From Streptococcus thermophilus (lineage in GTDB: Bacteria > Bacillota > Bacilli > Lactobacillales > Streptococcaceae), in assembly GCF_010120595.1 (NCBI RefSeq), contig NZ_CP038020.1:930001-994000 (forward strand): 64,000 bases of DNA, in the 5' to 3' direction. Positions 1 through 64,000 of the stretch are shown here, in pieces; position 1 is the stretch's first letter, and the number at the start of each line of letters is the position of its first letter. Made by a program: the position numbers and the translations under genes. A model generated the notes under the pieces. The model worked only from the letters and a program-made list of their open reading frames with translations, ran no database searches and was not told where the DNA came from.

Positions 1-829
1 TTATTGGAGTCTTTACCCCTCTGATTTTGATTATGATTGCCATGATTTTCGTGACCAATGTTTCTGGGGCGTAACTGGGATTTTGTAGAGATGAATAAGG
101 TGTCTCAAACCATTCAATCACCCTTCCCAAGCGTTTGGATGTCTGTGATCAATTATTTTTCTGTTTGTGTCATGTCGGCTATAGCGATGGCCTTTGTTAT
201 GGGAGGCTCTATTCTCAAAATTGATGAAGCTGAAAAGAGCGGAGCATGGGGAGGCTTCATGGTTGGTATGATTTTCTTCATCACGACCTTGATTCTCTTT
301 GCTAACAGTGATAAAATTGCTAGATCGGATGTTCCTATGTTGGCTATTGCTAAGGAAGTGAACCCTATCTTTGCGACAACTCTACGCCTTTGTGATTTTT
401 GGTTTGATTTTCAATACCGTCTTTAGTCTTTACTATGCCCTTGGAAAACGCTTCTCAGCGGGGAGTGATAAACGATACAAGTTCTTTGTGGCTGCCTTTG
501 CCCTGGCTGGTTTTGCTATATCCTTTATGGGTTTCCGTCAACTGGTGGCAGTTATGTATCCCATTATTGGTTATCTGGGGTTGTTGATGTTGGTTGTCCT
601 AGTTGTAGCTAGCTACCGCAAAAAAGGCGGAATTCGCAAGGAAAAAGAAATTCGAAATCATCTTTTAGGTATTGTCGAGAAAGCTTATGATTCTGAACAA
701 GATTTAACATCTCAGGATAAGGAAAAGGCAAAACAACTTCGAGAAGCTTCGATTATTGATAATGATATTCTCCATGAAGATACCCATGCACATGTCCGTC
801 AGGAAATGGGACTCGGTAAGAAGGGTTAG
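1..829 (+). pseudogene. Broken multi-TM membrane protein (YkvI-like), 5' end outside window
   Basis: This is a polytopic membrane protein whose reading frame changes twice. Bases 3-74 code for hydrophobic sequence in frame 3, then stop. The protein continues in frame 1 from about 75 to about 400, and then in frame 2 to the stop at 829. Hydrophobic segments lie in all three pieces, and the charged C-terminal tail includes EKAKQLREAS. The overall look is that of YkvI-family transporters (APC-like fold, unknown substrate), but that assignment is from general resemblance only. Two indels make a working product unlikely. The 5' end lies before the window, so further damage there cannot be judged. 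Confidence 0.6.
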
Positions 830-837
830 AATTTTAT

Positions 838-866
838 TTTACAAGTTTCTCTATTTTTGCTATAAT
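838..866 (+). promoter_or_regulatory. Promoter of the glyQS T-box operon
   Basis: A -35 box TTTACA (838-843) and a -10 box TATAAT (861-866) are separated by 17 bp. They lie just after the preceding broken gene and just before the T-box leader. Transcription should begin near 873. Confidence 0.7.
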
Positions 867-872
867 ACTGAT

Positions 873-1078
873 AAGAAAGAAGAGCTTATGGCGTTTTTCT
901 AGCGAGCTTGGGATAGTGAAAGCCAAGTAGAACAAAGTAGGCAACGGCGCTTTCTCTCAGTGAAGAGCTGAGTACAAACAGATAAAATGAAGTAATAAAT
1001 TAGGGTGGAACCGCGTTTCTGACGCCCCTAGGTCGAACGACTTAGGAGCAGAGACATGGTTCTTTTTGCATCCTGAGT
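873..1078 (+). promoter_or_regulatory. Glycine T-box leader (tRNA-sensing riboswitch) of glyQ-glyS
   Basis: The 14-base T-box motif is present at 1002-1015 (AGGGTGGAACCGCG). Its UGGA bulge would pair with UCCA, the acceptor end expected for tRNA-Gly with a U discriminator. The GAACC inside this motif can alternatively pair with GGTTC at about 1058-1062, followed by a T-run at 1063-1067, which is the competing terminator. Uncharged tRNA-Gly should stabilise the antiterminator and allow transcription of the glycyl-tRNA synthetase genes. I could not assign the specifier codon with confidence. Confidence 0.9.
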
Positions 1079-1100
1079 CTCAAAGATAAAGGAGTAAATC

Positions 1101-2018
1101 ATGTCTAAAAAATTGACTTTCCAGGAGATCATCCTTACTTTGCAACAATACTGGAATGACCAGGGTTGTATGCTCATGCAGGCTTATGATAATGAAAAGG
1201 GTGCGGGTACGATGAGTCCCTACACCTTCCTTCGTGCCATTGGTCCGGAACCATGGAATGCGGCTTATGTTGAGCCATCTCGTCGTCCAGCAGACGGTCG
1301 CTACGGGGAAAACCCAAATCGTCTCTACCAACACCACCAATTCCAAGTGGTCATGAAACCATCACCATCAAACATTCAAGAACTTTATTTGGAGTCATTG
1401 GAAAAATTGGGCATCAACCCATTGGAACACGATGTTCGTTTCGTTGAAGACAACTGGGAAAACCCATCAACTGGTTCAGCTGGTCTTGGTTGGGAAGTTT
1501 GGCTTGACGGTATGGAAATTACTCAGTTTACCTACTTCCAACAAGTTGGTGGCTTGGCAACTGGACCTGTTACCGCTGAGGTCACATATGGATTGGAACG
1601 TTTGGCTTCTTACATCCAAGAAGTAGACTCTGTTTACGATATTGAGTGGGCTCCAGGTGTTAAATACGGAGAAATCTTCCTTCAACCAGAATATGAGCAC
1701 TCAAAATATAGCTTTGAAGTCTCAGACCAAGATATGCTTCTTGAAAACTTTGAAAAATTTGAAAAAGAAGCAGGACGTGCTTTGGAATTGGGTCTTGTTC
1801 ACCCAGCCTACGACTACGTATTGAAATGTTCACACACTTTTAACTTGCTTGATGCTCGTGGTGCTGTTTCTGTTACAGAACGTGCTGGCTATATCGCTCG
1901 CATCCGTAACTTGGCGCGTGTTGTAGCCAAGACCTTCGTTGCAGAACGTAAAAAACTTGGTTACCCACTTCTCGACGAAGCCACACGCAAAAAACTCCTC
2001 GCAGAAGAGGAAGAATAA
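1101..2018 (+). CDS. glyQ: Glycine--tRNA ligase alpha subunit
   Basis: GlyQ is the alpha subunit of the bacterial heterotetrameric (alpha2beta2) glycyl-tRNA synthetase, which charges tRNA-Gly in the cytosol. The alpha subunit carries the class II aminoacylation core. The protein is 305 aa, the usual length, and begins [20 protein letters not shown], typical of the family. Class II motif regions are visible around [16 protein letters not shown] and the C-terminal [15 protein letters not shown] good Shine-Dalgarno (AAAGGAG) precedes the ATG. Expression should be controlled by the T-box immediately upstream, and glyS follows after an unusually long spacer. Confidence 0.98.
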
Positions 2019-2303
2019 AGAGAGTTACAAGAAAGGAAAAGGGCGAACAGAGTGAGCCCATATTGGTACCCAGAGGCAAGTCAAAGGCTTGCTAAAGGGA
2101 TAGAGGTGCCGCCGTACTGCCTGGTGGAGATTTTTGAAACCTCAAGTTCAAAAATCAGTTGATTAAATCCACTTTGATGAGACTGTTGGAAATCTATGGC
2201 AAGTAGACATAGTATTTCCCTACAGCCCCTCACAAAGTTGGTTAGCAACGTCCCCAGTATCTTAAGGTGCCTATCAAAAAGAAGAAGATGTAAAGGAAAA
2301 AAC
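2019..2303 (+). other. Unexplained 285-nt spacer between glyQ and glyS
   Basis: The two synthetase subunits are normally almost adjacent, but here 285 nt separate them. No convincing ORF is present on either strand. A weak hairpin can be drawn between GAGGT near 2104 and ACCTC near 2140. There is no clear terminator, promoter or IS end. It may be an untranslated spacer or the remnant of an inserted or decayed sequence. Confidence 0.5.
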
Positions 2304-4340
2304 ATGACAAAAAACTTATTAGTAGAACTAGGACTTGAAGAGTTGCCAGCCTACGTAGTCACACCAAGTGAAAAACAACTGGGTGAGAAAATGGCAGCTT
2401 TCTTGGGTGAAAATCGCCTTTCATATGAAAGCATTCAAACCTTCTCAACACCTCGCCGTTTAGCAGTTCGTGTACTTGGTTTGGCTGATCAACAAACCGA
2501 TTTGACAGAAGATTTTAAAGGACCTTCTAAGAAAATTGCCTTGGATGCTGATGGAAACTTCTCAAAAGCTGCCCAAGGATTTGTTCGTGGGAAAGGCTTG
2601 ACGGTTGACGATATCGAATTCCGTGAAGTCAAAGGGGAAGAATACATCTATGTGACGAAACATGAAGCTGGAAAATCTGCCAAAGAAGTATTGGCTGGTA
2701 TCCCAGAAGTACTTGCTTCATTGACCTTCCCCGTCAGCATGCACTGGGCTAACAACAGCTTTGAATATATTCGCCCTGTTCACACATTGATCGTTCTTTT
2801 GGGGGATGAAGCCCTTGAACTAGACTTTTTGGGTATTAAGTCAGGTCGTGTTAGTCGTGGGCACCGTTTCCTCGGGCACGAAGTGGAAATCACCAATGCG
2901 GATTCTTATGAAGAAGACCTTCGTACCGTTTACGTGATTGCAGATAGTAAAGAGCGTGAAAACATGATTCGTGAGCAAATCAAAGCTATCGAAGCAGAAC
3001 AAGGTGTTAAAGTCCAAATCGAAGAAGGTCTTTTGAACGAAGTTTTGAACTTGGTCGAATACCCAACTGCCTTCATGGGAGGTTTTGATACTAAATATTT
3101 GGACGTTCCAGAAGACGTTTTGGTGACATCAATGGAGACCCATCAACGTTACTTTGTGGTGCGTGATCTTGATGGTAAGCTTAAACCAAACTTTATCTCA
3201 GTTCGTAATGGGAACGCTGAGCACTTGGAAAATGTCGTTCGAGGAAATGAGAAAGTCTTGGTGGCGCGTCTCGAAGATGGTGAATTCTTCTGGCGTGAAG
3301 ACCAAAAACTCAAGATTGAAGATCTCGTTGCTAAATTGGCAAACGTCACTTTCCATGAAAAGATTGGCTCTCTTTCAGAACATATGGCACGTGCTGGTGT
3401 CATTGCGGCTTCATTGGCTGAGAAAGCAGGTTTGACTGCTGAGGAAAAGGCAGCAGTAGCGCGTGCAGCAGAAATCTACAAATTTGACCTCTTGACTGGT
3501 ATGGTTGGTGAGTTTGATGAGCTTCAAGGGATTATGGGTGAAAAATATGCCCTCCTTGCTGGTGAAGATGAGGCAGTAGCGACAGCTATCCGTGAGCACT
3601 ACCTTCCTGATTCAGCAGACGGAGCCCTTCCTGAAACGAAAGTTGGTGCTATCCTTGCCCTTGCGGATAAATTGGATACCCTCCTTTCCTTCTTCTCAGT
3701 CGGTTTGATTCCATCAGGTTCCAATGACCCTTATGCGCTTCGCCGTGCAACACAAGGGATTGTTCGTATCTTGGATGCCTTTGGTTGGCACATTCCTATG
3801 GATGAGTTGATTGACAGTCTTTACGGACTTTCATTTGATAGTCTCTCATATGACAATCAAGCAGAAGTTATTAGATTCATCAAGGCCCGTGTGGACAAGA
3901 TGATGGGTCGCACACCAAAAGATATCAAAGAAGCTGTTCTTTCTGGTTCAAACTTTGTAGTAGCAGATATGCTTGAAGCAGCTGAAGCTCTTTCAGAAGC
4001 TGCTAAGACGGATGGTTACAAGGCAGCTGTTGAGTCACTCTCTCGTGCCTTCAACTTGGCGGAAAAAGCAGATACTTCAGTAGCAGTCGATGCTAGTCTC
4101 TTTGAAAATGATCAAGAAAAAGCCTTGGCTCAAGCAGCAGAAAGTCTTGAATTGACAGGTTCAGCTAGCGACAAATTGGCTCAACTCTTTGTTCTTAGCC
4201 CAGTCATTGATGCTTTCTTTGATAATACGATGGTTATGGCAGATGATGTGGCTGTTAAAAATAACCGTTTGGCTCTTCTTTCTGCTCTTGTGGCTAAAGC
4301 TAAAACTGTTGCAGCCTTTAACCAATTGAATACAAAATAG
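2304..4340 (+). CDS. glyS: Glycine--tRNA ligase beta subunit
   Basis: GlyS is the beta subunit of the alpha2beta2 glycyl-tRNA synthetase and contributes tRNA binding. The product is 678 aa with N-terminus [19 protein letters not shown], typical of the family. The start at 2304 is chosen because AAAGGAAAA precedes it and the homologous protein begins there; the open frame continues upstream to 2196, but that part does not look like GlyS. The HD-like region ([15 protein letters not shown]) and the C-terminal anticodon-binding DALR-type region around [15 protein letters not shown] are visible. Transcription presumably comes from the glyQ T-box. Confidence 0.97.
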
Positions 4341-4352
4341 AGGTAAGAGTAA

Positions 4353-4610
4353 ATGGATTCTAAAAAAATAGCTCGAATCAATGAGCTTGCAAAAAAGAAA
4401 AAAACAGAAGGCTTGACACCAGAAGAAGCAGTAGAGCAAGCAAAACTTCGTGAGGAATATATTGCGGGTTATCGTCGTGCTGTTCGTCACCACATTGAAG
4501 GAATCAAAATTGTGGATGAAGAAGGAAATGATGTGACACCCGAAAAACTACGTCAAGTCCAACGTGAAAAAGGTCTACATGGGCGTAGCCTAGATGATCC
4601 TGAATCATAA
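4353..4610 (+). CDS. UPF0291 (DUF896/YnzC) family small protein
   Basis: This 85-aa cytoplasmic protein starts 12 nt after glyS and is probably co-transcribed with it. The family signature [17 protein letters not shown], followed by a conserved [17 protein letters not shown] segment, identifies UPF0291. Members form a short helical hairpin; no biochemical role is firmly established. Its terminator is displaced downstream by an IS insertion. Confidence 0.93.
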
Positions 4611-4621
4611 TAATTTAAAAA

Positions 4622-4765
4622 GGCTCTTTGTCAACTGTAGTGGGTGACGAAAAGTTAACATCTAGAGAGGACCGGATAGGTCCTTTTTTTATGGGCTCTT
4701 TGTCAACTGTAGTGGGTGACGAAAAGCTAACATCTAGAGAGGACCGGATAGGTCCTTTTTTTATG
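4622..4765. repeat. 72-bp tandem duplication of the ISL3 left end
   Basis: Bases 4622-4693 and 4694-4765 are two copies of the same 72-bp unit with a single visible difference (AAGTTAAC against AAGCTAAC). Each copy contains the terminal inverted repeat and the last codons of the transposase. The element therefore has two potential left termini. Confidence 0.95.
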
Positions 4766-5983
4766 TATGTTCAGTGTGATGAAGACACTCTTCTTAAAGT
4801 TGATAAAGTTTCTAAAACCGAAGCCCAAACATTTGATGTCTTTGATCAACTTATTAGTCGCTTCAAGTTTCGCGTTTGAATAGTCCGTTTCTAGTGCGTT
4901 TTTGATGTATTGCTTGTGTCTAAGAAAAGTCCTAAAGACAGTTTGAAAATAATGATTGACCTTGCTCCTATTTTCCTCTATCAGTTCAAAGAACTCATCT
5001 ACTCTCTTCTCCTGAAAGTGAAAAAGCAAAAGCTGATAAAGTGTATAGTAGTCAGTAAGCTCTTTTGAAAAAACTAGTGTCTTCGCAACAACTTCATGTG
5101 GTGCTAAAGTTTGGCGGAAAGTCTTTGAATAAAAAGAGTTGAGAGATAGCTTACGACTGTCCTTTTGAAAAAGTCGCCAGTGATTTTTTAAATCTCAATA
5201 AGGTAGTGAATTCTTATTAAACTGGTTCATAATGGCAATTCTTGTCTTTAAAAAGGCACGTCCAAGGTGCTGGATAATGTGGAAACGATCAAGAACGATT
5301 TTTGCGTTTGGAAAGAGTCTGCGGGCTAGTGGGATATAAGCTCCAGACTTATCCATCGTGATAAACTGTACCTGTTATCGGACTTTCAATGGATACTTCA
5401 AAAAGTAGTTTCGTATAGTGGTTTGGCGGCGATTATCAAGGATGGTTATGAGTTCGTTTGTCTTATAATTCTGCGCCACAAAAGCCAATTCCCCTTTCTT
5501 GAACCCAAACTCATCCCAGGACATAACAGCAGGGAGTTTGTCATAATGTTCCTTGAAAGTAAACTGATCAAGCTTACGATAGACAGTGGACGTCGACACG
5601 CGAAGTCTTCTTGCAATATCAGTTAGTGACACTTTCTCAGTTAGGAGTTGTGTAACTTTTTGTCGGACTAGATTGGAGATTTGGCAGTTTTTCTCAACGA
5701 TAGATGTCTCAGCTACCGTGACACTTCTACAATTTTTACACTGGAAACGACGTTTTTTCAGACGTAGTAGAGTTGGCGTTCCCGCTTGCTCGAGAAGAGG
5801 GATTTTAGAAGGCTTTTGAAAGTCGTACTTGATCATCTTTCCATGGCAATGAGGACATGATGGTGCAGGGTAATCAAGTTTTGCTTGAATCTCGATATGA
5901 GTGTCAGTTTCAAAAACAAGTGAAATCTTGATATTTTGGTCTTTGATTCCGATTAATTCTGTGTTATTCTTAATAAGTCTCAT
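4727..5983 (-). pseudogene. ISL3-family transposase, frameshifted
   Basis: The N-terminal part is read from 5983 to 5375. It includes the zinc-binding motifs CPHCHGK and CKNC, a helix-turn-helix region (LTDIARRLRVSTSTVYRKL), and the start of the DDE domain at MSWDEFGFKKG. The C-terminal part is read in another frame from 5029 to 4727 and ends LSRC. The middle (about 5030-5374) is recognisable but broken by frameshifts. The protein would otherwise resemble the intact copy near 55.8-57.1 kb. No functional transposase is expected. Confidence 0.9.
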
Positions 5984-6108
5984 AAGTTCTTCCTAATGAT
6001 GGTTTGGTTTCTTTTCATTATAGTTCTTATGGGACTTTTTGTGTACACTCAAAAAGCTCTATAATCCCTACAGTAGTTTTACCCACTACAGAAATTATAG
6101 AGCCTTTA

Positions 6109-6147
6109 AAAATAGGAGCTTGAATTTAGTCCGAGCTCCTATTTTTA
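6109..6147 (+). terminator. Terminator of the glyQ-glyS-UPF0291 unit, displaced by the IS
   Basis: The stem AATAGGAGCT (6111-6120) pairs with AGCTCCTATT (6134-6143) and is followed by a T-run. The IS separates it from the gene it would originally have served. Confidence 0.8.
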
Positions 6148-6178
6148 AATTAAAATATTCTGAATTATATACACAATA

Positions 6179-6207
6179 TTGACCAATTGTTTCAAAAATG
6201 GTATAAT
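6179..6207 (+). promoter_or_regulatory. Promoter of the amino acid permease
   Basis: TTGACC (6179-6184) and TATAAT (6202-6207) are separated by 17 bp, a near-consensus sigma-A promoter about 60 nt before the permease start. Confidence 0.8.
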
Positions 6208-6270
6208 ACAAGTTATGTTAAAAATAGCTGGGCTCTCTGAGTCGTATTAAATAGAATTGGAGTGAAAAAA

Positions 6271-7662
6271 ATGTCACAAAAGCAACATCATAACGATGAC
6301 GATAACCAGACTAAAAATGGTATGGTACGAGGTCTTCAAAACAGACACGTTCAGCTGATTGCCATCGCTGGTACAATCGGTACAGGTCTCTTTCTTGGGG
6401 CAGGGCGTTCCATTTCCCTAACAGGACCTTCAATCATCCTAGTTTATATGCTGACAGGTGTCTTCATGTATCTCATGATGCGAGCTATCGGTGAGATGCT
6501 CTACATGGATCCGGATCAACATACCTTTATTAACTTTATTACGAAATACCTTGGTAAAGGCTGGGGATTTTTCTCAGGGTGGTCTTACTGGGTATCGTTG
6601 GTATTTATTGGTATGGCAGAAATTACAGCCGTTGCGAACTATGTGCAGTTTTGGTTTCCAAGTTGGCCTGCCTGGCAAATTCAGATTGTCTTCCTATTTA
6701 TCTTGAGTTCGGTAAATTTGATTGCGGTTAAGATTTTCGGGGAAGTTGAGTTTTGGTTTGGGATGATCAAGATTATCACCATTCTTGCCTTGATAGCTAC
6801 AGGGATCTTTATGGTAGCAACTAACTTTGAAACGCCAGCTGGACATGCGAGCCTTATTAACATTACACAAGGCTTTCAAATGTTTCCTAAAGGTTGGGTA
6901 AGCTTTGCCATGACCTTCCAGATGGTTTTCTTTGCCTACCAAGCTATTGAGTTTGTAGGAATTACAACATCTGAGACAGCAAATCCTCGTAAGGTGTTGC
7001 CAAAGGCAATCAAGGAAATTCCGGTTCGTATTGCAATCTTCTATGTAGGAGCGCTCATTGCCATTATGGCTATCTTTCCGTGGCAGAAGCTCCCAGTTAA
7101 TGAGTCACCGTTTGTAATGGTCTTCCAAATGGCTGGTATCAAGTGGGCAGCAGCTCTCATTAACTTTGTTGTCTTGACAGCAGCAGCCTCATCTTTGAAC
7201 TCAACACTTTATTCAACTGGTCGTCACCTTTTTCAAATCGCTAAGGAAACACCAAACAGCAAGGTTATGAAATCTTTGAAGCTTGATACCTTGGCACGTA
7301 ATGGTATTCCTTCTCGTGCCATCATTGTATCAGCTATTGTGGTATGTATCTCAGCCTTTATCAATGTCTTACCTGGTGTGTCTGATGCCTTTGCTTTGAT
7401 TGCCGCATCGTCATCAGGTGTTTACATTGCTATCTACATCTTGACCATGCTTGCTCATCTCAAGTACCGTAAATCTCAAGAATTTATGGCAGATGGCTTC
7501 CTTATGCCAGCCTATAAAATTCTTAATCCTTTGACTATTGCATTTTTTGTCTTCGTCTTTGTTTGTCTCTTCTTGCAAAAGTCAACTGTTGTTGGAGCTA
7601 TTGGAGCAGTGATCTGGATTGTGGTATTTGGTATCTATAGTAACTTAAAACATAGTAAATAA
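6271..7662 (+). CDS. Amino acid permease, APC family (CycA/AroP-like)
   Basis: This 463-aa polytopic membrane protein is a proton-coupled amino acid symporter of the APC superfamily. The N-terminal signature NRHVQLIAIAGTIGTGLFLG, the FWFGMIKII segment and the FVGITTSETANPRKVLPKAI segment closely resemble E. coli CycA (D-Ser/D-Ala/Gly transporter). About twelve membrane segments are visible. The ATG at 6271 is preferred over the GTG at 6262 because GGAG at 6259-6262 is correctly spaced for the former. It stands as a single-gene unit with its own promoter and terminator. The substrate cannot be told from the sequence. Confidence 0.9.
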   Translation: MSQKQHHNDDDNQTKNGMVRGLQNRHVQLIAIAGTIGTGLFLGAGRSISLTGPSIILVYMLTGVFMYLMMRAIGEMLYMDPDQHTFINFITKYLGKGWGFFSGWSYWVSLVFIGMAEITAVANYVQFWFPSWPAWQIQIVFLFILSSVNLIAVKIFGEVEFWFGMIKIITILALIATGIFMVATNFETPAGHASLINITQGFQMFPKGWVSFAMTFQMVFFAYQAIEFVGITTSETANPRKVLPKAIKEIPVRIAIFYVGALIAIMAIFPWQKLPVNESPFVMVFQMAGIKWAAALINFVVLTAAASSLNSTLYSTGRHLFQIAKETPNSKVMKSLKLDTLARNGIPSRAIIVSAIVVCISAFINVLPGVSDAFALIAASSSGVYIAIYILTMLAHLKYRKSQEFMADGFLMPAYKILNPLTIAFFVFVFVCLFLQKSTVVGAIGAVIWIVVFGIYSNLKHSK

Positions 7663-7670
7663 ACCAACCT

Positions 7671-7696
7671 AACTCACCTTTCTGGTGAGTTTTTTA
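7671..7696 (+). terminator. Permease terminator
   Basis: ACTCACC (7672-7678) pairs with GGTGAGT (7684-7690), followed by TTTTT. Confidence 0.88.
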
Positions 7697-7700
7697 TTGC

Positions 7701-7722
7701 AAAAAAGGACACAAGGTGTCCT
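7701..7722 (-). terminator. Terminator of the convergent minus-strand gene
   Basis: On the minus strand, GGACAC pairs with GTGTCC (7707-7712 with 7716-7721) and is followed by six T residues. It closes the gene at 7732-8367. Confidence 0.82.
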
Positions 7723-7731
7723 GGTTATAAA

Positions 7732-8367
7732 TTATGAAATGCTTTCTTGGTTTCCATGTTGAAGAAAACCACCTAAGAGGCTTTTGCTGCGGTGAAAAAT
7801 AGCAGGCTTGTGATTGTTGTGTGCACGCCCATTTATATCTAGTTTGGCCCATTCAAGTGCTTGATAAGCATTTCGATCTGATACCGTAGAAGTACCAATG
7901 TAGCTGTAGATACCTGCCTGAGAAAGAATAAAGCCTTGAAGTTGTCGAATGTGTTCGTCGTTAAGTGCTTCTGAAAAATATATCTTAACAGTCTTATAAG
8001 TTAAGGATTGAACAGACTCAACGATAGGCGACTCTGCTAAGAGATGTAGCAATGATTGATGTTTAGTAAAGTACTTATCATAGTCCATTGGAAGAATAAT
8101 AGTATGGGCAATCCAATCCTCTAAATTAGCTCTAGCTTTTTCACTAAGTCCTTTAGCTGTAATATTGAGGGTATCTACGGTGAAAGGAAGCTGGTCGATG
8201 TGAGCAGTGTTAGAACCATATGCCTTTCTGAAAAGCGGTGTACTTGATAGAATTTGTCCAGTAGGTGAAGTAATCGCCAAGGCGGTTTCCTTGGTTTGGT
8301 AACCAAGTTCCTGACATTCCATGCTAGCGTAAGTGTCTTTAAATTCAATAATTGCTCTTGTTTTCAT
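7732..8367 (-). CDS. Unrecognised cytoplasmic protein under a palindromic operator
   Basis: The product is 211 aa with no signal peptide or clear membrane segment, and I do not recognise the family. It starts MKTRAIIEFKDTYASMECQE, contains several YxxxxSNT/ITSPTG-type strand-like stretches, and ends in a His/Asn/Lys-rich tail (NGRAHNNHKPAIFHRSK). The ATG is preceded by AAGGAG at a good distance. It is a monocistron with its own consensus-like promoter, an 18-bp palindrome overlapping the transcription start region, and a terminator. That arrangement suggests an inducible gene controlled by a dimeric repressor, though no regulator gene is adjacent. Function unknown. Confidence 0.8.
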   Translation of the reverse strand: MKTRAIIEFKDTYASMECQELGYQTKETALAITSPTGQILSSTPLFRKAYGSNTAHIDQLPFTVDTLNITAKGLSEKARANLEDWIAHTIILPMDYDKYFTKHQSLLHLLAESPIVESVQSLTYKTVKIYFSEALNDEHIRQLQGFILSQAGIYSYIGTSTVSDRNAYQALEWAKLDINGRAHNNHKPAIFHRSKSLLGGFLQHGNQESIS

Positions 8368-8384
8368 CGTATAACTCTCCTTAT

Positions 8385-8402
8385 GTTAGTTTATAAACTA
8401 AC
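8385..8402. promoter_or_regulatory. 18-bp perfect palindrome, probable repressor operator
   Basis: GTTAGTTTATAAACTAAC is self-complementary over all 18 bases. It lies directly downstream of the -10 box and upstream of the RBS of the 7732-8367 gene, so a bound protein would block initiation or clearance. The form is typical of TetR- or similar dimeric regulators. Confidence 0.75.
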
Positions 8403-8405
8403 AAT

Positions 8406-8434
8406 AGTTTATCACGACTTAAAGTCTTGGTCAA
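8406..8434 (-). promoter_or_regulatory. Promoter of the 211-aa unknown gene
   Basis: On the minus strand, TTGACC (8434-8429) and TAAACT (8411-8406) are separated by exactly 17 bp. The palindromic operator follows immediately. Confidence 0.78.
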
Positions 8435-8473
8435 GATTTTACATCCAAAAACAAAAAATAATTTTGTAAGGGT

Positions 8474-8620
8474 TTGCAAATTATTTTAACTCTGATATTA
8501 TAGAACCATATCAAAAGGATTGTTACTGGTCAGCAGGCAAAACCTAGATAAATACGAAAAACTAATGGGAGTAGTGCATACTCAACCCAATTGGTTCTTG
8601 GTATTTATTTAGTTTTTTTG
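8474..8620 (+). promoter_or_regulatory. Promoter, RAT antiterminator site and terminator of the beta-glucoside PTS gene
   Basis: A promoter-like pair, TTGCAA (8474-8479) and TATTAT (8496-8501), precedes a LicT/BglG-type ribonucleic antiterminator at 8517-8544 (GGATTGTTACTG, then GCAGGCAAAACC). The RAT overlaps the 5' arm of a terminator formed by AGATAAATAC (8546-8555) and GTATTTATTT (8601-8610), ending in a T-run at 8613-8619. In this family a PTS-phosphorylated antiterminator protein binds the RAT when beta-glucosides are present. The site appears intact although the gene behind it is broken. Confidence 0.9.
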
Positions 8621-8668
8621 TTGAAAAAGCCTCAAAGCAACTAAAATCCTAGAAAAAAAGGAGCCCTT

Positions 8669-10576
8669 ATGGCTAAATATACTGAATTAGCTGAGGACAT
8701 TCTCAAACACGTTGGTGGTAAAGAAAATATCAATAGCTTGAAACACTGTGTGACACGTTTGCGCTTTGATTTGAAAGATGAGTCTAAAGCAGATGATAAC
8801 TATCTTAAGAATCGTGATGGTGTCGTTACTGTTGTGAAGGCATGAGGTCAATATCAGGTGGTTATCGGTAACCATGTCCCTGATGTTTATGCGGAGATTC
8901 TTCAAGTTGGCGGTCTTCCAGCAGGTGGTAGTCTGGATCTTGATGAAGGTGATGCACCAAAGGGAAATCTCTTTGACCGCTTTGTATCTCTAGTCTCAAG
9001 TATTTTCCAACCCTTTCCTTGGGCCTTTGGCTGCAGCAGGGATTATCAAAGGTATATTTGCTATCATGGCAGCATGTGGCTTGTCAGCTACAACGAGTCC
9101 TATGTATGTTATCTTGAATGCAGCAGGAGATAGTGTCTTCCAATTCTTGCCAATCTAGATTGCATTAACATCTGCCCGTCGTTTAAAGGTTAATGAGTTT
9201 ACAGCTTTTGCGATTGCAGGAGCACTTGTTTATCCTGATCTTGCTACACTAGTCACACTGCTCTTCAAAAGGCTGATCAAGGGCATGTTCTAGGAGTAAT
9301 TCCTTTTGCACTTCCTGCAGGAGGTTACCTTTCAACTGTGATGCCTTCTATCTTAGCAATTTGGGTGGCTTCATACATTCAAAAATTCTTTACCAAGATG
9401 ACACCAGATGTGATTAAAGTCTTTGTAGTACCTCTTTTTACATTACTCATTACCGTTCTATTAACATTCTTGGTGGTGGGACCAGTTGCCAATACTTTGT
9501 CTGATGGATTGACAAATCTTTTCCAAGCAATCATGAACTTCAATCCGATTGTCTTTGGTCTTGTACTTGGTATTTTGTGGCAAGTCTTGGTTATGTTCGG
9601 AATGCACTGGGCACTTATTCCTCTTGCAATCTCAGACGTGGCAACAAACGGTAGTTCAAGTATTCTTTCAGCAGCACTTTTGCCATGTTTTACGCAAACA
9701 GGTGTATTGGGGGCTATTATGCTTAAGACAAAAGAAGAAAAAGTCCGCACCATCTCTATGCCAGCGTTTGTTTCATCTATTTTTGGGGTTACAGAACCAG
9801 CTATCTATGGTGTGACACTGCCAATGAAAACACCATTCTACATTTCATGTGGCGTTTCTGAACTGATGGGAGCTGCCATGATAGCCCTAGATATTAAGAT
9901 GTATTCAACTGGTGGTCTGGGTGTCTTTGTCTTCCCAAGCCTTATTGGCCAGGACGGTAGCCTACTAAAGTTATCTTTGCGATTCTTATTGCTGTCCTTG
10001 GCGGTGTTCTCGCCTTCCTCATCCAACTCTTTGTACGAGTACCAAATCTATAACAGTGGCGGTGAAGTAGCTAAGGCTGAGGGAAAAGCTGATGAAGCTG
10101 CACCTGTTCCTAAAGAAATTCAACAAGAAATCATTGCTAGTCCGCTTATCGGGAATATTGTACCGCTTAACCGTGTACCTGACCAAGTCTTTGCATCAGG
10201 AGCTATGGGTAAGGGAATTGCTATTGATCCTACTGATGGTGTAGTTGTTGCACCAGCTAAGGCAACCGTTAATTTAGTCTTTCCTACTGGGCATGCTATT
10301 GATTTAACAACTGAAAATGGTGCAGAGCTTCTCATCCATATTGGTATGGATACTGTTTCATTTGCTGGTAAAGGTTTCAAGACCTATGTAGAAGCCGGGG
10401 ATGTCGGAGAAGCAGGCCAAAAACTTATAGAATTTGACCTAGCAACTATCCGAGACGCTAAATTACCAGTCATCACACCGGTCATTGTGACAAACACTAC
10501 TGACTTCGGTGGTGTCTTAACTACTAAAGAAGCCCGCGTTAACGCTGGTGATTATCTCCTCGCTGCTGTTAAATAA
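8669..10576 (+). pseudogene. bglP: Beta-glucoside PTS transporter EIIBCA, multiply disrupted
   Basis: The gene would encode the EIIB-EIIC-EIIA permease that imports and phosphorylates beta-glucosides. The EIIB phosphocysteine region HCVTRLRF (Cys27) is visible after MAKYTELAEDILKHVGG. EIIC segments follow (FGMHWALIPLAISDVATNG, FGVTEPAIYGVTLPMK), and the C-terminal EIIA has the phosphohistidine motif GAELLIHIGMDTV. Damage includes an in-frame TGA at 8843-8845, a frameshift near 9015, a stop near 9158, another break near 9250, and an apparent compensated frameshift around 9950-10050. No transporter is expected. A downstream beta-glucosidase gene is absent. Confidence 0.93.
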
Positions 10577-10612
10577 AAATAAATCCGAGAAGCTGATTCT
10601 CGGATTTATTTT
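10577..10612. terminator. Bidirectional terminator between bglP and the cyclophilin gene
   Basis: AAATCCGAGAA (10581-10591) and TTCTCGGATTT (10597-10607) form an 11-bp perfect stem, flanked by A-rich and T-rich sides. It can serve both convergent genes. Confidence 0.88.
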
Positions 10613-11370
10613 TATTTGAATTTGTAGTCTTTAATTACTTCGACTGAATTAACAGTTAGATTTTCTTTTGGTTTGTTATTGTCATCAACTTCAAGGTTAG
10701 CAATAGTATCAACGACATCCATGCCTTTGATGACTTGTCCAAAGACGGTATATTTCGTATCACCAGCAGGGTAACCACCTTTTTTATAGGCGTCAATGAT
10801 AGGTTTTGGATAGCCTGCGTTTCCTAGTTGCTTACTTTGGTCATCCTTGTTTTGAACGATGAAGAATTGGCTGCCGTTTGAATCTTTGGCACCTGTATTA
10901 GCCATAGCAAGTGCGCCACGAATGTTGTAGAGGAATGGTGTAGGCTCAACAGCGAAACCTTTCTTCCATATAGATTCTCCACCGGTACCATCTCCCTTAG
11001 GATCACCACTTTGAATCATGAAGTCCTTGATAACACGGTGGAAGGTAAGACCATCGTAGTACTTATCCTTGGCGTGCTTCAAGAAGTTTTCAGAAGCCTT
11101 AGGAGCAAGCGTAGGGAAGAGTTTAACAGTGATATCACCTTTTGAAGTATGGAGGATAACTTCAGCTTCGTCCTTGCCGACTTTGTCTGTCAACTGTGGA
11201 AAAGCCTCTTTTCCGGATTTTTGAGCTTTTTCTAATTGTTTAGTGAATATCTTGTTATCCACGTAAGCATCTCCACGAATAGCACGAGAAATATTCTCAC
11301 GGTAGACAAATCCTAGTCCGGCGATAACAAGTATAATAATTAATGGAATGTACTTTTTAATGTTTTTCAT
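10612..11370 (-). CDS. Membrane-anchored peptidyl-prolyl cis-trans isomerase (cyclophilin type)
   Basis: This 252-aa protein catalyses cis-trans isomerisation of X-Pro bonds and probably assists folding of secreted proteins. An N-terminal segment (YIPLIIILVIAGLGFVY) follows positive residues and acts as a membrane anchor; I see no lipobox cysteine. The cyclophilin domain covers roughly residues 70-245, with the signature FHRVIKDFMIQSGDPKGDGT, then ALAMANTGAKDSNGSQFFI and a YTVFGQVIKGMDVVD segment. It is monocistronic, shares a terminator with the convergent PTS pseudogene, and starts with a good RBS (AAGGAG). Confidence 0.95.
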   Translation of the reverse strand: MKNIKKYIPLIIILVIAGLGFVYRENISRAIRGDAYVDNKIFTKQLEKAQKSGKEAFPQLTDKVGKDEAEVILHTSKGDITVKLFPTLAPKASENFLKHAKDKYYDGLTFHRVIKDFMIQSGDPKGDGTGGESIWKKGFAVEPTPFLYNIRGALAMANTGAKDSNGSQFFIVQNKDDQSKQLGNAGYPKPIIDAYKKGGYPAGDTKYTVFGQVIKGMDVVDTIANLEVDDNNKPKENLTVNSVEVIKDYKFK

Positions 11371-11432
11371 ATATAACTCCTTTGGTGCATTATAACTACT
11401 ATTTTAGCAGAAAAAAACCTCTTGGGAAACGG

Positions 11433-11543
11433 TTAACAGAGGTATTTAATTATGCTAGAATGGAATTATCAACAATAAATTGAACATGGGACTAGATATA
11501 GGGAGAGGTTGCCTCAAGGTGTAAAGTGAGGTCAGCCTTTTTT
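11433..11543 (+). ncRNA. Candidate short leader/small RNA ahead of the decayed repeat protein
   Basis: A promoter-like pair TTAACA (11433-11438) and TAGAAT (11456-11461) has 17-bp spacing. About 45 nt downstream a hairpin of GGTTGCCTCA with TGAGGTCAGCC (11507-11537) is followed by a TTTTTT run, so a transcript of roughly 75 nt could end here. It could be a small RNA or an attenuator for the gene at 11659. No known RNA family was recognised. Confidence 0.4.
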
Positions 11544-11658
11544 AAGGGACATTTGCACCAACCTTGATCGGAGATAGTTGTCTAAATCCTTACTATAGAA
11601 AACTTCACTAATTTGAAGGAATGTCTTGTTTAGATTTCTTGAAAAAAAGGAGATCTTT

Positions 11659-13306
11659 ATGTCAACTAAAGCAGAATGAGCTGAACTCTTTGAGTCGGTA
11701 CATGGGCGTAAACCTATCCCCCAAGAATTTTTGGACGCTAAAGCAGCTGACTTTGACACTAGCGCTTTGACTGCTCAAGTAGCATCTGTACAAGAACCAG
11801 CTAATGAACCTGTCGCTGAAGAAGTGCCAGCAGAACAAGCTGATGTTGCTGAAACAGCTGAAGGTGCTGTCACAGAACAAGCAAGCAGTGAATCACCATT
11901 TGGAACGGCAGCCTTCTCAGAAGCGCCTGCGCAACAACTAACACCACAATTTGATTCAAGCATGTTTGAAAAGGCATCTATCCCTACAGCTTAAGGATTC
12001 GGAACTGTAACTAATTCAGTAGATAGCTCAGCGGATAAACCACTCTTCAACCTTATCTTGCCAATCGTTGCAATTGCTCTTGCAGTAATCTTTTCCATCT
12101 TGGCATGGTTTGTCAGTCCTACTTGGCTCTTCATCATTTTGACTGTCCTTACAGTTACTGTAGCAGTCGTTTCGCTTGTCTTCAGCCTTAAATCAAGCAA
12201 GAAATTGCTCTCGATCATCGCAACAGGTGTTGCTGGTCTTATGATCTTTGTGTCTATTGGTGGTTTGATTTTCCAAATATCTCAAAACTCTAGTGATAGC
12301 ACAAGCTCAAGCAAGACATCAAAAGTTGCTGATAAAGATGATGATGACAAAAAAATGATGACAGCGATTCAAAATCAGACTCAAAAGGTGATAGCACTGA
12401 CGTCAACGATTACATTGACAAAAATGCTAAACTTGACTGGAATGAATCTAAATTCAAGAAGTTGAAAGTTGGAAAAGACTCTGCTAAGTCAATTATGAAG
12501 ACTTACTGTAAAGCATCAGATGCTCAAATGTCAGGTGATGACTTGAACATGACTTATTCTGGCAAAGACTATAGCAAAAGTGTCTACCTAACCTTTAAGA
12601 AACAGTATGATGGTACCTTTATCTTGTCACATGCTTCAGGAAACTTCCCTACAGATGCTGTACAAACTGATGACTCTTACAAATCTGACTGGACGAAAGA
12701 ACAGTTTGATGCTCTTAATAAGGGAGATTACAGCAACCCATCAAACGGAACAAAACTCGAAGGTATCCTTAAGGATCACCCTAAAGCTTCAGACGCTGAT
12801 TACACCATCTCAACAGTTCGTGAAGGTGAGTTCAAGAAAGAATTGACCGTTTTTTATAACGACTTTAAATCTGAAGATGGTAAACTTAAGACTGTTTACT
12901 TGTTATTTGACACTACAGAAGATGGTGATACATTTTGACCTTTAAGTCTAAAGATGGTGTTTACATCCTAGCGCATGCTTCCGCAGACTTCGGCTATGAT
13001 AAGGTTAAGGAAGTTAGTGACTATCAAAGCGACTGGACAAAAGAGGATTTTGATAAGTTAACTGTTGGTACTCAAGCAGATTTGCTTAAGGGAACACGTC
13101 TTTCAGATGTTGTCTCAAACCACTCTGAGGCCAGCTTTAGTACGCATGAGCTGACTCAGACTAATGAAGGAGACCTCACACAAAAAGTATCGCTTAGTTT
13201 CTACGATTATAGTCCAGACAGTGGTAAACTTAAGACGGTTCACCTAACTTTTGACTATGATAAACGTGAAAACGAGTACTTCTTAACAGACAAATTAGGC
13301 GAATAA
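11659..13306 (+). pseudogene. Decayed membrane protein with acidic N-terminus and three C-terminal repeat modules
   Basis: The ATG at 11659 has a strong RBS (AAAAAAAGGAG). Reading is broken by an in-frame TGA at 11677-11679, an in-frame TAA at 11992-11994, a frameshift near 12360 and another near 12935. The reconstructed protein would have an Ala/Glu/Pro-rich N-terminal region, two hydrophobic segments (about 12058-12280), a Ser/Lys/Asp linker, and an extracellular part of three related modules. Each module has a WxxxxFxxLxxG core and a later strand pattern such as KLKTVYLLFD or GKLKTVHLTFD. The module resembles BLIP/SmpA-type (DUF3862-like) domains only loosely. Function unknown. Confidence 0.8.
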
Positions 13307-13326
13307 GACTACTTTTTAGTAATTCA

Positions 13327-13350
13327 AGCTCAGGGTTGCCTGGGCTTTTT
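13327..13350 (+). terminator. Terminator after the decayed repeat protein
   Basis: AGCTCAG (13327-13333) pairs with CTGGGCT (13340-13346), followed by a T-run. A TATAAT box at 13379-13384 then starts the next unit. Confidence 0.75.
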
Positions 13351-13420
13351 ACTATCAACAAAAGAGGATAAAATCTGGTATAATAAAACTGATTGATTTT
13401 TCAAGAAAGAAGTGTCACAT

Positions 13421-14326
13421 ATGAACATACAACAACTACGTTATGTCGTAGCCATTGCCAACAGCGGAACCTTTCGTGAGGCGGCCAGCAAGCTCTTTGT
13501 GAGTCAGCCTAGTCTATCAGTGGCTATCAAGGATTTGGAGCAGGAGTTAAATTTTAAAATTTTCACCCGTACAACGACGGGGGCAGTCTTGACCAGTCAG
13601 GGCATGACCTTTTATGAACGCGCGCTTGAGGTGGTTCGAAGTTTTGATAGTTTTGAAAATCGCTATCTTAATGCTTCTGAGAAGGGCAACCAGTTTTCGA
13701 TTTCCAGTCAGCACTATGATTTTTTGCCACCTTTGATTACAACTTTTTCGGAACGTTACCCTGATTACAAGGATTTCCGTATCTTTGAGTCTACGACCAT
13801 TCAAATTTTGGATGAAGTAGCCAAGGGGAATAGTGAGATTGGAATTATCTATCTGAATCGTCAAAATAGTAAGGGCATCCAACAAAATATGGATAAACTT
13901 GGGCTTGAGTCTATTGATTTAATTCCATTTAAGACTCATATTTATCTTCGTAAGGGCCATCCACTGGCTCATAAAGAGAGTTTAGTAATGGAGGATTTGG
14001 CACACCTACCTACCGTACGTTTTACTCAGGAGAAGGACGAGTACCTGTACTATTCTGAAAACTTTGTGGATACATCAGATTCGTCTCTTATGTTTAACGT
14101 GACAGATCGTGCGACTTTGAATGGTATCTTGGAGCGTACGGATGCTTATGCGACGGGTTCTGGTTTCCTTGATGCTCAAAGTGTAAACGGTATTACAGTT
14201 ATTCCACTTGAGGATAATTTGGATAACAAGATGGTTTATGTTCGCCGTAAAGGAATTAATTTGTCGTCGTGTGCTCTCAAGTTTGTCAATGTTATGTTTG
14301 ACTACTTTGATACTTATAAACCATAG
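13421..14326 (+). CDS. cpsY: LysR-family regulator, CpsY/MtaR-like
   Basis: This is a 301-aa DNA-binding regulator. The N-terminal winged helix-turn-helix covers residues 1-60 ([40 protein letters not shown]), and the rest is the two-lobed effector-binding domain. Relatives called CpsY or MtaR in streptococci control methionine transport, envelope and survival genes; that role is by homology only. The ATG at 13421 is preferred over the GTG at 13412. A TATAAT box lies at 13379-13384. lspA begins 8 nt after the stop, and the regulator-lspA-rluD order is one I recall from other streptococci. Confidence 0.88.
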
Positions 14327-14334
14327 GAGGACTT

Positions 14335-14796
14335 ATGCGTAAAGTTGCGATTCCTTTGGCTATTCTGGCTTTGATTGGTTTGGATCAGTGGGTCAAGCAT
14401 TGGGTTGTGGCAAATATTTCCCTTAACCAAGTTATTAAGGCTATTCCTGGCGTTTTCAGCTTGACCTATCTACAGAACCGTGGTGCTGCTTTTTCGATTT
14501 TACAGAATCAGAAATATTTCTTTGTAATTTTGACGGTTCTAGTGATTGGTGCGGCTCTGTTCTATCTGGTTAAGAATTACCAGAAGAGTCTTTGGTTGGT
14601 TCTATCTTTGATTTTGATTATCTCAGGTGGTATTGGCAACTTTATCGACCGTGTGCATTTGGGTTACGTGGTTGATATGGTTCAGCTTGATTTTATCGAT
14701 TTTGCAATATTTAACGTGGCAGACTCCTATCTAACGGTGGGTGTGCTGCTCTTGATTTTAATCTTATGGAAAGAGGAAAATGGAAGTCATCATTAA
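14335..14796 (+). CDS. lspA: Lipoprotein signal peptidase II
   Basis: LspA removes signal peptides from prolipoproteins in the membrane after lipid attachment at the lipobox cysteine. The 153-aa product has four hydrophobic segments. Both catalytic aspartate motifs are visible: [15 protein letters not shown] and [11 protein letters not shown]. The RBS AGGAGG directly precedes the ATG. The gene overlaps rluD by 17 bp, so the two are probably translationally coupled. Confidence 0.97.
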
Positions 14797-15670
14797 AGAG
14801 GCGGGAAACCGTCTGGACAAGTCTTTGGCCGATTTGACAGAATTGTCACGTAGTCAGGCCAATGAAGCGATTAAGGCTGGAACAGTATTAGTCAATGGTA
14901 AGTCGGCCAAGGCTAAGTATGTGGTAAAAGAGGGTGATGTCATCACCTATGTATTGCCTGAAGAAGAGGTCTTGGAATACAAGGCTGAAGATATTCCTTT
15001 GGATATTATCTACGAGGATGCGGATGTGGCAGTGGTCAACAAACCTCAAGGTATGGTGGTCCATCCATCAGCTGGCCACACATCTGGCACCTTGGTCAAT
15101 GCTCTTATGTACCATGTCAAGGACCTTTCGTCTATCAATGGCGTGGTTCGTCCTGGGATTGTTCACCGTATCGATAAGGACACGTCTGGTCTCCTTATGA
15201 TTGCTAAGAATGATAAGGCCCACAATGCTTTGGCAGCTGAGCTTAAGGATAAGAAGTCGCTTCGCAAGTATGTGGCTATCGTGCATGGCAATCTGCCTAA
15301 CGATAGAGGTGTGATTGAGGCTCCGATTGGGCGTTCGGACAAAGACCGTAAGAAACAGGCAGTAACAGCTAAGGGAAAGCCTGCAGTAACACGCTTCACC
15401 GTTCTTGAACGTTTTGGCAACTATACGTTGGTAGAGTTGCAGCTGGAAACAGGTCGTACCCACCAGATTCGTGTGCACATGGCGTATATTGGTCACCCGG
15501 TGGCGGGAGATCCTCTTTATGGGCCACGTAAGACCCTCAAGGGCCATGGACAATTTCTACATGCTAAGACCCTTGGTTTCACGCATCCTACGACAGGCGA
15601 ATTGGTCGAATTTACCGCAGAAGAACCCATTATTTTCAAGGAGACCTTGGAGAAATTGAAGAAATCTTAA
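14780..15670 (+). CDS. rluD: 23S rRNA pseudouridine synthase, RluD family
   Basis: This 296-aa enzyme converts specific uridines to pseudouridine in ribosomal RNA. An N-terminal S4 RNA-binding domain (about residues 10-70, [19 protein letters not shown]) is followed by the RsuA/RluA catalytic domain with the active-site aspartate motif [16 protein letters not shown] and the [13 protein letters not shown] motif. The start codon lies inside lspA with GAGGAAA upstream. Confidence 0.94.
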
Positions 15671-15680
15671 TAGTCATCCA

Positions 15681-15719
15681 ACGGATGTTCTTTCTTGTGA
15701 GAGAGTGTCCGTTTTTTTT
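15681..15719 (+). terminator. Terminator of cpsY-lspA-rluD
   Basis: An imperfect hairpin from ACGGA (15681) to TCCGT, followed by eight T residues at 15712-15719. Confidence 0.78.
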
Positions 15720-15720
15720 C

Positions 15721-15749
15721 TTGTAAAAGAGTCTGAAATTTGCTATAAT
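15721..15749 (+). promoter_or_regulatory. Promoter of pyrR
   Basis: TTGTAA (15721-15726) and TATAAT (15744-15749) with 17-bp spacing lie immediately ahead of the PyrR-responsive leader. Confidence 0.75.
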
Positions 15750-15756
15750 CTACCTA

Positions 15757-15870
15757 ATTAAATAAGTCCTTTAATTACTGTCCAGAGAGGCAGGCAAGGA
15801 GCCATGAGAAGTGCGCAGGTGAACTGTGCCATGTTTTTGTGTATCTCCTTGTTTCAAGGGGATTTTTTGT
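15757..15870 (+). promoter_or_regulatory. PyrR-responsive attenuator of pyrR
   Basis: The PyrR binding loop is recognisable at 15777-15800 (ACTGTCCAGAGAGGC, then AGGCAAGG). Downstream, ATCTCCTTG and CAAGGGGAT (15843-15862) form a terminator with a TTTTTT tail. In this mechanism UMP-bound PyrR stabilises the anti-antiterminator and so favours termination when pyrimidines are plentiful. Confidence 0.9.
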
Positions 15871-15888
15871 ATTTAGAAAGGTTTTTTT

Positions 15889-16410
15889 ATGAAGAAAAAA
15901 GAAATCGTCGATGACGTAACCATGAAACGTGCCATTACACGTATCACTTATGAGATTATTGAGCGAAACAAGAATCTCGACAAGATTGTCTTGGCTGGTA
16001 TTAAGACACGTGGTGTTTATATTGCTCAGCGTATTCAAGAGCGCTTGAAACAATTGGAAAACCTTGATGTACCATTGATTGAGCTTGATACTAAGGCTTA
16101 CCGTGATGATGTTAAATCTGAACAGGACACATCCCTTATTCCTATCGAAATTGATGGTACGGATGTTATCCTTGTAGATGATGTGCTCTACACAGGTCGT
16201 ACTATCCGTGCTGCGATTGATAATATCGTTAGTCATGGACGTCCAGCGCGTGTTGGATTGGCTGTCTTGGTTGACCGTGGTCACCGTGAATTGCCAATCC
16301 GTGCGGACTATGTTGGTAAAAATATCCCAACAAGTGAGTCAGAAGAAATTGAAGTCTTGGTGACAGAAGTTGATGGTAAGGATAGTGTCAACATTATTGA
16401 TCCAAACTAG
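15889..16410 (+). CDS. pyrR: Bifunctional pyr operon RNA-binding regulator / uracil phosphoribosyltransferase
   Basis: PyrR binds pyr mRNA leaders in a UMP-dependent way and also has uracil phosphoribosyltransferase activity. The 173-aa protein has the usual length and the PRPP-binding motif [19 protein letters not shown] at about residues 94-112. It begins [20 protein letters not shown], typical of Gram-positive PyrR. The gene is autoregulated through the attenuator directly upstream and heads the pyrimidine cluster. Confidence 0.97.
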
Positions 16411-16756
16411 ATTTTAGTCTTTAGATAGGTGAGTTTACGATCCTACAATGATTCTTTCGCTGTGGTGGGAGAGTTGAGATGTTGGTTTAAATAAACACGG
16501 GACTCATTTCTTAGGAAAAAGATAAGTCCCCTACCCCTAGCACACTTTGGAGTGCATTGTCGACTTTCTATTTTTCTACAGAAATGTTTGGCTTAGCCAA
16601 AACGTCCCTTAGTGTCTTGTTAATTGAACACGCCCTAAGCCTTGTGTAAAAAAGATAAATACTCTTTGGAGCCATCGCTCCGTCATCGTATTTCCTATTT
16701 TTGCTTTAGGTTTTAGACGGGCTTTGTATCGTGTTTTTAAGGAGTATTTTGATATC
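16411..16756 (+). promoter_or_regulatory. Structured 346-nt leader of pyrP
   Basis: There is no ORF here. GGGACT at about 16499 pairs with AGTCCC at about 16526, and a TTTGGCTTAGCCAAA hairpin lies near 16588. The last 130 nt contain the long hairpin element described separately (16626-16728). I could not find a canonical PyrR hexaloop in this leader, unlike those of pyrR, carA and carB. Confidence 0.55.
16626..16728 (+). ncRNA. Conserved leader hairpin A (pyrP)
   Basis: The first 21 nt (16626-16646) are identical to the start of the carA element at 19024-19044. ACA-c-GCCC at the 5' side pairs with GGGC-tt-TGT at 16719-16727, and TAAGC can pair with GCTTT at 16703. The interior differs completely from the carA copy but also folds (GATAAATAC with GTATTT, and GGAGCcatcGCTCC). 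The element ends about 30 nt before the GTG start of pyrP. Confidence 0.6.
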
Positions 16757-18034
16757 GTGAATAACGTAAAATATGATGTGAATGATATGCCTAAAGTTGG
16801 TTTATTGGTGGGTTTGTCATTCCAGCACTTGTTTGCAATGTTTGGTGCGACGGTTCTTGTACCGATTTTGGTTGGGATTGATCCCGCTATTGCTCTTTTC
16901 TCATCTGGTTTGGGAACTTTGGCTCACTTGACGGTGACTAAGTACAAGATTCCAGCTTACATGGGGTCTAGTTTCGCCTATATTGCGGCTATGCAAATGC
17001 TTATGAAGACTGACGGTATCGGAGCGGTGGCTCAAGGTGCCATGGCTGGAGGTTTGGTCTACTTGATTGTTGCCTTGGTTGTTAAGTATGTGGGGAATGC
17101 TTGGATTGATAGAGTCCTACCGCCAATTGTGGTTGGTCCAATTATCATCGTAATCGGTTTGAGTCTTGCGGCAAATGCAGTCAAGGATGCGACAATGGTT
17201 AATGATACCTATAGTATCTTTAGTCTTGTGATTTCTATGGTAACTCTCTTTTCCGTCATCCTCTTTAATATGTATGGTAAGAAAATCATCGGTGTTATCC
17301 CAATTTTACTTGGTTTAATCGTGGGTTACATTTTCTCAGTGGTTCTTGGTTGGTTAACGGGCCATGAGTTTGTCCAATTTTCAAAAGTTGCGGCTGCTCA
17401 TTGGTTCCAAGTTCCAAGTTTTGACATTCCGTTTGTGAATTATGACTTCAAACTCTATCCAAGTGCGATTTTGACAATGGCTCCGATTGCCTTTGTGACA
17501 ATGACCGAACACTTTGGGCATGTTATGGTTTTGAATAGTTTAACTGGACGTGATTACTTTAAAGATCCAGGTCTTGATCGTACTCTAACAGGTGATGGTT
17601 TGGCACAGATTATCGCTGGTTTCTTTGGAGCTCCGCCAGTAACTTCTTATGGTGAAAATATTGGAGTTATGGCCCTCAGTAAGGTCTACTCAGTTTACGT
17701 TATTGCGGGTGCAGCAGTGATTGCGGTCTTGATGAGTTTTATTGGTAAGGTGTCTGCTCTCTTGAGTTCCATACCAACAGCTGTTTTGGGTGGAATTTCA
17801 ATTGCCCTCTTTGGGGTTATCGCTGCTAGCGGTTTGAAAATTTTAGTTGAACATAAGATTGATTTTGATAATAAAAAGAATCTCTTGATTGCTAGTGTTA
17901 TCTTGGTATCTGGTATCGGTGGTTTGATGATTGATCTTGGTGGTTTTCAAATCACGGGTGTGGCAAGCTCAACCATTCTTGGAATATTGCTTTATCAAAT
18001 CTTGCCAGATCCTAATAAAGGTAGCAAGAACTAA
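16757..18034 (+). CDS. pyrP: Uracil permease
   Basis: PyrP is a nucleobase:cation symporter-2 family protein importing uracil. I choose the GTG at 16757, which gives 425 aa. AAGGAG lies 12 nt upstream, and the protein then begins in the expected place before DVNDMPKVGLLVGLSFQH. About twelve membrane segments are visible. The motifs LFAMFGATVLVPILVGIDP and the conserved AFVTMTEHFGH (substrate-contacting Glu/His region) are present. It lies between pyrR and pyrB in the classical Gram-positive order. Confidence 0.93.
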   Translation: MNNVKYDVNDMPKVGLLVGLSFQHLFAMFGATVLVPILVGIDPAIALFSSGLGTLAHLTVTKYKIPAYMGSSFAYIAAMQMLMKTDGIGAVAQGAMAGGLVYLIVALVVKYVGNAWIDRVLPPIVVGPIIIVIGLSLAANAVKDATMVNDTYSIFSLVISMVTLFSVILFNMYGKKIIGVIPILLGLIVGYIFSVVLGWLTGHEFVQFSKVAAAHWFQVPSFDIPFVNYDFKLYPSAILTMAPIAFVTMTEHFGHVMVLNSLTGRDYFKDPGLDRTLTGDGLAQIIAGFFGAPPVTSYGENIGVMALSKVYSVYVIAGAAVIAVLMSFIGKVSALLSSIPTAVLGGISIALFGVIAASGLKILVEHKIDFDNKKNLLIASVILVSGIGGLMIDLGGFQITGVASSTILGILLYQILPDPNKGSKN

Positions 18035-18058
18035 TCAATCATTAAAAAAGGAAAAACT

Positions 18059-18985
18059 ATGGCGATTGCAGATGGGAAAGTGTCACTAAAACATTTGGTG
18101 ACTATGGAAACCCTCACGAATGAAGAGGTCTTGGGCATGATTCGTCGAGGTGGAGATTTTAAAAACGGTAGAGCTGATTTCCAGCTGGATCGACAGTATT
18201 TCGCTGCCAATCTCTTTTTTGAAAATTCAACACGAACACATAAGTCCTTTGAAGTAGCTGAGAAAAAACTTGGATTGGACGTGATTGAGTTTGATGCTGG
18301 GACTAGCTCAGTAAATAAGGGTGAAACCCTCTATGATACGATTTTGACGATGTCTGCTTTGGGTGTTGATATCTGTGTGGTTCGCCACTCGGAAGTCGAT
18401 TACTACAAGCAGTTGATTGACAGTAGGACTATTCAGACTTCTATTGTTAATGGTGGTGACGGTTCTGGGCAACACCCAAGTCAGTGTTTGCTTGATTTGA
18501 TGACAATTTATGAAGAGTTCGGAACTTTTGGAAATCTAAAGATTTGTATTGCAGGCGATATTACGCATTCGCGTGTAGCTAAGTCAAATATGCGAATTCT
18601 CAAGCGTTTGGGAGCACAGATTTATTTTGCTGGCCCTACAGAGTGGTATTCAAGTGAGTTTGATGTTTATGGTCAGCATGTGGCCATTGACGACGTCATT
18701 GAGGACTTGAATGTACTCATGTTGCTTCGTGTTCAGCACGAACGTCATAGGAATGACAAAGGATTTTCAAAAGAAGAGTACCATACTCTCTATGGTTTGA
18801 CTGAAGAACGTTATGCCAAGTTAGCAGATCAAGCAATCATTATGCACCCAGCTCCGGTTAATCGTGATGTGGAAATTGCTGATAGCTTGGTTGAGGCACC
18901 TAAGGCACGTATCGTTACTCAGATGCAAAATGGAGTCTTTGTCCGTATGGCGATTATCGAAGCTATTTTAAATGGCAAAGCGTAA
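18059..18985 (+). CDS. pyrB: Aspartate carbamoyltransferase catalytic chain
   Basis: PyrB condenses carbamoyl phosphate with aspartate to N-carbamoyl-aspartate, the committed step of pyrimidine synthesis. The 308-aa protein carries the carbamoyl-phosphate binding motif [20 protein letters not shown], the [15 protein letters not shown] motif and [11 protein letters not shown]. It starts 24 nt after pyrP with AAAAAAGGAAAA as RBS and is probably in the same transcript. Confidence 0.98.
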
Positions 18986-18997
18986 ACAACGTTAACA

Positions 18998-19013
18998 GAT
19001 TCCTGAGAGAATC
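18998..19013 (+). promoter_or_regulatory. Candidate PyrR-binding hairpin ahead of carA
   Basis: GATTC-CTGAGA-GAATC forms a 5-bp stem closing a hexaloop of the CNGAGA type seen in PyrR sites. It lies 11 nt before leader element B. No terminator follows, so it is only a candidate. Confidence 0.45.
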
Positions 19014-19023
19014 AGACGAAAAA

Positions 19024-19112
19024 GAACACGCCCTAAGCCTTGTGCAAACGAATTACTTTTTGGCTCAGCTGCATTATTGTTGTTTGCTTTAGACTTGAGA
19101 CGGGCCTTGTTC
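19024..19112 (+). ncRNA. Conserved leader hairpin B (carA)
   Basis: The first 21 nt are identical to element A. GAACA-c-GCCC at 19024-19033 pairs with GGGC-ct-TGTTC at 19102-19112. An inner stem joins GCAAAC (19045) and GTTTGC (19082). It ends 25 nt before the carA start, with the RBS AAAGGA between. Confidence 0.6.
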
Positions 19113-19137
19113 TAAGTGAAAGGAACAATTTACTATA

Positions 19138-20226
19138 ATGGCAAAACGTTTACTTATTTTAGAAGACGGCACTATTTTTGAAGGTCAAGCCTTCGGTGCT
19201 GATGTGCATGTGACGGGTGAAATCGTCTTTAATACTGGTATGACGGGTTATCAAGAATCTATCACTGACCAGTCTTACAACGGTCAAATTTTGACTTTTA
19301 CTTATCCACTGGTTGGAAACTATGGGGTTAACCGTGATGACTATGAGTCAATCACGCCAACAACTAAGGGAGTGGTTGTTTCAGAGGCTAGCCGTCGTGC
19401 CAGCAATTGGCGTAACCAAATGACCTTGGATGAGTTTTTGAAAGCTAAAAACATCCCGGGTGTTTCTGGTATTGATACACGTGCTTTGACTAAGATTATC
19501 CGTCAACATGGTACCATGAAGGCGACTTTGGCTAAACCTGGAGACAGCATTGAGCACTTGCAAGATCAATTGCGTGCCACTGTTTTGCCAACCAACAATA
19601 TTGAGCAGGTATCGACTAAGACAGCCTACCCAGCACCTGGTGTTGGTAAAAATATTGTTTTGGTTGACTTTGGTCTGAAGCACTCAATCTTACGTGAATT
19701 CTCAAAACGTGATTGTAATGTGACGGTTGTTCCTCATGACATCACAGCTGAAGAAATTCTCCATCTCAATCCAGATGGTGTGATGTTATCTAATGGTCCA
19801 GGTAACCCTGAAGATGTGCCTCATGCACTTGATATGATTCGTGGCATCCAAGGCAAAATACCAATTTTTGGTATTTGTATGGGTCACCAGTTGTTTAGTT
19901 TGGCGAATGGTGCCAAGGCCTACAAGATGAAGTTTGGTCACCGTGGATTTAACCATGCGGTTCGTGAAATTGCGACTGGTCGTGTTGATTTCACCAGCCA
20001 AAACCATGGTTATGCCATTGACCGTGACACACTTCCAGAGTGCCTCATGGTAACGCACGAAGAGATTAATGATAAATCAGTTGAAGGTGTTCGTCACCGT
20101 GATTTCCCTGCCTTCTCAGTGCAATTCCACCCAGATGCAGCGCCTGGTCCACACGATGCGAGCTATCTCTTTGATGAGTTCTTAGAATTGATTGATGCTT
20201 TCCAAGCTGAAAATGCACGTCGTTAA
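19138..20226 (+). CDS. carA: Carbamoyl-phosphate synthase small chain (glutaminase)
   Basis: CarA hydrolyses glutamine and passes ammonia to CarB for carbamoyl phosphate synthesis, shared by pyrimidine and arginine pathways. The 362-aa protein has the class I glutamine amidotransferase triad: the nucleophile in [12 protein letters not shown] and the His/Glu pair in [13 protein letters not shown], where the usual PE-type motif reads PDA. The N-terminal CarA domain begins [20 protein letters not shown]. Confidence 0.97.
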
Positions 20227-20293
20227 TTGCAACTGTCTAGTAACTATAATGGGGTGTGACCCTTGTTTTCCCCAGTCTACTACCTTATTTAAT

Positions 20294-20311
20294 GACAACC
20301 AGAGAGTTGTC
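20294..20311 (+). promoter_or_regulatory. Candidate PyrR-binding hairpin ahead of carB
   Basis: A six-base-pair stem closes the hexaloop CAGAGA, the same loop found in the pyrR leader (CCAGAGAGG). This suggests UMP/PyrR control of carB. Confidence 0.55.
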
Positions 20312-20462
20312 AAATAGAAAGGAGAATTAAGGACTTGTATTCAGTTAAAGAGACTAATTAAACTGTATTGTTTTCAATTTTAGTGATGCTTGCTTTGATT
20401 ACAAGGAGTTACAGATTCCTTATCAAGTTAAAAGCGTCATGTTAAAAATATTATCTTAAACT

Positions 20463-20562
20463 GAACACGGACGGAAAGCTCGGAATTTAGAACAATCGTT
20501 TTGGATGCTGGCATCCTGCAACGATTGCCTAAAATCCTAGCGCTTTCTGGTCGTCCTTTGTA
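20463..20562 (+). ncRNA. Conserved leader hairpin C (carB)
   Basis: GAACAC and TTTGTA flank the hairpin as in A and B, but the outer stem is GGACG (20469-20473) with CGTCC (20552-20556) instead of GCCC/GGGC. Further stems are AAAGC with GCTTT, TTTAG with CTAAA, AATCGTT with AACGATT, and GGATGC with GCATCC. This gives one almost continuous hairpin of about 90 nt ending 8 nt before the carB start. Confidence 0.62.
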
Positions 20563-20570
20563 TCTTAAAT

Positions 20571-23500
20571 ATGCCTAAACGTTCTGATATTAAAAAAATT
20601 ATGGTTATCGGGTCTGGTCCTATTATCATTGGTCAGGCTGCTGAGTTCGACTACGCTGGTACGCAAGCTTGCTTGGCTTTGAAAGAAGAAGGCTACAGTG
20701 TTGTTCTTGTTAACTCTAACCCTGCGACTATCATGACTGATAAGGAAATCGCAGACAAGGTTTACATTGAACCTATTACGCTTGAGTTTGTCACACGTAT
20801 TCTTCGTAAAGAGCGTCCTGATGCCCTCTTGCCAACACTTGGTGGACAGACTGGTTTGAATATGGCCATGGAATTGTCAAAAGCTGGTATTCTTGATGAG
20901 CTTGGAGTAGAGCTTTTGGGAACAAAATTGTCTGCCATTGACCAAGCCGAAGACCGTGACCTTTTCAAACAATTGATGGAAGAGTTGGAACAACCAATTC
21001 CAGAATCAGAAATTGTAAATACGGTTGAAGAAGCAGTTGCCTTTGCGACAGAGATTGGCTACCCAGTTATCGTTCGTCCAGCCTTTACCCTTGGTGGTAC
21101 TGGTGGTGGTATGTGTGCTAACGAAGAAGAACTCCGTGAAATCGCTGAAAATGGATTGAAATTGTCACCAGTAACCCAATGTTTGATTGAGCGTTCGATC
21201 GCTGGTTTCAAAGAAATCGAATACGAAGTTATGCGTGATGCCGAAGACAATGCTCTTGTGGTATGTAACATGGAAAACTTTGACCCAGTTGGTATCCACA
21301 CAGGGGACTCAATCGTATTTGCCCCAACGCAAACCTTATCAGATATTGAAAACCAAATGCTTCGTGATGCCAGCTTGAAGATTATCCGTGCCCTTAAAAT
21401 TGAGGGTGGCTGTAACGTCCAGTTGGCGCTTGACCCACATAGCTTCAAGTACTATGTTATCGAAGTAAACCCTCGTGTATCACGTTCATCAGCCCTTGCC
21501 TCAAAGGCCACTGGTTATCCAATCGCTAAATTGGCGGCTAAGATTGCTGTTGGTTTGACACTTGATGAAATGATTAACCCAGTCACTGGTACAACTTATG
21601 CCATGTTTGAACCAGCCCTTGACTATGTGGTTGCTAAGATTCCACGTTTCCCATTTGATAAATTTGAACACGGTGAACGTCGTCTCGGTACTCAGATGAA
21701 AGCGACAGGTGAAGTTATGGCTATCGGTCGTAACATTGAAGAGTCTCTTCTTAAAGCATGCCGTTCACTTGAAATCGGAGTTTACCACAATGAAATGTCT
21801 GAGCTTGCCGAAGTAACAGACGATGCCTTGGTTGAAAAAGTTGTTAAAGCTCAAGACGACCGCCTCTTCTATATTTCTGAGGCCATTCGTCGTGGTTACA
21901 CTATTGAAGAATTATCAGAGTTGACTAAGATTGATATCTTCTTCCTTGATAAATTGCTCCACATCTTCGAATTGGAACAAGAATTGGCTACTCACGTAGG
22001 CGATGTTGATGTTTTAAAAGAAGCTAAACGTAACGGTTTCTCTGATCGTAAGATTGCTGATCTTTGGAATCAAACAGCTAACCAAGTACGTGCGACACGT
22101 TTGGAAAATAACATTGTTCCTGTTTACAAGATGGTTGATACTTGTGCGGCTGAGTTTGAATCATCAACACCATATTTTTACTCAACTTACGAGTGGGAAA
22201 ATGAGTCAATCAAATCTGATAAAGAATCGGTCATCGTTCTTGGTTCAGGTCCTATCCGTATCGGACAAGGGGTTGAGTTCGACTATGCGACAGTTCACTC
22301 TGTAAAAGCTATCCAAGCTGCTGGCTACGAAGCCATCATCATGAACTCTAACCCTGAGACAGTTTCAACAGACTTCTCAGTGTCAGACAAACTCTACTTT
22401 GAACCATTGACCTTCGAAGACGTGATGAACGTTATTGAATTGGAACAACCTAAGGGTGTGGTGGTTCAGTTTGGTGGACAAACAGCCATCAACTTGGCAG
22501 AGCCATTGTCTAAAGCAGGTGTGAAAATCTTGGGTACACAGGTTGCTGACCTTGACCGTGCAGAAGACCGTGACCTCTTCGAACAGGCTCTTAAAGATCT
22601 TGACATTCCACAACCACCAGGACAAACAGCGACAAATGAAGAAGAAGCAGTTGAAGCGGCTCGTAAGATTGGTTTCCCAGTTCTTGTTCGTCCATCATAC
22701 GTTTTGGGTGGACGTGCTATGGAAATCGTTGAAAATGAAGATGACCTTCGTTCTTACATGCGCACAGCCGTTAAGGCTAGTCCAGACCACCCAGTCCTTG
22801 TTGATAGCTATATCATAGGACGTGAGTGTGAAGTGGATGCCATCTCTGATGGTAAGGATGTCTTAATTCCAGGTATTATGGAACACATCGAACGTGCGGG
22901 GGTTCACTCAGGGGACTCAATGGCGGTTTACCCACCACAAACTCTTTCTAAGAAAATCCAAGAGACTATCGCTGATTACACGAAACGTTTGGCTATCGGT
23001 CTTAACTGTATCGGTATGATGAACATTCAGTTCGTTATTAAGGACGAAACGGTCTATGTTATCGAGGTTAACCCACGTGCCAGCCGTACAGTACCATTCT
23101 TGTCTAAGGTGACTGATATCCCAATGGCTCAAGTTGCTACAAACTTGATTCTTGGTAAATCATTGGCTGAGCAAGGTTACAAAGATGGTCTTTATCCAGA
23201 AAGTAACCATGTCCATGTCAAAGCACCAGTCTTTTCATTCACAAAATTGGCTCAGGTAGATAGTCTCCTTGGACCTGAAATGAAATCAACTGGTGAAGTT
23301 ATGGGTACAGATGCGACTCTTGAAAAAGCGCTCTACAAAGCCTTTGAAGCATCTTACCTCCACTTGCCAACCTTTGGTAACGTCATCTTTACTATTCACG
23401 ATGATACCAAAGAAGAAGCCCTTGACTTGGCTCGTCGTTTCGATGCTATCGGTTATGGTATCTACGCAACTGAAGGAACAGCTAAGTTCTTGAATGAACA

Positions 23501-23750
23501 CGGGGTTCACGCAACGCTTGTTAACAAGTTGGGTGAAAACGATGACAATGACATTCCAGCCCTCGTTCGTACAGGTAAAGCACAAGCTATTATCAATACA
23601 GTTGGTAACAAACGTACTTATGACGAAGATGGAGCAGCTATCCGTAGTTCAGCTATTGAAGCAGGAATTCCACTCTTCACAGCCCTTGATACAGCAGATG
23701 CTATGGTGCGTGTGCTTGAAAGCCGCAGCTTTACAACAGAAGCTATCTAA
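20571..23750 (+). CDS. carB: Carbamoyl-phosphate synthase large chain
   Basis: CarB makes carbamoyl phosphate from bicarbonate, ammonia and two ATP. The 1059-aa protein has the two homologous ATP-grasp halves (about residues 1-400 and 550-935), each with conserved GSGPI.IGQ sequences ([19 protein letters not shown] and [19 protein letters not shown]). An oligomerisation region lies between them, and a C-terminal MGS-like allosteric domain ends FTTEAI. The start [16 protein letters not shown] is the family start, yet no Shine-Dalgarno lies within 20 nt upstream. The long leader hairpin C abuts the start codon. Confidence 0.98.
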
Positions 23751-24126
23751 ACACAATATTGAGTCTCAGCTTTTCTGGGGCTTTTATTGAAGACAAAGTT
23801 TTCTTTTGAGACTTTCCTCGGGTGATGACGGACGTCAGCAACCTTCTGCGAAGTTCCATGACTCAAAACTTCCGAACGTCTGAAACTAATCGCTTCAGGC
23901 GTTTTTATCACTTAGGAAAGTTTCTGTGTAAGGTTACTAGGTTCGTAAAATCTATTTCATAATCTCTCCAGAGCTTCTTGTTTCATTTCATATTTTAAAA
24001 TAGTATAATAATATTTTGAGTCTCAGCTTTTCTGGGGCTTTTTTCTTACACGAATGTAAGCTAAGAAGTTAAAAATGAAAGCTTAGGCTATAGTTTTGTT
24101 TCCTAAGATTCTGCTATACTAGAAAC
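23751..24126 (+). other. 376-nt intergenic region with duplicated terminator
   Basis: A 26-nt sequence beginning TGAGTCTCAGCTTTTCTGGG occurs at 23760-23785 and again at 24017-24042. Each copy folds into an 8-bp hairpin with G-U pairs and a T-run. A third terminator-like hairpin (ACGTCTGAA with TTCAGGCGT, 23876-23902) lies between them. A TATACT box at 24114-24119 may drive the methyltransferase. No ORF is seen. Confidence 0.7.
23760..23787 (+). terminator. carB terminator (copy 1 of a repeated terminator)
   Basis: AGTCTCAG pairs with CTGGGGCT around a CTTTT loop and is followed by TTTTA. An identical copy lies 257 nt downstream at 24017-24042. Confidence 0.7.
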
Positions 24127-24885
24127 ATGATTATTACGACATCTTTACGTGAAAACGAGTCCTTAATTGCACGTGCTCAAGAATTAGCTAGCGAACTAGG
24201 AGCTGACTATCAGCCACGACGCAAGTTGTCTTTATCCAAATGTCTGGAACGATTTGGCCCCTTTTATCTTCTATATAAGGACAGATTGTCTTTTGTCAAT
24301 GCAGATGCCAGTGAGTTGACCTTTCATCCAGATACGGCTGTCCTTCGGCTTAAGGCTCCATATGATGCTTTAATTAGTCTTTTGGGGCAATCTCCCAAGT
24401 CTATTCTTGACACGACTATGGGTCTGGCTTCTGATAGCCTAGTGATGGCAGCAGCGGGAAATCAGGTGACTGCCCTTGAGAGTCAAGATGTGATTTTTCA
24501 GGTGGTTTCTCGTGGTCTTGCCTCTTATCAGACGGATGATAAGCAGCTTGAAAAGGCCATGCGGTCTATTAAAGCTATTAAGAGCGATAGCCTATCCTTT
24601 TTGAAATCTCAGGATGATCACTCTTTTGATATCATTTATGCCGATCCTATGTTTTCAGAGACTATCAAGGAATCAGAAAATCTAAATGCTATCAAACCTC
24701 TGGCCAATGGCAGTCGCTTAACGCGAGAATGGCTCGATGAGGCTAAACGTGTTGGCCGAGAACGAATTATCATCAAGGCACATTTTCGTGACTCTGTTTT
24801 TGAGGAACTTGGTTTTGAACGTCAGGTTCGTCCCAATCAAAAGTTGCACTATGGTGTGATGGAACTCATTGACACGGAATATTAA
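24127..24885 (+). CDS. Class I SAM-dependent methyltransferase, RsmJ/YpiP-like
   Basis: This 252-aa cytoplasmic protein resembles the RsmJ/YpiP group of putative rRNA methyltransferases. The SAM-binding region appears as SILDTTMGLASDSLVMAAAG (motif I, about residues 93-112), followed by an acidic residue in VTALE. The catalytic-loop motif is FDIIYADPMF (about residue 175), of the DPPY/NPPY type. It is a single gene. The RNA target is not evident from the sequence. Confidence 0.82.
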   Translation: MIITTSLRENESLIARAQELASELGADYQPRRKLSLSKCLERFGPFYLLYKDRLSFVNADASELTFHPDTAVLRLKAPYDALISLLGQSPKSILDTTMGLASDSLVMAAAGNQVTALESQDVIFQVVSRGLASYQTDDKQLEKAMRSIKAIKSDSLSFLKSQDDHSFDIIYADPMFSETIKESENLNAIKPLANGSRLTREWLDEAKRVGRERIIIKAHFRDSVFEELGFERQVRPNQKLHYGVMELIDTEY

Positions 24886-24936
24886 AAACATCACAATTTC
24901 TATATCTATAGAACACAATCAGAATGAGAGACTTAT

Positions 24937-26062
24937 GTGAAAGAAAATCAGTCCAAAGTTATTTAAAAATCAAAAAGAGTTTGGATTATTGAAGGTAAAA
25001 AAGGAACAACTTGCCTAGTCCGCTCTTCTAATTGGTATGGTGAGGGCAGAATCGGAACAGTACGTTTATTTTGACAATACTATTGGACGAAATGCATCTG
25101 TGACAGTCTATGTTGGTGAGAAAATTAGTGTTGCTCAGCAATTGATCCAATATGACAGCACATCAGCCTAAGCAGCCTATGATACAGATAGTCGTGCTTA
25201 TAATATGGCAAGATCGTGACTGCAATTTTTTCCAACAGTATGGAACAGCTCCCTTGGTTTCAACGCAAACAAATAGTGATTCGGATGAGGATGATTCGAC
25301 AACTACCGTTAGTCCTCAACAGTGTCAGAAACCGAGGCAAGTAATTACCAAACCTTGCAAGATTATAATGATGCCATTGCCAATGCAGCATCAGAGCTAG
25401 AAAAGGCGCAAGATGTCCTCAACCAAACCATCATTGTTTCAGATGTTAATGGAACAGTCGTAGAAGTTGCGGACTCTGTGGGCCCTACTTCAAAAGAGAG
25501 CTAAACTCTAGTTCGTGTGCAAGTGAAGGCCAATTTGAGATTCAAGGGACCTTAACAGAATATGACATTCCAAATATTTCAGTAGGTCAAAAGGTCAAGA
25601 TTGCTTCCAAAGTATACCCAGATCAAACTTGGACAGGTAAAGTCAGCTACGTTTCCAATTATCCTAAGCAAAATGCCAGTCAGTCAGATGGGACATCTGG
25701 CAATTCAGGTCAGTCAGGTTCCCAGTATGAATATAAGGTTCAATTGACTAGCTCCATCGGCAAACTTAAGCAATGTTTTAATGTATATCTTTAAGTGACA
25801 AATGATGATGTCTTGTTGGTTCCTGTAACTGCTGTGAGCAAGAAAGGAACTGACAACTATGTCTGGCTTTACGATGATGAGACTCAGAAAATCAAGCAAG
25901 TTAGGGTCAAACTTGGTAATGCCGATGCCAAGCAACAAAAAATTGCATCAGGGCTGAAAGAAGTTCAAAAAAGTTATTACCAAGGCTGAAAAATCCTTTA
26001 AGGATGGAGAGACACTAAAGGCTGAGGAGCTAGATCCTGCTTATGCAGATTTGGCAAAACCT
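24937..26062 (+). pseudogene. Decayed MacA-type membrane fusion protein of an ABC exporter
   Basis: The gene begins at a GTG at 24937 but meets stops at once. The recognisable protein runs through at least three frames with several stops. Fragments include YVYFDNTIGRNASVTVYVGE, the coiled-coil stretch ending QDVLNQTIIVSDVNGTVVE, a barrel domain (FEIQGTLTEYDIPNISVGQK) and KGTDNYVWLYDDETQKIKQ. This is the usual order of a MacA/HlyD adaptor. The end is fused into a MacB remnant without an intervening ATPase gene. Confidence 0.85.
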
Positions 26063-27061
26063 ACCAAACTGGTTAAAGAAGTTTGGCTAGAGCAAGTGGC
26101 CAAGCAGACGCCAGGTATCGATAGTAATTTTGTGACCAACAACCTAACGCCAGGTATCGATAGTAATTTTGTGACCAACAACCTAACGTCCTCTATCTCC
26201 CTCCAAAAAAACTGTGAAGAATGTTAATATCACAGGTGCCAGTCAGGGTTACTTTAAAGCTAAAAAGTTAGGGATGCTGGCAGGACGTTCCTTGCAAGAC
26301 AATGATTACAAAAACTTTTCGCGTGTCATTGTCATTGATCAGATGGTAGTTAAAAAATTCTTTGAGACCAATGAGGATGCCCTTAATCAAGTAGTTACTG
26401 TTGGTAACAATGATTGTCGTGTGATTGGTGTCTATAAGAAACACTGACACAGCGATTGGTTCCTCTGGTGAAATTGGGACAGCTCTTGTGGCCAATATCT
26501 AGTTAGCAGCTGAGAATAATACTGATCCTAATGGTCAGATTTGTTTCCATGTGACCGATGTGAAAAATAGTAGCAGTGTCGCTAAGGATGTCGCTAAACG
26601 CTTGACCCACTTGTCCCAAGGTGACAATAGAGAGTACAAGTCAGCAGATATGAGTTCAGCCTTAGATCAGGTCAACACGATTATTGGGATCATTACCACT
26701 GTTGTCGGTGATATTTCTGCGATCTCATTATTAGTTGGTGTGATTAGTGTTATGAATATCATGTTGGTTTCAGTAACTGAGTGGACACGAGAGATTGGTC
26801 TTCGTAACGTTTTAGGCGCCACATGTCGTAAAATCTTGACTCGTTTTTGATTGAATCGATGGTCCTTACCATCCTGGATGGCCTGATTGGTCTAGGTTTT
26901 GCGGCCCTTGTAGTTGGAACAATTGGGAATGCAATGGATCTTAAAGAGACGGTCTCTCTTGGCGTAGCCATGGGAAGAATAGGCTTCTCAGCAGGCGTAG
27001 GAATCCTGCCGGCAAATAAGGCATCAAAACTCGATCCTTTCGAAGCTCTTAGATATGATTA
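26063..27061 (+). pseudogene. Decayed MacB-type ABC permease remnant
   Basis: The N-terminal part of the permease and the whole ATP-binding subunit are missing. The remaining pieces include the extracytoplasmic MacB domain (VNITGASQGYFKAKKLGMLA, SRVIVIDQMVVKKFF) and the membrane segment [20 protein letters not shown]. The FtsX-type C-terminus ends PANKASKLDPFEALRYD. Frames change near 26210, 26445 and 26850, with an in-frame TAG near 26500. A 39-bp tandem duplication lies at the junction. Confidence 0.85.
26110..26187. repeat. 39-bp tandem duplication at the MacA/MacB junction
   Basis: Bases 26110-26148 and 26149-26187 are identical 39-bp copies, which would encode 13 residues repeated (PGIDSNFVTNNLT). 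Confidence 0.93.
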
Positions 27062-27150
27062 GAAAAGACCTCTTGAATCTTTGGATTTTTAGAGGCTTTA
27101 TGATGTTCAAAAAAGATAGAGAAAAAATCCAAAAAAGTTGTATTTTTCTC

Positions 27151-27179
27151 TTGACGTCTGATTCAGGTAATGGTATTCT
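27151..27179 (+). promoter_or_regulatory. Promoter of rplJ-rplL
   Basis: TTGACG (27151-27156) and TATTCT (27174-27179), 17-bp spacing, precede the L10 leader. Confidence 0.72.
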
Positions 27180-27185
27180 ATATAA

Positions 27186-27340
27186 GGTTTGAAAAAAACT
27201 GACCTAAGACAGTTGGGGAGCTAGACTCGTAAACATCCAACCGAGGCACAAAACGTAACTATTTTTTTGTGACGTATTGTACTTTCGTGTCTAGGTTTAG
27301 GTACGGTTTTTTTGTGCCTAGCCCAAAAATAAAAACGGAG
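27186..27340 (+). promoter_or_regulatory. Ribosomal protein L10 leader (autoregulatory RNA)
   Basis: The leader contains the typical L10-binding region (about 27205-27255, GACAGTTGGGGAGCTAGAC and CATCCAACCGAGGC) that mimics the L10 site on 23S rRNA. Downstream are hairpins CACAAA with TTTTGTG and CTAGG with CCTAG near the rplJ start. The L10(L12)4 complex represses its own operon through such leaders. Confidence 0.82.
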
Positions 27341-27352
27341 GTAAAACTACTA

Positions 27353-27856
27353 ATGAGTGAAGCTATTATTGCTAAGAAAGCTGAACAAGTTGCTATTGTC
27401 GCTGATAAAATGAAAGCAGCAGCATCTATCGTTGTTGTTGACTCTCGTGGACTTACAGTTGACCAAGATACAGTTCTTCGTCGTAATCTTCGTGAATCAG
27501 GCGTTGAATTTAAAGTTATCAAAAACTCTATCTTGAGCCGTGCAGCTGAAAAAGCAGGTCTTGAAGACCTTAAAAAACTTTTCGTTGGTCCATCTGCAGT
27601 AGCATTCTCAAACGAAGATGTTATCGCACCAGCAAAAGTTATTAGCGAATTTGCTAAAGACGCAGAAGCTCTTGAAATCAAAGGTGGTGTTGTTGACGGC
27701 GCGTTCACTTCAGTCGAAGAAATCAACGCTCTTGCATCACTTCCAAACAAAGAAGGTATGCTTTCTATGCTCCTTTCTGTACTTCAAGCGCCAGTGCGCA
27801 ACGTTGCATACGCTGTCAAAGCGGTTGCAGAAAGCAAAGAAGACGGTGCTGCATAA
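27353..27856 (+). CDS. rplJ: Ribosomal protein L10
   Basis: L10 (uL10) anchors the L7/L12 stalk on the large ribosomal subunit and represses its own operon through the upstream leader. The 167-aa product begins [20 protein letters not shown], and its C-terminal helices bind L7/L12. The ATG at 27353 follows CGGAGG; the frame is open further upstream, but that portion lies inside the leader RNA. Confidence 0.98.
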
Positions 27857-27930
27857 GCCCATCTTTACAACTCGTAGCCTAAGCTACGTTTAAAACACTA
27901 TATTAAAAAACACATTTGGAGGAAATCACA

Positions 27931-28299
27931 ATGGCATTGAACATTGAAAACATTATTGCTGAAATTAAAGAAGCTTCAATCCTTGAATTGAACGACCTTG
28001 TAAAAGCTATCGAAGAAGAGTTTGGCGTAACTGCTGCTGCTCCTGTAGCTGCTGCTGCAGATGGTGCTGCTGACGCTGGTGCTGCTAAAGATTCATTCGA
28101 CGTTGAATTGACATCTGCAGGCGACAAAAAAGTTGGCGTTATCAAAGTTGTACGTGAAATCACAGGCGAAGGTCTTAAAGAAGCTAAAGCTATCGTTGAC
28201 GGTGCACCATCGGTTATTAAAGAAGGTGTTTCTGCAGCTGAAGCTGAAGAAATCAAAGCTAAACTTGAAGAAGCTGGAGCTTCAGTTACTCTTAAATAA
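27931..28299 (+). CDS. rplL: Ribosomal protein L7/L12; target gene of the ICE
   Basis: L7/L12 (bL12) forms the flexible ribosomal stalk that recruits translation GTPases. The 122-aa product has the N-terminal dimerisation domain, an Ala-rich hinge ([20 protein letters not shown]) and the C-terminal globular domain ending ASVTLK. GGAGG precedes the ATG. The last 15 nt including the stop codon are the attL core, so ICE insertion leaves the protein sequence intact but removes the native terminator. Confidence 0.98.
28285..28299 (+). repeat. attL core of the ICE
   Basis: GTTACTCTTAAATAA forms the last four sense codons and stop of rplL and is repeated exactly at 55638-55652. Similarity to the attR flank continues for some 70 nt with gaps (GCAATTTGA, GCGGAAGCC, AGCGAT). 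Confidence 0.95.
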
Positions 28300-28392
28300 G
28301 AAGCACATAGCAATTTGAGAGCGGAAGCCCGATTTACCAGTCTTTTATAGCTTATAGCGATTTAAAGAAACTGATAATTTGATTTGGTTTCC

Positions 28393-28411
28393 TGCCAAAA
28401 ATCCTGCCAAA
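28393..28411 (+). repeat. Left arm-type repeat of the ICE
   Basis: TGCCAAAAATCCTGCCAAA recurs in direct orientation with one mismatch at 55563-55581. Both lie 60-95 bp inside the att cores, as expected for integrase arm-binding sites. This copy also overlaps a terminator hairpin. Confidence 0.6.
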
Positions 28412-28437
28412 AAATCTTTGGCAGGATTTTTGTTTTT
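28400..28437 (+). terminator. Terminator at the ICE left end (now serving rplL)
   Basis: AATCCTGCCAAA (28400-28411) pairs with TTTGGCAGGATT (28417-28428), followed by TTTGTTTTT. It substitutes for the native rplL terminator, which is displaced to 55.7 kb. Confidence 0.88.
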
Positions 28438-28508
28438 ATATAAATAAACTGTGCAAAGTTGCTATTTCTTAAACATTCTTATTACTAGGAATATATTTTT
28501 ATGTGAAC

Positions 28509-28540
28509 GAGAACATTTTAATGAGTGTTCTCGCTTTTTT
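28509..28540 (+). terminator. Hairpin terminator/attenuator ahead of the RepA operon
   Basis: GAGAACA (28509-28515) pairs with TGTTCTC (28526-28532), followed by GCTTTTTT. It lies only 18 nt before the first ICE gene, so it may attenuate its expression. Confidence 0.65.
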
Positions 28541-28558
28541 AGTTTCAGGAGGAAAATC

Positions 28559-28732
28559 ATGCAGAAGAATGAACAGTCATCACGACAAATTGTGATGTGT
28601 CATCTCATGGCTATAATGAGAATTGATATTGAGAAAGCAAAGAGGATTGTTGTTGAAATGGAAGAGGATGGCTTAATCCAGTTTGATGACATGGGGAATG
28701 TTGGTCTGTTAGTGTTGGAGGGACAATCATGA
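28559..28732 (+). CDS. Small ICE protein upstream of repA
   Basis: The 57-aa product begins MQKNEQSSRQIVMCHLMAIM. The ATG at 28559 follows GGAGGAAAA; the open frame extends upstream but crosses a terminator hairpin. The C-terminal part IDIEKAKRIVVEMEEDGLIQF looks like the second half of a winged helix. Its last codons overlap the repA start (ATGA), so the two are coupled. It may regulate or assist the initiator; function unknown. Confidence 0.7.
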   Translation: MQKNEQSSRQIVMCHLMAIMRIDIEKAKRIVVEMEEDGLIQFDDMGNVGLLVLEGQS

Positions 28733-29553
28733 AACGTATTACCGCAAATCACTATCAAACGTCAGAGCGTTATTATAAGCTCCCTAAACTCTTATTTGAC
28801 AGCGAACGCTACAAGGACATGAAACTTGAGGTTAAGGTTGCTTATGCTGTTCTAAAAGACCGTTTAGAGTTGTCTTTGAGTAAAGGTTGGATAGATGAAG
28901 ACGGGGCTATTTATTTGGTCTATTCCAACTCCAAACTCATGGCACTACTTGGCTGTTCCAAGTCAAAATTACTGACTATTAAGAAAACCTTACGAGAGTA
29001 TGGTTTGATTGATGAAGTCCAACAGTCTTCCAGTGAAAAAGGACGCATGGCCAATAAGATTTATTTGGGGGAGTTGGAACATGAACCTACCCCAGTCTCA
29101 AATTCAGACGGGGGTAGTGTTCAAAAAATACCAGGGGGGTATCAAAATCAGCCGGGGCCGGTCTTAAATTCAGCCACTAGTGAGACTGAAGTTAGTGAGA
29201 CTGATATGAGTGAAACTAAAGAGAGTGAGTCAGTCATTGAGGACGAGGAGGAGAAAGAAAGTCTAACAAGTAAGAAATGTGACAATGACAATTTTCAACG
29301 TAAAGTAGACCGAGTCACAAGATACGATAGAGATTACATTTGGGGCTTGGTGCATGACCAGTTGAGACAAGTTGGTCTATCACGTGCCGCTAGTGATTAT
29401 GCCATGATTTATTTTGATCATAGGTATCAGTACGCTTTAGAGAATATGAGGTTTGCGGACAGAACAGAAACGATAGCGGAGTATGTCTTTAATGGCGTCT
29501 TATCCGAATGGACCAAGGTCCAACGCTTAAAAGAACTAAAAGGGGGTGAGTAA
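28729..29553 (+). CDS. repA: RepA_N-type replication initiator of the ICE
   Basis: The 274-aa protein has the RepA_N domain at residues 1-110 (YYKLPKLLFDSERYKDMKLE, AYAVLKDRLELS, and the helix-turn-helix LMALLGCSKSKLLTIKKTL). An acidic Ser/Glu linker follows (SETEVSETDMSETKESES), then a C-terminal domain. RepA_N proteins start plasmid replication; in ICEs of this family they may maintain the excised circle. It sits at the left end next to rplL as in related elements. Confidence 0.88.
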   Translation: MKRITANHYQTSERYYKLPKLLFDSERYKDMKLEVKVAYAVLKDRLELSLSKGWIDEDGAIYLVYSNSKLMALLGCSKSKLLTIKKTLREYGLIDEVQQSSSEKGRMANKIYLGELEHEPTPVSNSDGGSVQKIPGGYQNQPGPVLNSATSETEVSETDMSETKESESVIEDEEEKESLTSKKCDNDNFQRKVDRVTRYDRDYIWGLVHDQLRQVGLSRAASDYAMIYFDHRYQYALENMRFADRTETIAEYVFNGVLSEWTKVQRLKELKGGE

Positions 29554-29554
29554 G

Positions 29555-29650
29555 ATGTTTTGGTGGATATTATTAGGTATTTGGGGATTAGGAATGATTT
29601 GGCTCATTATTGAACTTATCACTGCCCCAGAAATGGAAGATCATTGTTAA
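29555..29650 (+). CDS. 31-aa predicted membrane peptide
   Basis: MFWWILLGIWGLGMIWLIIE is followed by LITAPEMEDHC. It is a single hydrophobic helix with a short acidic tail. The ATG at 29555 is spaced after GGGGGTGAG at the end of repA, so it can be coupled to it. No family is recognised. Confidence 0.5.
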   Translation: MFWWILLGIWGLGMIWLIIELITAPEMEDHC

Positions 29651-29688
29651 GAAAGGACGTTACGCAAGAAGTAAGGTCCTTTTTAGTT
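29651..29688 (+). terminator. Hairpin before the methyltransferase gene
   Basis: AAAGGAC (about 29652) pairs with GTCCTTT (about 29675) and is followed by TTAGTTTT. The T-run is short, so this could be a weak terminator or attenuator. Confidence 0.45.
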
Positions 29689-29710
29689 TTGTCAGAAAGG
29701 AATGAGAGAC

Positions 29711-31066
29711 ATGAAGTTTTTAGATTTGTTTGCAGGAATTGGAGGCTTTCGACTGGGGTTAACTCGTCAGGGCCATGAGTGTATTGGCTTTTGTGAGATT
29801 GACAAGTTTGCGAGGAAATCTTACAAGGCTATCTATGAGACCAAAGGAGAAATAGTATTTCATGATATTAGACAAGTCACAGATCAGGACTTTAGACAAC
29901 TTAGAGGGCAAGTGGACATCATCTGTGGGGGATTCCCTTGCCAGGCATTTTCACTCGCAGGCAGACGATTGGGATTTGAGGATACTAGGGGAACTTTGTT
30001 CTTCGAGATTGCTCGAGCGGCCAAACAGATCCAACCACGTTTTTTATTCCTCGAAAATGTCAAGGGCTTACTCAGTCACGACAAGGGAGAGACATTTCGA
30101 ACAATCCTCACCACATTGGATGAGTTGGGGTATGATGTCGAATGGCAGGTGCTTAACAGTAAAGATTTCCAAGTGCCGCAAAACCGTGAAAGAATTTTTA
30201 TTATCGGACATTCTAGAAGATACCGTCCCCGATTCCTATTTCCTCTCAGAGGAGAAAACAGCTCAGCTAGTCTTGAACGATTAGGTAATGTTAATCCGTC
30301 AGGCAAAGGGATGAATGGAGAAGTCTATTTATCACGTGGGATAGCACCAACCTTAACAAGAGGAAAAGGTGAGGGAACTAAAATTGCCATTCCAGTTTTA
30401 ACCCCTGATAGGCTAGAAAAACGCCAACATGGGAGACGCTTTAAAGGGAACGATGATCCGATGTTTACTTTAACTAGCCAAGATCGGCATGGTGTAGTTG
30501 TCGCAGGAACCTTACCAACAACGTTTGTGCAGACTGGACGAGTTTATGACCTTTCAGGGCTTTCTCCAACGTTGACCACGATGCAAGGAGGGGATAAAGT
30601 TCCTAAGATTCTCTGTCGTGAAGAAGCGCCACATTTGAAAATTAGGGAAGCGACCAAACTAGGCTATGCCAAGGCAATAGTGGGAGATTCTGTCAACCTT
30701 GCTTACCCAGAGTCTACCAAACGCAGAGGACGAGTGGGAAAGGGGATTTCAAATACCTTAACCACTTCTGACAATATGGGAGTGGTAGTTGCTGCTTTGG
30801 AATACCGTAAGGACAAGTGGTATGAAGTGACTGGAATAATCCTAGATGGAAAACTGTATCGTTTGAGAATCAGACGCCTAACCCCAAGAGAGTGTTTTAG
30901 GTTACAAGGATTTCCTGACTGGGCTTTTGAGAGGGCAGAAATTGTTTCAAGTAAAAGTCAGTTGTATAAACAAGCAGGTAATAGCGTGACCGTCACTGTT
31001 ATCGAGGCCATTGCTAGAGAATTTAGAAAGATTGAAGAGGAAGAAGAACATGAAATTATTACATAG
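29711..31066 (+). CDS. DNA (cytosine-5-)-methyltransferase
   Basis: The 451-aa enzyme transfers methyl groups from SAM to C5 of cytosine in DNA. Canonical motifs occur in order: I (FLDLFAGIGGFRLGL), IV with catalytic Cys (GGFPCQAFSLAGRR), VI (FLENVKGL), VIII (PQNRERIFIIG), a long variable target-recognition region, and X (QAGNSVTVTVIEAI). The ATG at 29711 is chosen over 29702 because AGAAAGG then has proper spacing. No restriction endonuclease gene is adjacent, so it is an orphan methyltransferase. In a mobile element it may protect against host restriction. Confidence 0.95.
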   Translation: MKFLDLFAGIGGFRLGLTRQGHECIGFCEIDKFARKSYKAIYETKGEIVFHDIRQVTDQDFRQLRGQVDIICGGFPCQAFSLAGRRLGFEDTRGTLFFEIARAAKQIQPRFLFLENVKGLLSHDKGETFRTILTTLDELGYDVEWQVLNSKDFQVPQNRERIFIIGHSRRYRPRFLFPLRGENSSASLERLGNVNPSGKGMNGEVYLSRGIAPTLTRGKGEGTKIAIPVLTPDRLEKRQHGRRFKGNDDPMFTLTSQDRHGVVVAGTLPTTFVQTGRVYDLSGLSPTLTTMQGGDKVPKILCREEAPHLKIREATKLGYAKAIVGDSVNLAYPESTKRRGRVGKGISNTLTTSDNMGVVVAALEYRKDKWYEVTGIILDGKLYRLRIRRLTPRECFRLQGFPDWAFERAEIVSSKSQLYKQAGNSVTVTVIEAIAREFRKIEEEEEHEIIT

Positions 31067-31478
31067 TAAAAGTATTAGGAACTGCACGGAGCTAGAAGAA
31101 GTCATACATCAAGCAGAAGTGGATAGATTTTCGGAGATGATTACTTCTTTACCCAATTATGATTGTGACATTGATGTCACTTTTGAAGATGACTACCACA
31201 AAGAAATGAATTATCCGTTATCTTATGAGTCCAACTTACACCGTATTTTTGAGTTTATTGAAACCCAAGACATCAAAAATGGTGTGGATACTTATCTAAC
31301 GGATGAGAACAATCTCGCCTTTAGGGCATATGGGCAAGGCTATTCTTGGAATGATAAGAATGATGTCGTCACCACATTAATAACAGTGAAGTGCTTTGGT
31401 GAAGGCAGGTCGCCTATTGATATGAGTAAGGTGTTTACCCCACCAACTCAAACATTAGAGAAGGAGCTATCTGTGTAG
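31050..31478 (+). CDS. Conserved-looking ICE hypothetical protein
   Basis: The 142-aa soluble, acidic protein starts MKLLHSKSIRNCTELEEVIH. The ATG at 31050 overlaps the end of the methyltransferase gene by 17 nt, with GAGGAAGAAG as RBS, implying coupled translation. I recognise no domain. It probably belongs to the ICE accessory operon 29711-32698. Confidence 0.72.
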   Translation: MKLLHSKSIRNCTELEEVIHQAEVDRFSEMITSLPNYDCDIDVTFEDDYHKEMNYPLSYESNLHRIFEFIETQDIKNGVDTYLTDENNLAFRAYGQGYSWNDKNDVVTTLITVKCFGEGRSPIDMSKVFTPPTQTLEKELSV

Positions 31479-31487
31479 GAGGAAACG

Positions 31488-31871
31488 ATGTTAGAAATCT
31501 ATTTAAGTCGAAACACCAGTCGGAATCAAAAACTCCTGTCTTTTTGTGACTCACATGGTATTTCCTACTCCTGTAAAGAAGTGAGTCATCTATCACGTGA
31601 GGAATTACTGAGGTTGTTTACTAAAAGCAGTGATTGTTTTACGCTCTTATCCCCCTCGCTACAACGATTTAAAGGTCATAGAGAGATGAAATTGAGTGAG
31701 TTAGTGACGGTGGTTCTACGGAAACCTGAACAGAATCTTCGTCTCCCACTTGTGGTTTGTGAGGACAAAGTGTATCCCGATATGAGTTTAGAAGAAGTGA
31801 GGACCTTTCTTCCTAGAAGTCAAAAAGTGGTTTCCTTTCGTGAACACCTTTTTAAGGACTTGGTAACATAA
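31488..31871 (+). CDS. ArsC/Spx-like thioredoxin-fold protein lacking CXXC
   Basis: The 127-aa product has the size and pattern of Spx/ArsC-family regulators: an N-terminal beta strand LEIYLSRNTSRNQKLLSFCD, the segment REELLRLFTKSSDCF, and the late strand PLVVCEDKVYPDMSLEEVRT. The redox CXXC site (normally in the CxxCxK position) is replaced by SRNTSRNQK. It may therefore act as a non-redox partner of RNA polymerase alpha or of another protein; that is inference. AGGAGG precedes the ATG. Confidence 0.62.
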   Translation: MLEIYLSRNTSRNQKLLSFCDSHGISYSCKEVSHLSREELLRLFTKSSDCFTLLSPSLQRFKGHREMKLSELVTVVLRKPEQNLRLPLVVCEDKVYPDMSLEEVRTFLPRSQKVVSFREHLFKDLVT

Positions 31872-31880
31872 GGAGGAGTT

Positions 31881-32114
31881 ATGAACGATCGTTTTTGGGA
31901 AAATTTGGAAATTATCGTTATGGAAAAAGGACTGTCATGGGCTGACCTTGCTCGACAGATGTTTAAGGGCCAATACGTCTACCCTAGTGAGTTTAACCGT
32001 CTCTACCAAACCTTTCGTCACTACAAATCTCATCGTCTCATGCCACAAAGCAAATGGGTGGAGAAAATTGTGAGCGTCTTAGAGATTGACTATGAAGACT
32101 TGTTTAGGAGATAG
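31881..32114 (+). CDS. Small helix-turn-helix-like protein
   Basis: The 77-aa protein has a pattern like an XRE-type DNA-binding fold: LEIIVMEKGLSWADLARQMF, a connecting segment, then WVEKIVSVLEIDYEDLFRR. It has a strong RBS (AGGAGG) and is followed after 2 nt by the CPBP gene. It likely regulates the accessory operon or the ICE; the target is unknown. Confidence 0.6.
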   Translation: MNDRFWENLEIIVMEKGLSWADLARQMFKGQYVYPSEFNRLYQTFRHYKSHRLMPQSKWVEKIVSVLEIDYEDLFRR

Positions 32115-32116
32115 CG

Positions 32117-32698
32117 ATGAAACGACTAGTAGTGATGTACGGAGCCATTCATGTCAATGTACTCCTAGTGAGTTTTTACCTGGTTGGTTGGCTAAATGGG
32201 GCATGGTTACACGTTTTACAAGTGACATTTTTAGCCCTGCTATTGTGGGGTTGGAAAAGGTACCAGATACCTAAAAGAAGCCTATCCTTGAAGGAGAGAG
32301 GGCTTTGGGTACTTGGCAGTCTAGGTGTCATGGTAAGTATTGCTCTTATTATGAGTGCCATGTTTTTAAGCAGTGAGGCAAATCAAGAAACGTTAGTGAC
32401 TGTTCAAAACCAGATTCCTGTTCTGTCCTTTATTCTTTTTCTCCTTAATGCCAGTGTCGTGGAAGAAGTCTTTTACCGAGAAGTGTTGTGGGGAGTCTTG
32501 TCTCAACGAATGAGTCAAGTTGTGTTAACGAGTTTCCTCTTTGCCTTAGCTCATCACCCATCCAGTCTATTCACTTGGGTGCTTTATGGGAGTTTAGGTC
32601 TCATACTTGGTGTGGTTAGAGGGCAAACAGACTGCTTGAGCTCAACTCTCGTTCACCTGTCTTGGAATGGAATCGTCTTTTTCCTATCTTTATTGTGA
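32117..32698 (+). CDS. CPBP-family intramembrane metalloprotease (CAAX/Abi)
   Basis: The 193-aa polytopic membrane protein has the family's three motifs: VVEEVFYRE (catalytic Glu pair at about 116-117 with Arg following), FALAHHP, and HLSWNG. Members process membrane peptides and include bacteriocin-immunity (PncO/SkkI-type) and maturation proteases. Here it closes the accessory operon beginning with the methyltransferase. Whether it relates to the lantibiotic cargo 16 kb away cannot be told. Confidence 0.85.
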   Translation: MKRLVVMYGAIHVNVLLVSFYLVGWLNGAWLHVLQVTFLALLLWGWKRYQIPKRSLSLKERGLWVLGSLGVMVSIALIMSAMFLSSEANQETLVTVQNQIPVLSFILFLLNASVVEEVFYREVLWGVLSQRMSQVVLTSFLFALAHHPSSLFTWVLYGSLGLILGVVRGQTDCLSSTLVHLSWNGIVFFLSLL

Positions 32699-32710
32699 TA
32701 CCAAAATCAA

Positions 32711-32746
32711 GGGTGCTTTCGTATCATGAAAGCACCCTATTGTTTT
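32711..32746 (+). terminator. Terminator of the ICE accessory operon
   Basis: GGGTGCTTTC (32711-32720) pairs with GAAAGCACCC (32728-32737), followed by TATTGTTTT. Confidence 0.82.
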
Positions 32747-32774
32747 GATGGGGAATCACATAAAGGAGGAAATG

Positions 32775-33263
32775 ATGTCATCCGAACAACAGGAACGCCA
32801 AGCGATTCAATATGCGGAACGTAGTGCTATGTTTACGGTAAAGGTCCTTCTCAAACTCTTAGAGTGATCAGCCAGACACGCCCTAGCACAAGACTCGGCT
32901 TATAAAATTGGGGTTCAAAAGTTAGAAGAACTCCTTCAAAGTCCTTATGCCATTGAGTCGCTGAATATCTCAAAAGACATCTTGGATAAACCCGTTGATG
33001 TCGAAAAATTTAAGGAATTGGTGGAATCAGAGAACCTTCCTATTGCCATTAGTTGGCAAGTTGACTACCTGCATTTCTATGCTAAGGATAAGTCGCTCTT
33101 AGACAAGCACTTAGATGAGTTGCTTCAGAAGTTGGTTTCCAATCCAGAAAAACTGAAAGGGCTAACTATGGATAAAACCCTTGATGAGGAAATCGCACAA
33201 GCCAAGGAACAGATTGCGATGTCAGAACCCTCTGCTGTGAAAACAAAGGAGGTCATTCTCTAA
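32775..33263 (+). pseudogene. DUF3801/PcfB-like conjugation protein with in-frame stop
   Basis: Reading from ATG 32775 (RBS AGGAGG) gives SSEQQERQAIQYAERSAMFT, then an in-frame TGA at 32865-32867 (codon 31), then continues in the same frame to 33263. It keeps its one-base overlap with the coupling-protein gene. DUF3801 (PcfB) proteins accompany VirD4 coupling proteins in Gram-positive conjugation and are thought to help substrate docking. The TGA probably replaces a TGG. Reinitiation at 32982 could give a C-terminal 93-aa fragment. Confidence 0.8.
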
Positions 33264-35083
33264 TGGTCTCAGGGAAAAAAGTTTTTATCTTTGGTATTTT
33301 AGGGCTTGCCTTTGGCTATTTCTGCCATCGGCTAGTCTTGCTTTACGATAGTCTACCTAATCAACCACCCTTGGAACGCCTTGCCTATCTCTTAGGCGAA
33401 GGACAGAATCAAGTCTTAAATCCCTTGTGGAATGGCAACTTTACAGGTAGATCGGTTTTAGGCTTCTGCTTTGGGATTGTGACGATGGGCCTAGCCTATC
33501 TTTACGTTTCTACAGGTCAAAAAGTTTACCGAGAAGGGGCTGAGTATGGCTCTGCCCGTTTTGGAAACAGTCACGAACGCAAAGCCTTTCTCAGTAAGAA
33601 TCCTTTTAATGACACCATTTTGTCACGAAACGTTAGGCTAACCCTGTTAGAAAAGAAAGCTCCTCAATTTGATAGAAACAAGAACCTTGTGGTCATTGGT
33701 GGGTCTGGTAGCGGGAAGACCTTTCGGTTTGTCAAACCCAATCTGATTCAGCTCAACTGTTCCAATATTGTCGTTGACCCTAAAGACCATTTGGCTGAAA
33801 AGACAGGGAAGCTCTTTTTAGAGCATGGCTATCAGGTCAAAATCTTAGACCTTGTAAACATGACCAACTCAGATGGTTTTAATCCTTATCGCTATGTGGA
33901 AACGGAGAATGATTTGAACCGTATGCTTACGGTCTATTTCAATAATACCAAGGGCAATGGCAGTCGCAGTGATCCCTTTTGGGATGAAGCGTCCATGACC
34001 TTAGTCAGAGCCATTTCCTCTTACTTGGTGGATTTTTACAATCCTCCAGGTAGCACCAAGGAAGAAGCAGACAGTCGACGTAAGCGAGGGCGTTACCCCT
34101 CTTTTTCTGAAATTGGAAAACTCATCAAGCTCTTATCCAAAGGAGAAAATCAAGATAAGAGTGTCTTAGAAGTGATGTTTGAGACCTATGCCAAGACATA
34201 TGGGACAGAAAACTTCACCATGCGTAACTGGGCAGACTTCCAAAACTACAAGGATAAGACCCTGGATTCAGTAATTGCCGTCACAACGGCTAAGTTTGCC
34301 CTCTTTAATATCCAATCTGTCATTGATTTAACCAAACGTGACACCTTGGACTTAAAAACATGGGGAACGCAGAAAACTATGGTCTATCTCGTTATTCCAG
34401 ATAATGACACCACCTTTCGCTTTCTCTCAGCCCTTTTTTTCTCCACCGTCTTTTCAACCTTAACGAGACAAGCTGATGTGGACTTTAAGGGACAACTACC
34501 TATCCACGTGAGAAGTTATTTAGATGAATTTGCGAATGTCGGTGAAATTCCAGACTTTGCGGAACAAACTTCAACAGTCCGTTCACGAAACATGAGTCTC
34601 GTTCCCATTCTTCAAAATATCGCTCAACTACAAGGGCTCTATAAGGAGAAGGAGGCTTGGAAAACCATTCTAGGAAACTGTGACAGTTTGCTTTATCTTG
34701 GAGGCAATGATGAAGAGACCTTCAAGTTCATGAGTGGTCTCTTAGGCAAACAAACCATTGATGTGAGAAGTACCAGTCGGTCGTATGGCCAAACAGGGTC
34801 TGGGTCAACGTCTCATCAGAAAATCGCAAGGGATCTCATGACCCCTGATGAAGTCGGAAACATGAAACGTGATGAGTGCTTGGTGAGAATTGCAGGGGTT
34901 CCAGTCTTTAAGGAAAAGAAGTATTTTCCTTTGAAACATAAGAACTGGCAATACTTAGCGGATAAGGAGTCAGATGAACGTTGGTGGCATTACCACATTG
35001 ACACCCTCAAAACAGAGGACGTTCCGTTTGAACCATCAGACCACAAGGTTAGGGATTTAAGCAAAGAAACCACACTACACTAA
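33263..35083 (+). CDS. virD4: VirD4/TraG-type coupling protein (T4CP)
   Basis: The 606-aa membrane ATPase would bring the relaxase-DNA complex to the secretion channel. Two N-terminal membrane segments are visible (VFIFGILGLAFGYFCHRLVL, VLGFCFGIVTMGLAYLYV). Walker A is VVIGGSGSGKTFRFVKPNL near residue 150, and Walker B-like residues lie in RSYLDEFANVGEIPDFAEQ. The TraG-type C-terminal region contains KIARDLMTPDEVGNM. The start overlaps the upstream gene by 1 nt. Confidence 0.95.
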   Translation: MVSGKKVFIFGILGLAFGYFCHRLVLLYDSLPNQPPLERLAYLLGEGQNQVLNPLWNGNFTGRSVLGFCFGIVTMGLAYLYVSTGQKVYREGAEYGSARFGNSHERKAFLSKNPFNDTILSRNVRLTLLEKKAPQFDRNKNLVVIGGSGSGKTFRFVKPNLIQLNCSNIVVDPKDHLAEKTGKLFLEHGYQVKILDLVNMTNSDGFNPYRYVETENDLNRMLTVYFNNTKGNGSRSDPFWDEASMTLVRAISSYLVDFYNPPGSTKEEADSRRKRGRYPSFSEIGKLIKLLSKGENQDKSVLEVMFETYAKTYGTENFTMRNWADFQNYKDKTLDSVIAVTTAKFALFNIQSVIDLTKRDTLDLKTWGTQKTMVYLVIPDNDTTFRFLSALFFSTVFSTLTRQADVDFKGQLPIHVRSYLDEFANVGEIPDFAEQTSTVRSRNMSLVPILQNIAQLQGLYKEKEAWKTILGNCDSLLYLGGNDEETFKFMSGLLGKQTIDVRSTSRSYGQTGSGSTSHQKIARDLMTPDEVGNMKRDECLVRIAGVPVFKEKKYFPLKHKNWQYLADKESDERWWHYHIDTLKTEDVPFEPSDHKVRDLSKETTLH

Positions 35084-35100
35084 TAGAAAAGAGGAATCGT

Positions 35101-35343
35101 ATGAACCAAAAATTTACAGGATTTGTTTATGGCGTGGACGCTAGTTCCATGTTTTCCCAAGCCATGGCGCTCTTACAAAAAGGAATGGTTGCGACAGGCG
35201 CCTTTCTTGTCGTTATGGGCATTATTAACCTGTCAACCAATATCAAAGATGGTGGACCTGGTGTCCGCAATGCCATCTTAGAAATTGTGGGTGGTGTTAT
35301 GGTAGGTGCCGCTGGTGCCTTCATCACTCAAATTACTATTTAG
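35101..35343 (+). CDS. Small membrane protein of the ICE secretion module (VirB2/Maff2-like)
   Basis: The 80-aa product has two hydrophobic segments (VATGAFLVVMGIINLS and ILEIVGGVMVGAAGAFITQI) separated by a short polar loop. Size and position between VirD4 and the VirB6-like gene fit a pilin-like VirB2 equivalent or the Maff2 family. No signal peptidase site is obvious. Confidence 0.65.
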   Translation: MNQKFTGFVYGVDASSMFSQAMALLQKGMVATGAFLVVMGIINLSTNIKDGGPGVRNAILEIVGGVMVGAAGAFITQITI

Positions 35344-35359
35344 GAGGGCTAAGTATGAC

Positions 35360-36214
35360 ATGAACAACACATTACCTTCAGCTTTTGTCTTTCTAGCGTC
35401 AAAGAAAATTTCAAGCGATAGCCTATTTGAAGGCTTTAACGTGGACTTGGAATCGACGGCTAACTTGGTCAAATCCCTTGCGGATTATAACCCAACCGTG
35501 TGGTCTTATATGTCAGCGATCACAAAAGGAGTGATGCAGCCCTTGGGAGTGGCTATTTTAGCCGTTGTGTTAGTCCTTGAGTTTTCTAAGATGGCTAAGA
35601 AAATCGCCAACTCAGGTGGTGCCATGACCTTTGAAGCTATTGCCCCTATGATTGTCTCTTATATCATGGTGGCAGTAGTGATTACAAACACTACTGTTAT
35701 TGTAGAAGCTATTTTAGCTGTTGCTTCTCACATTATTGAAGGCGTAGCTGGTGTCGTTTCTCATGGGGGAACGACTTATGAGACCATTTCAGGACTTAAA
35801 GGTTCAGGAATTATTGGAAAACTCATTGTTGGCTTTTTTGCCATTCTGATATGGTTAGTGCGATTGGTTAGTGTGTTGGTGGTGAATCTCCTCATAACCA
35901 TTCGCTTTATCCAACTTTATCTCATGATTCCTTTTGCACCTTTAACGATTCCGACTTTCCTCAGTGATGACTGGCGAAGCGTTGGGATTGGTTACCTGAA
36001 AAATATCATGGTCTATGCCCTCCAAGGGGTCTTGATTTTCTTAATTATTTCCCTTGTTCCCCTCTTTGAATCAGCTGGGAAATTGGCCCTCTCAAATGGG
36101 GCGGGAGTGATGGAGACGCTAGCGACTGCCTTTGGTGGCTTAGTTCAGGCTATTTTGTTAATCATTGCCTTGGTGGGTAGTCAACGTACGGCCAGAAGTA
36201 TCCTAGGCATGTAA
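35360..36214 (+). CDS. VirB6/TrbL-like polytopic conjugation protein
   Basis: The 284-aa membrane protein has about six hydrophobic segments, for example VAILAVVLVLEFSKMAKKIA, IGKLIVGFFAILIWLVRLVS and VLIFLIISLVPLFES. The start at 35360 follows AGGAGG; the frame is open upstream but overlaps the previous gene. Such proteins form the inner-membrane channel of Gram-positive type IV secretion systems. Confidence 0.82.
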   Translation: MNNTLPSAFVFLASKKISSDSLFEGFNVDLESTANLVKSLADYNPTVWSYMSAITKGVMQPLGVAILAVVLVLEFSKMAKKIANSGGAMTFEAIAPMIVSYIMVAVVITNTTVIVEAILAVASHIIEGVAGVVSHGGTTYETISGLKGSGIIGKLIVGFFAILIWLVRLVSVLVVNLLITIRFIQLYLMIPFAPLTIPTFLSDDWRSVGIGYLKNIMVYALQGVLIFLIISLVPLFESAGKLALSNGAGVMETLATAFGGLVQAILLIIALVGSQRTARSILGM

Positions 36215-36275
36215 GGAGGATTGGGAAGGACGTTCCTCCCAATCTTTTTTCATATTTATCTTAGATTGGAGTCTT

Positions 36276-36629
36276 ATGAATACACGTGTTTTTAAGGACA
36301 TCACAAAAGTTCAACACAGGGCTTGGCTGGGTTTTACCACACGACAAGTTATTTTTGTCTTACCAGCCGTTGCTATTACCATCCTGATTTTAGGGTTAAA
36401 CCTCTTTTATTGGCAATTTGGGGATTGGTTTGTCTACGGACTAATCTTTACCTTTACCATTCCCCTCATGTTATTTGGGGTCTATCGACCTAATGACTTA
36501 CCTTTTGAAACGTATCTTAATTATAGATGGCATTATGAAATGACCATACCAGACCGTACACTAACAGGACAGAAAGGAATACGCTGTGAAAAAAACAAAT
36601 CGCTCAATGAAACCAAAGACCTCTTCTAA
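36276..36629 (+). CDS. PrgI-family conjugation membrane protein
   Basis: The 117-aa protein begins MNTRVFKDITKVQHRAWLGF and has two hydrophobic segments (VIFVLPAVAITILILGLNLF and FVYGLIFTFTIPLMLFGVY), the PrgI (VirB3-like) layout. Its end overlaps the VirB4 gene by 44 nt, and PrgI-VirB4 pairs are normally adjacent. Confidence 0.88.
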   Translation: MNTRVFKDITKVQHRAWLGFTTRQVIFVLPAVAITILILGLNLFYWQFGDWFVYGLIFTFTIPLMLFGVYRPNDLPFETYLNYRWHYEMTIPDRTLTGQKGIRCEKNKSLNETKDLF

Positions 36630-38937
36630 ACACAAGAAGACACGTAAACCAAAAGAAGAAGTGCTGCCAACAACTGTTAATACGCTTCTTTACCAAGGCC
36701 TTTTTCCTAATGGTCTCATGCAAGTCACCCCAGATTATTTTTCCCAGTCCTATCTTTTAGGGGATGTCAATTACCAAACGGTGGGACTTGAAGATAAGGG
36801 AGCGATTATGGAAACCTATTCAGACTTGATTAACAGTTTGGATGACAAGACCAATTTCCAACTCACTATTTTTAACCAAAGGGTCAACTTGGATAAATTT
36901 AGAAAGGGTGTCTTGTATCCTTTTCATGAGGATGGGTATGATACCTATCGTGAAGAACTCAATCGTATCATGGAGAATAACTTAGAAGCTGGTGAAAATA
37001 ACTTTTCAGCGGTTAAGCTCATTTCTTTTGGGAAGTCAGACCAAAATCCGAAACTCGCTTATCGTTCACTGTCTCAGATTGGAGAATACTTCAAGAGTGG
37101 TTTTTCTGAAATAGATGCGAACTTTACCCTCCTCAGTGGAGAAAGCCGTGTGAATCACTTAGCTGATATGTTGCGAGGGGAAAATCATTTGCCCTTTACT
37201 TATCAAGACCTGGTGCGTTCAGGACAAACAACCAAGCACTTTATTGCCCCAACCAGTTTATCTTTCAAACATAAGAATTATGTAGAGATTGACGATAAAC
37301 TGCTTCAGATTGTCTATGTTCGTGACTATGGGATGGAGTTGGGAGATAAGTTCTTACGAGAACTCATGCAGTCGGACTTGGAAGTGATGATTAGTCTTCA
37401 TGCCAAAGGATCAGCCAAGTCAGAAGCAATGACCAAACTCCGCACTAAGAAGACATTGATGGAATCTCAAAAAATTGGGGAACAACAAAAGATGGCACGT
37501 TCTGGAGTGTATCTTGAAAAGGTTAGTCAGGTCTTAGAAAGTAACATTGATGAAGCCGATGAGTTGATTAAAACCATGACACAAACAGGTGACAAGCTCT
37601 TTGACACCCTTTTTCTGATTGGAGTCTTTGCGGATAACGAAGACCAGTTGAAACACTCCCTTGATATTATCAAACAAGTGGCAGGTTCTAATGACCTTGT
37701 GATTGATAATCTGACCTATATGCAAGAAGCTGCCTTTAATAGCTTATTGCCATTTGGCAAGAACTACCTTAAGGGTGTGTCTCGGTCTCTTTTGACCTCA
37801 AACATTGCCGTGAACTCCCCTTGGACCTCTGTTGACCTACAAGATAAGGGAGGGAAATTTTATGGGATAAACCAGATTTCAAGTAATCTCATCACCATTG
37901 ACCGTGGGAAACTCAATACCCCATCAGGATTGATTCTAGGAACTTCAGGTGCAGGTAAGGGGATGGCAACTAAGCATGAAATCATCTCAACCAAGTTAAA
38001 AGAAGAAGAGAGTGATACCGAAATCATCATTGTAGACCCTGAAAATGAGTACAGTATCATTGGTCAAGCCTTTGGTGGGGAAAGTATTGACATTGCGCCT
38101 GACTCTACCACTTTCTTAAACGTTTTAGACTTATCCAATGACAATATGGATGAAGACCCTATTAAGGTCAAATCTGAATTTCTACTGTCTTGGATTGGGA
38201 AACTCTTAGACCGGAAAATAGACGGTCGAGAAAAGTCCCTAATTGACCGTGTAACACGACTAACTTATAAGCATTTTGCCACACCATCTCTCGTGGAATG
38301 GGTCTTTGTTCTCTCTAAACAGCCTGAACAAGAAGCCAAGGACTTAGCCCTTGATATGGAGCTTTATGTGGAAGGGTCACTCAATATTTTCTCACAACGA
38401 ACTAATATTAAAACGGATAGCCATTTCCTCATTTACAATGTCAAAAAGTTAGGGGATGAGTTGAAGCAGATTGCCCTCATGGTCATCTTTGACCAGATTT
38501 GGAATCGTGTGGTTAAAAACCAAAAACTTGGCAAGAAGACCTGGATTTACTTTGATGAAATGCAGCTTCTGTTGTTGGATAAGTACGCTTCTGATTTCTT
38601 CTTCAAATTATGGAGCCGTGTCCGTAAGTATGGCGCCATTCCAACAGGCATTACTCAAAACGTAGAAACCTTACTTCTTGATGCCAACGGCAGACGTATT
38701 ATCGCTAATAGCGAGTTCATGATACTTCTAAAACAAGCTAAAAGTGACAGAGAAGAGTTGGTTCATCTTTTGGGCCTATCTAAGGAGCTTGAGAAATATT
38801 TGGTTAACCCAGAAAAGGGAGCTGGATTGATTAAGGCAGGCTCAACGGTTGTTCCCTTTAGAAATATAATCCCACTTCAAACCCAACTCTTTGACATCAT
38901 GAGTACCGATCCAGAAAAGATGAGGGGTGAATCATGA
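36586..38937 (+). CDS. virB4: VirB4-type conjugation ATPase
   Basis: The 783-aa ATPase powers assembly and transport of the type IV secretion channel. Walker A is LILGTSGAGKGMATKHE (about residue 450) and Walker B is WIYFDEMQLLLLD (about residue 655). The N-terminal domain includes FNQRVNLDKFRKGVLYPF. Translation starts at GTG 36586 with AAAGGA upstream, inside the 3' end of the PrgI gene. Its stop overlaps the next start (ATGA). Confidence 0.95.
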   Translation: MKKTNRSMKPKTSSKHKKTRKPKEEVLPTTVNTLLYQGLFPNGLMQVTPDYFSQSYLLGDVNYQTVGLEDKGAIMETYSDLINSLDDKTNFQLTIFNQRVNLDKFRKGVLYPFHEDGYDTYREELNRIMENNLEAGENNFSAVKLISFGKSDQNPKLAYRSLSQIGEYFKSGFSEIDANFTLLSGESRVNHLADMLRGENHLPFTYQDLVRSGQTTKHFIAPTSLSFKHKNYVEIDDKLLQIVYVRDYGMELGDKFLRELMQSDLEVMISLHAKGSAKSEAMTKLRTKKTLMESQKIGEQQKMARSGVYLEKVSQVLESNIDEADELIKTMTQTGDKLFDTLFLIGVFADNEDQLKHSLDIIKQVAGSNDLVIDNLTYMQEAAFNSLLPFGKNYLKGVSRSLLTSNIAVNSPWTSVDLQDKGGKFYGINQISSNLITIDRGKLNTPSGLILGTSGAGKGMATKHEIISTKLKEEESDTEIIIVDPENEYSIIGQAFGGESIDIAPDSTTFLNVLDLSNDNMDEDPIKVKSEFLLSWIGKLLDRKIDGREKSLIDRVTRLTYKHFATPSLVEWVFVLSKQPEQEAKDLALDMELYVEGSLNIFSQRTNIKTDSHFLIYNVKKLGDELKQIALMVIFDQIWNRVVKNQKLGKKTWIYFDEMQLLLLDKYASDFFFKLWSRVRKYGAIPTGITQNVETLLLDANGRRIIANSEFMILLKQAKSDREELVHLLGLSKELEKYLVNPEKGAGLIKAGSTVVPFRNIIPLQTQLFDIMSTDPEKMRGES

Positions 38938-41626
38938 CAAGAGAGCAACAGAAGGTCAAGGTTGCCCGTAAAACCTTTCAGAGTAGTTTAAAGGCCAGCC
39001 GTATCCATTATCGCAGGGAGAAGAAGGGGTTAAAACGCTCACTTCCTAAGCGACGCTTTATCATGCGCCGAGCTGAGAAAGCTGAAACAAGGGAACAACG
39101 TCAGGCTCTGAAGCAAACCTATCAGGAGGAGAAGGACCTAGCAACAGATACCTTTAAGGAAGCGATTGCCTATGTGTCTCCCAGATGGCTAAAAAGTAAG
39201 GAAATTAAGAAGTATCGGCTTCCTCAAGCCAGACAGCGCCTAGCAGTTGCAAGAAAACACTTGGCAGAGGTCAAGATGGCCGAAAAAGAGGCGAAATCAG
39301 CGAAACGTGACGTGAAACAACTGAAAAAAGCACATCAGTTTAAGACCCCTCGACCAAGGTCAAACGAGGGTTACGCTATGTCGCTTCAGAATCACTTGAT
39401 GTAGTCGCTCAAGATGATGACTTAGAGGGAATCAGAACCCTAAAAGAGTCTGTGATTAAAGGAAGTCGCTATGGGAGATTTACTTATCAGTCAGGGAAAC
39501 TCCTTGTCAAAAGTGGGCAGACTGGTCTTCGGTTTACTAAGACGAAAGCCGCTCACAGTAGGGAGCGGTATCAGAACTTTAAAAAGGGGAAAGGGTTCAC
39601 CCGTCAGAAGCCCTTAAAGCCCAAAAGGAGATACCACACCTTTCTCAAACAAGCCAGAAGGCACAGTGTGTCAGGAATCAGAGGGGTTATTCAAGCGATT
39701 AAGAATAGCCTGACCTTCTTTTCATCGATTGCCCTTAATCCTATGACTTGGGTCGTGTCAGGCCTCTTGTTTTTCTTGCTTTTGATGATGAGTTTTGTTA
39801 TAGGAATTTCAGGAACGACACTCATTCAACAGGATGAGAGTGAACTGACAAAAGCCTATACGCACATGACGTGGGAAGATGCGGAAAACACCCGAACCAA
39901 TCCCCTTGGCATTACCTACTACACCAAGATTGATGACGTCATGGGTTTTATGAATCTCAAGTATCAAGATTATGATTTAGATGAGGTCATGGAAGAAGGG
40001 GATAAAACTTATCAAGCCTATCTCAGTCAGCTTTGGCAGGACTTAAACGGTGGGGATTCTTTAAAATCCATGCTTGAGTTGACCAAGGAGCCTGCCTATA
40101 AGCTTTCTGATGAGGATAGAGAAGACTTAAAGGAATTAAGTGAGGAAGGCGCCTACCTTGCCCTCCAAGAATTGGATAATCCTTTCCAAAATCAGACTGA
40201 AGATGACGCGCTTACCATGACAGTTCGTTATGGTTATGAGGTGATTGATGACAAGCCAACGCTTCATCATCATATCATTCTAGAAGCTAAAGAAAATCAA
40301 GTGATTGTGGCTCCCATGGATGGTAAGGTTTCCCTAGATGGCGATAACATTATCATCACGTCAGGTAGGGGACTGAATAAAGCTCAGCTGACCCTATTTA
40401 ATAGTCACAGTGGTCGAGTGATAGACGGTCAGAAAGTCCAAGCAGGGGAAGTGATTGGTCAAACCAAGGATGGATCTGGTCTTAAAGTGACCTATCAAAA
40501 GGTTGACGATAATTCAGAGAAACTGGTTTACGTCAATCCAGCCTTTTACTTTCCTAAAGTCATTCAACTCCAAACGACCATTCTACCTACCATTGGTCAA
40601 TTTGGAGGCGATGAGTTTGCGAGAGCCAAAGCTATCTATGAGTATTTGAAAAGCCAGGGAGCAACCAATCAAGCCATTGCGGCTATTTTAGGAAACTGGT
40701 CAGTAGAATCATCAATTAATCCTAAACGGGCAGAAGGTGATTACTTATCACCTCCTGTTGGGGCAACGGATGGTTCTTGGGACGATGAGGGCTGGTTGTC
40801 TCTAAATGGTCCAGCTATCTATAATGGCAGGTACCCGAATATTCTAAGACGTGGCTTAGGCTTAGGGCAATGGACAGATACAGCAGATGGGTCACGCAGA
40901 CATACCTTATTATTAGAGTATGCCAACCGAAAAAAGCAGAAGTGGTATGATTTAGGCTTACAACTGGATTTTATGCTCAATGGGGACAATCCTTACTATA
41001 CCAACTGGTTAAAAGATTTCTTCAAAAACTCAGGAAGCCCAGCTAGTCTTGCCCAAGTCTTTCTCATTTATTGGGAAGGAAATAGTGGTGATAAGCTCTT
41101 AGAACGTCAAACCAGAGCCACCGAGTGGTATTACCAAATTGAGAAAGGCTTTAGCCAACCCAATGGTGGAACCGCCCAAAGTGATCCAAAAGCACTTGAG
41201 GCTGTTCGAGGAGACCTTTATGACAATTCCGTTCCAGGTGGTGGTGATGGTATGGGCTATGCCTATGGGCAATGCACGTGGGGAGTGGCCGCCCGTATCA
41301 ACCAATTGGGCTTGAAACTCAAAGGCCGAAGCGGTGAAAAAATCCCAATCATCAGTACCATGGGGAATGGTCAAGATTGGGTGGCAACAGCAGCACGTCT
41401 TGGTGGTGAAACAGGTAAGCTACCAAAAGCAGGAGCGATTATTTCCTTTGCGGGAGGAGGTCATGGATCGCCAACAGAATACGGTCATGTCGCCTTTGTC
41501 GAGAAAGTTTACCCAGATGGATTTTTCCTTATCTCAGAAACCAACTATAATGGCAATCCTAACTATACCTTCCGTAAGTTATCAGGAGTCGATGGTACGA
41601 TTAGTTTTGCCTATACGACGAAATAG
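38934..41626 (+). pseudogene. VirB1-like conjugation peptidoglycan hydrolase, split by a frameshift
   Basis: The first frame (38934-39404) encodes a Lys/Arg-rich cytoplasmic region. The second (from about 39350 to 41626) continues it, rejoining as VKRGLRYVASESLDVVAQ. The shift lies near 39350. The second part has a membrane anchor (SLTFFSSIALNPMTWVVSGL), a M23-like patch (VAPMDGKVSLDGD), a phage-tail-lysozyme-type muramidase domain (IAAILGNWSVESSINPKRAE, LGLGQWTD) and a C-terminal CHAP domain with Cys in YGQCTWGVAAR and His in YGHVAFVEK. The protein would open the cell wall for conjugation. The 39452 start lacks a clear RBS. Confidence 0.82.
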
Positions 41627-41631
41627 AAAAT

Positions 41632-41666
41632 AATATGCTAACAAATCATCAGGTTGTTAGCATATT
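41632..41666 (+). terminator. Hairpin after the T4SS genes sharing the AbiE operator motif
   Basis: AATATGCTAACAA (41632-41644) pairs with TTGTTAGCATATT (41654-41666), followed by GTTTTATTTG. It can end the conjugation transcript. Its arms contain the same ATATGCTAACA found in the abiE operator 50 nt downstream. Confidence 0.75.
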
Positions 41667-41689
41667 GTTTTATTTGTGGTTGATTTTTT

Positions 41690-41736
41690 CTAAATAATAT
41701 GCTAACATTGTAGTGAAATGTTAGCATATTATTTAG
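41690..41736. promoter_or_regulatory. abiE operator: 20-bp perfect inverted repeat
   Basis: The arms 41690-41709 and 41717-41736 are exact inverse complements around a 7-nt spacer, each containing ATATGCTAACA. The right arm runs into the abiEi RBS (AGGAGG at 41735-41740). AbiEi antitoxins are known to repress their own operon by binding such inverted repeats. Confidence 0.85.
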
Positions 41737-41747
41737 GAGGTGGTAAT

Positions 41748-42341
41748 GTGGATTTGTTAGAGAAACCTGTCTATAATTACATAAAAAAAAATCATGGAGT
41801 TATAACTTTTCGTGATATAGAAGAGCTTAACTTTTCTTACCAACAACTGAATCAATTGGTCTCAAAAGGTAAAGTGGAATCAATTGAAAGAGGGATTTAT
41901 CATCTACCTGATACCTATATTGATGATTTCTTTAGTTTACAGTATCGTTTTCCAAAAGGAATTTATTCCTTAGAAACAGCACTATGGTTACATGGCCTTT
42001 CCCTCACTGTTCCATTTGAACCTGTGATGACTTTTCCTTTTGGGACGAACACGAGGCTAATGAAAGAAGCTGGTGTTAAGCCGATTGTTGCTAGAAATCA
42101 TCATGAAATCGGTATTATAAAACTAGAGCGACAGGCTGGACAGTTTATCTCAGTATATGATATGGAACGAACTTTGGTAGAGTGTTTGAGAACAGCCTAT
42201 CATGTTGATGTTCAAGTCATTGCTCCAGCGTTTCAAACTTACTTTAAAAAAGGAGCTGTGAATTATGCCAAGTTGTACCACTATGCACAACTATTTAAAG
42301 TCACTGAAAAGCTACAATCTTATGTGGAGGTCTTGTCGTGA
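41748..42341 (+). CDS. abiEi: AbiEi antitoxin/autorepressor (type IV TA, abortive infection)
   Basis: The 197-aa protein counteracts the AbiEii toxin and represses the operon. The N-terminal winged helix is visible (GVITFRDIEELNFSYQQLNQ, LVSKGKVESIERGIYHLPDT). The C-terminal domain contains VYDMERTLVECLRT. I choose GTG 41748, 7 nt after AGGAGG, over the ATG 41718 that lies inside the operator. Its stop overlaps the toxin start by 4 nt. The gene appears intact. Confidence 0.88.
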   Translation: MDLLEKPVYNYIKKNHGVITFRDIEELNFSYQQLNQLVSKGKVESIERGIYHLPDTYIDDFFSLQYRFPKGIYSLETALWLHGLSLTVPFEPVMTFPFGTNTRLMKEAGVKPIVARNHHEIGIIKLERQAGQFISVYDMERTLVECLRTAYHVDVQVIAPAFQTYFKKGAVNYAKLYHYAQLFKVTEKLQSYVEVLS

Positions 42342-43192
42342 AATTTTCAAATACCAATAGCTTCAAAGCGAAGATTAAGAATATCGCAAGAGAAAAAGGG
42401 ATACCTGCTCAACAAGTTCAGCAGAACTATTTGATTGAAAAAATCTTAAGACTCATCTCTGAGAGTCGGTATAAAGATTCTTTCATTGTGAAAGGTGGAT
42501 TCCTTATCGGACAGATGATTGGCTTAGATAAACGAACAACAATGGATTTAGATGTTACTTTGAAAGGTCAACCTCTTAGCGAGGAAAATATTCAAACAAT
42601 CTTCAAAGAAATTGTAAGTCAACCTTCCGAAGGTTTTCAATTTGAAGTTGATATGTTAGAGCCAATTCGACAAGATGATGAATATGGGGGCTTTACCCTC
42701 AAACTCAAGGCGACATTCGATACCCTACGTGAAGTTGTCTTTATTGATATAACAACAGGTGATCGGATAACGCCACGAGAAATTACTTATCAATTGCAGT
42801 CTGTTTTTTCAGAGAATAAACTAGAAGTTTGGACTTATAATTTAGAAACTGTTCTTGCTTAAAAAATAGAAACGATTATTCGTCGAGGAGCTGCTTCAAC
42901 TAGACCACGTGATCGCTATGACCTCTTCACATTATATCACCTTCGAAAAGATGAGATTGATATCCCAATATTGAAAACTGCTCTAAACAATACTGCTAAG
43001 AAAAGAGAAAGCTTAGATGTTTTGACAAATTGGGAAAGTCAACTAGAGGAAATCCGCAGCTCTGATTACCAGAAACAGCTTTGGTCTCGCTATCAAAAAT
43101 CATTTAGGTATGCCAGTGAAATTAGTTTTGAGGAGTCGATAGAAGTGGTGGCAATTATTTTAAATCAATTAGGAGTTAGTAGTGTATGCTGA
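42338..43192 (+). pseudogene. abiEii: AbiEii nucleotidyltransferase toxin, truncated by a nonsense codon
   Basis: The frame is open from 42338 to 43192 except for one TAA at 42860-42862, where the conserved sequence would read VLAEKIETI. Before the stop are motif I (IVKGGFLIGQ) and the metal-binding motif II (TTMDLDVTL). After it are motifs III/IV (RRGAASTRPRDRYDLF) needed for nucleotidyl transfer. The 174-aa truncated product therefore lacks key residues and should be inactive. A single G-to-T change (GAA to TAA) would explain the loss. Confidence 0.88.
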
Positions 43193-43395
43193 CAGGAACT
43201 TTGAAGATGATGGGTTATGAATTTTTCTTTACATTTGATAAAGAAAAGTTATCCTTGATTCCTAAAGAAGAGAAAGATTCGATTAAGTATTCTTGGTTTT
43301 ATAAAAAATTGGAAACTGGGGGATATGCTTGGCCTGGAGATCCTAAATTTGTAGAAGAAGACTTTCTTTATGGACGTACAAATGAAACAAATTAG
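43186..43395 (+). CDS. Unrecognised 69-aa protein coupled to abiEii
   Basis: The ATG at 43186 overlaps the abiEii stop, so translation would normally be coupled to the toxin gene. The protein is soluble and rich in aromatic and charged residues (YEFFFTFDKEKLSLIPKEE, KLETGGYAWPGDPKFVEEDF). No family is recognised. It may be a third AbiE-locus component or an unrelated ICE gene. Confidence 0.55.
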   Translation: MLTGTLKMMGYEFFFTFDKEKLSLIPKEEKDSIKYSWFYKKLETGGYAWPGDPKFVEEDFLYGRTNETN

Positions 43396-43403
43396 GAAAT
43401 TTC

Positions 43404-43436
43404 CCGTATGACACACGGGGTCGGGTCTTACCCGAG
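43404..43436. other. Twin hairpins before the mobilisation genes; candidate oriT region
   Basis: CCCG with CGGG (about 43404-43421) and CGGGT with ACCCG (about 43424-43436) form two adjacent small hairpins in the 65-nt gap ahead of the MobC-type genes. Origins of transfer often lie just upstream of relaxosome genes. No nic consensus was recognised, so this is a weak call. Confidence 0.3.
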
Positions 43437-43460
43437 AAAGGATGAAAGAGAGGGAAAGAG

Positions 43461-43820
43461 ATGTCTGAACAGTACCGTGACATTCGAAAAGAAGTAAATC
43501 TAAACGCTGATGAGCTAAAACAGATTGAAAAAATGATGGAGGTTGATAGTTATCGTCACTTTTCACCATTTGTGAGAGACAAAATTTTGATGACTGATGA
43601 TAAACAGTTAGCTGCCAAAGAATGGTTCTCTCTTTGGCAATCTCAAAAGTTTGAGCAGATTAGTCGAGATGTGCATGAGGTTTTGATTATCGCAAGAGAG
43701 AATCACCAAGTGACTCAAGAACACGTGTCAATCTTATTGACCTGTGTTCAAGAATTGATTGCGGAAGTCAATCAAGCCCAGCTACTCAGTCGTGAGTTTC
43801 GTGAAAAATACATGAGATAG
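43461..43820 (+). CDS. Mobilisation accessory protein (relaxosome)
   Basis: The 119-aa helical protein begins MSEQYRDIRKEVNLNADELK. Its N-terminus resembles a ribbon-helix-helix relaxosome protein (EVNLNADELKQIEKMMEVDS, HFSPFVRDKIL) and the remainder is helical. It lies directly before a MobC-type gene and the relaxase, and probably helps bind oriT. Confidence 0.7.
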   Translation: MSEQYRDIRKEVNLNADELKQIEKMMEVDSYRHFSPFVRDKILMTDDKQLAAKEWFSLWQSQKFEQISRDVHEVLIIARENHQVTQEHVSILLTCVQELIAEVNQAQLLSREFREKYMR

Positions 43821-43829
43821 GAGGTCGCT

Positions 43830-44195
43830 ATGGTTTATCGTTATCGTACCAATCTCAAAAAAGTATTTCTAACAGATTCAGAGTTACATAAATTGAATGA
43901 ACGAATTGCTAGGAGCGATTGTCAAAATTTCTCAGTCTATGCCAGAAAAGTTTTGCTTAATCCAAACATGTCATTTATAACAATTAACACGGATATCTAT
44001 GACCAGTTGGTTTTTGAATTGAGGCGGATTGGAAATAACATCAATCAAATTGCGCGTGCTATTAACCAAAGCCATCTGATTTCTCAGAACCAGTTACAAG
44101 AATTGAGTAAAGGAGTCGGAGAGTTAATTAAGGAAGTGGATAGAGAATTTCAAGTGGAAGTGAAAAGACTGAAGGAGTTTCATGGTAGTCACTAA
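43830..44195 (+). CDS. mobC: MobC-family relaxosome protein
   Basis: The 121-aa protein has an N-terminal DNA-binding segment (TNLKKVFLTDSELHKLNERI, CQNFSVYARKVLL) and the MobC signature ELRRIGNNINQIARAINQ. MobC helps unwind oriT for the relaxase. The RBS is AGGAGG, and the gene overlaps the relaxase start by 14 nt. Confidence 0.88.
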   Translation: MVYRYRTNLKKVFLTDSELHKLNERIARSDCQNFSVYARKVLLNPNMSFITINTDIYDQLVFELRRIGNNINQIARAINQSHLISQNQLQELSKGVGELIKEVDREFQVEVKRLKEFHGSH

Positions 44196-46047
44196 GCATT
44201 TTGCGACACATGGTAAAAAATATCGTAGGAGTCTGATCAAGTATATCCTCAATCCTGATAAAACGGACAATTTGAAATTGGTATCTGATTTTGGCATGAG
44301 CAATTACTTAGACTTTCCTAGCTATGAAGAAATGGTAGAAATGTACAATATCAACTTTACCAATAATGATAAGCTGTACGAATCAAGAAATGACCGACAA
44401 GAAAAACACCAGCAAACTATTCATGCTCATCACCTCATTCAATCATTTTCTCCTGAAGATAATCTGACACCTGAGGAAATCAACCATATCGGTTATGAGA
44501 CCATAATGGAATTAACAGGCGGACGTTTTCGTTTCATCGTAGCAACTCATACAGACAAAAATCATACCCATAATCACATCCTAATCAATGCTATAGATCG
44601 TAATTAAGATAAAAAGTTGATATGGAATTATGCCTTGGAACGAAACCTTCGTATGATTTCAGACCGCATTTCTAAAATGGCTGGGGCAAAAATTATTGAA
44701 AAGCGTTACTCCTACCGTGACTATCAAAAATATAGGCAGTCTAGTCATAAATTTGAATTGAAGCAACGTCTTTATTTTTTGATACAACAGTCAAAGTCCT
44801 TTGATGATTTTTTGGAAAAAGCAGAGCAATTACATGTTCATATTGATTTTAGTCAGAAGCATAGCCGCTTTATGATGACGGATAGAGCAATGACAAAACC
44901 AATTCGAGGACGTCAACTCAGCAAACGAAATCTATATGATAAAGATTTTTTTAGAACGCATTTTGTCAAGCAAGAGATTGAAAGCCGATTAGAATTTCTG
45001 TTGAATCGTGTTAATTCATTAGAGGAGCTACTATTAAAAGCAAAAGAATTGAATCTAACCATTGACTTAAAACAAAAAAATGTGACCTTTACTCTTGAAG
45101 AAAATGGGAAACCGATAAGTCTGAGTCATAAAAAAATAAGTGACAAGAAATTATATGATGTCAATTTTTTTCAAGATTATTTTAAAAATAAGGAAGTTGG
45201 TGTTTCATATGGATTAGAAAATCTACAGAAACAGTACCATGCTTTTCAAGAAGAACGAGATAAGGAGAAGGTATCCACTGAAGAGAGTGAGGAAGCCTTC
45301 AAGAAATACAAGGGGCAACGAGATGCCATCCATGAGTTTGAAGTTGAACTTGTGGAACATCAAATTGAGAGGTTAGTTGATGAGGGCATTTATATCAAGG
45401 TGTCTTTTGGTATTAAGCAGAGTGGTCTTATTTTCATTCCCAACTATCAATTGGATATTATGGAAGAAGAAAATCATAAAAAATATAAAGTCTATATCCG
45501 TGAGACAACCTCATACTTTATCTATAACAAAGAAAATTCTGAGATGAACCGTTACATAAAAGGACGGACCTTAATTAGACAGCTAACTAATGATAGTCGG
45601 ATGATACCATATAGACGACCAACAGTTGAGAGTCTACAAGAAAAGATTTCTGAGATTAACCTCTTGGTTGAATTAACTGAAACTGATAAGAAATACCAAG
45701 ACATTAAAGACGAACTGGTTGCAGAAATAGCAGAGCTAGATATAAAACTGACTCAAACAAACGAAAAAATCACCACCTTAAACAAGATGGCGGAAGTATT
45801 TATCAATCTGAAGGGTGCCGAACTGAGCAGTCAAAAACTAGCAAGGTATGATTTTTCAAAACTAAATTTAACCGAATCAATTTCATTAGAACAGGTAAAT
45901 GAGAAAATAGGAGTATTACAAGAGAAATTAGATCGTTATCTTGATGAGTATGAATCATTAGTTAGAAGATTGGAAACATTTGCGAAAATTTTTAATAACA
46001 ACAAGAATATGTACCAAAAATTTCAAGAAAATGTCTCTGTTGAATAA
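44182..46047 (+). pseudogene. MobA-type relaxase (MOB-P like) with an in-frame stop
   Basis: The reading frame is open from 44182 to 46047 apart from a TAA at 44605-44607, right after the metal-binding His motif (HTDKNHTHNHILINAIDRN). The N-terminal 141 residues keep catalytic motifs I and III, but the remaining 476 residues, including IWNYALERNLRMISDRISKM and long coiled-coil segments, would not be made. The relaxase nicks oriT and leads DNA transfer, so the ICE should not conjugate on its own unless the stop is read through or complemented. Confidence 0.88.
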
Positions 46048-46105
46048 ACAATTTTGTTAATCAATCAGTGAGATATTCTGTGACGTTTGCAATTATTGTC
46101 GATTC

Positions 46106-46134
46106 TAAAATAGAATGGTACTTTATCTGCCATG
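46106..46134 (+). repeat. Left copy of 29-bp imperfect repeat flanking the lantibiotic cargo
   Basis: The sequence begins TAAAATAGAATGG and ends TATCTGCCATG. The copy at 53979-54007 differs at three positions. Both contain a short hairpin (ATAGA.. with ..TTTAT or CTCTAT). Confidence 0.75.
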
Positions 46135-46138
46135 GCTA

Positions 46139-47524
46139 CTAATAATTATCATGTTCTAGAGGTAAATTAATAATAACTTTAAAGAATTGATTCTCTTTAC
46201 TTTCCACTTTAAAAGTTCCCTCATGAACTTCAATAATTTGTTTTGAGATTTTTAATCCCATACCGTGTCGTCTAATTCCTGAAATGTCAAATTCTTCAAT
46301 GATTTTATTACTATCATAAATTGATAATAGTTTATCATTTGCTATGCCGATGCCATCATCCTCAATTGTAATTATTAAAAATTCTTTATCTCTGTGTAGA
46401 CTAATATTCACATTACAGCCCTCAGGATCCTCAGGATTATGGAGAATAGAGTTATAGATAATATTATGAACTACACGTGAAATTAAGTTTTTTTCAATTG
46501 AGATTTTACTATTTTGAAGTTCATCATCAAATTCAAATGAAAAATTTATATTTTCCCAAACTTCTTGATTTATTATTTGTATAATGATCTCCTTGAAGAA
46601 TGGAATTATTTTGACTGATTCTAATTTCAGAGTGAACTGGCTATTAGTTAATCTGGCAAAAATATTTAAGTCATTTACAGTATTTTGAATATAATAACTC
46701 TCATTAAGTATGGAACGTAAACGTCTTAATTGATTTTTATCCACTGTATCAGATCTAATAAGAGAAGCATTTGAAGTAATGACGGAAAGAGGGGTTTTTA
46801 TATCATGTGCGATACCAGAAATCCAATTTTCTTTAAAAAGTTCACCTTCTTTTAGTTTTTTGTCAGCAATATTTATAGCTTCCGTTAATTGTTTTAGCTC
46901 ATCTTGAGTTGAAACAGAACCACTAAGCCCTTCTGGTAATTTTTTAATCGCTAAAACTAAAGGAGTAATCTTACGTTGGACTAATCTAGTACTGTAGGTA
47001 TAAATAATTAATAGATACAGACAATTTATTCCAAGTAGAAAAAAAGCTAAAATAAATAAGCTATGAAGGTCGGATTTTTCATAATAATCGAAAGGAAATC
47101 TAAAAACTCTATCTTTTGAAAATCCAAAAACAAGGATCTTATTATTAACAATTTGTACGAATACGGGGTAATCATTTAAATAATAACGTGTAAACTTAGC
47201 GACGTCAGCTAGGTTATATTGTGTCGGGATTTCACTTGGCTTTTTATATTCATAGATTTCCTCGCCACTATCAGAGTCTAAAATCATAATCCATACCTCT
47301 TTAGAATTAGCTAATTTTTTCCCAAAGTTAGATAATTTGGCAGAATTAGAACTGATATCAAGTTGTTTGACTAGATTATTCACTGTGTCCATCACATTAG
47401 TTTGATTTGCTTGACTAAAAACAAAAAATCCTAGAATAAAAACGTTTATTATGGACATGACTATGATTGAAACAATAAAACGTCTAATAAATTGTGTTAA
47501 TACACGTAGTTTAAACATGTACAA
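46139..47524 (-). CDS. sivK: Lantibiotic sensor histidine kinase (LanK)
   Basis: The 461-aa membrane kinase has two membrane segments (FIRRFIVSIIVMSIINVFILG and LHSLFILAFFLLGINCLYLL) around an extracellular sensor domain of roughly 120 residues. The H-box GIAHDIKTPLSVITSNASLI carries the phospho-accepting His. The ATPase domain has N-box VVHNIIYNSILHNPED and G-box DDGIGIAND with HGMGLKISKQI. It presumably senses lantibiotic or peptide outside the cell and phosphorylates the partner regulator, whose gene overlaps it by 14 nt. The gene is visibly A+T-richer than the ICE backbone. Confidence 0.88.
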   Translation of the reverse strand: MYMFKLRVLTQFIRRFIVSIIVMSIINVFILGFFVFSQANQTNVMDTVNNLVKQLDISSNSAKLSNFGKKLANSKEVWIMILDSDSGEEIYEYKKPSEIPTQYNLADVAKFTRYYLNDYPVFVQIVNNKILVFGFSKDRVFRFPFDYYEKSDLHSLFILAFFLLGINCLYLLIIYTYSTRLVQRKITPLVLAIKKLPEGLSGSVSTQDELKQLTEAINIADKKLKEGELFKENWISGIAHDIKTPLSVITSNASLIRSDTVDKNQLRRLRSILNESYYIQNTVNDLNIFARLTNSQFTLKLESVKIIPFFKEIIIQIINQEVWENINFSFEFDDELQNSKISIEKNLISRVVHNIIYNSILHNPEDPEGCNVNISLHRDKEFLIITIEDDGIGIANDKLLSIYDSNKIIEEFDISGIRRHGMGLKISKQIIEVHEGTFKVESKENQFFKVIINLPLEHDNY

Positions 47525-48227
47525 GCTCCTGTACCATTAGTTTATAGCCGAGTCCTTTAACAGTAATTAAGTATTGTGGCTTTGAAGGGTTAAGTTCGAT
47601 TTTTTCTCTGATATTTCTGATATGGACCATTAAAGACTTTTCATATCCAAAACTATCAATGCCCCATACGGTATCACAAATCGCCTCTGTAGATACAATA
47701 TAGTTTTTATTATCATATAATTTCCGAACGATTTGAATTTCTATTGGGGTTAAAGAAAGTTTTTCATTATTTTTTTCAACAATAGCATTTCCTAAATTAA
47801 TAATGCAATTATCTAATTTAATAATGTTACTGTCTTCTTTGTACGACCGACGGAGAAGCGAAATTATGCGATAAATGAGAATTTTAGGAAGGAAAGGCTT
47901 AGTCACGAAATCATCTCCTCCAGATTGTAACCCTTGAATTTCATCTTCAGGTTCATTTTTTGCTGTTAGAAAAAGAATTGGAATATCAGAATTTTTTCTT
48001 ACGTATTTTGATAGTAAATATCCTTTCCCATCTGGAAGCATGACATCTAATATAATCAAATCAATAGAATTATTAATAAAAGACTCTATTCCTTCACTGA
48101 TGCTGTATGCACTATATATTTTTTTGAAACCAGAAACTGATAGTATCTCCCTTATTGAATTGTTTAACGCAATATCATCATCAACAACCAATATTTTTCT
48201 AGTTAAAAAAGGCGTTTCTATATCCAT
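47511..48227 (-). CDS. sivR: Lantibiotic response regulator (LanR, OmpR type)
   Basis: The 238-aa regulator has a receiver domain with the acidic pocket VVDDD and phospho-accepting Asp in LIILDVMLPDGKGY, plus the conserved Lys in DFVTKPF. It has an OmpR-type winged helix at the C-terminus (LTPIEIQIVRKL, GYEKSLMVHIRNIREKIE). It is divergent from the precursor gene and probably activates it through the intergenic inverted repeat. The RBS AGGAG precedes its ATG. Confidence 0.9.
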   Translation of the reverse strand: MDIETPFLTRKILVVDDDIALNNSIREILSVSGFKKIYSAYSISEGIESFINNSIDLIILDVMLPDGKGYLLSKYVRKNSDIPILFLTAKNEPEDEIQGLQSGGDDFVTKPFLPKILIYRIISLLRRSYKEDSNIIKLDNCIINLGNAIVEKNNEKLSLTPIEIQIVRKLYDNKNYIVSTEAICDTVWGIDSFGYEKSLMVHIRNIREKIELNPSKPQYLITVKGLGYKLMVQELVHV

Positions 48228-48348
48228 AAGCTCTCCTAGTAAAATAATTTGAATTTTCCATATCTATATTTATAGTATATCAAAAATTTCAAGTAAAAAG
48301 TAAGTCCACTAAAATCTTTAGGATTTCTTAAAGTGAATTTTAATATTT

Positions 48349-48390
48349 CTTTATCTTGTACTTATAAAATGTAACTGTAACAAGATAAAG
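48349..48390. promoter_or_regulatory. 11-bp perfect inverted repeat in the divergent lanR/lanA region
   Basis: CTTTATCTTGT (48349-48359) and ACAAGATAAAG (48380-48390) are exact inverse complements, with arm centres about 31 bp apart, three helical turns. The spacer contains a TATAAA-type stretch. It is the best candidate for a LanR operator controlling the precursor gene 40 nt downstream. Confidence 0.6.
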
Positions 48391-48429
48391 ATGCTTGATA
48401 TTGATTTACTTTAAACGAGGAGAATAGCT

Positions 48430-48600
48430 ATGAAATCAACAAATAATCAAAGTATCGCAGAAATCGCAGCAGTAAATGCACTACAAGAAGTAAGTATGGA
48501 GGAACTCGACCAAATTATTGGTGCTGGAAACGGAGTAGTACTTACTCTTACTCACGAATGTAACCTAGCAACTTGGACTAAAAAACTAAAATGTTGTTAA
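48430..48600 (+). CDS. sivA: Lantibiotic precursor, lacticin 481 group (salivaricin 9-like)
   Basis: The 56-aa prepeptide has a 32-residue leader (MKSTNNQSIAEIAAVNALQE, then VSMEELDQIIGA) ending in a GA double-glycine-type cleavage site. The 24-residue core starts GNGVVLTLTHECNLATW and ends in two cysteines. The TxTHEC...CC arrangement is that of the lacticin 481/SA-FF22 group, with Thr and Cys ready to form (methyl)lanthionine rings. From memory the core is that of salivaricin 9. The RBS is GAGGAG. No LanM synthetase gene follows, so the peptide cannot be modified by this locus. Confidence 0.9.
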   Translation: MKSTNNQSIAEIAAVNALQEVSMEELDQIIGAGNGVVLTLTHECNLATWTKKLKCC

Positions 48601-50680
48601 ACATTTAAATAGAAAAATTTTACTTAAGCACTCAAGTATTTCTATCTGTTACACAATGCTATTGAATGATTTAGGATACAAAGTACCTTTGTACGAGGTT
48701 TATGAAAGAGATTCACTTCCAGCTGATGGCTTGAGTGTTTCCTATTTACTGACTCTAAATAAAAAATTTAATGTAGATATGAAGGCGTATAAAGCTAATT
48801 TTGACGAAGTTGTAAGTCTAATACGTGCTAGAGGCAATAACAGGATGATTGTTCATTGGAATAATGATCATTTTGTCGTCCTAGAAAAAATAACCAAAAA
48901 TTATATAAAAATTGTGGATCCTGCAATAGGAAGAATTAAATTTAGTAAGGAGGAATTTTTAGAGCACTATTCTGGAACGGTTATTACCGTCTTCCCGACT
49001 GTTGATTTTCATCGTCAAAAAGTGAAGACGCTATTTTTTAAATATTTTAAAAACACACTTGATGTAAGAGTAATTTTCTCTTTTTTGATTTCGCTACTTT
49101 TGATTGAAATTAGCATTTTACTATTTTCGATTGTGATAAGAAATATGATGGCTGGAGATTTAAAATTTATATCAAGCCTTCTCTTATTGTTTACTATTAT
49201 GTTACTACAAGTTGTTGGATATTATATTAAGAATTTTGCGCTAGAAAAATATAATAGTAATTTTGATAAATCTTATACAACTATCTTATTTAAGAGATTA
49301 CTAAATAAACCATTATTATATTTTAGAAATCATACCAATGGAAGTGTTTCTGAAAAAATCAGTTTCAGAACGACATTGAGAGATAGTGTAGCATCAAAAT
49401 TAATCCCTTCAATAATAAGTCTAGTTTCATCATTTGTAATTTTTATATATTTGGCCATAATATCTTTTAGACTAACTATTATTTTGGTTTCTATGATTGT
49501 ATTATATTCTTTAATATCATCTGTTTTATATCATAAGCAGAACGAATATAATCAATCCTATCTACAATACCTAATTGATTTTAACTCAGATTTTCAATCT
49601 GATCTAGAAGATATAGATTACATTAAAGTAATGAGAAATGAGAGGGGAACGGAAGATAGATGGATAAAAAATAATGATCGTTTGACAAGCAAATATTTCC
49701 AAATTTTAAAAGTTGAAAATTTTGTTCAACTTTTTGGAAGTATATTTAGCTATTTTAGTTTATCAGTTATTATTTTAGCAGTAATTTATAATAATAAATT
49801 TTTTAATGTTTCAATAGCAGATTTAGTATTATATCAAACAAGTATATCATTATTGATTTCATCTATTGAACAGGTGAAAACCTCAATTTTTGAAATAGCA
49901 CGATTAGCTATATATGCCGAAAAGCAGGGGGATATACTAAAAGAAAATTTACCAATAAATGTTAATTTTGATTTAGATTCAAACTATATAATTCAGACTG
50001 AAAATTTAAACTTCGGTTATGGAAATGAATCGCTATATAAACCAGTTAATTTAAAAATTAGTCAAGGTGAAAAGATAGCAATTATAGGTAAATCAGGTAG
50101 CGGTAAATCTACATTGCTATTATTATTAACTGGCATGTTAAGATATTCTGGCAAGATTACATATAATAGTGAATATCTAGAAAACTATATGGGAGTTGTC
50201 TTGCAAAATATGACATTGAAAAAGGGAAGTGTATTAGAAAACTTTGAATATGACTCTTCTGATTTAACTAAGCTATCCAGAATACTTGTTGATACCACAG
50301 CAGATGAGGTCATTGCTAAACTTCCAAATAAATTACAATCGAAATTGTTAAAACAGGGAAAGAATCTTTCAGGAGGACAAATCCAGAAATTACTAATTGC
50401 CAAATCACTATTGAAAGGTGAAAAAATTATTTTTTGGGATGAAGCTTTTAGTAATTTGGACGAAGTGAGTAAAGATAAGATTTATGAAAATGTATTATTG
50501 GGAGATTTCTATAAGGAGCAAACAATGTTAATTGTAAGTCACCACTTGGATATTGTGAACTATGTTGGTAGTGTTATCTTTATAAATGATGAAACAGGTG
50601 AGGTCATTAAATCAACTCACGAGGATTTAAAAAAGAATAACTTGGACTACAAGAAATTTATTTGTAATAAAAGTGTCTAG
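48601..50680 (+). pseudogene. sivT: LanT peptidase/ABC exporter lacking its start and catalytic Cys
   Basis: The frame is open from about 48602 with a first ATG at 48656 but no RBS. The C39 peptidase domain starts only at ICYTMLLNDLGYK. In relatives the catalytic Cys lies four residues before this second Cys; here that position is Ser within unrelated sequence. The catalytic His (IVHWNNDHFVVLEK) and Asp regions remain, followed by membrane segments and an ABC domain with Walker A IGKSGSGKSTLLL, signature NLSGGQIQKLLIAKSLL and Walker B IIFWDEAF. The deletion that removed lanM apparently ended here. Confidence 0.82.
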
Positions 50681-50733
50681 TACTTTAGTGTTGGCATTAA
50701 CAAAAATTTAAAACGAAAGGTATGGATTATACA

Positions 50734-51642
50734 ATGACAGAAGTAATAAAACTAAAAAAATTGAAGAAAATTTTTAAAGGAGTAGCATCAGTTGATATAG
50801 AAAGACTTACAGTTAGAAAAGGGGAAATTTATGGTTTCCTTGGTCCTAATGGTGCAGGAAAAACTACGACAATGAAGATGATTCTATCATTAATTGAACC
50901 TACTTCTGGTTCAATTGAAGTAATGAACGCTCCAATTAACAAATCAAACGATTACCTAAAATATATAGGGTCAATGATTGAAGAACCTTCATACTATCCA
51001 AATTTAACAGGTTATGAAAATCTATTAGTTTTTCAAAAAATGTTAGGTTTTAAAGAAGAGAATATTTTAAAAACACTTGAACTTGTGGGATTATCAGAAG
51101 AAAAAAATAGAAAAAAATTAGTAAAAGCCTACTCTTTGGGTATGAAACAGCGTTTAGCCCTAGCATTTGCTTTAGTAAAAGAACCTCAGATATTATTATT
51201 GGATGAACCAACAAATGGATTAGATCCCTCTGGTATTCATGAGATACGTGAATTGATTATTCGTTTGGCTAAAGAGGAAGGACTAACAATTTTCATTTCT
51301 AGTCATATTCTATCTGAAATTGAGCTGATTGCTGATAGAGTTGGAATTATAAATCATGGGAGATTAGTATACGAGGGAGAAATTGAAAAAATAAATGCTA
51401 ATAATTGGGTAGAGATTGAAGGAAAATTTGACATTGAAAAATTAAAAAATCTTTTTGGTGATAGTTTTAGTAATAGAAAAGTAGAATATACTGCAAAACT
51501 TATTAAAATCTGGAATGCTAATAACGAGCAAATCGCTAATATAGTCCGTTCCTTGGTTGAACTAGACTTTCCAATTTTTCGTGTAGAACATAGAAAAGAA
51601 AATCTCGAAGATATATTTTTAGAATTAACTAAGGAGTTATAA
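50734..51642 (+). CDS. sivF: Lantibiotic immunity ABC transporter, ATP-binding subunit (LanF)
   Basis: The 302-aa ATPase has Walker A GFLGPNGAGKTTTMK, signature AYSLGMKQRLALAFAL and Walker B ILLLDEPTNGLDPSG. The usual Q-loop glutamine is replaced by Glu (SMIEEPSYYPNLTGYENLLV), the E-loop typical of LanF immunity ATPases. LanFEG expels lantibiotic from the membrane of the producer. The ATG at 50734 is likely (AAAGG 13 nt upstream); 50722 is the alternative start. Confidence 0.9.
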   Translation: MTEVIKLKKLKKIFKGVASVDIERLTVRKGEIYGFLGPNGAGKTTTMKMILSLIEPTSGSIEVMNAPINKSNDYLKYIGSMIEEPSYYPNLTGYENLLVFQKMLGFKEENILKTLELVGLSEEKNRKKLVKAYSLGMKQRLALAFALVKEPQILLLDEPTNGLDPSGIHEIRELIIRLAKEEGLTIFISSHILSEIELIADRVGIINHGRLVYEGEIEKINANNWVEIEGKFDIEKLKNLFGDSFSNRKVEYTAKLIKIWNANNEQIANIVRSLVELDFPIFRVEHRKENLEDIFLELTKEL

Positions 51643-51643
51643 A

Positions 51644-52399
51644 ATGGTTAATGCTTTACAAATAGAATTATTGAAAAGTCGTAGGACAAAATCGTTTATT
51701 ATTACAATATTCCTCATGTTAATTGGATTCTTGTGGAATACAGTTAGTACTGGTAGTGAAATTAATTCAGTAAGTTATGACGGAGTTAGTGTGCTATTTA
51801 ATAATCAAACAATGAATAGCTTTTTTCTTCCCATAGCTATTAGTATTTTCACTAGCCGTATAGTTTCTAATGAACTTGAAGGACAGACATTTAAGCTACA
51901 GGAATCAAACGGAATTACATTAACTCAAATTTTTTACAGTAAATTAATTTTATCAACTGTTTTCTTTTTGATATTGGCTATTTTAGAAACAGTTGCAACG
52001 AATGTATTTGCAATGGTTAACGGAGTAAGTGTCCCTCTAACAATCACTATTCTTCAAATTTTAGGACAACTATTGTCAAGTTTCAGTCTCATTTGCCTTT
52101 ATTTAACTTTCGCAATGTTTACTGATAAACAAGGCTTATTGTTATCATCAGGTTTTATAGGTGGCTTTATAGGTTTAATATTAGCATCCAAATCTACAAT
52201 ATTGTGGACATTCGCTATACCGTGGGTTGGCTGTTCTTATTTGTCTCCTTACAAATTTACTCTAATAAATAATTCAAGCTATCTTTATAAATTTGACCAA
52301 TCAATATACTTTAGACTTTTAATATATCTAATTTATTGTTTACTGTTATATCTTCTTGTAAGAGGTATATTTTTGAAGAAAGAGAGACAAAGAAAATGA
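51644..52399 (+). CDS. sivE: Lantibiotic immunity ABC transporter permease (LanE)
   Basis: The 251-aa protein has six hydrophobic segments, for example FIITIFLMLIGFLWNTVS, LILSTVFFLILAILETVA and LLIYLIYCLLLYLLVRGIF. It starts 1 nt after the LanF stop with AAGGAG as RBS and overlaps LanG by 4 nt. It forms half of the immunity transporter membrane domain and appears intact. Confidence 0.87.
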   Translation: MVNALQIELLKSRRTKSFIITIFLMLIGFLWNTVSTGSEINSVSYDGVSVLFNNQTMNSFFLPIAISIFTSRIVSNELEGQTFKLQESNGITLTQIFYSKLILSTVFFLILAILETVATNVFAMVNGVSVPLTITILQILGQLLSSFSLICLYLTFAMFTDKQGLLLSSGFIGGFIGLILASKSTILWTFAIPWVGCSYLSPYKFTLINNSSYLYKFDQSIYFRLLIYLIYCLLLYLLVRGIFLKKERQRK

Positions 52400-53130
52400 G
52401 ACATTATATTTCAGCTGAATGGAAAAAGCTGAATAAAATTCAGCTTTTAATAATTGGTGTTGTTTTTGTAGCATTATCAAGTTTTATTGGCTTAGGTACC
52501 TATTTTGCTAATCAATCAGTTTTAATTGATGGTACACAGGATAAAGTGATGTGGGGACAATTAACTTTCTATTATACTCAAATTCTTTATCCTCCAATGC
52601 TCGCAATTTTTATAGCAATATCTTTAATTCAAGAGTTTGAAAGAAAAAATTTGGAAATGTTACGTTCAAATGCAGTATCTATCAAAAAGTTACTGATAAG
52701 CAAGCTATTTACCGTTACTGCATTAGTCATTCCAATTCAATTCCTCGTACTAATTGTTTATATTGTAGCTTTAAAAGTAGCTAATGTTGAACTCTCTTCT
52801 TTTGTCCTATTAACTTTAAAATGGACACTTTTATCTATTTTGAGCTCTTTATCAATTTTATGCATACAAGCGTTTGCCTATGCTAAAACTAGAAGTTTTG
52901 GTCAATCAATTGGCATTTCAGCTTTAGGCGCTATGGGCGGGTTCGTCTTATTGTTTTTGAATGTAAACTTAAATAAATTTTACCCATATTCTCAACCTAT
53001 GATAGCATTGAGAAGTAGAGCTTTAGAAGATTTTTCACTATTAGAACTTACTATTTTTATCTTTGTTAATCTTCTGTTTAGTGTGATTTTTTACAGATTA
53101 ACATGTTATGAACTAGAAAAAAGAGGATGA
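52396..53130 (+). CDS. sivG: Lantibiotic immunity ABC transporter permease (LanG)
   Basis: The 244-aa, six-segment membrane protein begins MRHYISAEWKKLNKIQLLII and contains PPMLAIFIAISLIQEFERKN, typical of LanG. The ATG at 52396 overlaps the LanE stop (ATGA); the open frame upstream of it lies inside lanE. With LanF and LanE it completes an intact immunity module. Confidence 0.87.
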   Translation: MRHYISAEWKKLNKIQLLIIGVVFVALSSFIGLGTYFANQSVLIDGTQDKVMWGQLTFYYTQILYPPMLAIFIAISLIQEFERKNLEMLRSNAVSIKKLLISKLFTVTALVIPIQFLVLIVYIVALKVANVELSSFVLLTLKWTLLSILSSLSILCIQAFAYAKTRSFGQSIGISALGAMGGFVLLFLNVNLNKFYPYSQPMIALRSRALEDFSLLELTIFIFVNLLFSVIFYRLTCYELEKRG

Positions 53131-53645
53131 TGTAATTATGTAACTGCCTTAAATTAGACCAATTAATTGATAAATAAAATTTAGTATCTAATTGTTGTTA
53201 TCTAACAATATACATGTTGCTCGCATGATAGTTAATGCTAGTCGAAAGAGCATTCCTTGTGCGATAACGTTTTAACCGATATAAGCTTTACTAATTCTCA
53301 GTCTTACTATCAGTATAAATAAGAATTGTTTCAGTTTTCTCGCTGTATCAATTACAATAAGGCGTTTTCTACTTCGTGAGTTTATTATTTTCTATTACTT
53401 TGCTAAATCGGTTTACGTTTTTTCAATTGCGGTCTAGATATTATTGTTTTGTCATTTAGATTGCCTCTAGTTTTTTGTAGTGTAATCAAGTAGTTATAGG
53501 ATGTTATGAATATATGTTCTAAAATGAATCAATATTTTATAGTCATTAGTTCGCGATAAATAATTTAAAGTGATGTTGTCATATTATGACAATTTTCGAG
53601 ATTTTTTCTCAAAGTGACATATACTTTTTCTTAGGAGAAAGCTAG
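53131..53645 (+). other. 515-nt A+T-rich gap after the immunity genes
   Basis: No ORF with a convincing start is present. A 17-bp palindrome TTGTCATATTATGACAA lies at 53576-53592, 54 nt before the XRE regulator gene, and may be its operator. I saw no terminator with a strong stem after lanG. Confidence 0.5.
53576..53592. promoter_or_regulatory. 17-bp palindrome ahead of the XRE regulator
   Basis: TTGTCATA-T-TATGACAA is a perfect palindrome around a central T. It is a plausible operator for the small helix-turn-helix protein encoded just downstream. Confidence 0.55.
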
Positions 53646-53870
53646 ATGTACCAACGGATAATAGATTTGAGGGAAGATCATGATTTCACTCATAAGTTTG
53701 TTGCAAATTTACTTTCCTTTTCTCATACAAATTATGCAAAAATTGAGAGAGGAGAGGTTGCCTTAACGGCAGATGTTCTTGTGCAGCTTTCTAAACTCTA
53801 TAACGTTAGTACAGATTACCTATTAGGGTTAACAGATTGTCCAGATAGGATAAAACATAAAATAAAATAG
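53646..53870 (+). CDS. XRE-family transcriptional regulator of the ICE
   Basis: The 74-aa product is a Cro/CI-type helix-turn-helix domain (IDLREDHDFTHKFVANLLSF, SHTNYAKIERGEVALTADVL) followed by the usual LSKLYNVSTDYLLGLTD. RBS TTAGGAGAAA precedes the ATG. Such genes sit near xis/int in related ICEs and may control excision or transfer genes; that role is inferred. Confidence 0.82.
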   Translation: MYQRIIDLREDHDFTHKFVANLLSFSHTNYAKIERGEVALTADVLVQLSKLYNVSTDYLLGLTDCPDRIKHKIK

Positions 53871-54141
53871 TCTCTCCTTGATTTGTTCATTGACAACTGA
53901 ATAAACCGAGGTGGGACTTTCTTATTTGTCGAGCAATTTAGTGCGATTCGCTGTGATAGGAGCGATAACAATCAGCTATAAAATAGAGTGGTTCTCTATC
54001 TGCCATGACATATCAAATGAGGACAATGATACTTCTGAACGTTCAGGCTGCCAGCGTAAAAGGACAGTGGGTGAGACGCCCATGAGTGATTTAACCAATC
54101 ATACCTACTGAGGAAATAATTTTTTTGACAGGAGTGGAGGT
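53871..54141 (+). other. Intergenic region containing the right copy of the cargo repeat
   Basis: No convincing gene is seen in 271 nt. It carries the 29-bp repeat copy at 53979-54007 and several short palindromic stretches. It ends with the RBS of the DUF3173 gene (AGGAGTGGAGG). Confidence 0.5.
53979..54007 (+). repeat. Right copy of 29-bp imperfect repeat flanking the lantibiotic cargo
   Basis: It differs from 46106-46134 at three of 29 positions. It contains the hairpin ATAGAG-tggtt-CTCTAT. Together the copies bracket the A+T-rich cargo and the XRE gene. Confidence 0.75.
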
Positions 54142-54390
54142 ATGAAAACAGTAACATATAAAAACTTGATGAATATTGGTTTTCCTGAACATACGGCAAG
54201 AAACATCATTAGAGAAGCAAAAAGAATAGCAGTAAAAAAGTTTGAAGAAGCTCGCAAAGTTGACCATAATGCGGTACAATTAAGTAAATCGCCCTTTGAC
54301 AATAGAAGACTTGGTATTGCTCCTAAAGATATAGTAGAAGAGTTAATCGGAATTTCACTCTCTGAAGACAATTTAGAAAGTGAGAATTAA
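54142..54390 (+). CDS. DUF3173 protein, probable excisionase
   Basis: The 82-aa basic protein begins MKTVTYKNLMNIGFPEHTAR and has a helix-turn-helix-like N-terminus. DUF3173 genes lie directly before the integrase in rplL-type ICEs and are thought to act as excisionases. The integrase ATG follows 2 nt after its stop. Confidence 0.82.
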   Translation: MKTVTYKNLMNIGFPEHTARNIIREAKRIAVKKFEEARKVDHNAVQLSKSPFDNRRLGIAPKDIVEELIGISLSEDNLESEN

Positions 54391-54392
54391 AG

Positions 54393-55598
54393 ATGGCTAC
54401 AAAAAATCAAAAAAAGTATAAAGGTGTTTATTGTGATAAGAATGGCAAGATATTTTATCAGGCTGATCTTGGTGTTGATCCAGTAACAGGTAAACGAGTT
54501 CAAAAGAAAGCTAGAAAGAATCAGTATGGTAAGCCATTTACTACAATGAAAGAAGCGTATGATGAACTGGTTCGAATTAGGTATGAGTTTATTAATAACC
54601 TTAGTATTGAAAATTATAATATAACATTTGAAAGTTATATGAATACCATTTATCTAAGAGCTTATAAGCAAAAGGTACAAGCTGTAACTTATAAAACTGC
54701 TTTGCCACATCATAAGTTATTTATTCAGTATTTTGGCTCTAAACCTTTAAAAGGCATAACAGCTAGAGATTGTGAATCTTTTAGATTGCACATCATTGAG
54801 CATTATTCTGAAAATTATGCAAAGAATTTATGGTCACGATTTAAGGCTTGTATGGGATATGCTGAGAGATTAGGATATATTTCATCTATGCCATGCAAGG
54901 CGTTAGATAACCCTAGAGGCAAGCACCCTGATACTCCATTTTGGACTTATATTGAGTTTCAGAACTTTATTAAATCATTTGATTTACAAGATTACGAAGA
55001 TTTACAAAGATTCACAACTATTTGGTTATATTATATGACAGGTGTTCGTGTAAGTGAAGGTTTATCGTTATGGTGGGAAGATGTCGATTTTGAACATAAA
55101 TTCTTGAAAGTTCATACAACCTTAGAGAAGGATGAAAATGGAAATTGGTATCGTAAAGACCAAACCAAAACACCTGCTGGAGAACGCCTCATTGAACTGG
55201 ATGATGTGACAATATCAGTATTGGAAAATTGGCGAAAAAATCAAGTTGCCAATCAAGATACAGATTTCATTATTTCACGATTTGGTGAACCGTTTTGTAA
55301 ATCAACGATCTGTCGAATCATTAAGAGAAAAGCTAAAGAAGTTGGAGTACCAGTGATAACAGGAAAAGGATTGCGGCACAGTCATGCTTCCTATCTCATA
55401 AATGTTTTGCAGAAAGATATTTTATATGTGGCAAGACGAATGGGACATGCTGATAAGTCTACAACCTTAAATACATATAGTCACTGGTTTAATGCATTAG
55501 ATAAAACAGTATCAGAAGAAATCACCCAAAATGTAATTAGTGCAGGACTGGATTCCATTTTATGCCAAAATTCCTGCCAAACTCTGAGTAAAGGCTAA
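54393..55598 (+). CDS. int: Tyrosine recombinase (ICE integrase)
   Basis: The 401-aa integrase inserts and excises the ICE at the rplL 3' end. It has an N-terminal arm-binding domain (AP2-like, YKGVYCDKNGKIFYQADLGV), a SAM-like core-binding domain, and the catalytic domain. Catalytic residues include the Arg in MTGVRVSEGLSLWWEDVDF, the second Arg in GKGLRHSHASYLI (Lys where His is usual), the His in RMGHADKSTTLNTYSHW and the Tyr that follows it. The gene appears intact and ends 40 nt before attR. Confidence 0.94.
   Translation: MATKNQKKYKGVYCDKNGKIFYQADLGVDPVTGKRVQKKARKNQYGKPFTTMKEAYDELVRIRYEFINNLSIENYNITFESYMNTIYLRAYKQKVQAVTYKTALPHHKLFIQYFGSKPLKGITARDCESFRLHIIEHYSENYAKNLWSRFKACMGYAERLGYISSMPCKALDNPRGKHPDTPFWTYIEFQNFIKSFDLQDYEDLQRFTTIWLYYMTGVRVSEGLSLWWEDVDFEHKFLKVHTTLEKDENGNWYRKDQTKTPAGERLIELDDVTISVLENWRKNQVANQDTDFIISRFGEPFCKSTICRIIKRKAKEVGVPVITGKGLRHSHASYLINVLQKDILYVARRMGHADKSTTLNTYSHWFNALDKTVSEEITQNVISAGLDSILCQNSCQTLSKG
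55563..55581 (+). repeat. Right arm-type repeat of the ICE
   Basis: TGCCAAAATTCCTGCCAAA, inside the end of int, matches 28393-28411 at 18 of 19 positions in direct orientation. Confidence 0.6.
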
Positions 55599-55637
55599 AA
55601 AGCCAATTATACCGCCAACAGAGTAACGTGTGTTATT

Positions 55638-55652
55638 GTTACTCTTAAATAA
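55638..55652 (+). repeat. attR core of the ICE
   Basis: GTTACTCTTAAATAA is an exact copy of the rplL 3' end at 28285-28299. Sequence to its right is chromosomal. Confidence 0.95.
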
Positions 55653-55725
55653 TAGAGTATCGCAATTTGATTGCGGAAGCCTATTAAATCAAGGTTTTAG
55701 AATTGCTTAGAGCGATAAAAAATCG

Positions 55726-55783
55726 GGGGAATGTTATTATTCCCCACCAACCCCCCCAAGATTTAATCTTGGTGGGGTTTGTT
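55726..55783 (+). terminator. Native rplJ-rplL terminator, displaced by the ICE
   Basis: Two hairpins are seen: GGGGAAT with ATTCCCC (55726-55745), and CCCCCCAAGAT with ATCTTGGTGGGG (about 55752-55777) followed by TTTGTTT. They lie some 75 nt after attR, where the rplL terminator would have stood before insertion. Confidence 0.72.
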
Positions 55784-55788
55784 TATAA

Positions 55789-57204
55789 GGCTCTTTGTCA
55801 ACTGTAGTGGGTAGATTAAAAGCTAACACCTAGAGAGGACGAACTTCGTCCTCTCTTTCTTTATGTTCAATGCAATCAAAATCCGTTTTTTAAAGTTTTC
55901 AAAGTTCCTGAAACCAAAGGCATTTCTCATAATGACTTTGATGAGATTATTGGTAGCTTCCAGTTTGGCGTAGGAATAAGGCAATTCCATGGCGTTTAAA
56001 ACCTTGTCTTTATCCTTTAAAAATGTCTTAAATACCATCTGGAAAATAGGATTAACAGTGGCTATTTCCTGTTCGATGAGACTGAAGAAATGATCTGAGT
56101 TTTTCTCTTGGAAATGGAACAAGAGAAATTGATAGAGTTCATAGTGCTGTCTGAGTTCATCTGAGTAGGATAGGAGTTTTTCGAGTATTTCCTTGTTAGT
56201 CAAATGCATTCGAAACATAGGACGATAAAATCGTTTATCGCTGAGTTTACGGCTATCTTGTTGTATCAATTTCCAGTAACGTTTCAAGGCTCGGTATTCC
56301 TGCGATTTTCTGTCGAATTGATTCATAATTTGAATACGGACACGGTTCATAGCGCGACTAAGGTGTTGCACGATATGAAAGTGATCGAGTACAATTTTTG
56401 CATTCGGAAAAAGCTGTTTAGCAAGTTGATAATAGGGACTAAACATATCCATGGTAATCACTTTGACCCGATTTCTAACTTTTCTAGGATAGCGTAGAAA
56501 GTGGTTTCGGATGGTTGCTTGGGTTCTTCCGTCGAGAATGGCGATGACATTTAGGGAGTCGAAATCTTGAGCGATGAAGCTCATTTTCCCCTTCTTGAAG
56601 GCATACTCGTCCCAACTCATCACCTCAGGTAGGGCATTCCAATCCGTTTCAAACTTGAACTCATTTAGCTCTCTCATAACTGACGATGTTGAGATAGATA
56701 GCCTGTGTGCAATATGTTTCATTGCTTGATTTTCGATGAGTAATTGTGCGATTTTCTGGTTAACAGCGACAGAGATTTGGTGGTTCTTCTTGACAAGAGG
56801 AGTTTCAGCGACCGCCATTTTTCCGCAATCTTTACACTTGAAACGACGCTTTCGAAGACGGATAAGTAAAGGGTAGCCAGCAGTTTCTAAGTAGGGGATT
56901 TTAGAAGTTTTCTGGTAGTCGTACTTAGCCATTTGTCCCTTGCATTTTGGGCATTTAGGGGCTGTGTGATCCAAGTGACCGTGGAGTTCTAAGTGAGTTC
57001 CCATATCATATTCATCAGTGATAGTGATATTTTTGTCTTTAATTCTGAGAAAATTTGTGATAAGATTTAGTTGTTCCATATGAGTCTTTCTAAAATGATA
57101 GTTTGAGCACTTTTTATTATAGGTCATATGGGACTTTTTGTATATACTCAAAAAGGCTCCATAATTTCCATGGTGGATTTACCCACTACAGAAATTATAG
57201 AGCC
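55789..57204 (-). mobile_element. Intact ISL3-family IS (IS1193/IS1167-like)
   Basis: The 1416-bp element has imperfect terminal repeats (GGCTCTTTGTCAACTGTAGT at the left; the right end read inward gives GGCTCTATAATTTCTGTAGT). It is flanked by a perfect 8-bp target duplication GTTTATAA at 55781-55788 and 57205-57212. It inserted at the 3' edge of the displaced rplL terminator. Its ends match the degenerate copy at 4.6-6.1 kb. Confidence 0.95.
55823..57079 (-). CDS. ISL3-family transposase
   Basis: The 418-aa transposase starts MEQLNLITNFLRIKDKNITI; the open frame extends upstream to 57151, but ATG 57079 gives the family length. The N-terminal zinc ribbons CPKCKG and CKDCGK and the HTH (MKHIAHRLSISTSSVMRELN) are present. 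The DDE domain includes MSWDEYAFKKG, ITMDMFSPYY and the final Glu in SYAKLEATNNLIK. It appears intact and probably active. Confidence 0.95.
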   Translation of the reverse strand: MEQLNLITNFLRIKDKNITITDEYDMGTHLELHGHLDHTAPKCPKCKGQMAKYDYQKTSKIPYLETAGYPLLIRLRKRRFKCKDCGKMAVAETPLVKKNHQISVAVNQKIAQLLIENQAMKHIAHRLSISTSSVMRELNEFKFETDWNALPEVMSWDEYAFKKGKMSFIAQDFDSLNVIAILDGRTQATIRNHFLRYPRKVRNRVKVITMDMFSPYYQLAKQLFPNAKIVLDHFHIVQHLSRAMNRVRIQIMNQFDRKSQEYRALKRYWKLIQQDSRKLSDKRFYRPMFRMHLTNKEILEKLLSYSDELRQHYELYQFLLFHFQEKNSDHFFSLIEQEIATVNPIFQMVFKTFLKDKDKVLNAMELPYSYAKLEATNNLIKVIMRNAFGFRNFENFKKRILIALNIKKERTKFVLSRC

Positions 57205-57506
57205 GTTTATAACCATCAAGGATTAGATTGCGAAGTAAACTAATTTGCAACAATGAAAAGAGGAAATCAGTGTATTTCTGCCACTTCTTTTTATATGATA
57301 GTTTTGTCATTGTCAATTAAAAGTATCAAAGAGAAGATTCTGAAATAATTATTTTTCTTCATCAAACTGAATTATAAATATTGTCTTGTGTTAAAATAAT
57401 CATAAATAATGCTTAGATAAAATCCTAACTTTTATTATAGTTATAGGAGGGTGATAGAGTGGAATTAAGTTATCGTGGTAGTGGTTCTGTCCTGGTCAAG
57501 CATTTT
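57205..57506 (+). other. Chromosomal gap between the ISL3 and IS3 elements
   Basis: About 300 nt of A+T-rich DNA. Near its right end a strong RBS (AGGAGG, 57445-57450) precedes a GTG at 57459 that opens a frame (VELSYRGSGSVLVKHF) which runs straight into the IS3 end at 57507. This may be the 5' stub of a gene cut off by the insertion. Confidence 0.45.
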
Positions 57507-57530
57507 TGTAACACCATTGACTAAATAAAA

Positions 57531-57864
57531 TTATTTCAATCGTTTTTCTAGAGGTGTTAGGTGGTTATTATAAGAATGAGGTCTAATTTGATTATACCAA
57601 ACATAGGCAAAGTCGTTTATAGCTTGGTCCAGTTCCTCGATGGTATCATACCGATGTTGATAAACTTCTTCAGCTTTTAATGTATTGTAATAACGTTCCA
57701 TTGGAGCATTATCATACGGAGTACCCGCACGACTCATACTTTGAGAAATGCCCAATGATGAACAAAATCTCGTAAATTCTAGTGAGGTGAATTGTACACC
57801 TAGATCTGAATGAAGTATCAGTTTAGATGGATTACAATGCTGAGCATGAATTGCTTTATTAAGG
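57531..57864 (-). pseudogene. IS3-family OrfB transposase, 3' fragment
   Basis: Reading the minus strand from about 57864 gives LNKAIHAQHCNPSKLILHSD, LGVQFTSLEFTRFC, then MSRAGTPYDNAPMERYYNTL and YNNHLTPLEKRLK. These are the second Asp region (HSDLG) and the final Glu region (ERYYNTLKAE) of the IS3 DDE domain. The N-terminal part is missing. Confidence 0.88.
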
Positions 57865-57928
57865 GTTAGTTAATAATATATTCCTTAGTCATAATTATAT
57901 TTTTGCTGATTTTTAGTCATAAATTAAA

Positions 57929-58603
57929 TTACTTCTCCAGGATTGTCATTTTACCGTCAATTATCTGATAAACTTTGTCTGCCATATCTTTTAACCTTAA
58001 GTCATGAGTAACTACAATAATAATTTTATTTCTTTTGTGCGCTAAATCTCTGAGTAACTCGATTACTTTCATGGATCTATCTGTATCTAATGCGGCTGTG
58101 GGTTCATCTGCTAAAATATAGTCAGGATCAGTGTATAATGCTCTAGCAATTGCCACACGCTGCTTTTGTCCACCAGAAAGTTGATTAGGATATTTTTTTA
58201 GCAGTTCTAAAAGTCCTAAATCAGAAAGAAGCTCATGCAATTTTTGTTCAGTCAAATTTTGTTTTTTTAGTTTATCTACGAATTTAAACTGTTCTTCGAC
58301 CGTTAAAAATGGGACTAAGTTATAAGATTGTAAAATAAATCCTATTTTTTCCAATCTTAATTTTGTTTGTTGTTTTTTGGACAAACTGTTAATTGTACTG
58401 TCATTTATTTTTACGTCACCATTAGTTGGTGTCTGTAGTCCGCCTGCTATAGTCAAAAATGTAGTTTTTCCTGATCCTGATGGCCCTACAACTAAAATAA
58501 GCTGACCGCTTTCTGCTTCGAAATTAATATTTTCTAGTGCTACGTACTTACTACCCCCCTCACCAAAAATTTTTGTGACTGAGTCGAAAATGAGATTTGA
58601 CAT
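57929..58603 (-). CDS. ABC exporter ATP-binding protein (LolD/MacB type)
   Basis: The 224-aa ATPase has Walker A VVGPSGSGKTTFLTIAGG, signature NQLSGGQKQRVAIARAL and Walker B YILADEPTAALD. The ATG at 58603 (MSNLIFDSVTKIFGEGG) follows GGAGG; an extended frame upstream lies in the permease gene. It forms an exporter with the FtsX-type permease encoded 4 nt upstream. The substrate is unknown; the pair sits inside a split IS3 element. Confidence 0.9.
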   Translation of the reverse strand: MSNLIFDSVTKIFGEGGSKYVALENINFEAESGQLILVVGPSGSGKTTFLTIAGGLQTPTNGDVKINDSTINSLSKKQQTKLRLEKIGFILQSYNLVPFLTVEEQFKFVDKLKKQNLTEQKLHELLSDLGLLELLKKYPNQLSGGQKQRVAIARALYTDPDYILADEPTAALDTDRSMKVIELLRDLAHKRNKIIIVVTHDLRLKDMADKVYQIIDGKMTILEK

Positions 58604-58607
58604 GAAA

Positions 58608-59654
58608 TTAACCTCCAATAATTTTGTAAGGATCAACTTTGGCAATTTGGCGAATTGGTATCAACGCACCCAACAAGGACATAATAATAATACCGATTCC
58701 AGTTACAATAATATTACTTTTATCGATGACAATGGGTACCTCGCTGGGTAACGTAATAGCTGTTATTTCACCTAATATAATGGCTATAATAACGCCAATA
58801 ACTGACATAATAAATGATTGAAATAACGTACTCAAAACAAGATATTGCGTTGAGACTCCTTGCGCCTTCAAGACACCTAAGTTAGGTAATTTTTGAACGG
58901 TCAGAATATACAAGAAAATTGAAATAACAATTAGAATAATAATATACAAAAAACCAATCATGAAGTTGAATGTGAGTTGTTGTGCACTATATCCGGGTAA
59001 TTTATTAATAAATGAGTCAATGCTTAACTGAATAGTCCCTTTTGGTATTTTTGAATTATTTAACGTATTCTTGAATACCACAGCATTTGTTACACCTTTA
59101 TTCAGTGATTGAATAGTGTCTGGTGAAATATAAACCACGGGAAGAGCACTTAAAGTTGCCCTGGGTGTAAAACCTGTAATTTTAATCCTCAATGATGAAT
59201 TAGCAACTAACAAGTGGTCACCGATTTTGAATCCATCACGTTTGAATTTATCCGATACGACGCCGGCATTGTTTCGGACATTTTTACTACCACTTGTTAT
59301 TTTCAATTTTTTAAATATGAACGATTTGGAATCAAGAGCTACTAATTGAGTATTCTCTTTTAATCCATTTTCTGATTTTACAAGTGTACTATACTGTGAA
59401 ATTCTGGTTCCATTATTGGGTAAACTAGCAACCTGATCCTGTGAAAGAAAAGATTGTTGTAAACGTCCTTCAGAATCACTATTTAAGACAATACTTGAAG
59501 CATCCCACTCGTTAATTGCCGCTTTGTTTAGGTTAGCTAAACCAGTGGCTAAACCAGTAAGAATAATCAAAAGATAACTTACTAAAAATATAAGTGCCAC
59601 TATTAGGCTATAACGCAATTTTTCATGTAGCATCTCTTTAATAGCTAAAAACAT
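58608..59654 (-). CDS. ABC exporter permease (FtsX/DevC type)
   Basis: The 348-aa protein has one N-terminal membrane segment (YSLIVALIFLVSYLLIIL), a large extracytoplasmic domain of roughly 200 residues (for example ALPVVYISPDTIQSLNKG), and three C-terminal segments (FLYIIILIVISIFLYILTV, FIMSVIGVIIAIILG, IVTGIGIIIMSLLGALIP). It ends in an FtsX-like IRQIAKVDPYKIIGG. It is the first gene of the two-gene unit. Codon use is A+T-rich compared with the housekeeping genes. Confidence 0.9.
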   Translation of the reverse strand: MFLAIKEMLHEKLRYSLIVALIFLVSYLLIILTGLATGLANLNKAAINEWDASSIVLNSDSEGRLQQSFLSQDQVASLPNNGTRISQYSTLVKSENGLKENTQLVALDSKSFIFKKLKITSGSKNVRNNAGVVSDKFKRDGFKIGDHLLVANSSLRIKITGFTPRATLSALPVVYISPDTIQSLNKGVTNAVVFKNTLNNSKIPKGTIQLSIDSFINKLPGYSAQQLTFNFMIGFLYIIILIVISIFLYILTVQKLPNLGVLKAQGVSTQYLVLSTLFQSFIMSVIGVIIAIILGEITAITLPSEVPIVIDKSNIIVTGIGIIIMSLLGALIPIRQIAKVDPYKIIGG

Positions 59655-59818
59655 AATAATCTCCTGTCATTAATTCTATTTATTATTAGTGTATCACTTA
59701 ATGTGTTGAAAAGGTTTTTAATAGTACTAGTAATTTTTATTGGGGTGTCACATATACTCTTTTTGATAAATCAACGAAGTTATTTTTCATTAATTTTGTG
59801 CTGATTTACTATTTTGGA

Positions 59819-59953
59819 ATGAGAAAGAATTTGACTTTTAAGGAAGTAGTCAGGAGAAACAGTTTTAAAACATATATTTGGGATGTGTTTTTCATTTTAT
59901 CTATAATTATGGTAATATATTTATTATCAAATAATATTAGAATTATTATATAA
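59819..59953 (+). CDS. Possible 44-aa small membrane peptide
   Basis: The ORF begins MRKNLTFKEVVRRNSFKTYI and continues with a hydrophobic segment WDVFFILSIIMVIYLLSNN. It has a basic N-terminus and one membrane helix. The upstream sequence has only a weak RBS (TTGGA). It may be a fragment of a larger protein. Confidence 0.3.
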   Translation: MRKNLTFKEVVRRNSFKTYIWDVFFILSIIMVIYLLSNNIRIII

Positions 59954-59969
59954 CAATAGGGGCAAATCA

Positions 59970-60269
59970 ATGAATTACGTTATTTTTACTTATTCTATTA
60001 TTTTATTGCTTTCAACTTACTTTGGACGTAAGAAGAAGCTGGGAGTATCAACTGTTTCAGTGGTCTTAGTTTTTATTTTATGTTTCTAAGCGTTGTTTGG
60101 ATTATCTTATTCGAATATTTTTCTAAAGCTATCGATATCAATAATTTTGTTATTAGTTTCGGTTAGCTTTTTCTCTGATAGAAAGAAAAGTGAAAAGAAA
60201 ATTCATTATACTCACCATTGTGTCCGATTTCTTATTCATTTATTAATGATTAGGTGTCTATTTTTATAG
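59970..60269 (+). pseudogene. Small membrane protein with in-frame stop
   Basis: From ATG 59970 (upstream AGGGGCA) the frame gives MNYVIFTYSIILLLSTYFGR and a second hydrophobic stretch VVLVFILCF, then TAA at 60087-60089. It then continues in the same frame (LSISIILLLVSVSFFSDRKK) to a TAG at 60267-60269. The frame on both sides of the TAA is membrane-like, suggesting a nonsense mutation in an approximately 99-aa protein. Family unknown. Confidence 0.4.
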
Positions 60270-60529
60270 TTTTAAAAATTTATGAATGCCATTTTATCTT
60301 TTTTCTTTACCTATAAAAAATAGCCAAGTAGGAATATTATAAAATGACAATTATTATTTGTGGCAAACTAAACTTTAAATTTTGCCCCGAATTGGCCACA
60401 CTTTTAAAAGAACCAATAGGAACAATGAAGATTTCTTGCTATATAATGAGTTTGGATAAAACCTTATATTTGGCGTTTTTAGATACATTGGGAATCTTGA
60501 TGCATAAATTGGCTATGCTCAGCAAGCTA

Positions 60530-60605
60530 AGCTTTTTAATGTTCGTCCGTCTTGAATGTGTAGTCGAACAATTTTTTGTCGTGTTTCGTCTGGATAGTGT
60601 TTCAT
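60530..60605 (-). pseudogene. IS3-family OrfA, 5' fragment
   Basis: The minus strand from ATG 60605 reads MKHYPDETRQKIVRLHIQDG then RTLKSLA, the typical start of an IS3 OrfA helix-turn-helix protein, with AGGAGA as RBS. It stops after about 25 residues, where the IS sequence ends. Confidence 0.75.
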
Positions 60606-60660
60606 GTTATGTCTCCTATTCTAATGAATAGTTTAACTTATTAGGTAGGAGAGTGTTACA

Positions 60661-61823
60661 AATTTACTATACCAGAACATACACACCAACAGTTACACCA
60701 GTAACACCAGAAGGAACACCTGCAGAATCTGAAGGACCTAAAGGACAACCACAAACAGGGACACCAGTCTTCATCCTAGGAAATCCAAATGTACCAATTG
60801 ATGAAACTGTTAAACGAACATTTGACGATGGAACAACTGAGAAGAAAGTACCAGACGAAGGTATATATACAATCGATGAAAACAGTAAAGTAACCTTCAC
60901 ACCAGAACCTGACTTCGTAGGTAAAGCAACAGGAGTAACAGTTAAACGTGTAGGTAAGAACGGAATGCCAGTAACAGCTACTTACACACCAAAAGTTCAT
61001 CCTGATACTTCATTCGTTGATAAAGAGGGTAACTCACTTTCACCAACAGAAGATGGAACTAAACCTACTAAAGATATCCCAGGATACAAGATTGTTAAAA
61101 CTGAAGTAGACGAAAAAGGAAATACAAGACATATCTATGAAAAAGTCATAACAACTTACAAAGATAAAGATGGCAATGTAATTCCAGGAACAACTACTAA
61201 GGAAGGTACAACTCCTAAGAAAGATATTCCAGGTTACCGCTTTGTAGAAACTAAGACACTTCCAAACGGAGATACAGAGCACGTCTACGAAAAAGTTAAG
61301 GCAAGTTATAAGGATAAAGATGGTAACGAAATTCCAAACTATCCAACAGAAGACGGCGAACAACCTAAGAAAGATATCCCAGGCTACCGCTTTGTAGAAA
61401 CTAAGACCCTTCCAAATGGCGACATCGAACACGTTTATGAGAAAGTTTCAACACCAGCTCCAACAACCTTCACCTTTTCCTCAACCAACTCCAGGTAAGC
61501 AAAGTACAACTACTTGGGCTGATGACAATGGAAATCCATTGAAACCAACTGAACCAGGCTCTAAAGAACCGGGAACAGTTTCAGGTTACGAATATGTGAA
61601 GACTGTGACTTATCCAAATGGAAATATCAAACATATCTTCAAAAATGTTGAAATGCCGACTCCAAGACCGGTTGAACCAAGTCAACCAGCAACACCAAAA
61701 TATGTTGAAGGTCAAAAAGAGTTGCCAAATACAGGTACAGAAGACAATGCTAGCCTAGCAGCACTTGGACTTCTTGGAGTATTGAGTGGATTTGGTCTTG
61801 TAGCTCGTAAGAAGGAAGATTAA
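60661..61823 (+). pseudogene. C-terminal part of an LPXTG adhesin with CshA-type and 50-aa repeats
   Basis: The 5' part is missing; coding sequence starts at the IS3 end. First comes a CshA-type repeat (TPVTPEGTPAESEGPKGQPQ, VTFTPEPDFVGKATGVTVKR), then three related units of about 50 aa with the pattern YKDKDGN, KKDIPGYRFVETKTLPNGD, HVYEKV. A frameshift near 61490 separates them from the last unit and the sorting signal (ELPNTGTEDN, a hydrophobic stretch, then ARKKED). It would have been anchored to peptidoglycan by sortase A. It lacks a start and is frameshifted, so it is not functional. Confidence 0.9.
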
Positions 61824-61854
61824 TTAAATCTTTCTGATAAACGAATATAATAGA

Positions 61855-61886
61855 AAACCAATGATGTAAAAATCATTGGTTTTTTG
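61855..61886 (+). terminator. Terminator of the broken adhesin
   Basis: AAACCAATGAT (61855-61865) pairs with ATCATTGGTTT (61872-61882) and is followed by TTTT. Confidence 0.88.
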
Positions 61887-62217
61887 AAATTTACAAATGT
61901 TTTCTGAAAATGAGTTGGCTAACTTTTTATAAAATGGTAAAAATTATTTTAATATTACAAAAAAAGGTAGATACTTAAAAACAAAAATATAATTACTACT
62001 ATAAATAATTTTTGAAAAATAAAATTTAGTTATTATAGTCTAAATTTTAAATGGAAAATTTGCTTATAATACGGAAGTGTGATACGATTAAATTATTTTC
62101 AAAGTATATAGTTTCGGCATAAAAACATTGTTACATTAAATGTTAAAATTACCGTTTTTTTTTTAAAAATTAAGTATTTTGAAAAATAAAACAATTTATA
62201 AGGGGGTTATTACTCAT
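61887..62217 (+). promoter_or_regulatory. A+T-rich upstream region of the YSIRK adhesin
   Basis: No ORF is seen. The region is very A+T-rich with several T- and A-tracts. It ends with an RBS (AAGGGGG) 13 nt before the adhesin ATG. No confident -35/-10 pair was chosen. Confidence 0.45.
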
Positions 62218-64000
62218 ATGCGAGGGAAACAACAAGATTTTCGAACAGAGAAGTACATTCGTTACGGTATTCGTAAGTTCAGCTTTGGAGCAGCATCAGT
62301 AGCAATTGCTGTTGGTTTAATGTTCTTAGGTAATGGCGTAGTATCAGCGACGGAAGTACAATCAGCTGAAACAGCTATTACAACATCTGCTTCTAGTCAA
62401 GGTGACAAGGAGACGGAAAAGGCTGAGCCTAAAGCAGAAACAGTAGAAACTGTGAAGCCAGAAACTGTGAGTCCAGAGACTATAAAGCCAGAAACTGTGA
62501 ATCCAGAGACTGTGAAGCCAGAAACTGTGAATCCAGAGACTGTGAATTCAGAGACTATGAAGCCAGAAACTGTGAATCCAGAAACTGAAAAAGCTACAGA
62601 AGTGAAATCAGAAGTTGCAGCTACAAAGGCAGCAACTAAAGCAACTCTAGCGAATACAGATGCTAGTCAAGCCGATGTAGATGCACAAGCAGAAACTGTA
62701 TCAGCTTTGAGCACAGCTGTAACTGAATCAAATACTGCTGAAAAGAAATTAAGACCAACTGAAATTTATACAACTAATGGTACTCCAGGTACCGCCGGCA
62801 CTGCAGTTAAGACAAATGCAAAGTATGCAAATTCTGTGGAAACAGTGGATAATAACAAGCGTGGTAATAGAGAGAATACAGATTCTATTAACCAAAGACG
62901 AAGAGTCAAAAGAAGTGCAATAGATACAACTAAGTTTGCTCAAAACTACGATAGAAAGGTATTGTCAGGTTCAGTTACCAATACGGGTTTCTCAGTTAGT
63001 GATCCAGATTATCCATCTGGAATGTGGATTGATCCAGATAAATCTCATTACAGTTATGAATGGGTGCAAACAAAATATCATGGAAACCAGATTGTTCTTT
63101 CAACTAATCGAACGGGCGATGGAATTGTTTATGTAACGGAATTATCGCCATCAAATAAAGTTTTAAAACAATACACTTTAAATCAAAATACTAAGGTACC
63201 ATCTGCTGTATTTGATAGCACTACCTACTATAATGATACTTATTATGCGATGGTTGAAAGTTTAAGAGATCCTCTTGCTGTTAAATATATTGCTAGTAAA
63301 TATGATACTGGCTACTACAATAAACTATCCTATATGGTACCCAAATTGATCACACAAACAACCTATTTTGTTGATAAAGATGGCAAGCAAATCACCGACA
63401 GTAATGGTAATCCGGTTGTTCCTTATACACAAAAAGGGTTAGTCGGCCAAAAATATACGACGAGTCCCATACTTATAAATGGTTACTATGCTACTGCATC
63501 TTCTAATTCAAATGGCACTATGTCACCATACGGAGAGATTGGTGCTAGTTATGTTAAAGACTTTCATGATGGAATAGTTGTTACTTACACTCAGACTGGT
63601 TCAGATGGAACAATGTCTGCTTCAATTGCACAAAATGGAAAAGTTCTCGAAACATATACAAATATAAAGCCCTCAGATCCTGTGATAAAGTATCAAGTAG
63701 GTTATACGACAGTCGCAATTAAAAATCCATATATTCCACAAACCTCTGATGTTAAGTATGTTTACAGAAAGCTCGGCAACTGGGTCGTCTCTAATCCTGA
63801 TGGCTCGACAAAATCAATTATTTATCCCAATGATCCTATTGACCCTACTAAGATTGCTGATTCATCTGTGCCTGGTTACCCGGTTATTGATTTTCTTCCT
63901 GGCTATACACCTAAAGACCATATGGGGACTCCTTTGGTGCCAGTTGATCCCGATGACCGTACTAAGGGCTATATTCCGCCAATACCTTCTGATATTGGTA
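62218..64000 (+). CDS. YSIRK-signal surface adhesin with MucBP-like domain (truncated by window end)
   Basis: At least 594 aa are encoded with no stop before the window ends. The signal peptide is of YSIRK type (YIRYGIRKFSFGAASVAIAV) with likely cleavage after VSA. Next is a region of pentapeptide repeats (ETVNP/ETVKP) at 62446-62590, then a Thr/Ala-rich segment and the basic stretch RRRVKRSAID. A large folded region follows, with a MucBP-like unit (TTYFVDKDGKQITDSNGNPV, PYTQKGLVGQKYTTSP). The C-terminal sorting signal should lie beyond the window. It is probably a host- or mucin-binding wall protein. Confidence 0.9.
   Translation, partial: MRGKQQDFRTEKYIRYGIRKFSFGAASVAIAVGLMFLGNGVVSATEVQSAETAITTSASSQGDKETEKAEPKAETVETVKPETVSPETIKPETVNPETVKPETVNPETVNSETMKPETVNPETEKATEVKSEVAATKAATKATLANTDASQADVDAQAETVSALSTAVTESNTAEKKLRPTEIYTTNGTPGTAGTAVKTNAKYANSVETVDNNKRGNRENTDSINQRRRVKRSAIDTTKFAQNYDRKVLSGSVTNTGFSVSDPDYPSGMWIDPDKSHYSYEWVQTKYHGNQIVLSTNRTGDGIVYVTELSPSNKVLKQYTLNQNTKVPSAVFDSTTYYNDTYYAMVESLRDPLAVKYIASKYDTGYYNKLSYMVPKLITQTTYFVDKDGKQITDSNGNPVVPYTQKGLVGQKYTTSPILINGYYATASSNSNGTMSPYGEIGASYVKDFHDGIVVTYTQTGSDGTMSASIAQNGKVLETYTNIKPSDPVIKYQVGYTTVAIKNPYIPQTSDVKYVYRKLGNWVVSNPDGSTKSIIYPNDPIDPTKIADSSVPGYPVIDFLPGYTPKDHMGTPLVPVDPDDRTKGYIPPIPSDIG
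62446..62590 (+). repeat. 15-bp tandem repeats encoding ETVxP in the adhesin
   Basis: Nine to ten imperfect copies of a 15-bp unit (GAAACTGTGAATCCA type) encode alternating ETVKP and ETVNP/ETVSP pentapeptides, a Pro-rich stalk after the signal peptide. Length variation between strains is likely. Confidence 0.88.

What the first reader, a model, noticed from the sequence alone, without database searches (positions are those of the whole stretch)
48430..50680. Salivaricin-type lantibiotic locus with lanM deleted and the transporter protease decapitated
The precursor (48430-48600) looks complete and is preceded by kinase/regulator genes. Only 55 nt separate it from a LanT frame that begins inside the C39 peptidase domain, after the position of the catalytic Cys. 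No LanM gene exists anywhere in the window. One deletion between the end of lanA and codon about 15 of lanT would remove all of lanM and the LanT start. The locus can still sense and resist (LanK, LanR, LanFEG) but should not make active peptide, which is a resistance-only or cheater state. The alternative is that a LanM encoded elsewhere in the genome acts in trans.
Basis: partly seen in the sequence, partly recalled or inferred. Interest (0 to 1): 0.82.

Follow-up and report, generated by a model that had tools for sequence, protein, structure and literature searches.

The report
Lantibiotic locus reduced to self-protection
A gene cluster that once made an antibacterial peptide has lost its manufacturing genes in one clean deletion but kept the sensor and the protective pump, a state that related streptococci have reached several times.

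Summary
The window holds a salivaricin 9 (siv) locus, sivK-R | A-T'-F-E-G. Against intact loci (S. salivarius NU10 plasmid, S. gallolyticus BI02) it lacks 2,966 bp. The junction is an 8-nt microhomology (CTGTTACA) joining the sivA 3' UTR to sivT codons 15-16. Lost are sivM, a predicted terminator between sivA and sivM, and the sivT start with the Cys that aligns with that of the LahT protease. No LanM was found in the single-contig 2.10-Mb genome. sivK, R, A, F, E and G have no stops. The locus is cargo of an ICE in rplL (28,285-55,652).

S. suis and S. moroccensis loci carry larger sivM-sivT deletions with other junctions, so the loss recurred. Of 38 LanFEG loci examined across the genus, 31 have no lanM beside them and 19 of those keep readable lanA or lanT scars. 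In print, a sivKRFEG locus with matching primer sites raised bacitracin MIC four-fold in E. faecalis JH2-2, and some non-producing scnA+ S. pyogenes are immune to SA-FF22.

So: a sense-and-resist relic that should not make salivaricin 9; a new member of a known kind. The resistance phenotype of this copy is inferred.

The parts
46139..47524 (-). sivK, sensor histidine kinase (461 aa, TTG start)
   Evidence: Pfam HisKA + HATPase_c; 89% to NU10 SivK, no stop
47511..48227 (-). sivR, response regulator (238 aa)
   Evidence: Pfam Response_reg + Trans_reg_C; 94% to NU10 SivR
48228..48429 (.). sivR/sivA intergenic region with the presumed sivA promoter, retained
   Evidence: alignment of 6 loci, mean column identity 93%; promoter itself not mapped
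48430..48600 (+). sivA, salivaricin 9 precursor, complete (56 aa)
   Evidence: NF040664 67.5 bits; 1 nonsynonymous difference to NU10, none to BI02
48646..48653 (+). deletion junction: 8-nt microhomology CTGTTACA; 2,966 bp of the intact locus missing here (sivM, terminator-like hairpin, sivT start)
48656..50680 (+). sivT', N-terminally truncated peptidase-ABC exporter (674 aa), lacks the Cys of the protease; keeps the rest of the C39 domain, membrane domain and ATPase
   Evidence: Pfam C39 20-131 of 133, ABC_membrane, ABC_tran
50734..51642 (+). sivF, immunity ABC ATPase (ORF open from 50722)
   Evidence: best NCBIfam TIGR03740 lantibiotic-protection ATPase 239.8 bits, below its 309.75 cut-off; 97% to NU10
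51644..52399 (+). sivE, immunity ABC permease
   Evidence: Pfam ABC2_membrane_4; TIGR03732 MutE/EpiE weak, below cut-off; 99% to NU10
52396..53130 (+). sivG, immunity ABC permease
   Evidence: Pfam ABC2_membrane_4 (on the longer ORF from 52336); 95% to NU10
28285..55652 (+). integrative conjugative element in the 3' end of rplL that carries the locus as cargo; 15-nt direct repeats at 28285-28299 and 55638-55652
   Evidence: repeats equal the reverse complement of the 15-bp repeat printed for ICESsu1112S; rplL ORF (Pfam Ribosomal_L12) ends 28299; RepA_N, T4SS coupling protein, TraG-like ATPase, MobC, relaxase, DUF3173, tyrosine integrase

Best explanation
This is a salivaricin 9 locus turned into a sense-and-resist cassette by one microhomology-mediated deletion of 2,966 bp. 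Shown by sequence: loss of sivM, of a terminator-like hairpin between sivA and sivM, and of the start and protease Cys of sivT; open frames for K, R, A, F, E, G; residence on an rplL ICE. Inferred: SivK senses salivaricin 9 (or a similar cell-wall stress) from neighbours, SivR fires the sivA promoter, and the transcript now runs without that hairpin through sivA and sivT' into sivFEG, whose pump clears the lantibiotic. The SivA chain is made unmodified, is not cut by SivT', and is a bystander. The cell is protected without paying for production.
For: Junction and lost parts. Terminator-like site in NU10 (15-pair stem then T run; 1 found, shuffles mean 0.2; fold z -3.83 for NU10 and -2.47 for BI02), none found in window 48220-48800. 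No LanM in the genome. Frames: K, R, A, F, E, G without stops in 4 of 4 sivM-less siv loci. Recurrence: S. suis and S. moroccensis loci with other junctions; 31 of 38 LanFEG loci without lanM beside them. sivA drift once M is gone: 4 nonsynonymous and 0 synonymous changes among deleted loci against 1 and 10 between the intact ones (counts; Fisher p 0.0037; recent changes lean nonsynonymous anyway, so this is soft). Across 14 related KR-FEG loci, median dN/dS is 0.13-0.33 for K, R, F, E, G and 0.80 for the leftover leader. Function of relatives: PMC8849049 section 8, sivKRFEG raised bacitracin MIC of E. faecalis JH2-2 from 32 to 128 mg/l, and its cloning primers match window 45731 (3 mismatches) and 53237 (0 mismatches); PMC3332205, five scnA+ non-producers resist SA-FF22; PMC3797685, pure salivaricin 9 induces sivA+ strains.
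Against: PMC4162386: S. pyogenes SF370 with an incomplete sal locus senses salivaricin A yet stays sensitive, and an immune strain becomes sensitive when maturation genes are mutated. PMC3332205 also reports that pure salivaricin G32 does not induce its own family, so the inducer may not always be the peptide. No expression or resistance data exist for this strain. The window deletion looks recent (2 synonymous and 4 nonsynonymous changes in sivT on its branch), so open frames alone do not prove use. K and G differences among the close siv loci have dN/dS up to 0.71 and 1.14 on few changes. In the 14-locus set the useless lanT tail has a dN/dS (0.32, 5 pairs) no higher than K or E. PMC8849049 section 8 reports bacitracin only, no lantibiotic test.
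Confidence: 0.74

Rival explanations
1. A recently broken cluster, carried along by its ICE and decaying neutrally, with no protective effect.
For: Few changes on the window branch in sivT; sivA drifts in S. suis copies; SF370 precedent of sensing without immunity (PMC4162386). One genus locus (L141) has stops or breaks in FEG as well as in lanM, and in L126 F and E match only in pieces.
Against: The same outcome arose more than once; FEG and KR stay open in all four deleted siv loci and evolve under constraint in 14 loci of another reduced lineage (one of these, L136, has 2 stops in G); a printed relative confers bacitracin resistance.
Confidence: 0.17
2. The retained SivA or its leader has a new role, for instance as a signal peptide, cut by another C39 exporter.
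For: sivA is intact in window and S. moroccensis; six other species keep a leader-only lanA; in S. mutans, SMU.1147, described as lying in the ScnRK (LcrRS) operon, encodes a peptide whose loss raises lctFEG (PMC11960140 passages). One other C39 frame without stops exists in the genome.
Against: Leader dN/dS about 0.80 (11 pairs) and an internal stop in 1 of 6 leader-only loci; S. suis YS161 SivA has changes at residue 2, in the leader and in the core; 8 species have lost all but 10 codons of their lanA. That SMU.1147 is a lanA fossil was not tested.
Confidence: 0.06
3. SivA is modified in trans by another synthetase of the genome and the locus still produces.
For: A 779-aa LanKC-like protein with RamC_N, kinase and a partial LANC_like match exists (L047).
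Against: No LanM; the LanKC-like protein is class III-like, below NCBIfam's cut-off (235 of 575 bits), with a partial cyclase; SivT' lacks its Cys.
Confidence: 0.02
4. The junction is an assembly or cloning artefact.
For: No reads were available.
Against: Single contig; only an 8-nt repeat, too short to collapse an assembly; other genomes carry other deletions of the same genes.
Confidence: 0.01

Closest known systems
Salivaricin 9 locus sivKR-AMTFEG of S. salivarius NU10 (NZ_MN480762.1)
   Same: Gene order, 89-99% protein identity of K, R, A, T, F, E, G
   Different: Window lacks sivM, the hairpin between sivA and sivM and the sivT start; chromosomal ICE instead of megaplasmid
'Bacitracin locus' sivK-R-F-E-G of ICESsu1112S, S. 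suis (PMC8849049)
   Same: Same genes, an ICE in rplL with the same 15-bp repeat, flanking primer sites matching with 0-3 mismatches
   Different: Authors list five ORFs and no sivA or sivT; the window keeps sivA and most of sivT.
LcrRS-LctFEG of S. mutans, a Cpr-type lantibiotic resistance operon (PMC5786555)
   Same: Two-component system plus three-part ABC-2 pump without LanM
   Different: Window still holds the precursor and a truncated exporter; the S. mutans sequence was not compared
Incomplete sal and scn loci of S. pyogenes (PMC4162386, PMC3332205)
   Same: Structural gene and immunity/sensor genes kept, no peptide made
   Different: Other peptides and deletions; phenotype differs between them (sal strain SF370 sensitive, five scn strains resistant)

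Membership tests
Class II (lacticin 481 type) lantibiotic biosynthetic locus | Precursor with lacticin-481-type core | tested here: met
   NF040664 67.5 bits, cut-off 46
Class II (lacticin 481 type) lantibiotic biosynthetic locus | LanM synthetase | tested here: not met
   None in window or genome
Class II (lacticin 481 type) lantibiotic biosynthetic locus | LanT with complete C39 protease | tested here: not met
   Starts after the protease Cys
Cpr-type / LcrRS-LctFEG-like lantibiotic resistance operon | Sensor kinase and response regulator beside the pump genes | tested here: met
Cpr-type / LcrRS-LctFEG-like lantibiotic resistance operon | ABC-2 pump of one ATPase and two permeases | tested here: met
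   NCBIfam immunity models match below their cut-offs
Cpr-type / LcrRS-LctFEG-like lantibiotic resistance operon | None of the biosynthetic machinery present | tested here: inconclusive
   LanM absent, but precursor and truncated LanT remain
Cpr-type / LcrRS-LctFEG-like lantibiotic resistance operon | Pump induced by, and protecting against, a lantibiotic | not testable with these tools
   needs the strain
rplL-inserted ICE (ICESsu1112S / 89K kind) | Insertion at rplL 3' end with the 15-bp repeat | tested here: met
rplL-inserted ICE (ICESsu1112S / 89K kind) | Intact relaxase and transfer genes | tested here: inconclusive
   T4SS coupling protein, TraG-like ATPase, MobC, integrase present, VirB6-like match below cut-off; relaxase reads as two ORFs

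The most novel reading that the evidence does not exclude
Streptococci repeatedly turn lantibiotic factories into inducible resistance cassettes along one route: a deletion from just after (or inside) lanA into lanT keeps the lanA promoter, drops what lies between, including (in siv) an attenuating hairpin, and puts the pump genes under the lanA start. Later trims leave only KR-FEG. The 'novel bacitracin locus' of S. suis ICEs, and probably LcrRS-LctFEG operons, are end points of this route, and the window is an early intermediate, recognisable by its scar, now travelling on an ICE.
Probability: 0.55. Interest if true: 0.58.

Novelty: new member of a known kind. Interest (0 to 1): 0.42.

Why it matters
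It gives base-level fossils for something so far only assumed (PMC5786555 passage: one can assume Cpr operons are evolutionarily linked to producing strains): how stand-alone lantibiotic resistance arises. It also suggests that a bacitracin resistance locus on S. suis ICEs is a reduced lantibiotic locus, and predicts that strains carrying such cassettes resist salivaricin 9-producing oral streptococci.

Tried and rejected
LanM in trans: no candidate found. One search's control was silent in all 14 genomes, so it was backed by the SivM protein search. Assembly collapse: judged unlikely. A single ancestral deletion for all siv loci: rejected, because the S. suis copies keep UTR sequence the window lacks and the window keeps sivT that they lack. 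The S. moroccensis junction, whose UTR resembles the window's more than the S. suis one, may be its own event or a 25-nt trim of the S. suis type at TAAGT repeats; left open. Selection on the window sivT: not decidable (2 vs 4 changes; Fisher p 0.21). The viral contig scans found no SivA relative (26 stretches matched a pattern, none confirmed) and no copy of the junction. Nine further window and genome proteins were sent for Pfam names, which failed on a wrong coordinate of one; the set was not repeated. In one search the fourth sequence (L107) was folded from the wrong place and is not used. tRNA scan of 24-64 kb: none. In one search, I kept the LanE rows of 32% identity or more (38 loci after fetching) and dropped the weaker rows, so the 31 of 38 count is for close LanE relatives only, one genome per species. 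In one search, K, R, M, F, E, G hits of 35 bits or less were not printed. In one search, pairs with dS of 0.02 or less or fewer than 20 shared codons were dropped (of 91 pairs, 68-87 remain per gene for K, R, F, E, G).

Full report
What is there. The window lies at 930,001-994,000 of a single-contig 2,102,268-base Streptococcus genome (completeness 99.98%), species not named by the tools. By a 3-kb stretch at rpoB its nearest neighbours among 284 genomes are three unnamed ones at 96, 96 and 94%; none of them is among the 18 of 284 genomes with a SivA match. On the minus strand lie sivK and sivR; on the plus strand sivA, a sivT lacking its start, and sivF, sivE, sivG. SivA equals that of S. gallolyticus BI02 and differs from NU10 by one residue.

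The deletion. The intact locus of S. salivarius NU10 (L006), its near twin on an S. equinus plasmid (L008) and the BI02 locus (L001; L109) run K-R / A-M-T-F-E-G. BLAST pieces meet in the window at 48646-48653. The left arm is the sivA 3' UTR, the right arm the end of sivT codon 15 onwards, and both arms carry CTGTTACA in NU10 (10586 and 13552 of L006), 2,966 bp apart. Random junctions in this stretch share 8 or more bases in 0.053% of 400,000 draws, so a microhomology-driven deletion is the natural reading. The new first start codon, 48656, is Met19 of SivT; I see no Shine-Dalgarno-like sequence before it (my reading, no call), so translation is probably poor.

What was lost. (a) All of sivM. 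(b) The protease Cys: NU10 SivT Cys12 aligns with the Cys of 6mpz (its catalytic role is recalled); the rest of the C39 domain, the membrane domain and the ATPase remain. (c) A terminator-like hairpin with a T run at L006 10625-10658 (1 found, shuffles mean 0.2), which folds well in NU10 and BI02 (z -3.83 and -2.47). No such site is found in window 48220-48800. In all four deleted siv loci the left break lies before this hairpin, so sivFEG is no longer behind it. That this raises sivFEG expression is inference.

Not restored elsewhere. SivM as query finds nothing in the own genome but gives matches in 31 of 284 Streptococcus genomes, many distant or partial, with 92% identity over full length in G045. 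LANC_like finds two places in the own genome: a 779-aa LanKC-like protein and a fragment with stops.

Recurrence. The loci of S. moroccensis (L002) and S. suis 10581 and YS161 (L003, L004) lack sivM and all but about 50 codons of sivT. The S. suis copies retain UTR bases the window lacks and the window retains sivT they lack, so neither type can come from the other by deletion. I then searched the genus with SivE (50 of 284 genomes), fetched the loci of 32% identity or more and classified 38 LanFEG loci: 7 with lanM (two of these with stops in lanM); 4 with KR, full-length lanA and a lanT remnant (window, L106-L108); 7 with KR and a lanA leader with truncated core (L114, L128-L131, L137, L138); 11 with KR-FEG and no lanA hit; 9 with FEG and no KR hit in the stretch. 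So 31 of 38 have no lanM beside them; one of these, L112, is cut by its contig end, but the genome search found no LanM in that genome either. Six of the leader-only loci carry a lanT tail by tblastn, and the seventh, L114, a short one (23 aligned residues, score 59, best of 300 shuffles 42). Eight of the 11 KR-FEG loci keep the first 10 lanA codons fused in frame to the last 6 lanT codons, the frame ending just inside lanF, a nested trim of the leader-only type. Scars are thus readable in 19 of 31. Against L128, the cassette is about 96-98% alike in the other 13 loci while flanks mostly do not match (L129, L130, L131 and L137 share some flank), so the cassette seems to move.

Constraint. In 14 loci of the leader-only and trimmed lineage, median pairwise dN/dS is 0.32 (K), 0.18 (R), 0.13 (F), 0.33 (E), 0.23 (G) against 0.80 for the leader (11 pairs) and 0.32 for the lanT tail (5 pairs); L136 has two stops in G. 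The lanT tail value is no higher than K or E, which speaks against a simple contrast between used and unused parts. Among the sivM-less siv loci, sivA shows 4 nonsynonymous and 0 synonymous changes, against 1 and 10 between NU10 and BI02. Also against my reading: K and G of the same close loci reach 0.71 and 1.14 on small counts.

Vehicle. A 15-nt direct repeat at 28285 and 55638 is the reverse complement of the repeat printed for ICESsu1112S, and the left copy is the 3' end of rplL. Between them lie RepA_N, a C5 methylase, a T4SS coupling protein, a weak VirB6-like match (below cut-off), a TraG-like ATPase, AbiEi/AbiEii, MobC, a relaxase read as two ORFs, the siv locus, DUF3173 and a tyrosine integrase. 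L004 aligns with 43392-54122 of the window apart from the deletion, so siv sits in the same ICE slot in S. suis YS161.

What is in print. Papers were seen as search listings and passages, and PMC8849049 section 8 in full. PMC8849049: a sivKRFEG locus on an rplL ICE of S. suis, cloned in E. faecalis JH2-2, raised bacitracin MIC from 32 to 128 mg/l. Its primers match the window at 45731 (3 mismatches) and 53237 (exact), and L002 and L004 at corresponding places (0-2 mismatches); L003, whose contig starts later, has only the second. PMC3332205: five scnA+ non-producing S. pyogenes were resistant to SA-FF22; pure salivaricin G32 did not act as inducer. PMC3797685: pure salivaricin 9 induced strains with sivA. 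PMC4162386: most S. pyogenes sal loci examined carry deletions in maturation genes; SF370 senses but stays sensitive. PMC2705793: the 89K-type ICE has a lantibiotic cluster with salM interrupted. PMC5786555: LcrRS-LctFEG resists lacticin 481 and nukacin ISK-1, and a link to producers is assumed. PMC6120550: partial streptococcin clusters read as cheaters. In ten literature searches the listings and passages I saw held no description of this junction or the scar series; the library lacks most subscription journals.

Verdict. The finding is real and correctly read. Immunity-only lantibiotic loci are known, so this is a new member of a known kind. What adds interest is the recurrence, the scars, the lost hairpin and the link to a published bacitracin locus.

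Noticed in passing
window 44182-44607 and 44617-46047: The ICE relaxase reads as two ORFs in one frame (nuclease part; central and C-terminal parts), so transfer may depend on a helper.
   Followed up: partly
window 42338-42862: AbiEii match covers profile positions 3-143 of 238 in a 174-aa ORF, so the toxin of this type IV pair looks shortened; AbiEi lies just before it.
   Followed up: no
L047:402-2741 (own genome, about 611.9-614.2 kb): 779-aa LanKC-like class III synthetase with a partial LanC domain, followed by an MFS transporter gene; possible second lanthipeptide locus or remnant.
   Followed up: partly
L048 (own genome, about 251.5-255.5 kb): LanC-like fragment with stops between an MFS transporter gene and a transposase: a decayed lanthipeptide locus.
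   Followed up: partly
L142-L145 (own genome): Of four C39 exporter loci in the genome one has a full C39 match in a frame without stops; one has a stop, one is split over two frames, one is sivT'.
   Followed up: no
L109 7977-8671 (S. gallolyticus BI02): In the otherwise complete BI02 siv locus sivR matches in two overlapping pieces, suggesting a frameshift or sequencing error.
   Followed up: no
L009 (plasmid NZ_CP020429.2): A related KR-FEG set with no annotated lanA, lanM or lanT on a Streptococcus megaplasmid, while related megaplasmids carry full loci.
   Followed up: no
L114 (G184): Leader-only lanA joined to the last part of lanT before lanF: a separate deletion in another lantibiotic lineage.
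   Followed up: partly
L127, L132-L136, L139, L140: 16-codon mini-ORF, lanA start fused in frame to the lanT end and ending just inside lanF; it may couple translation from the lanA ribosome site to the pump gene.
   Followed up: partly
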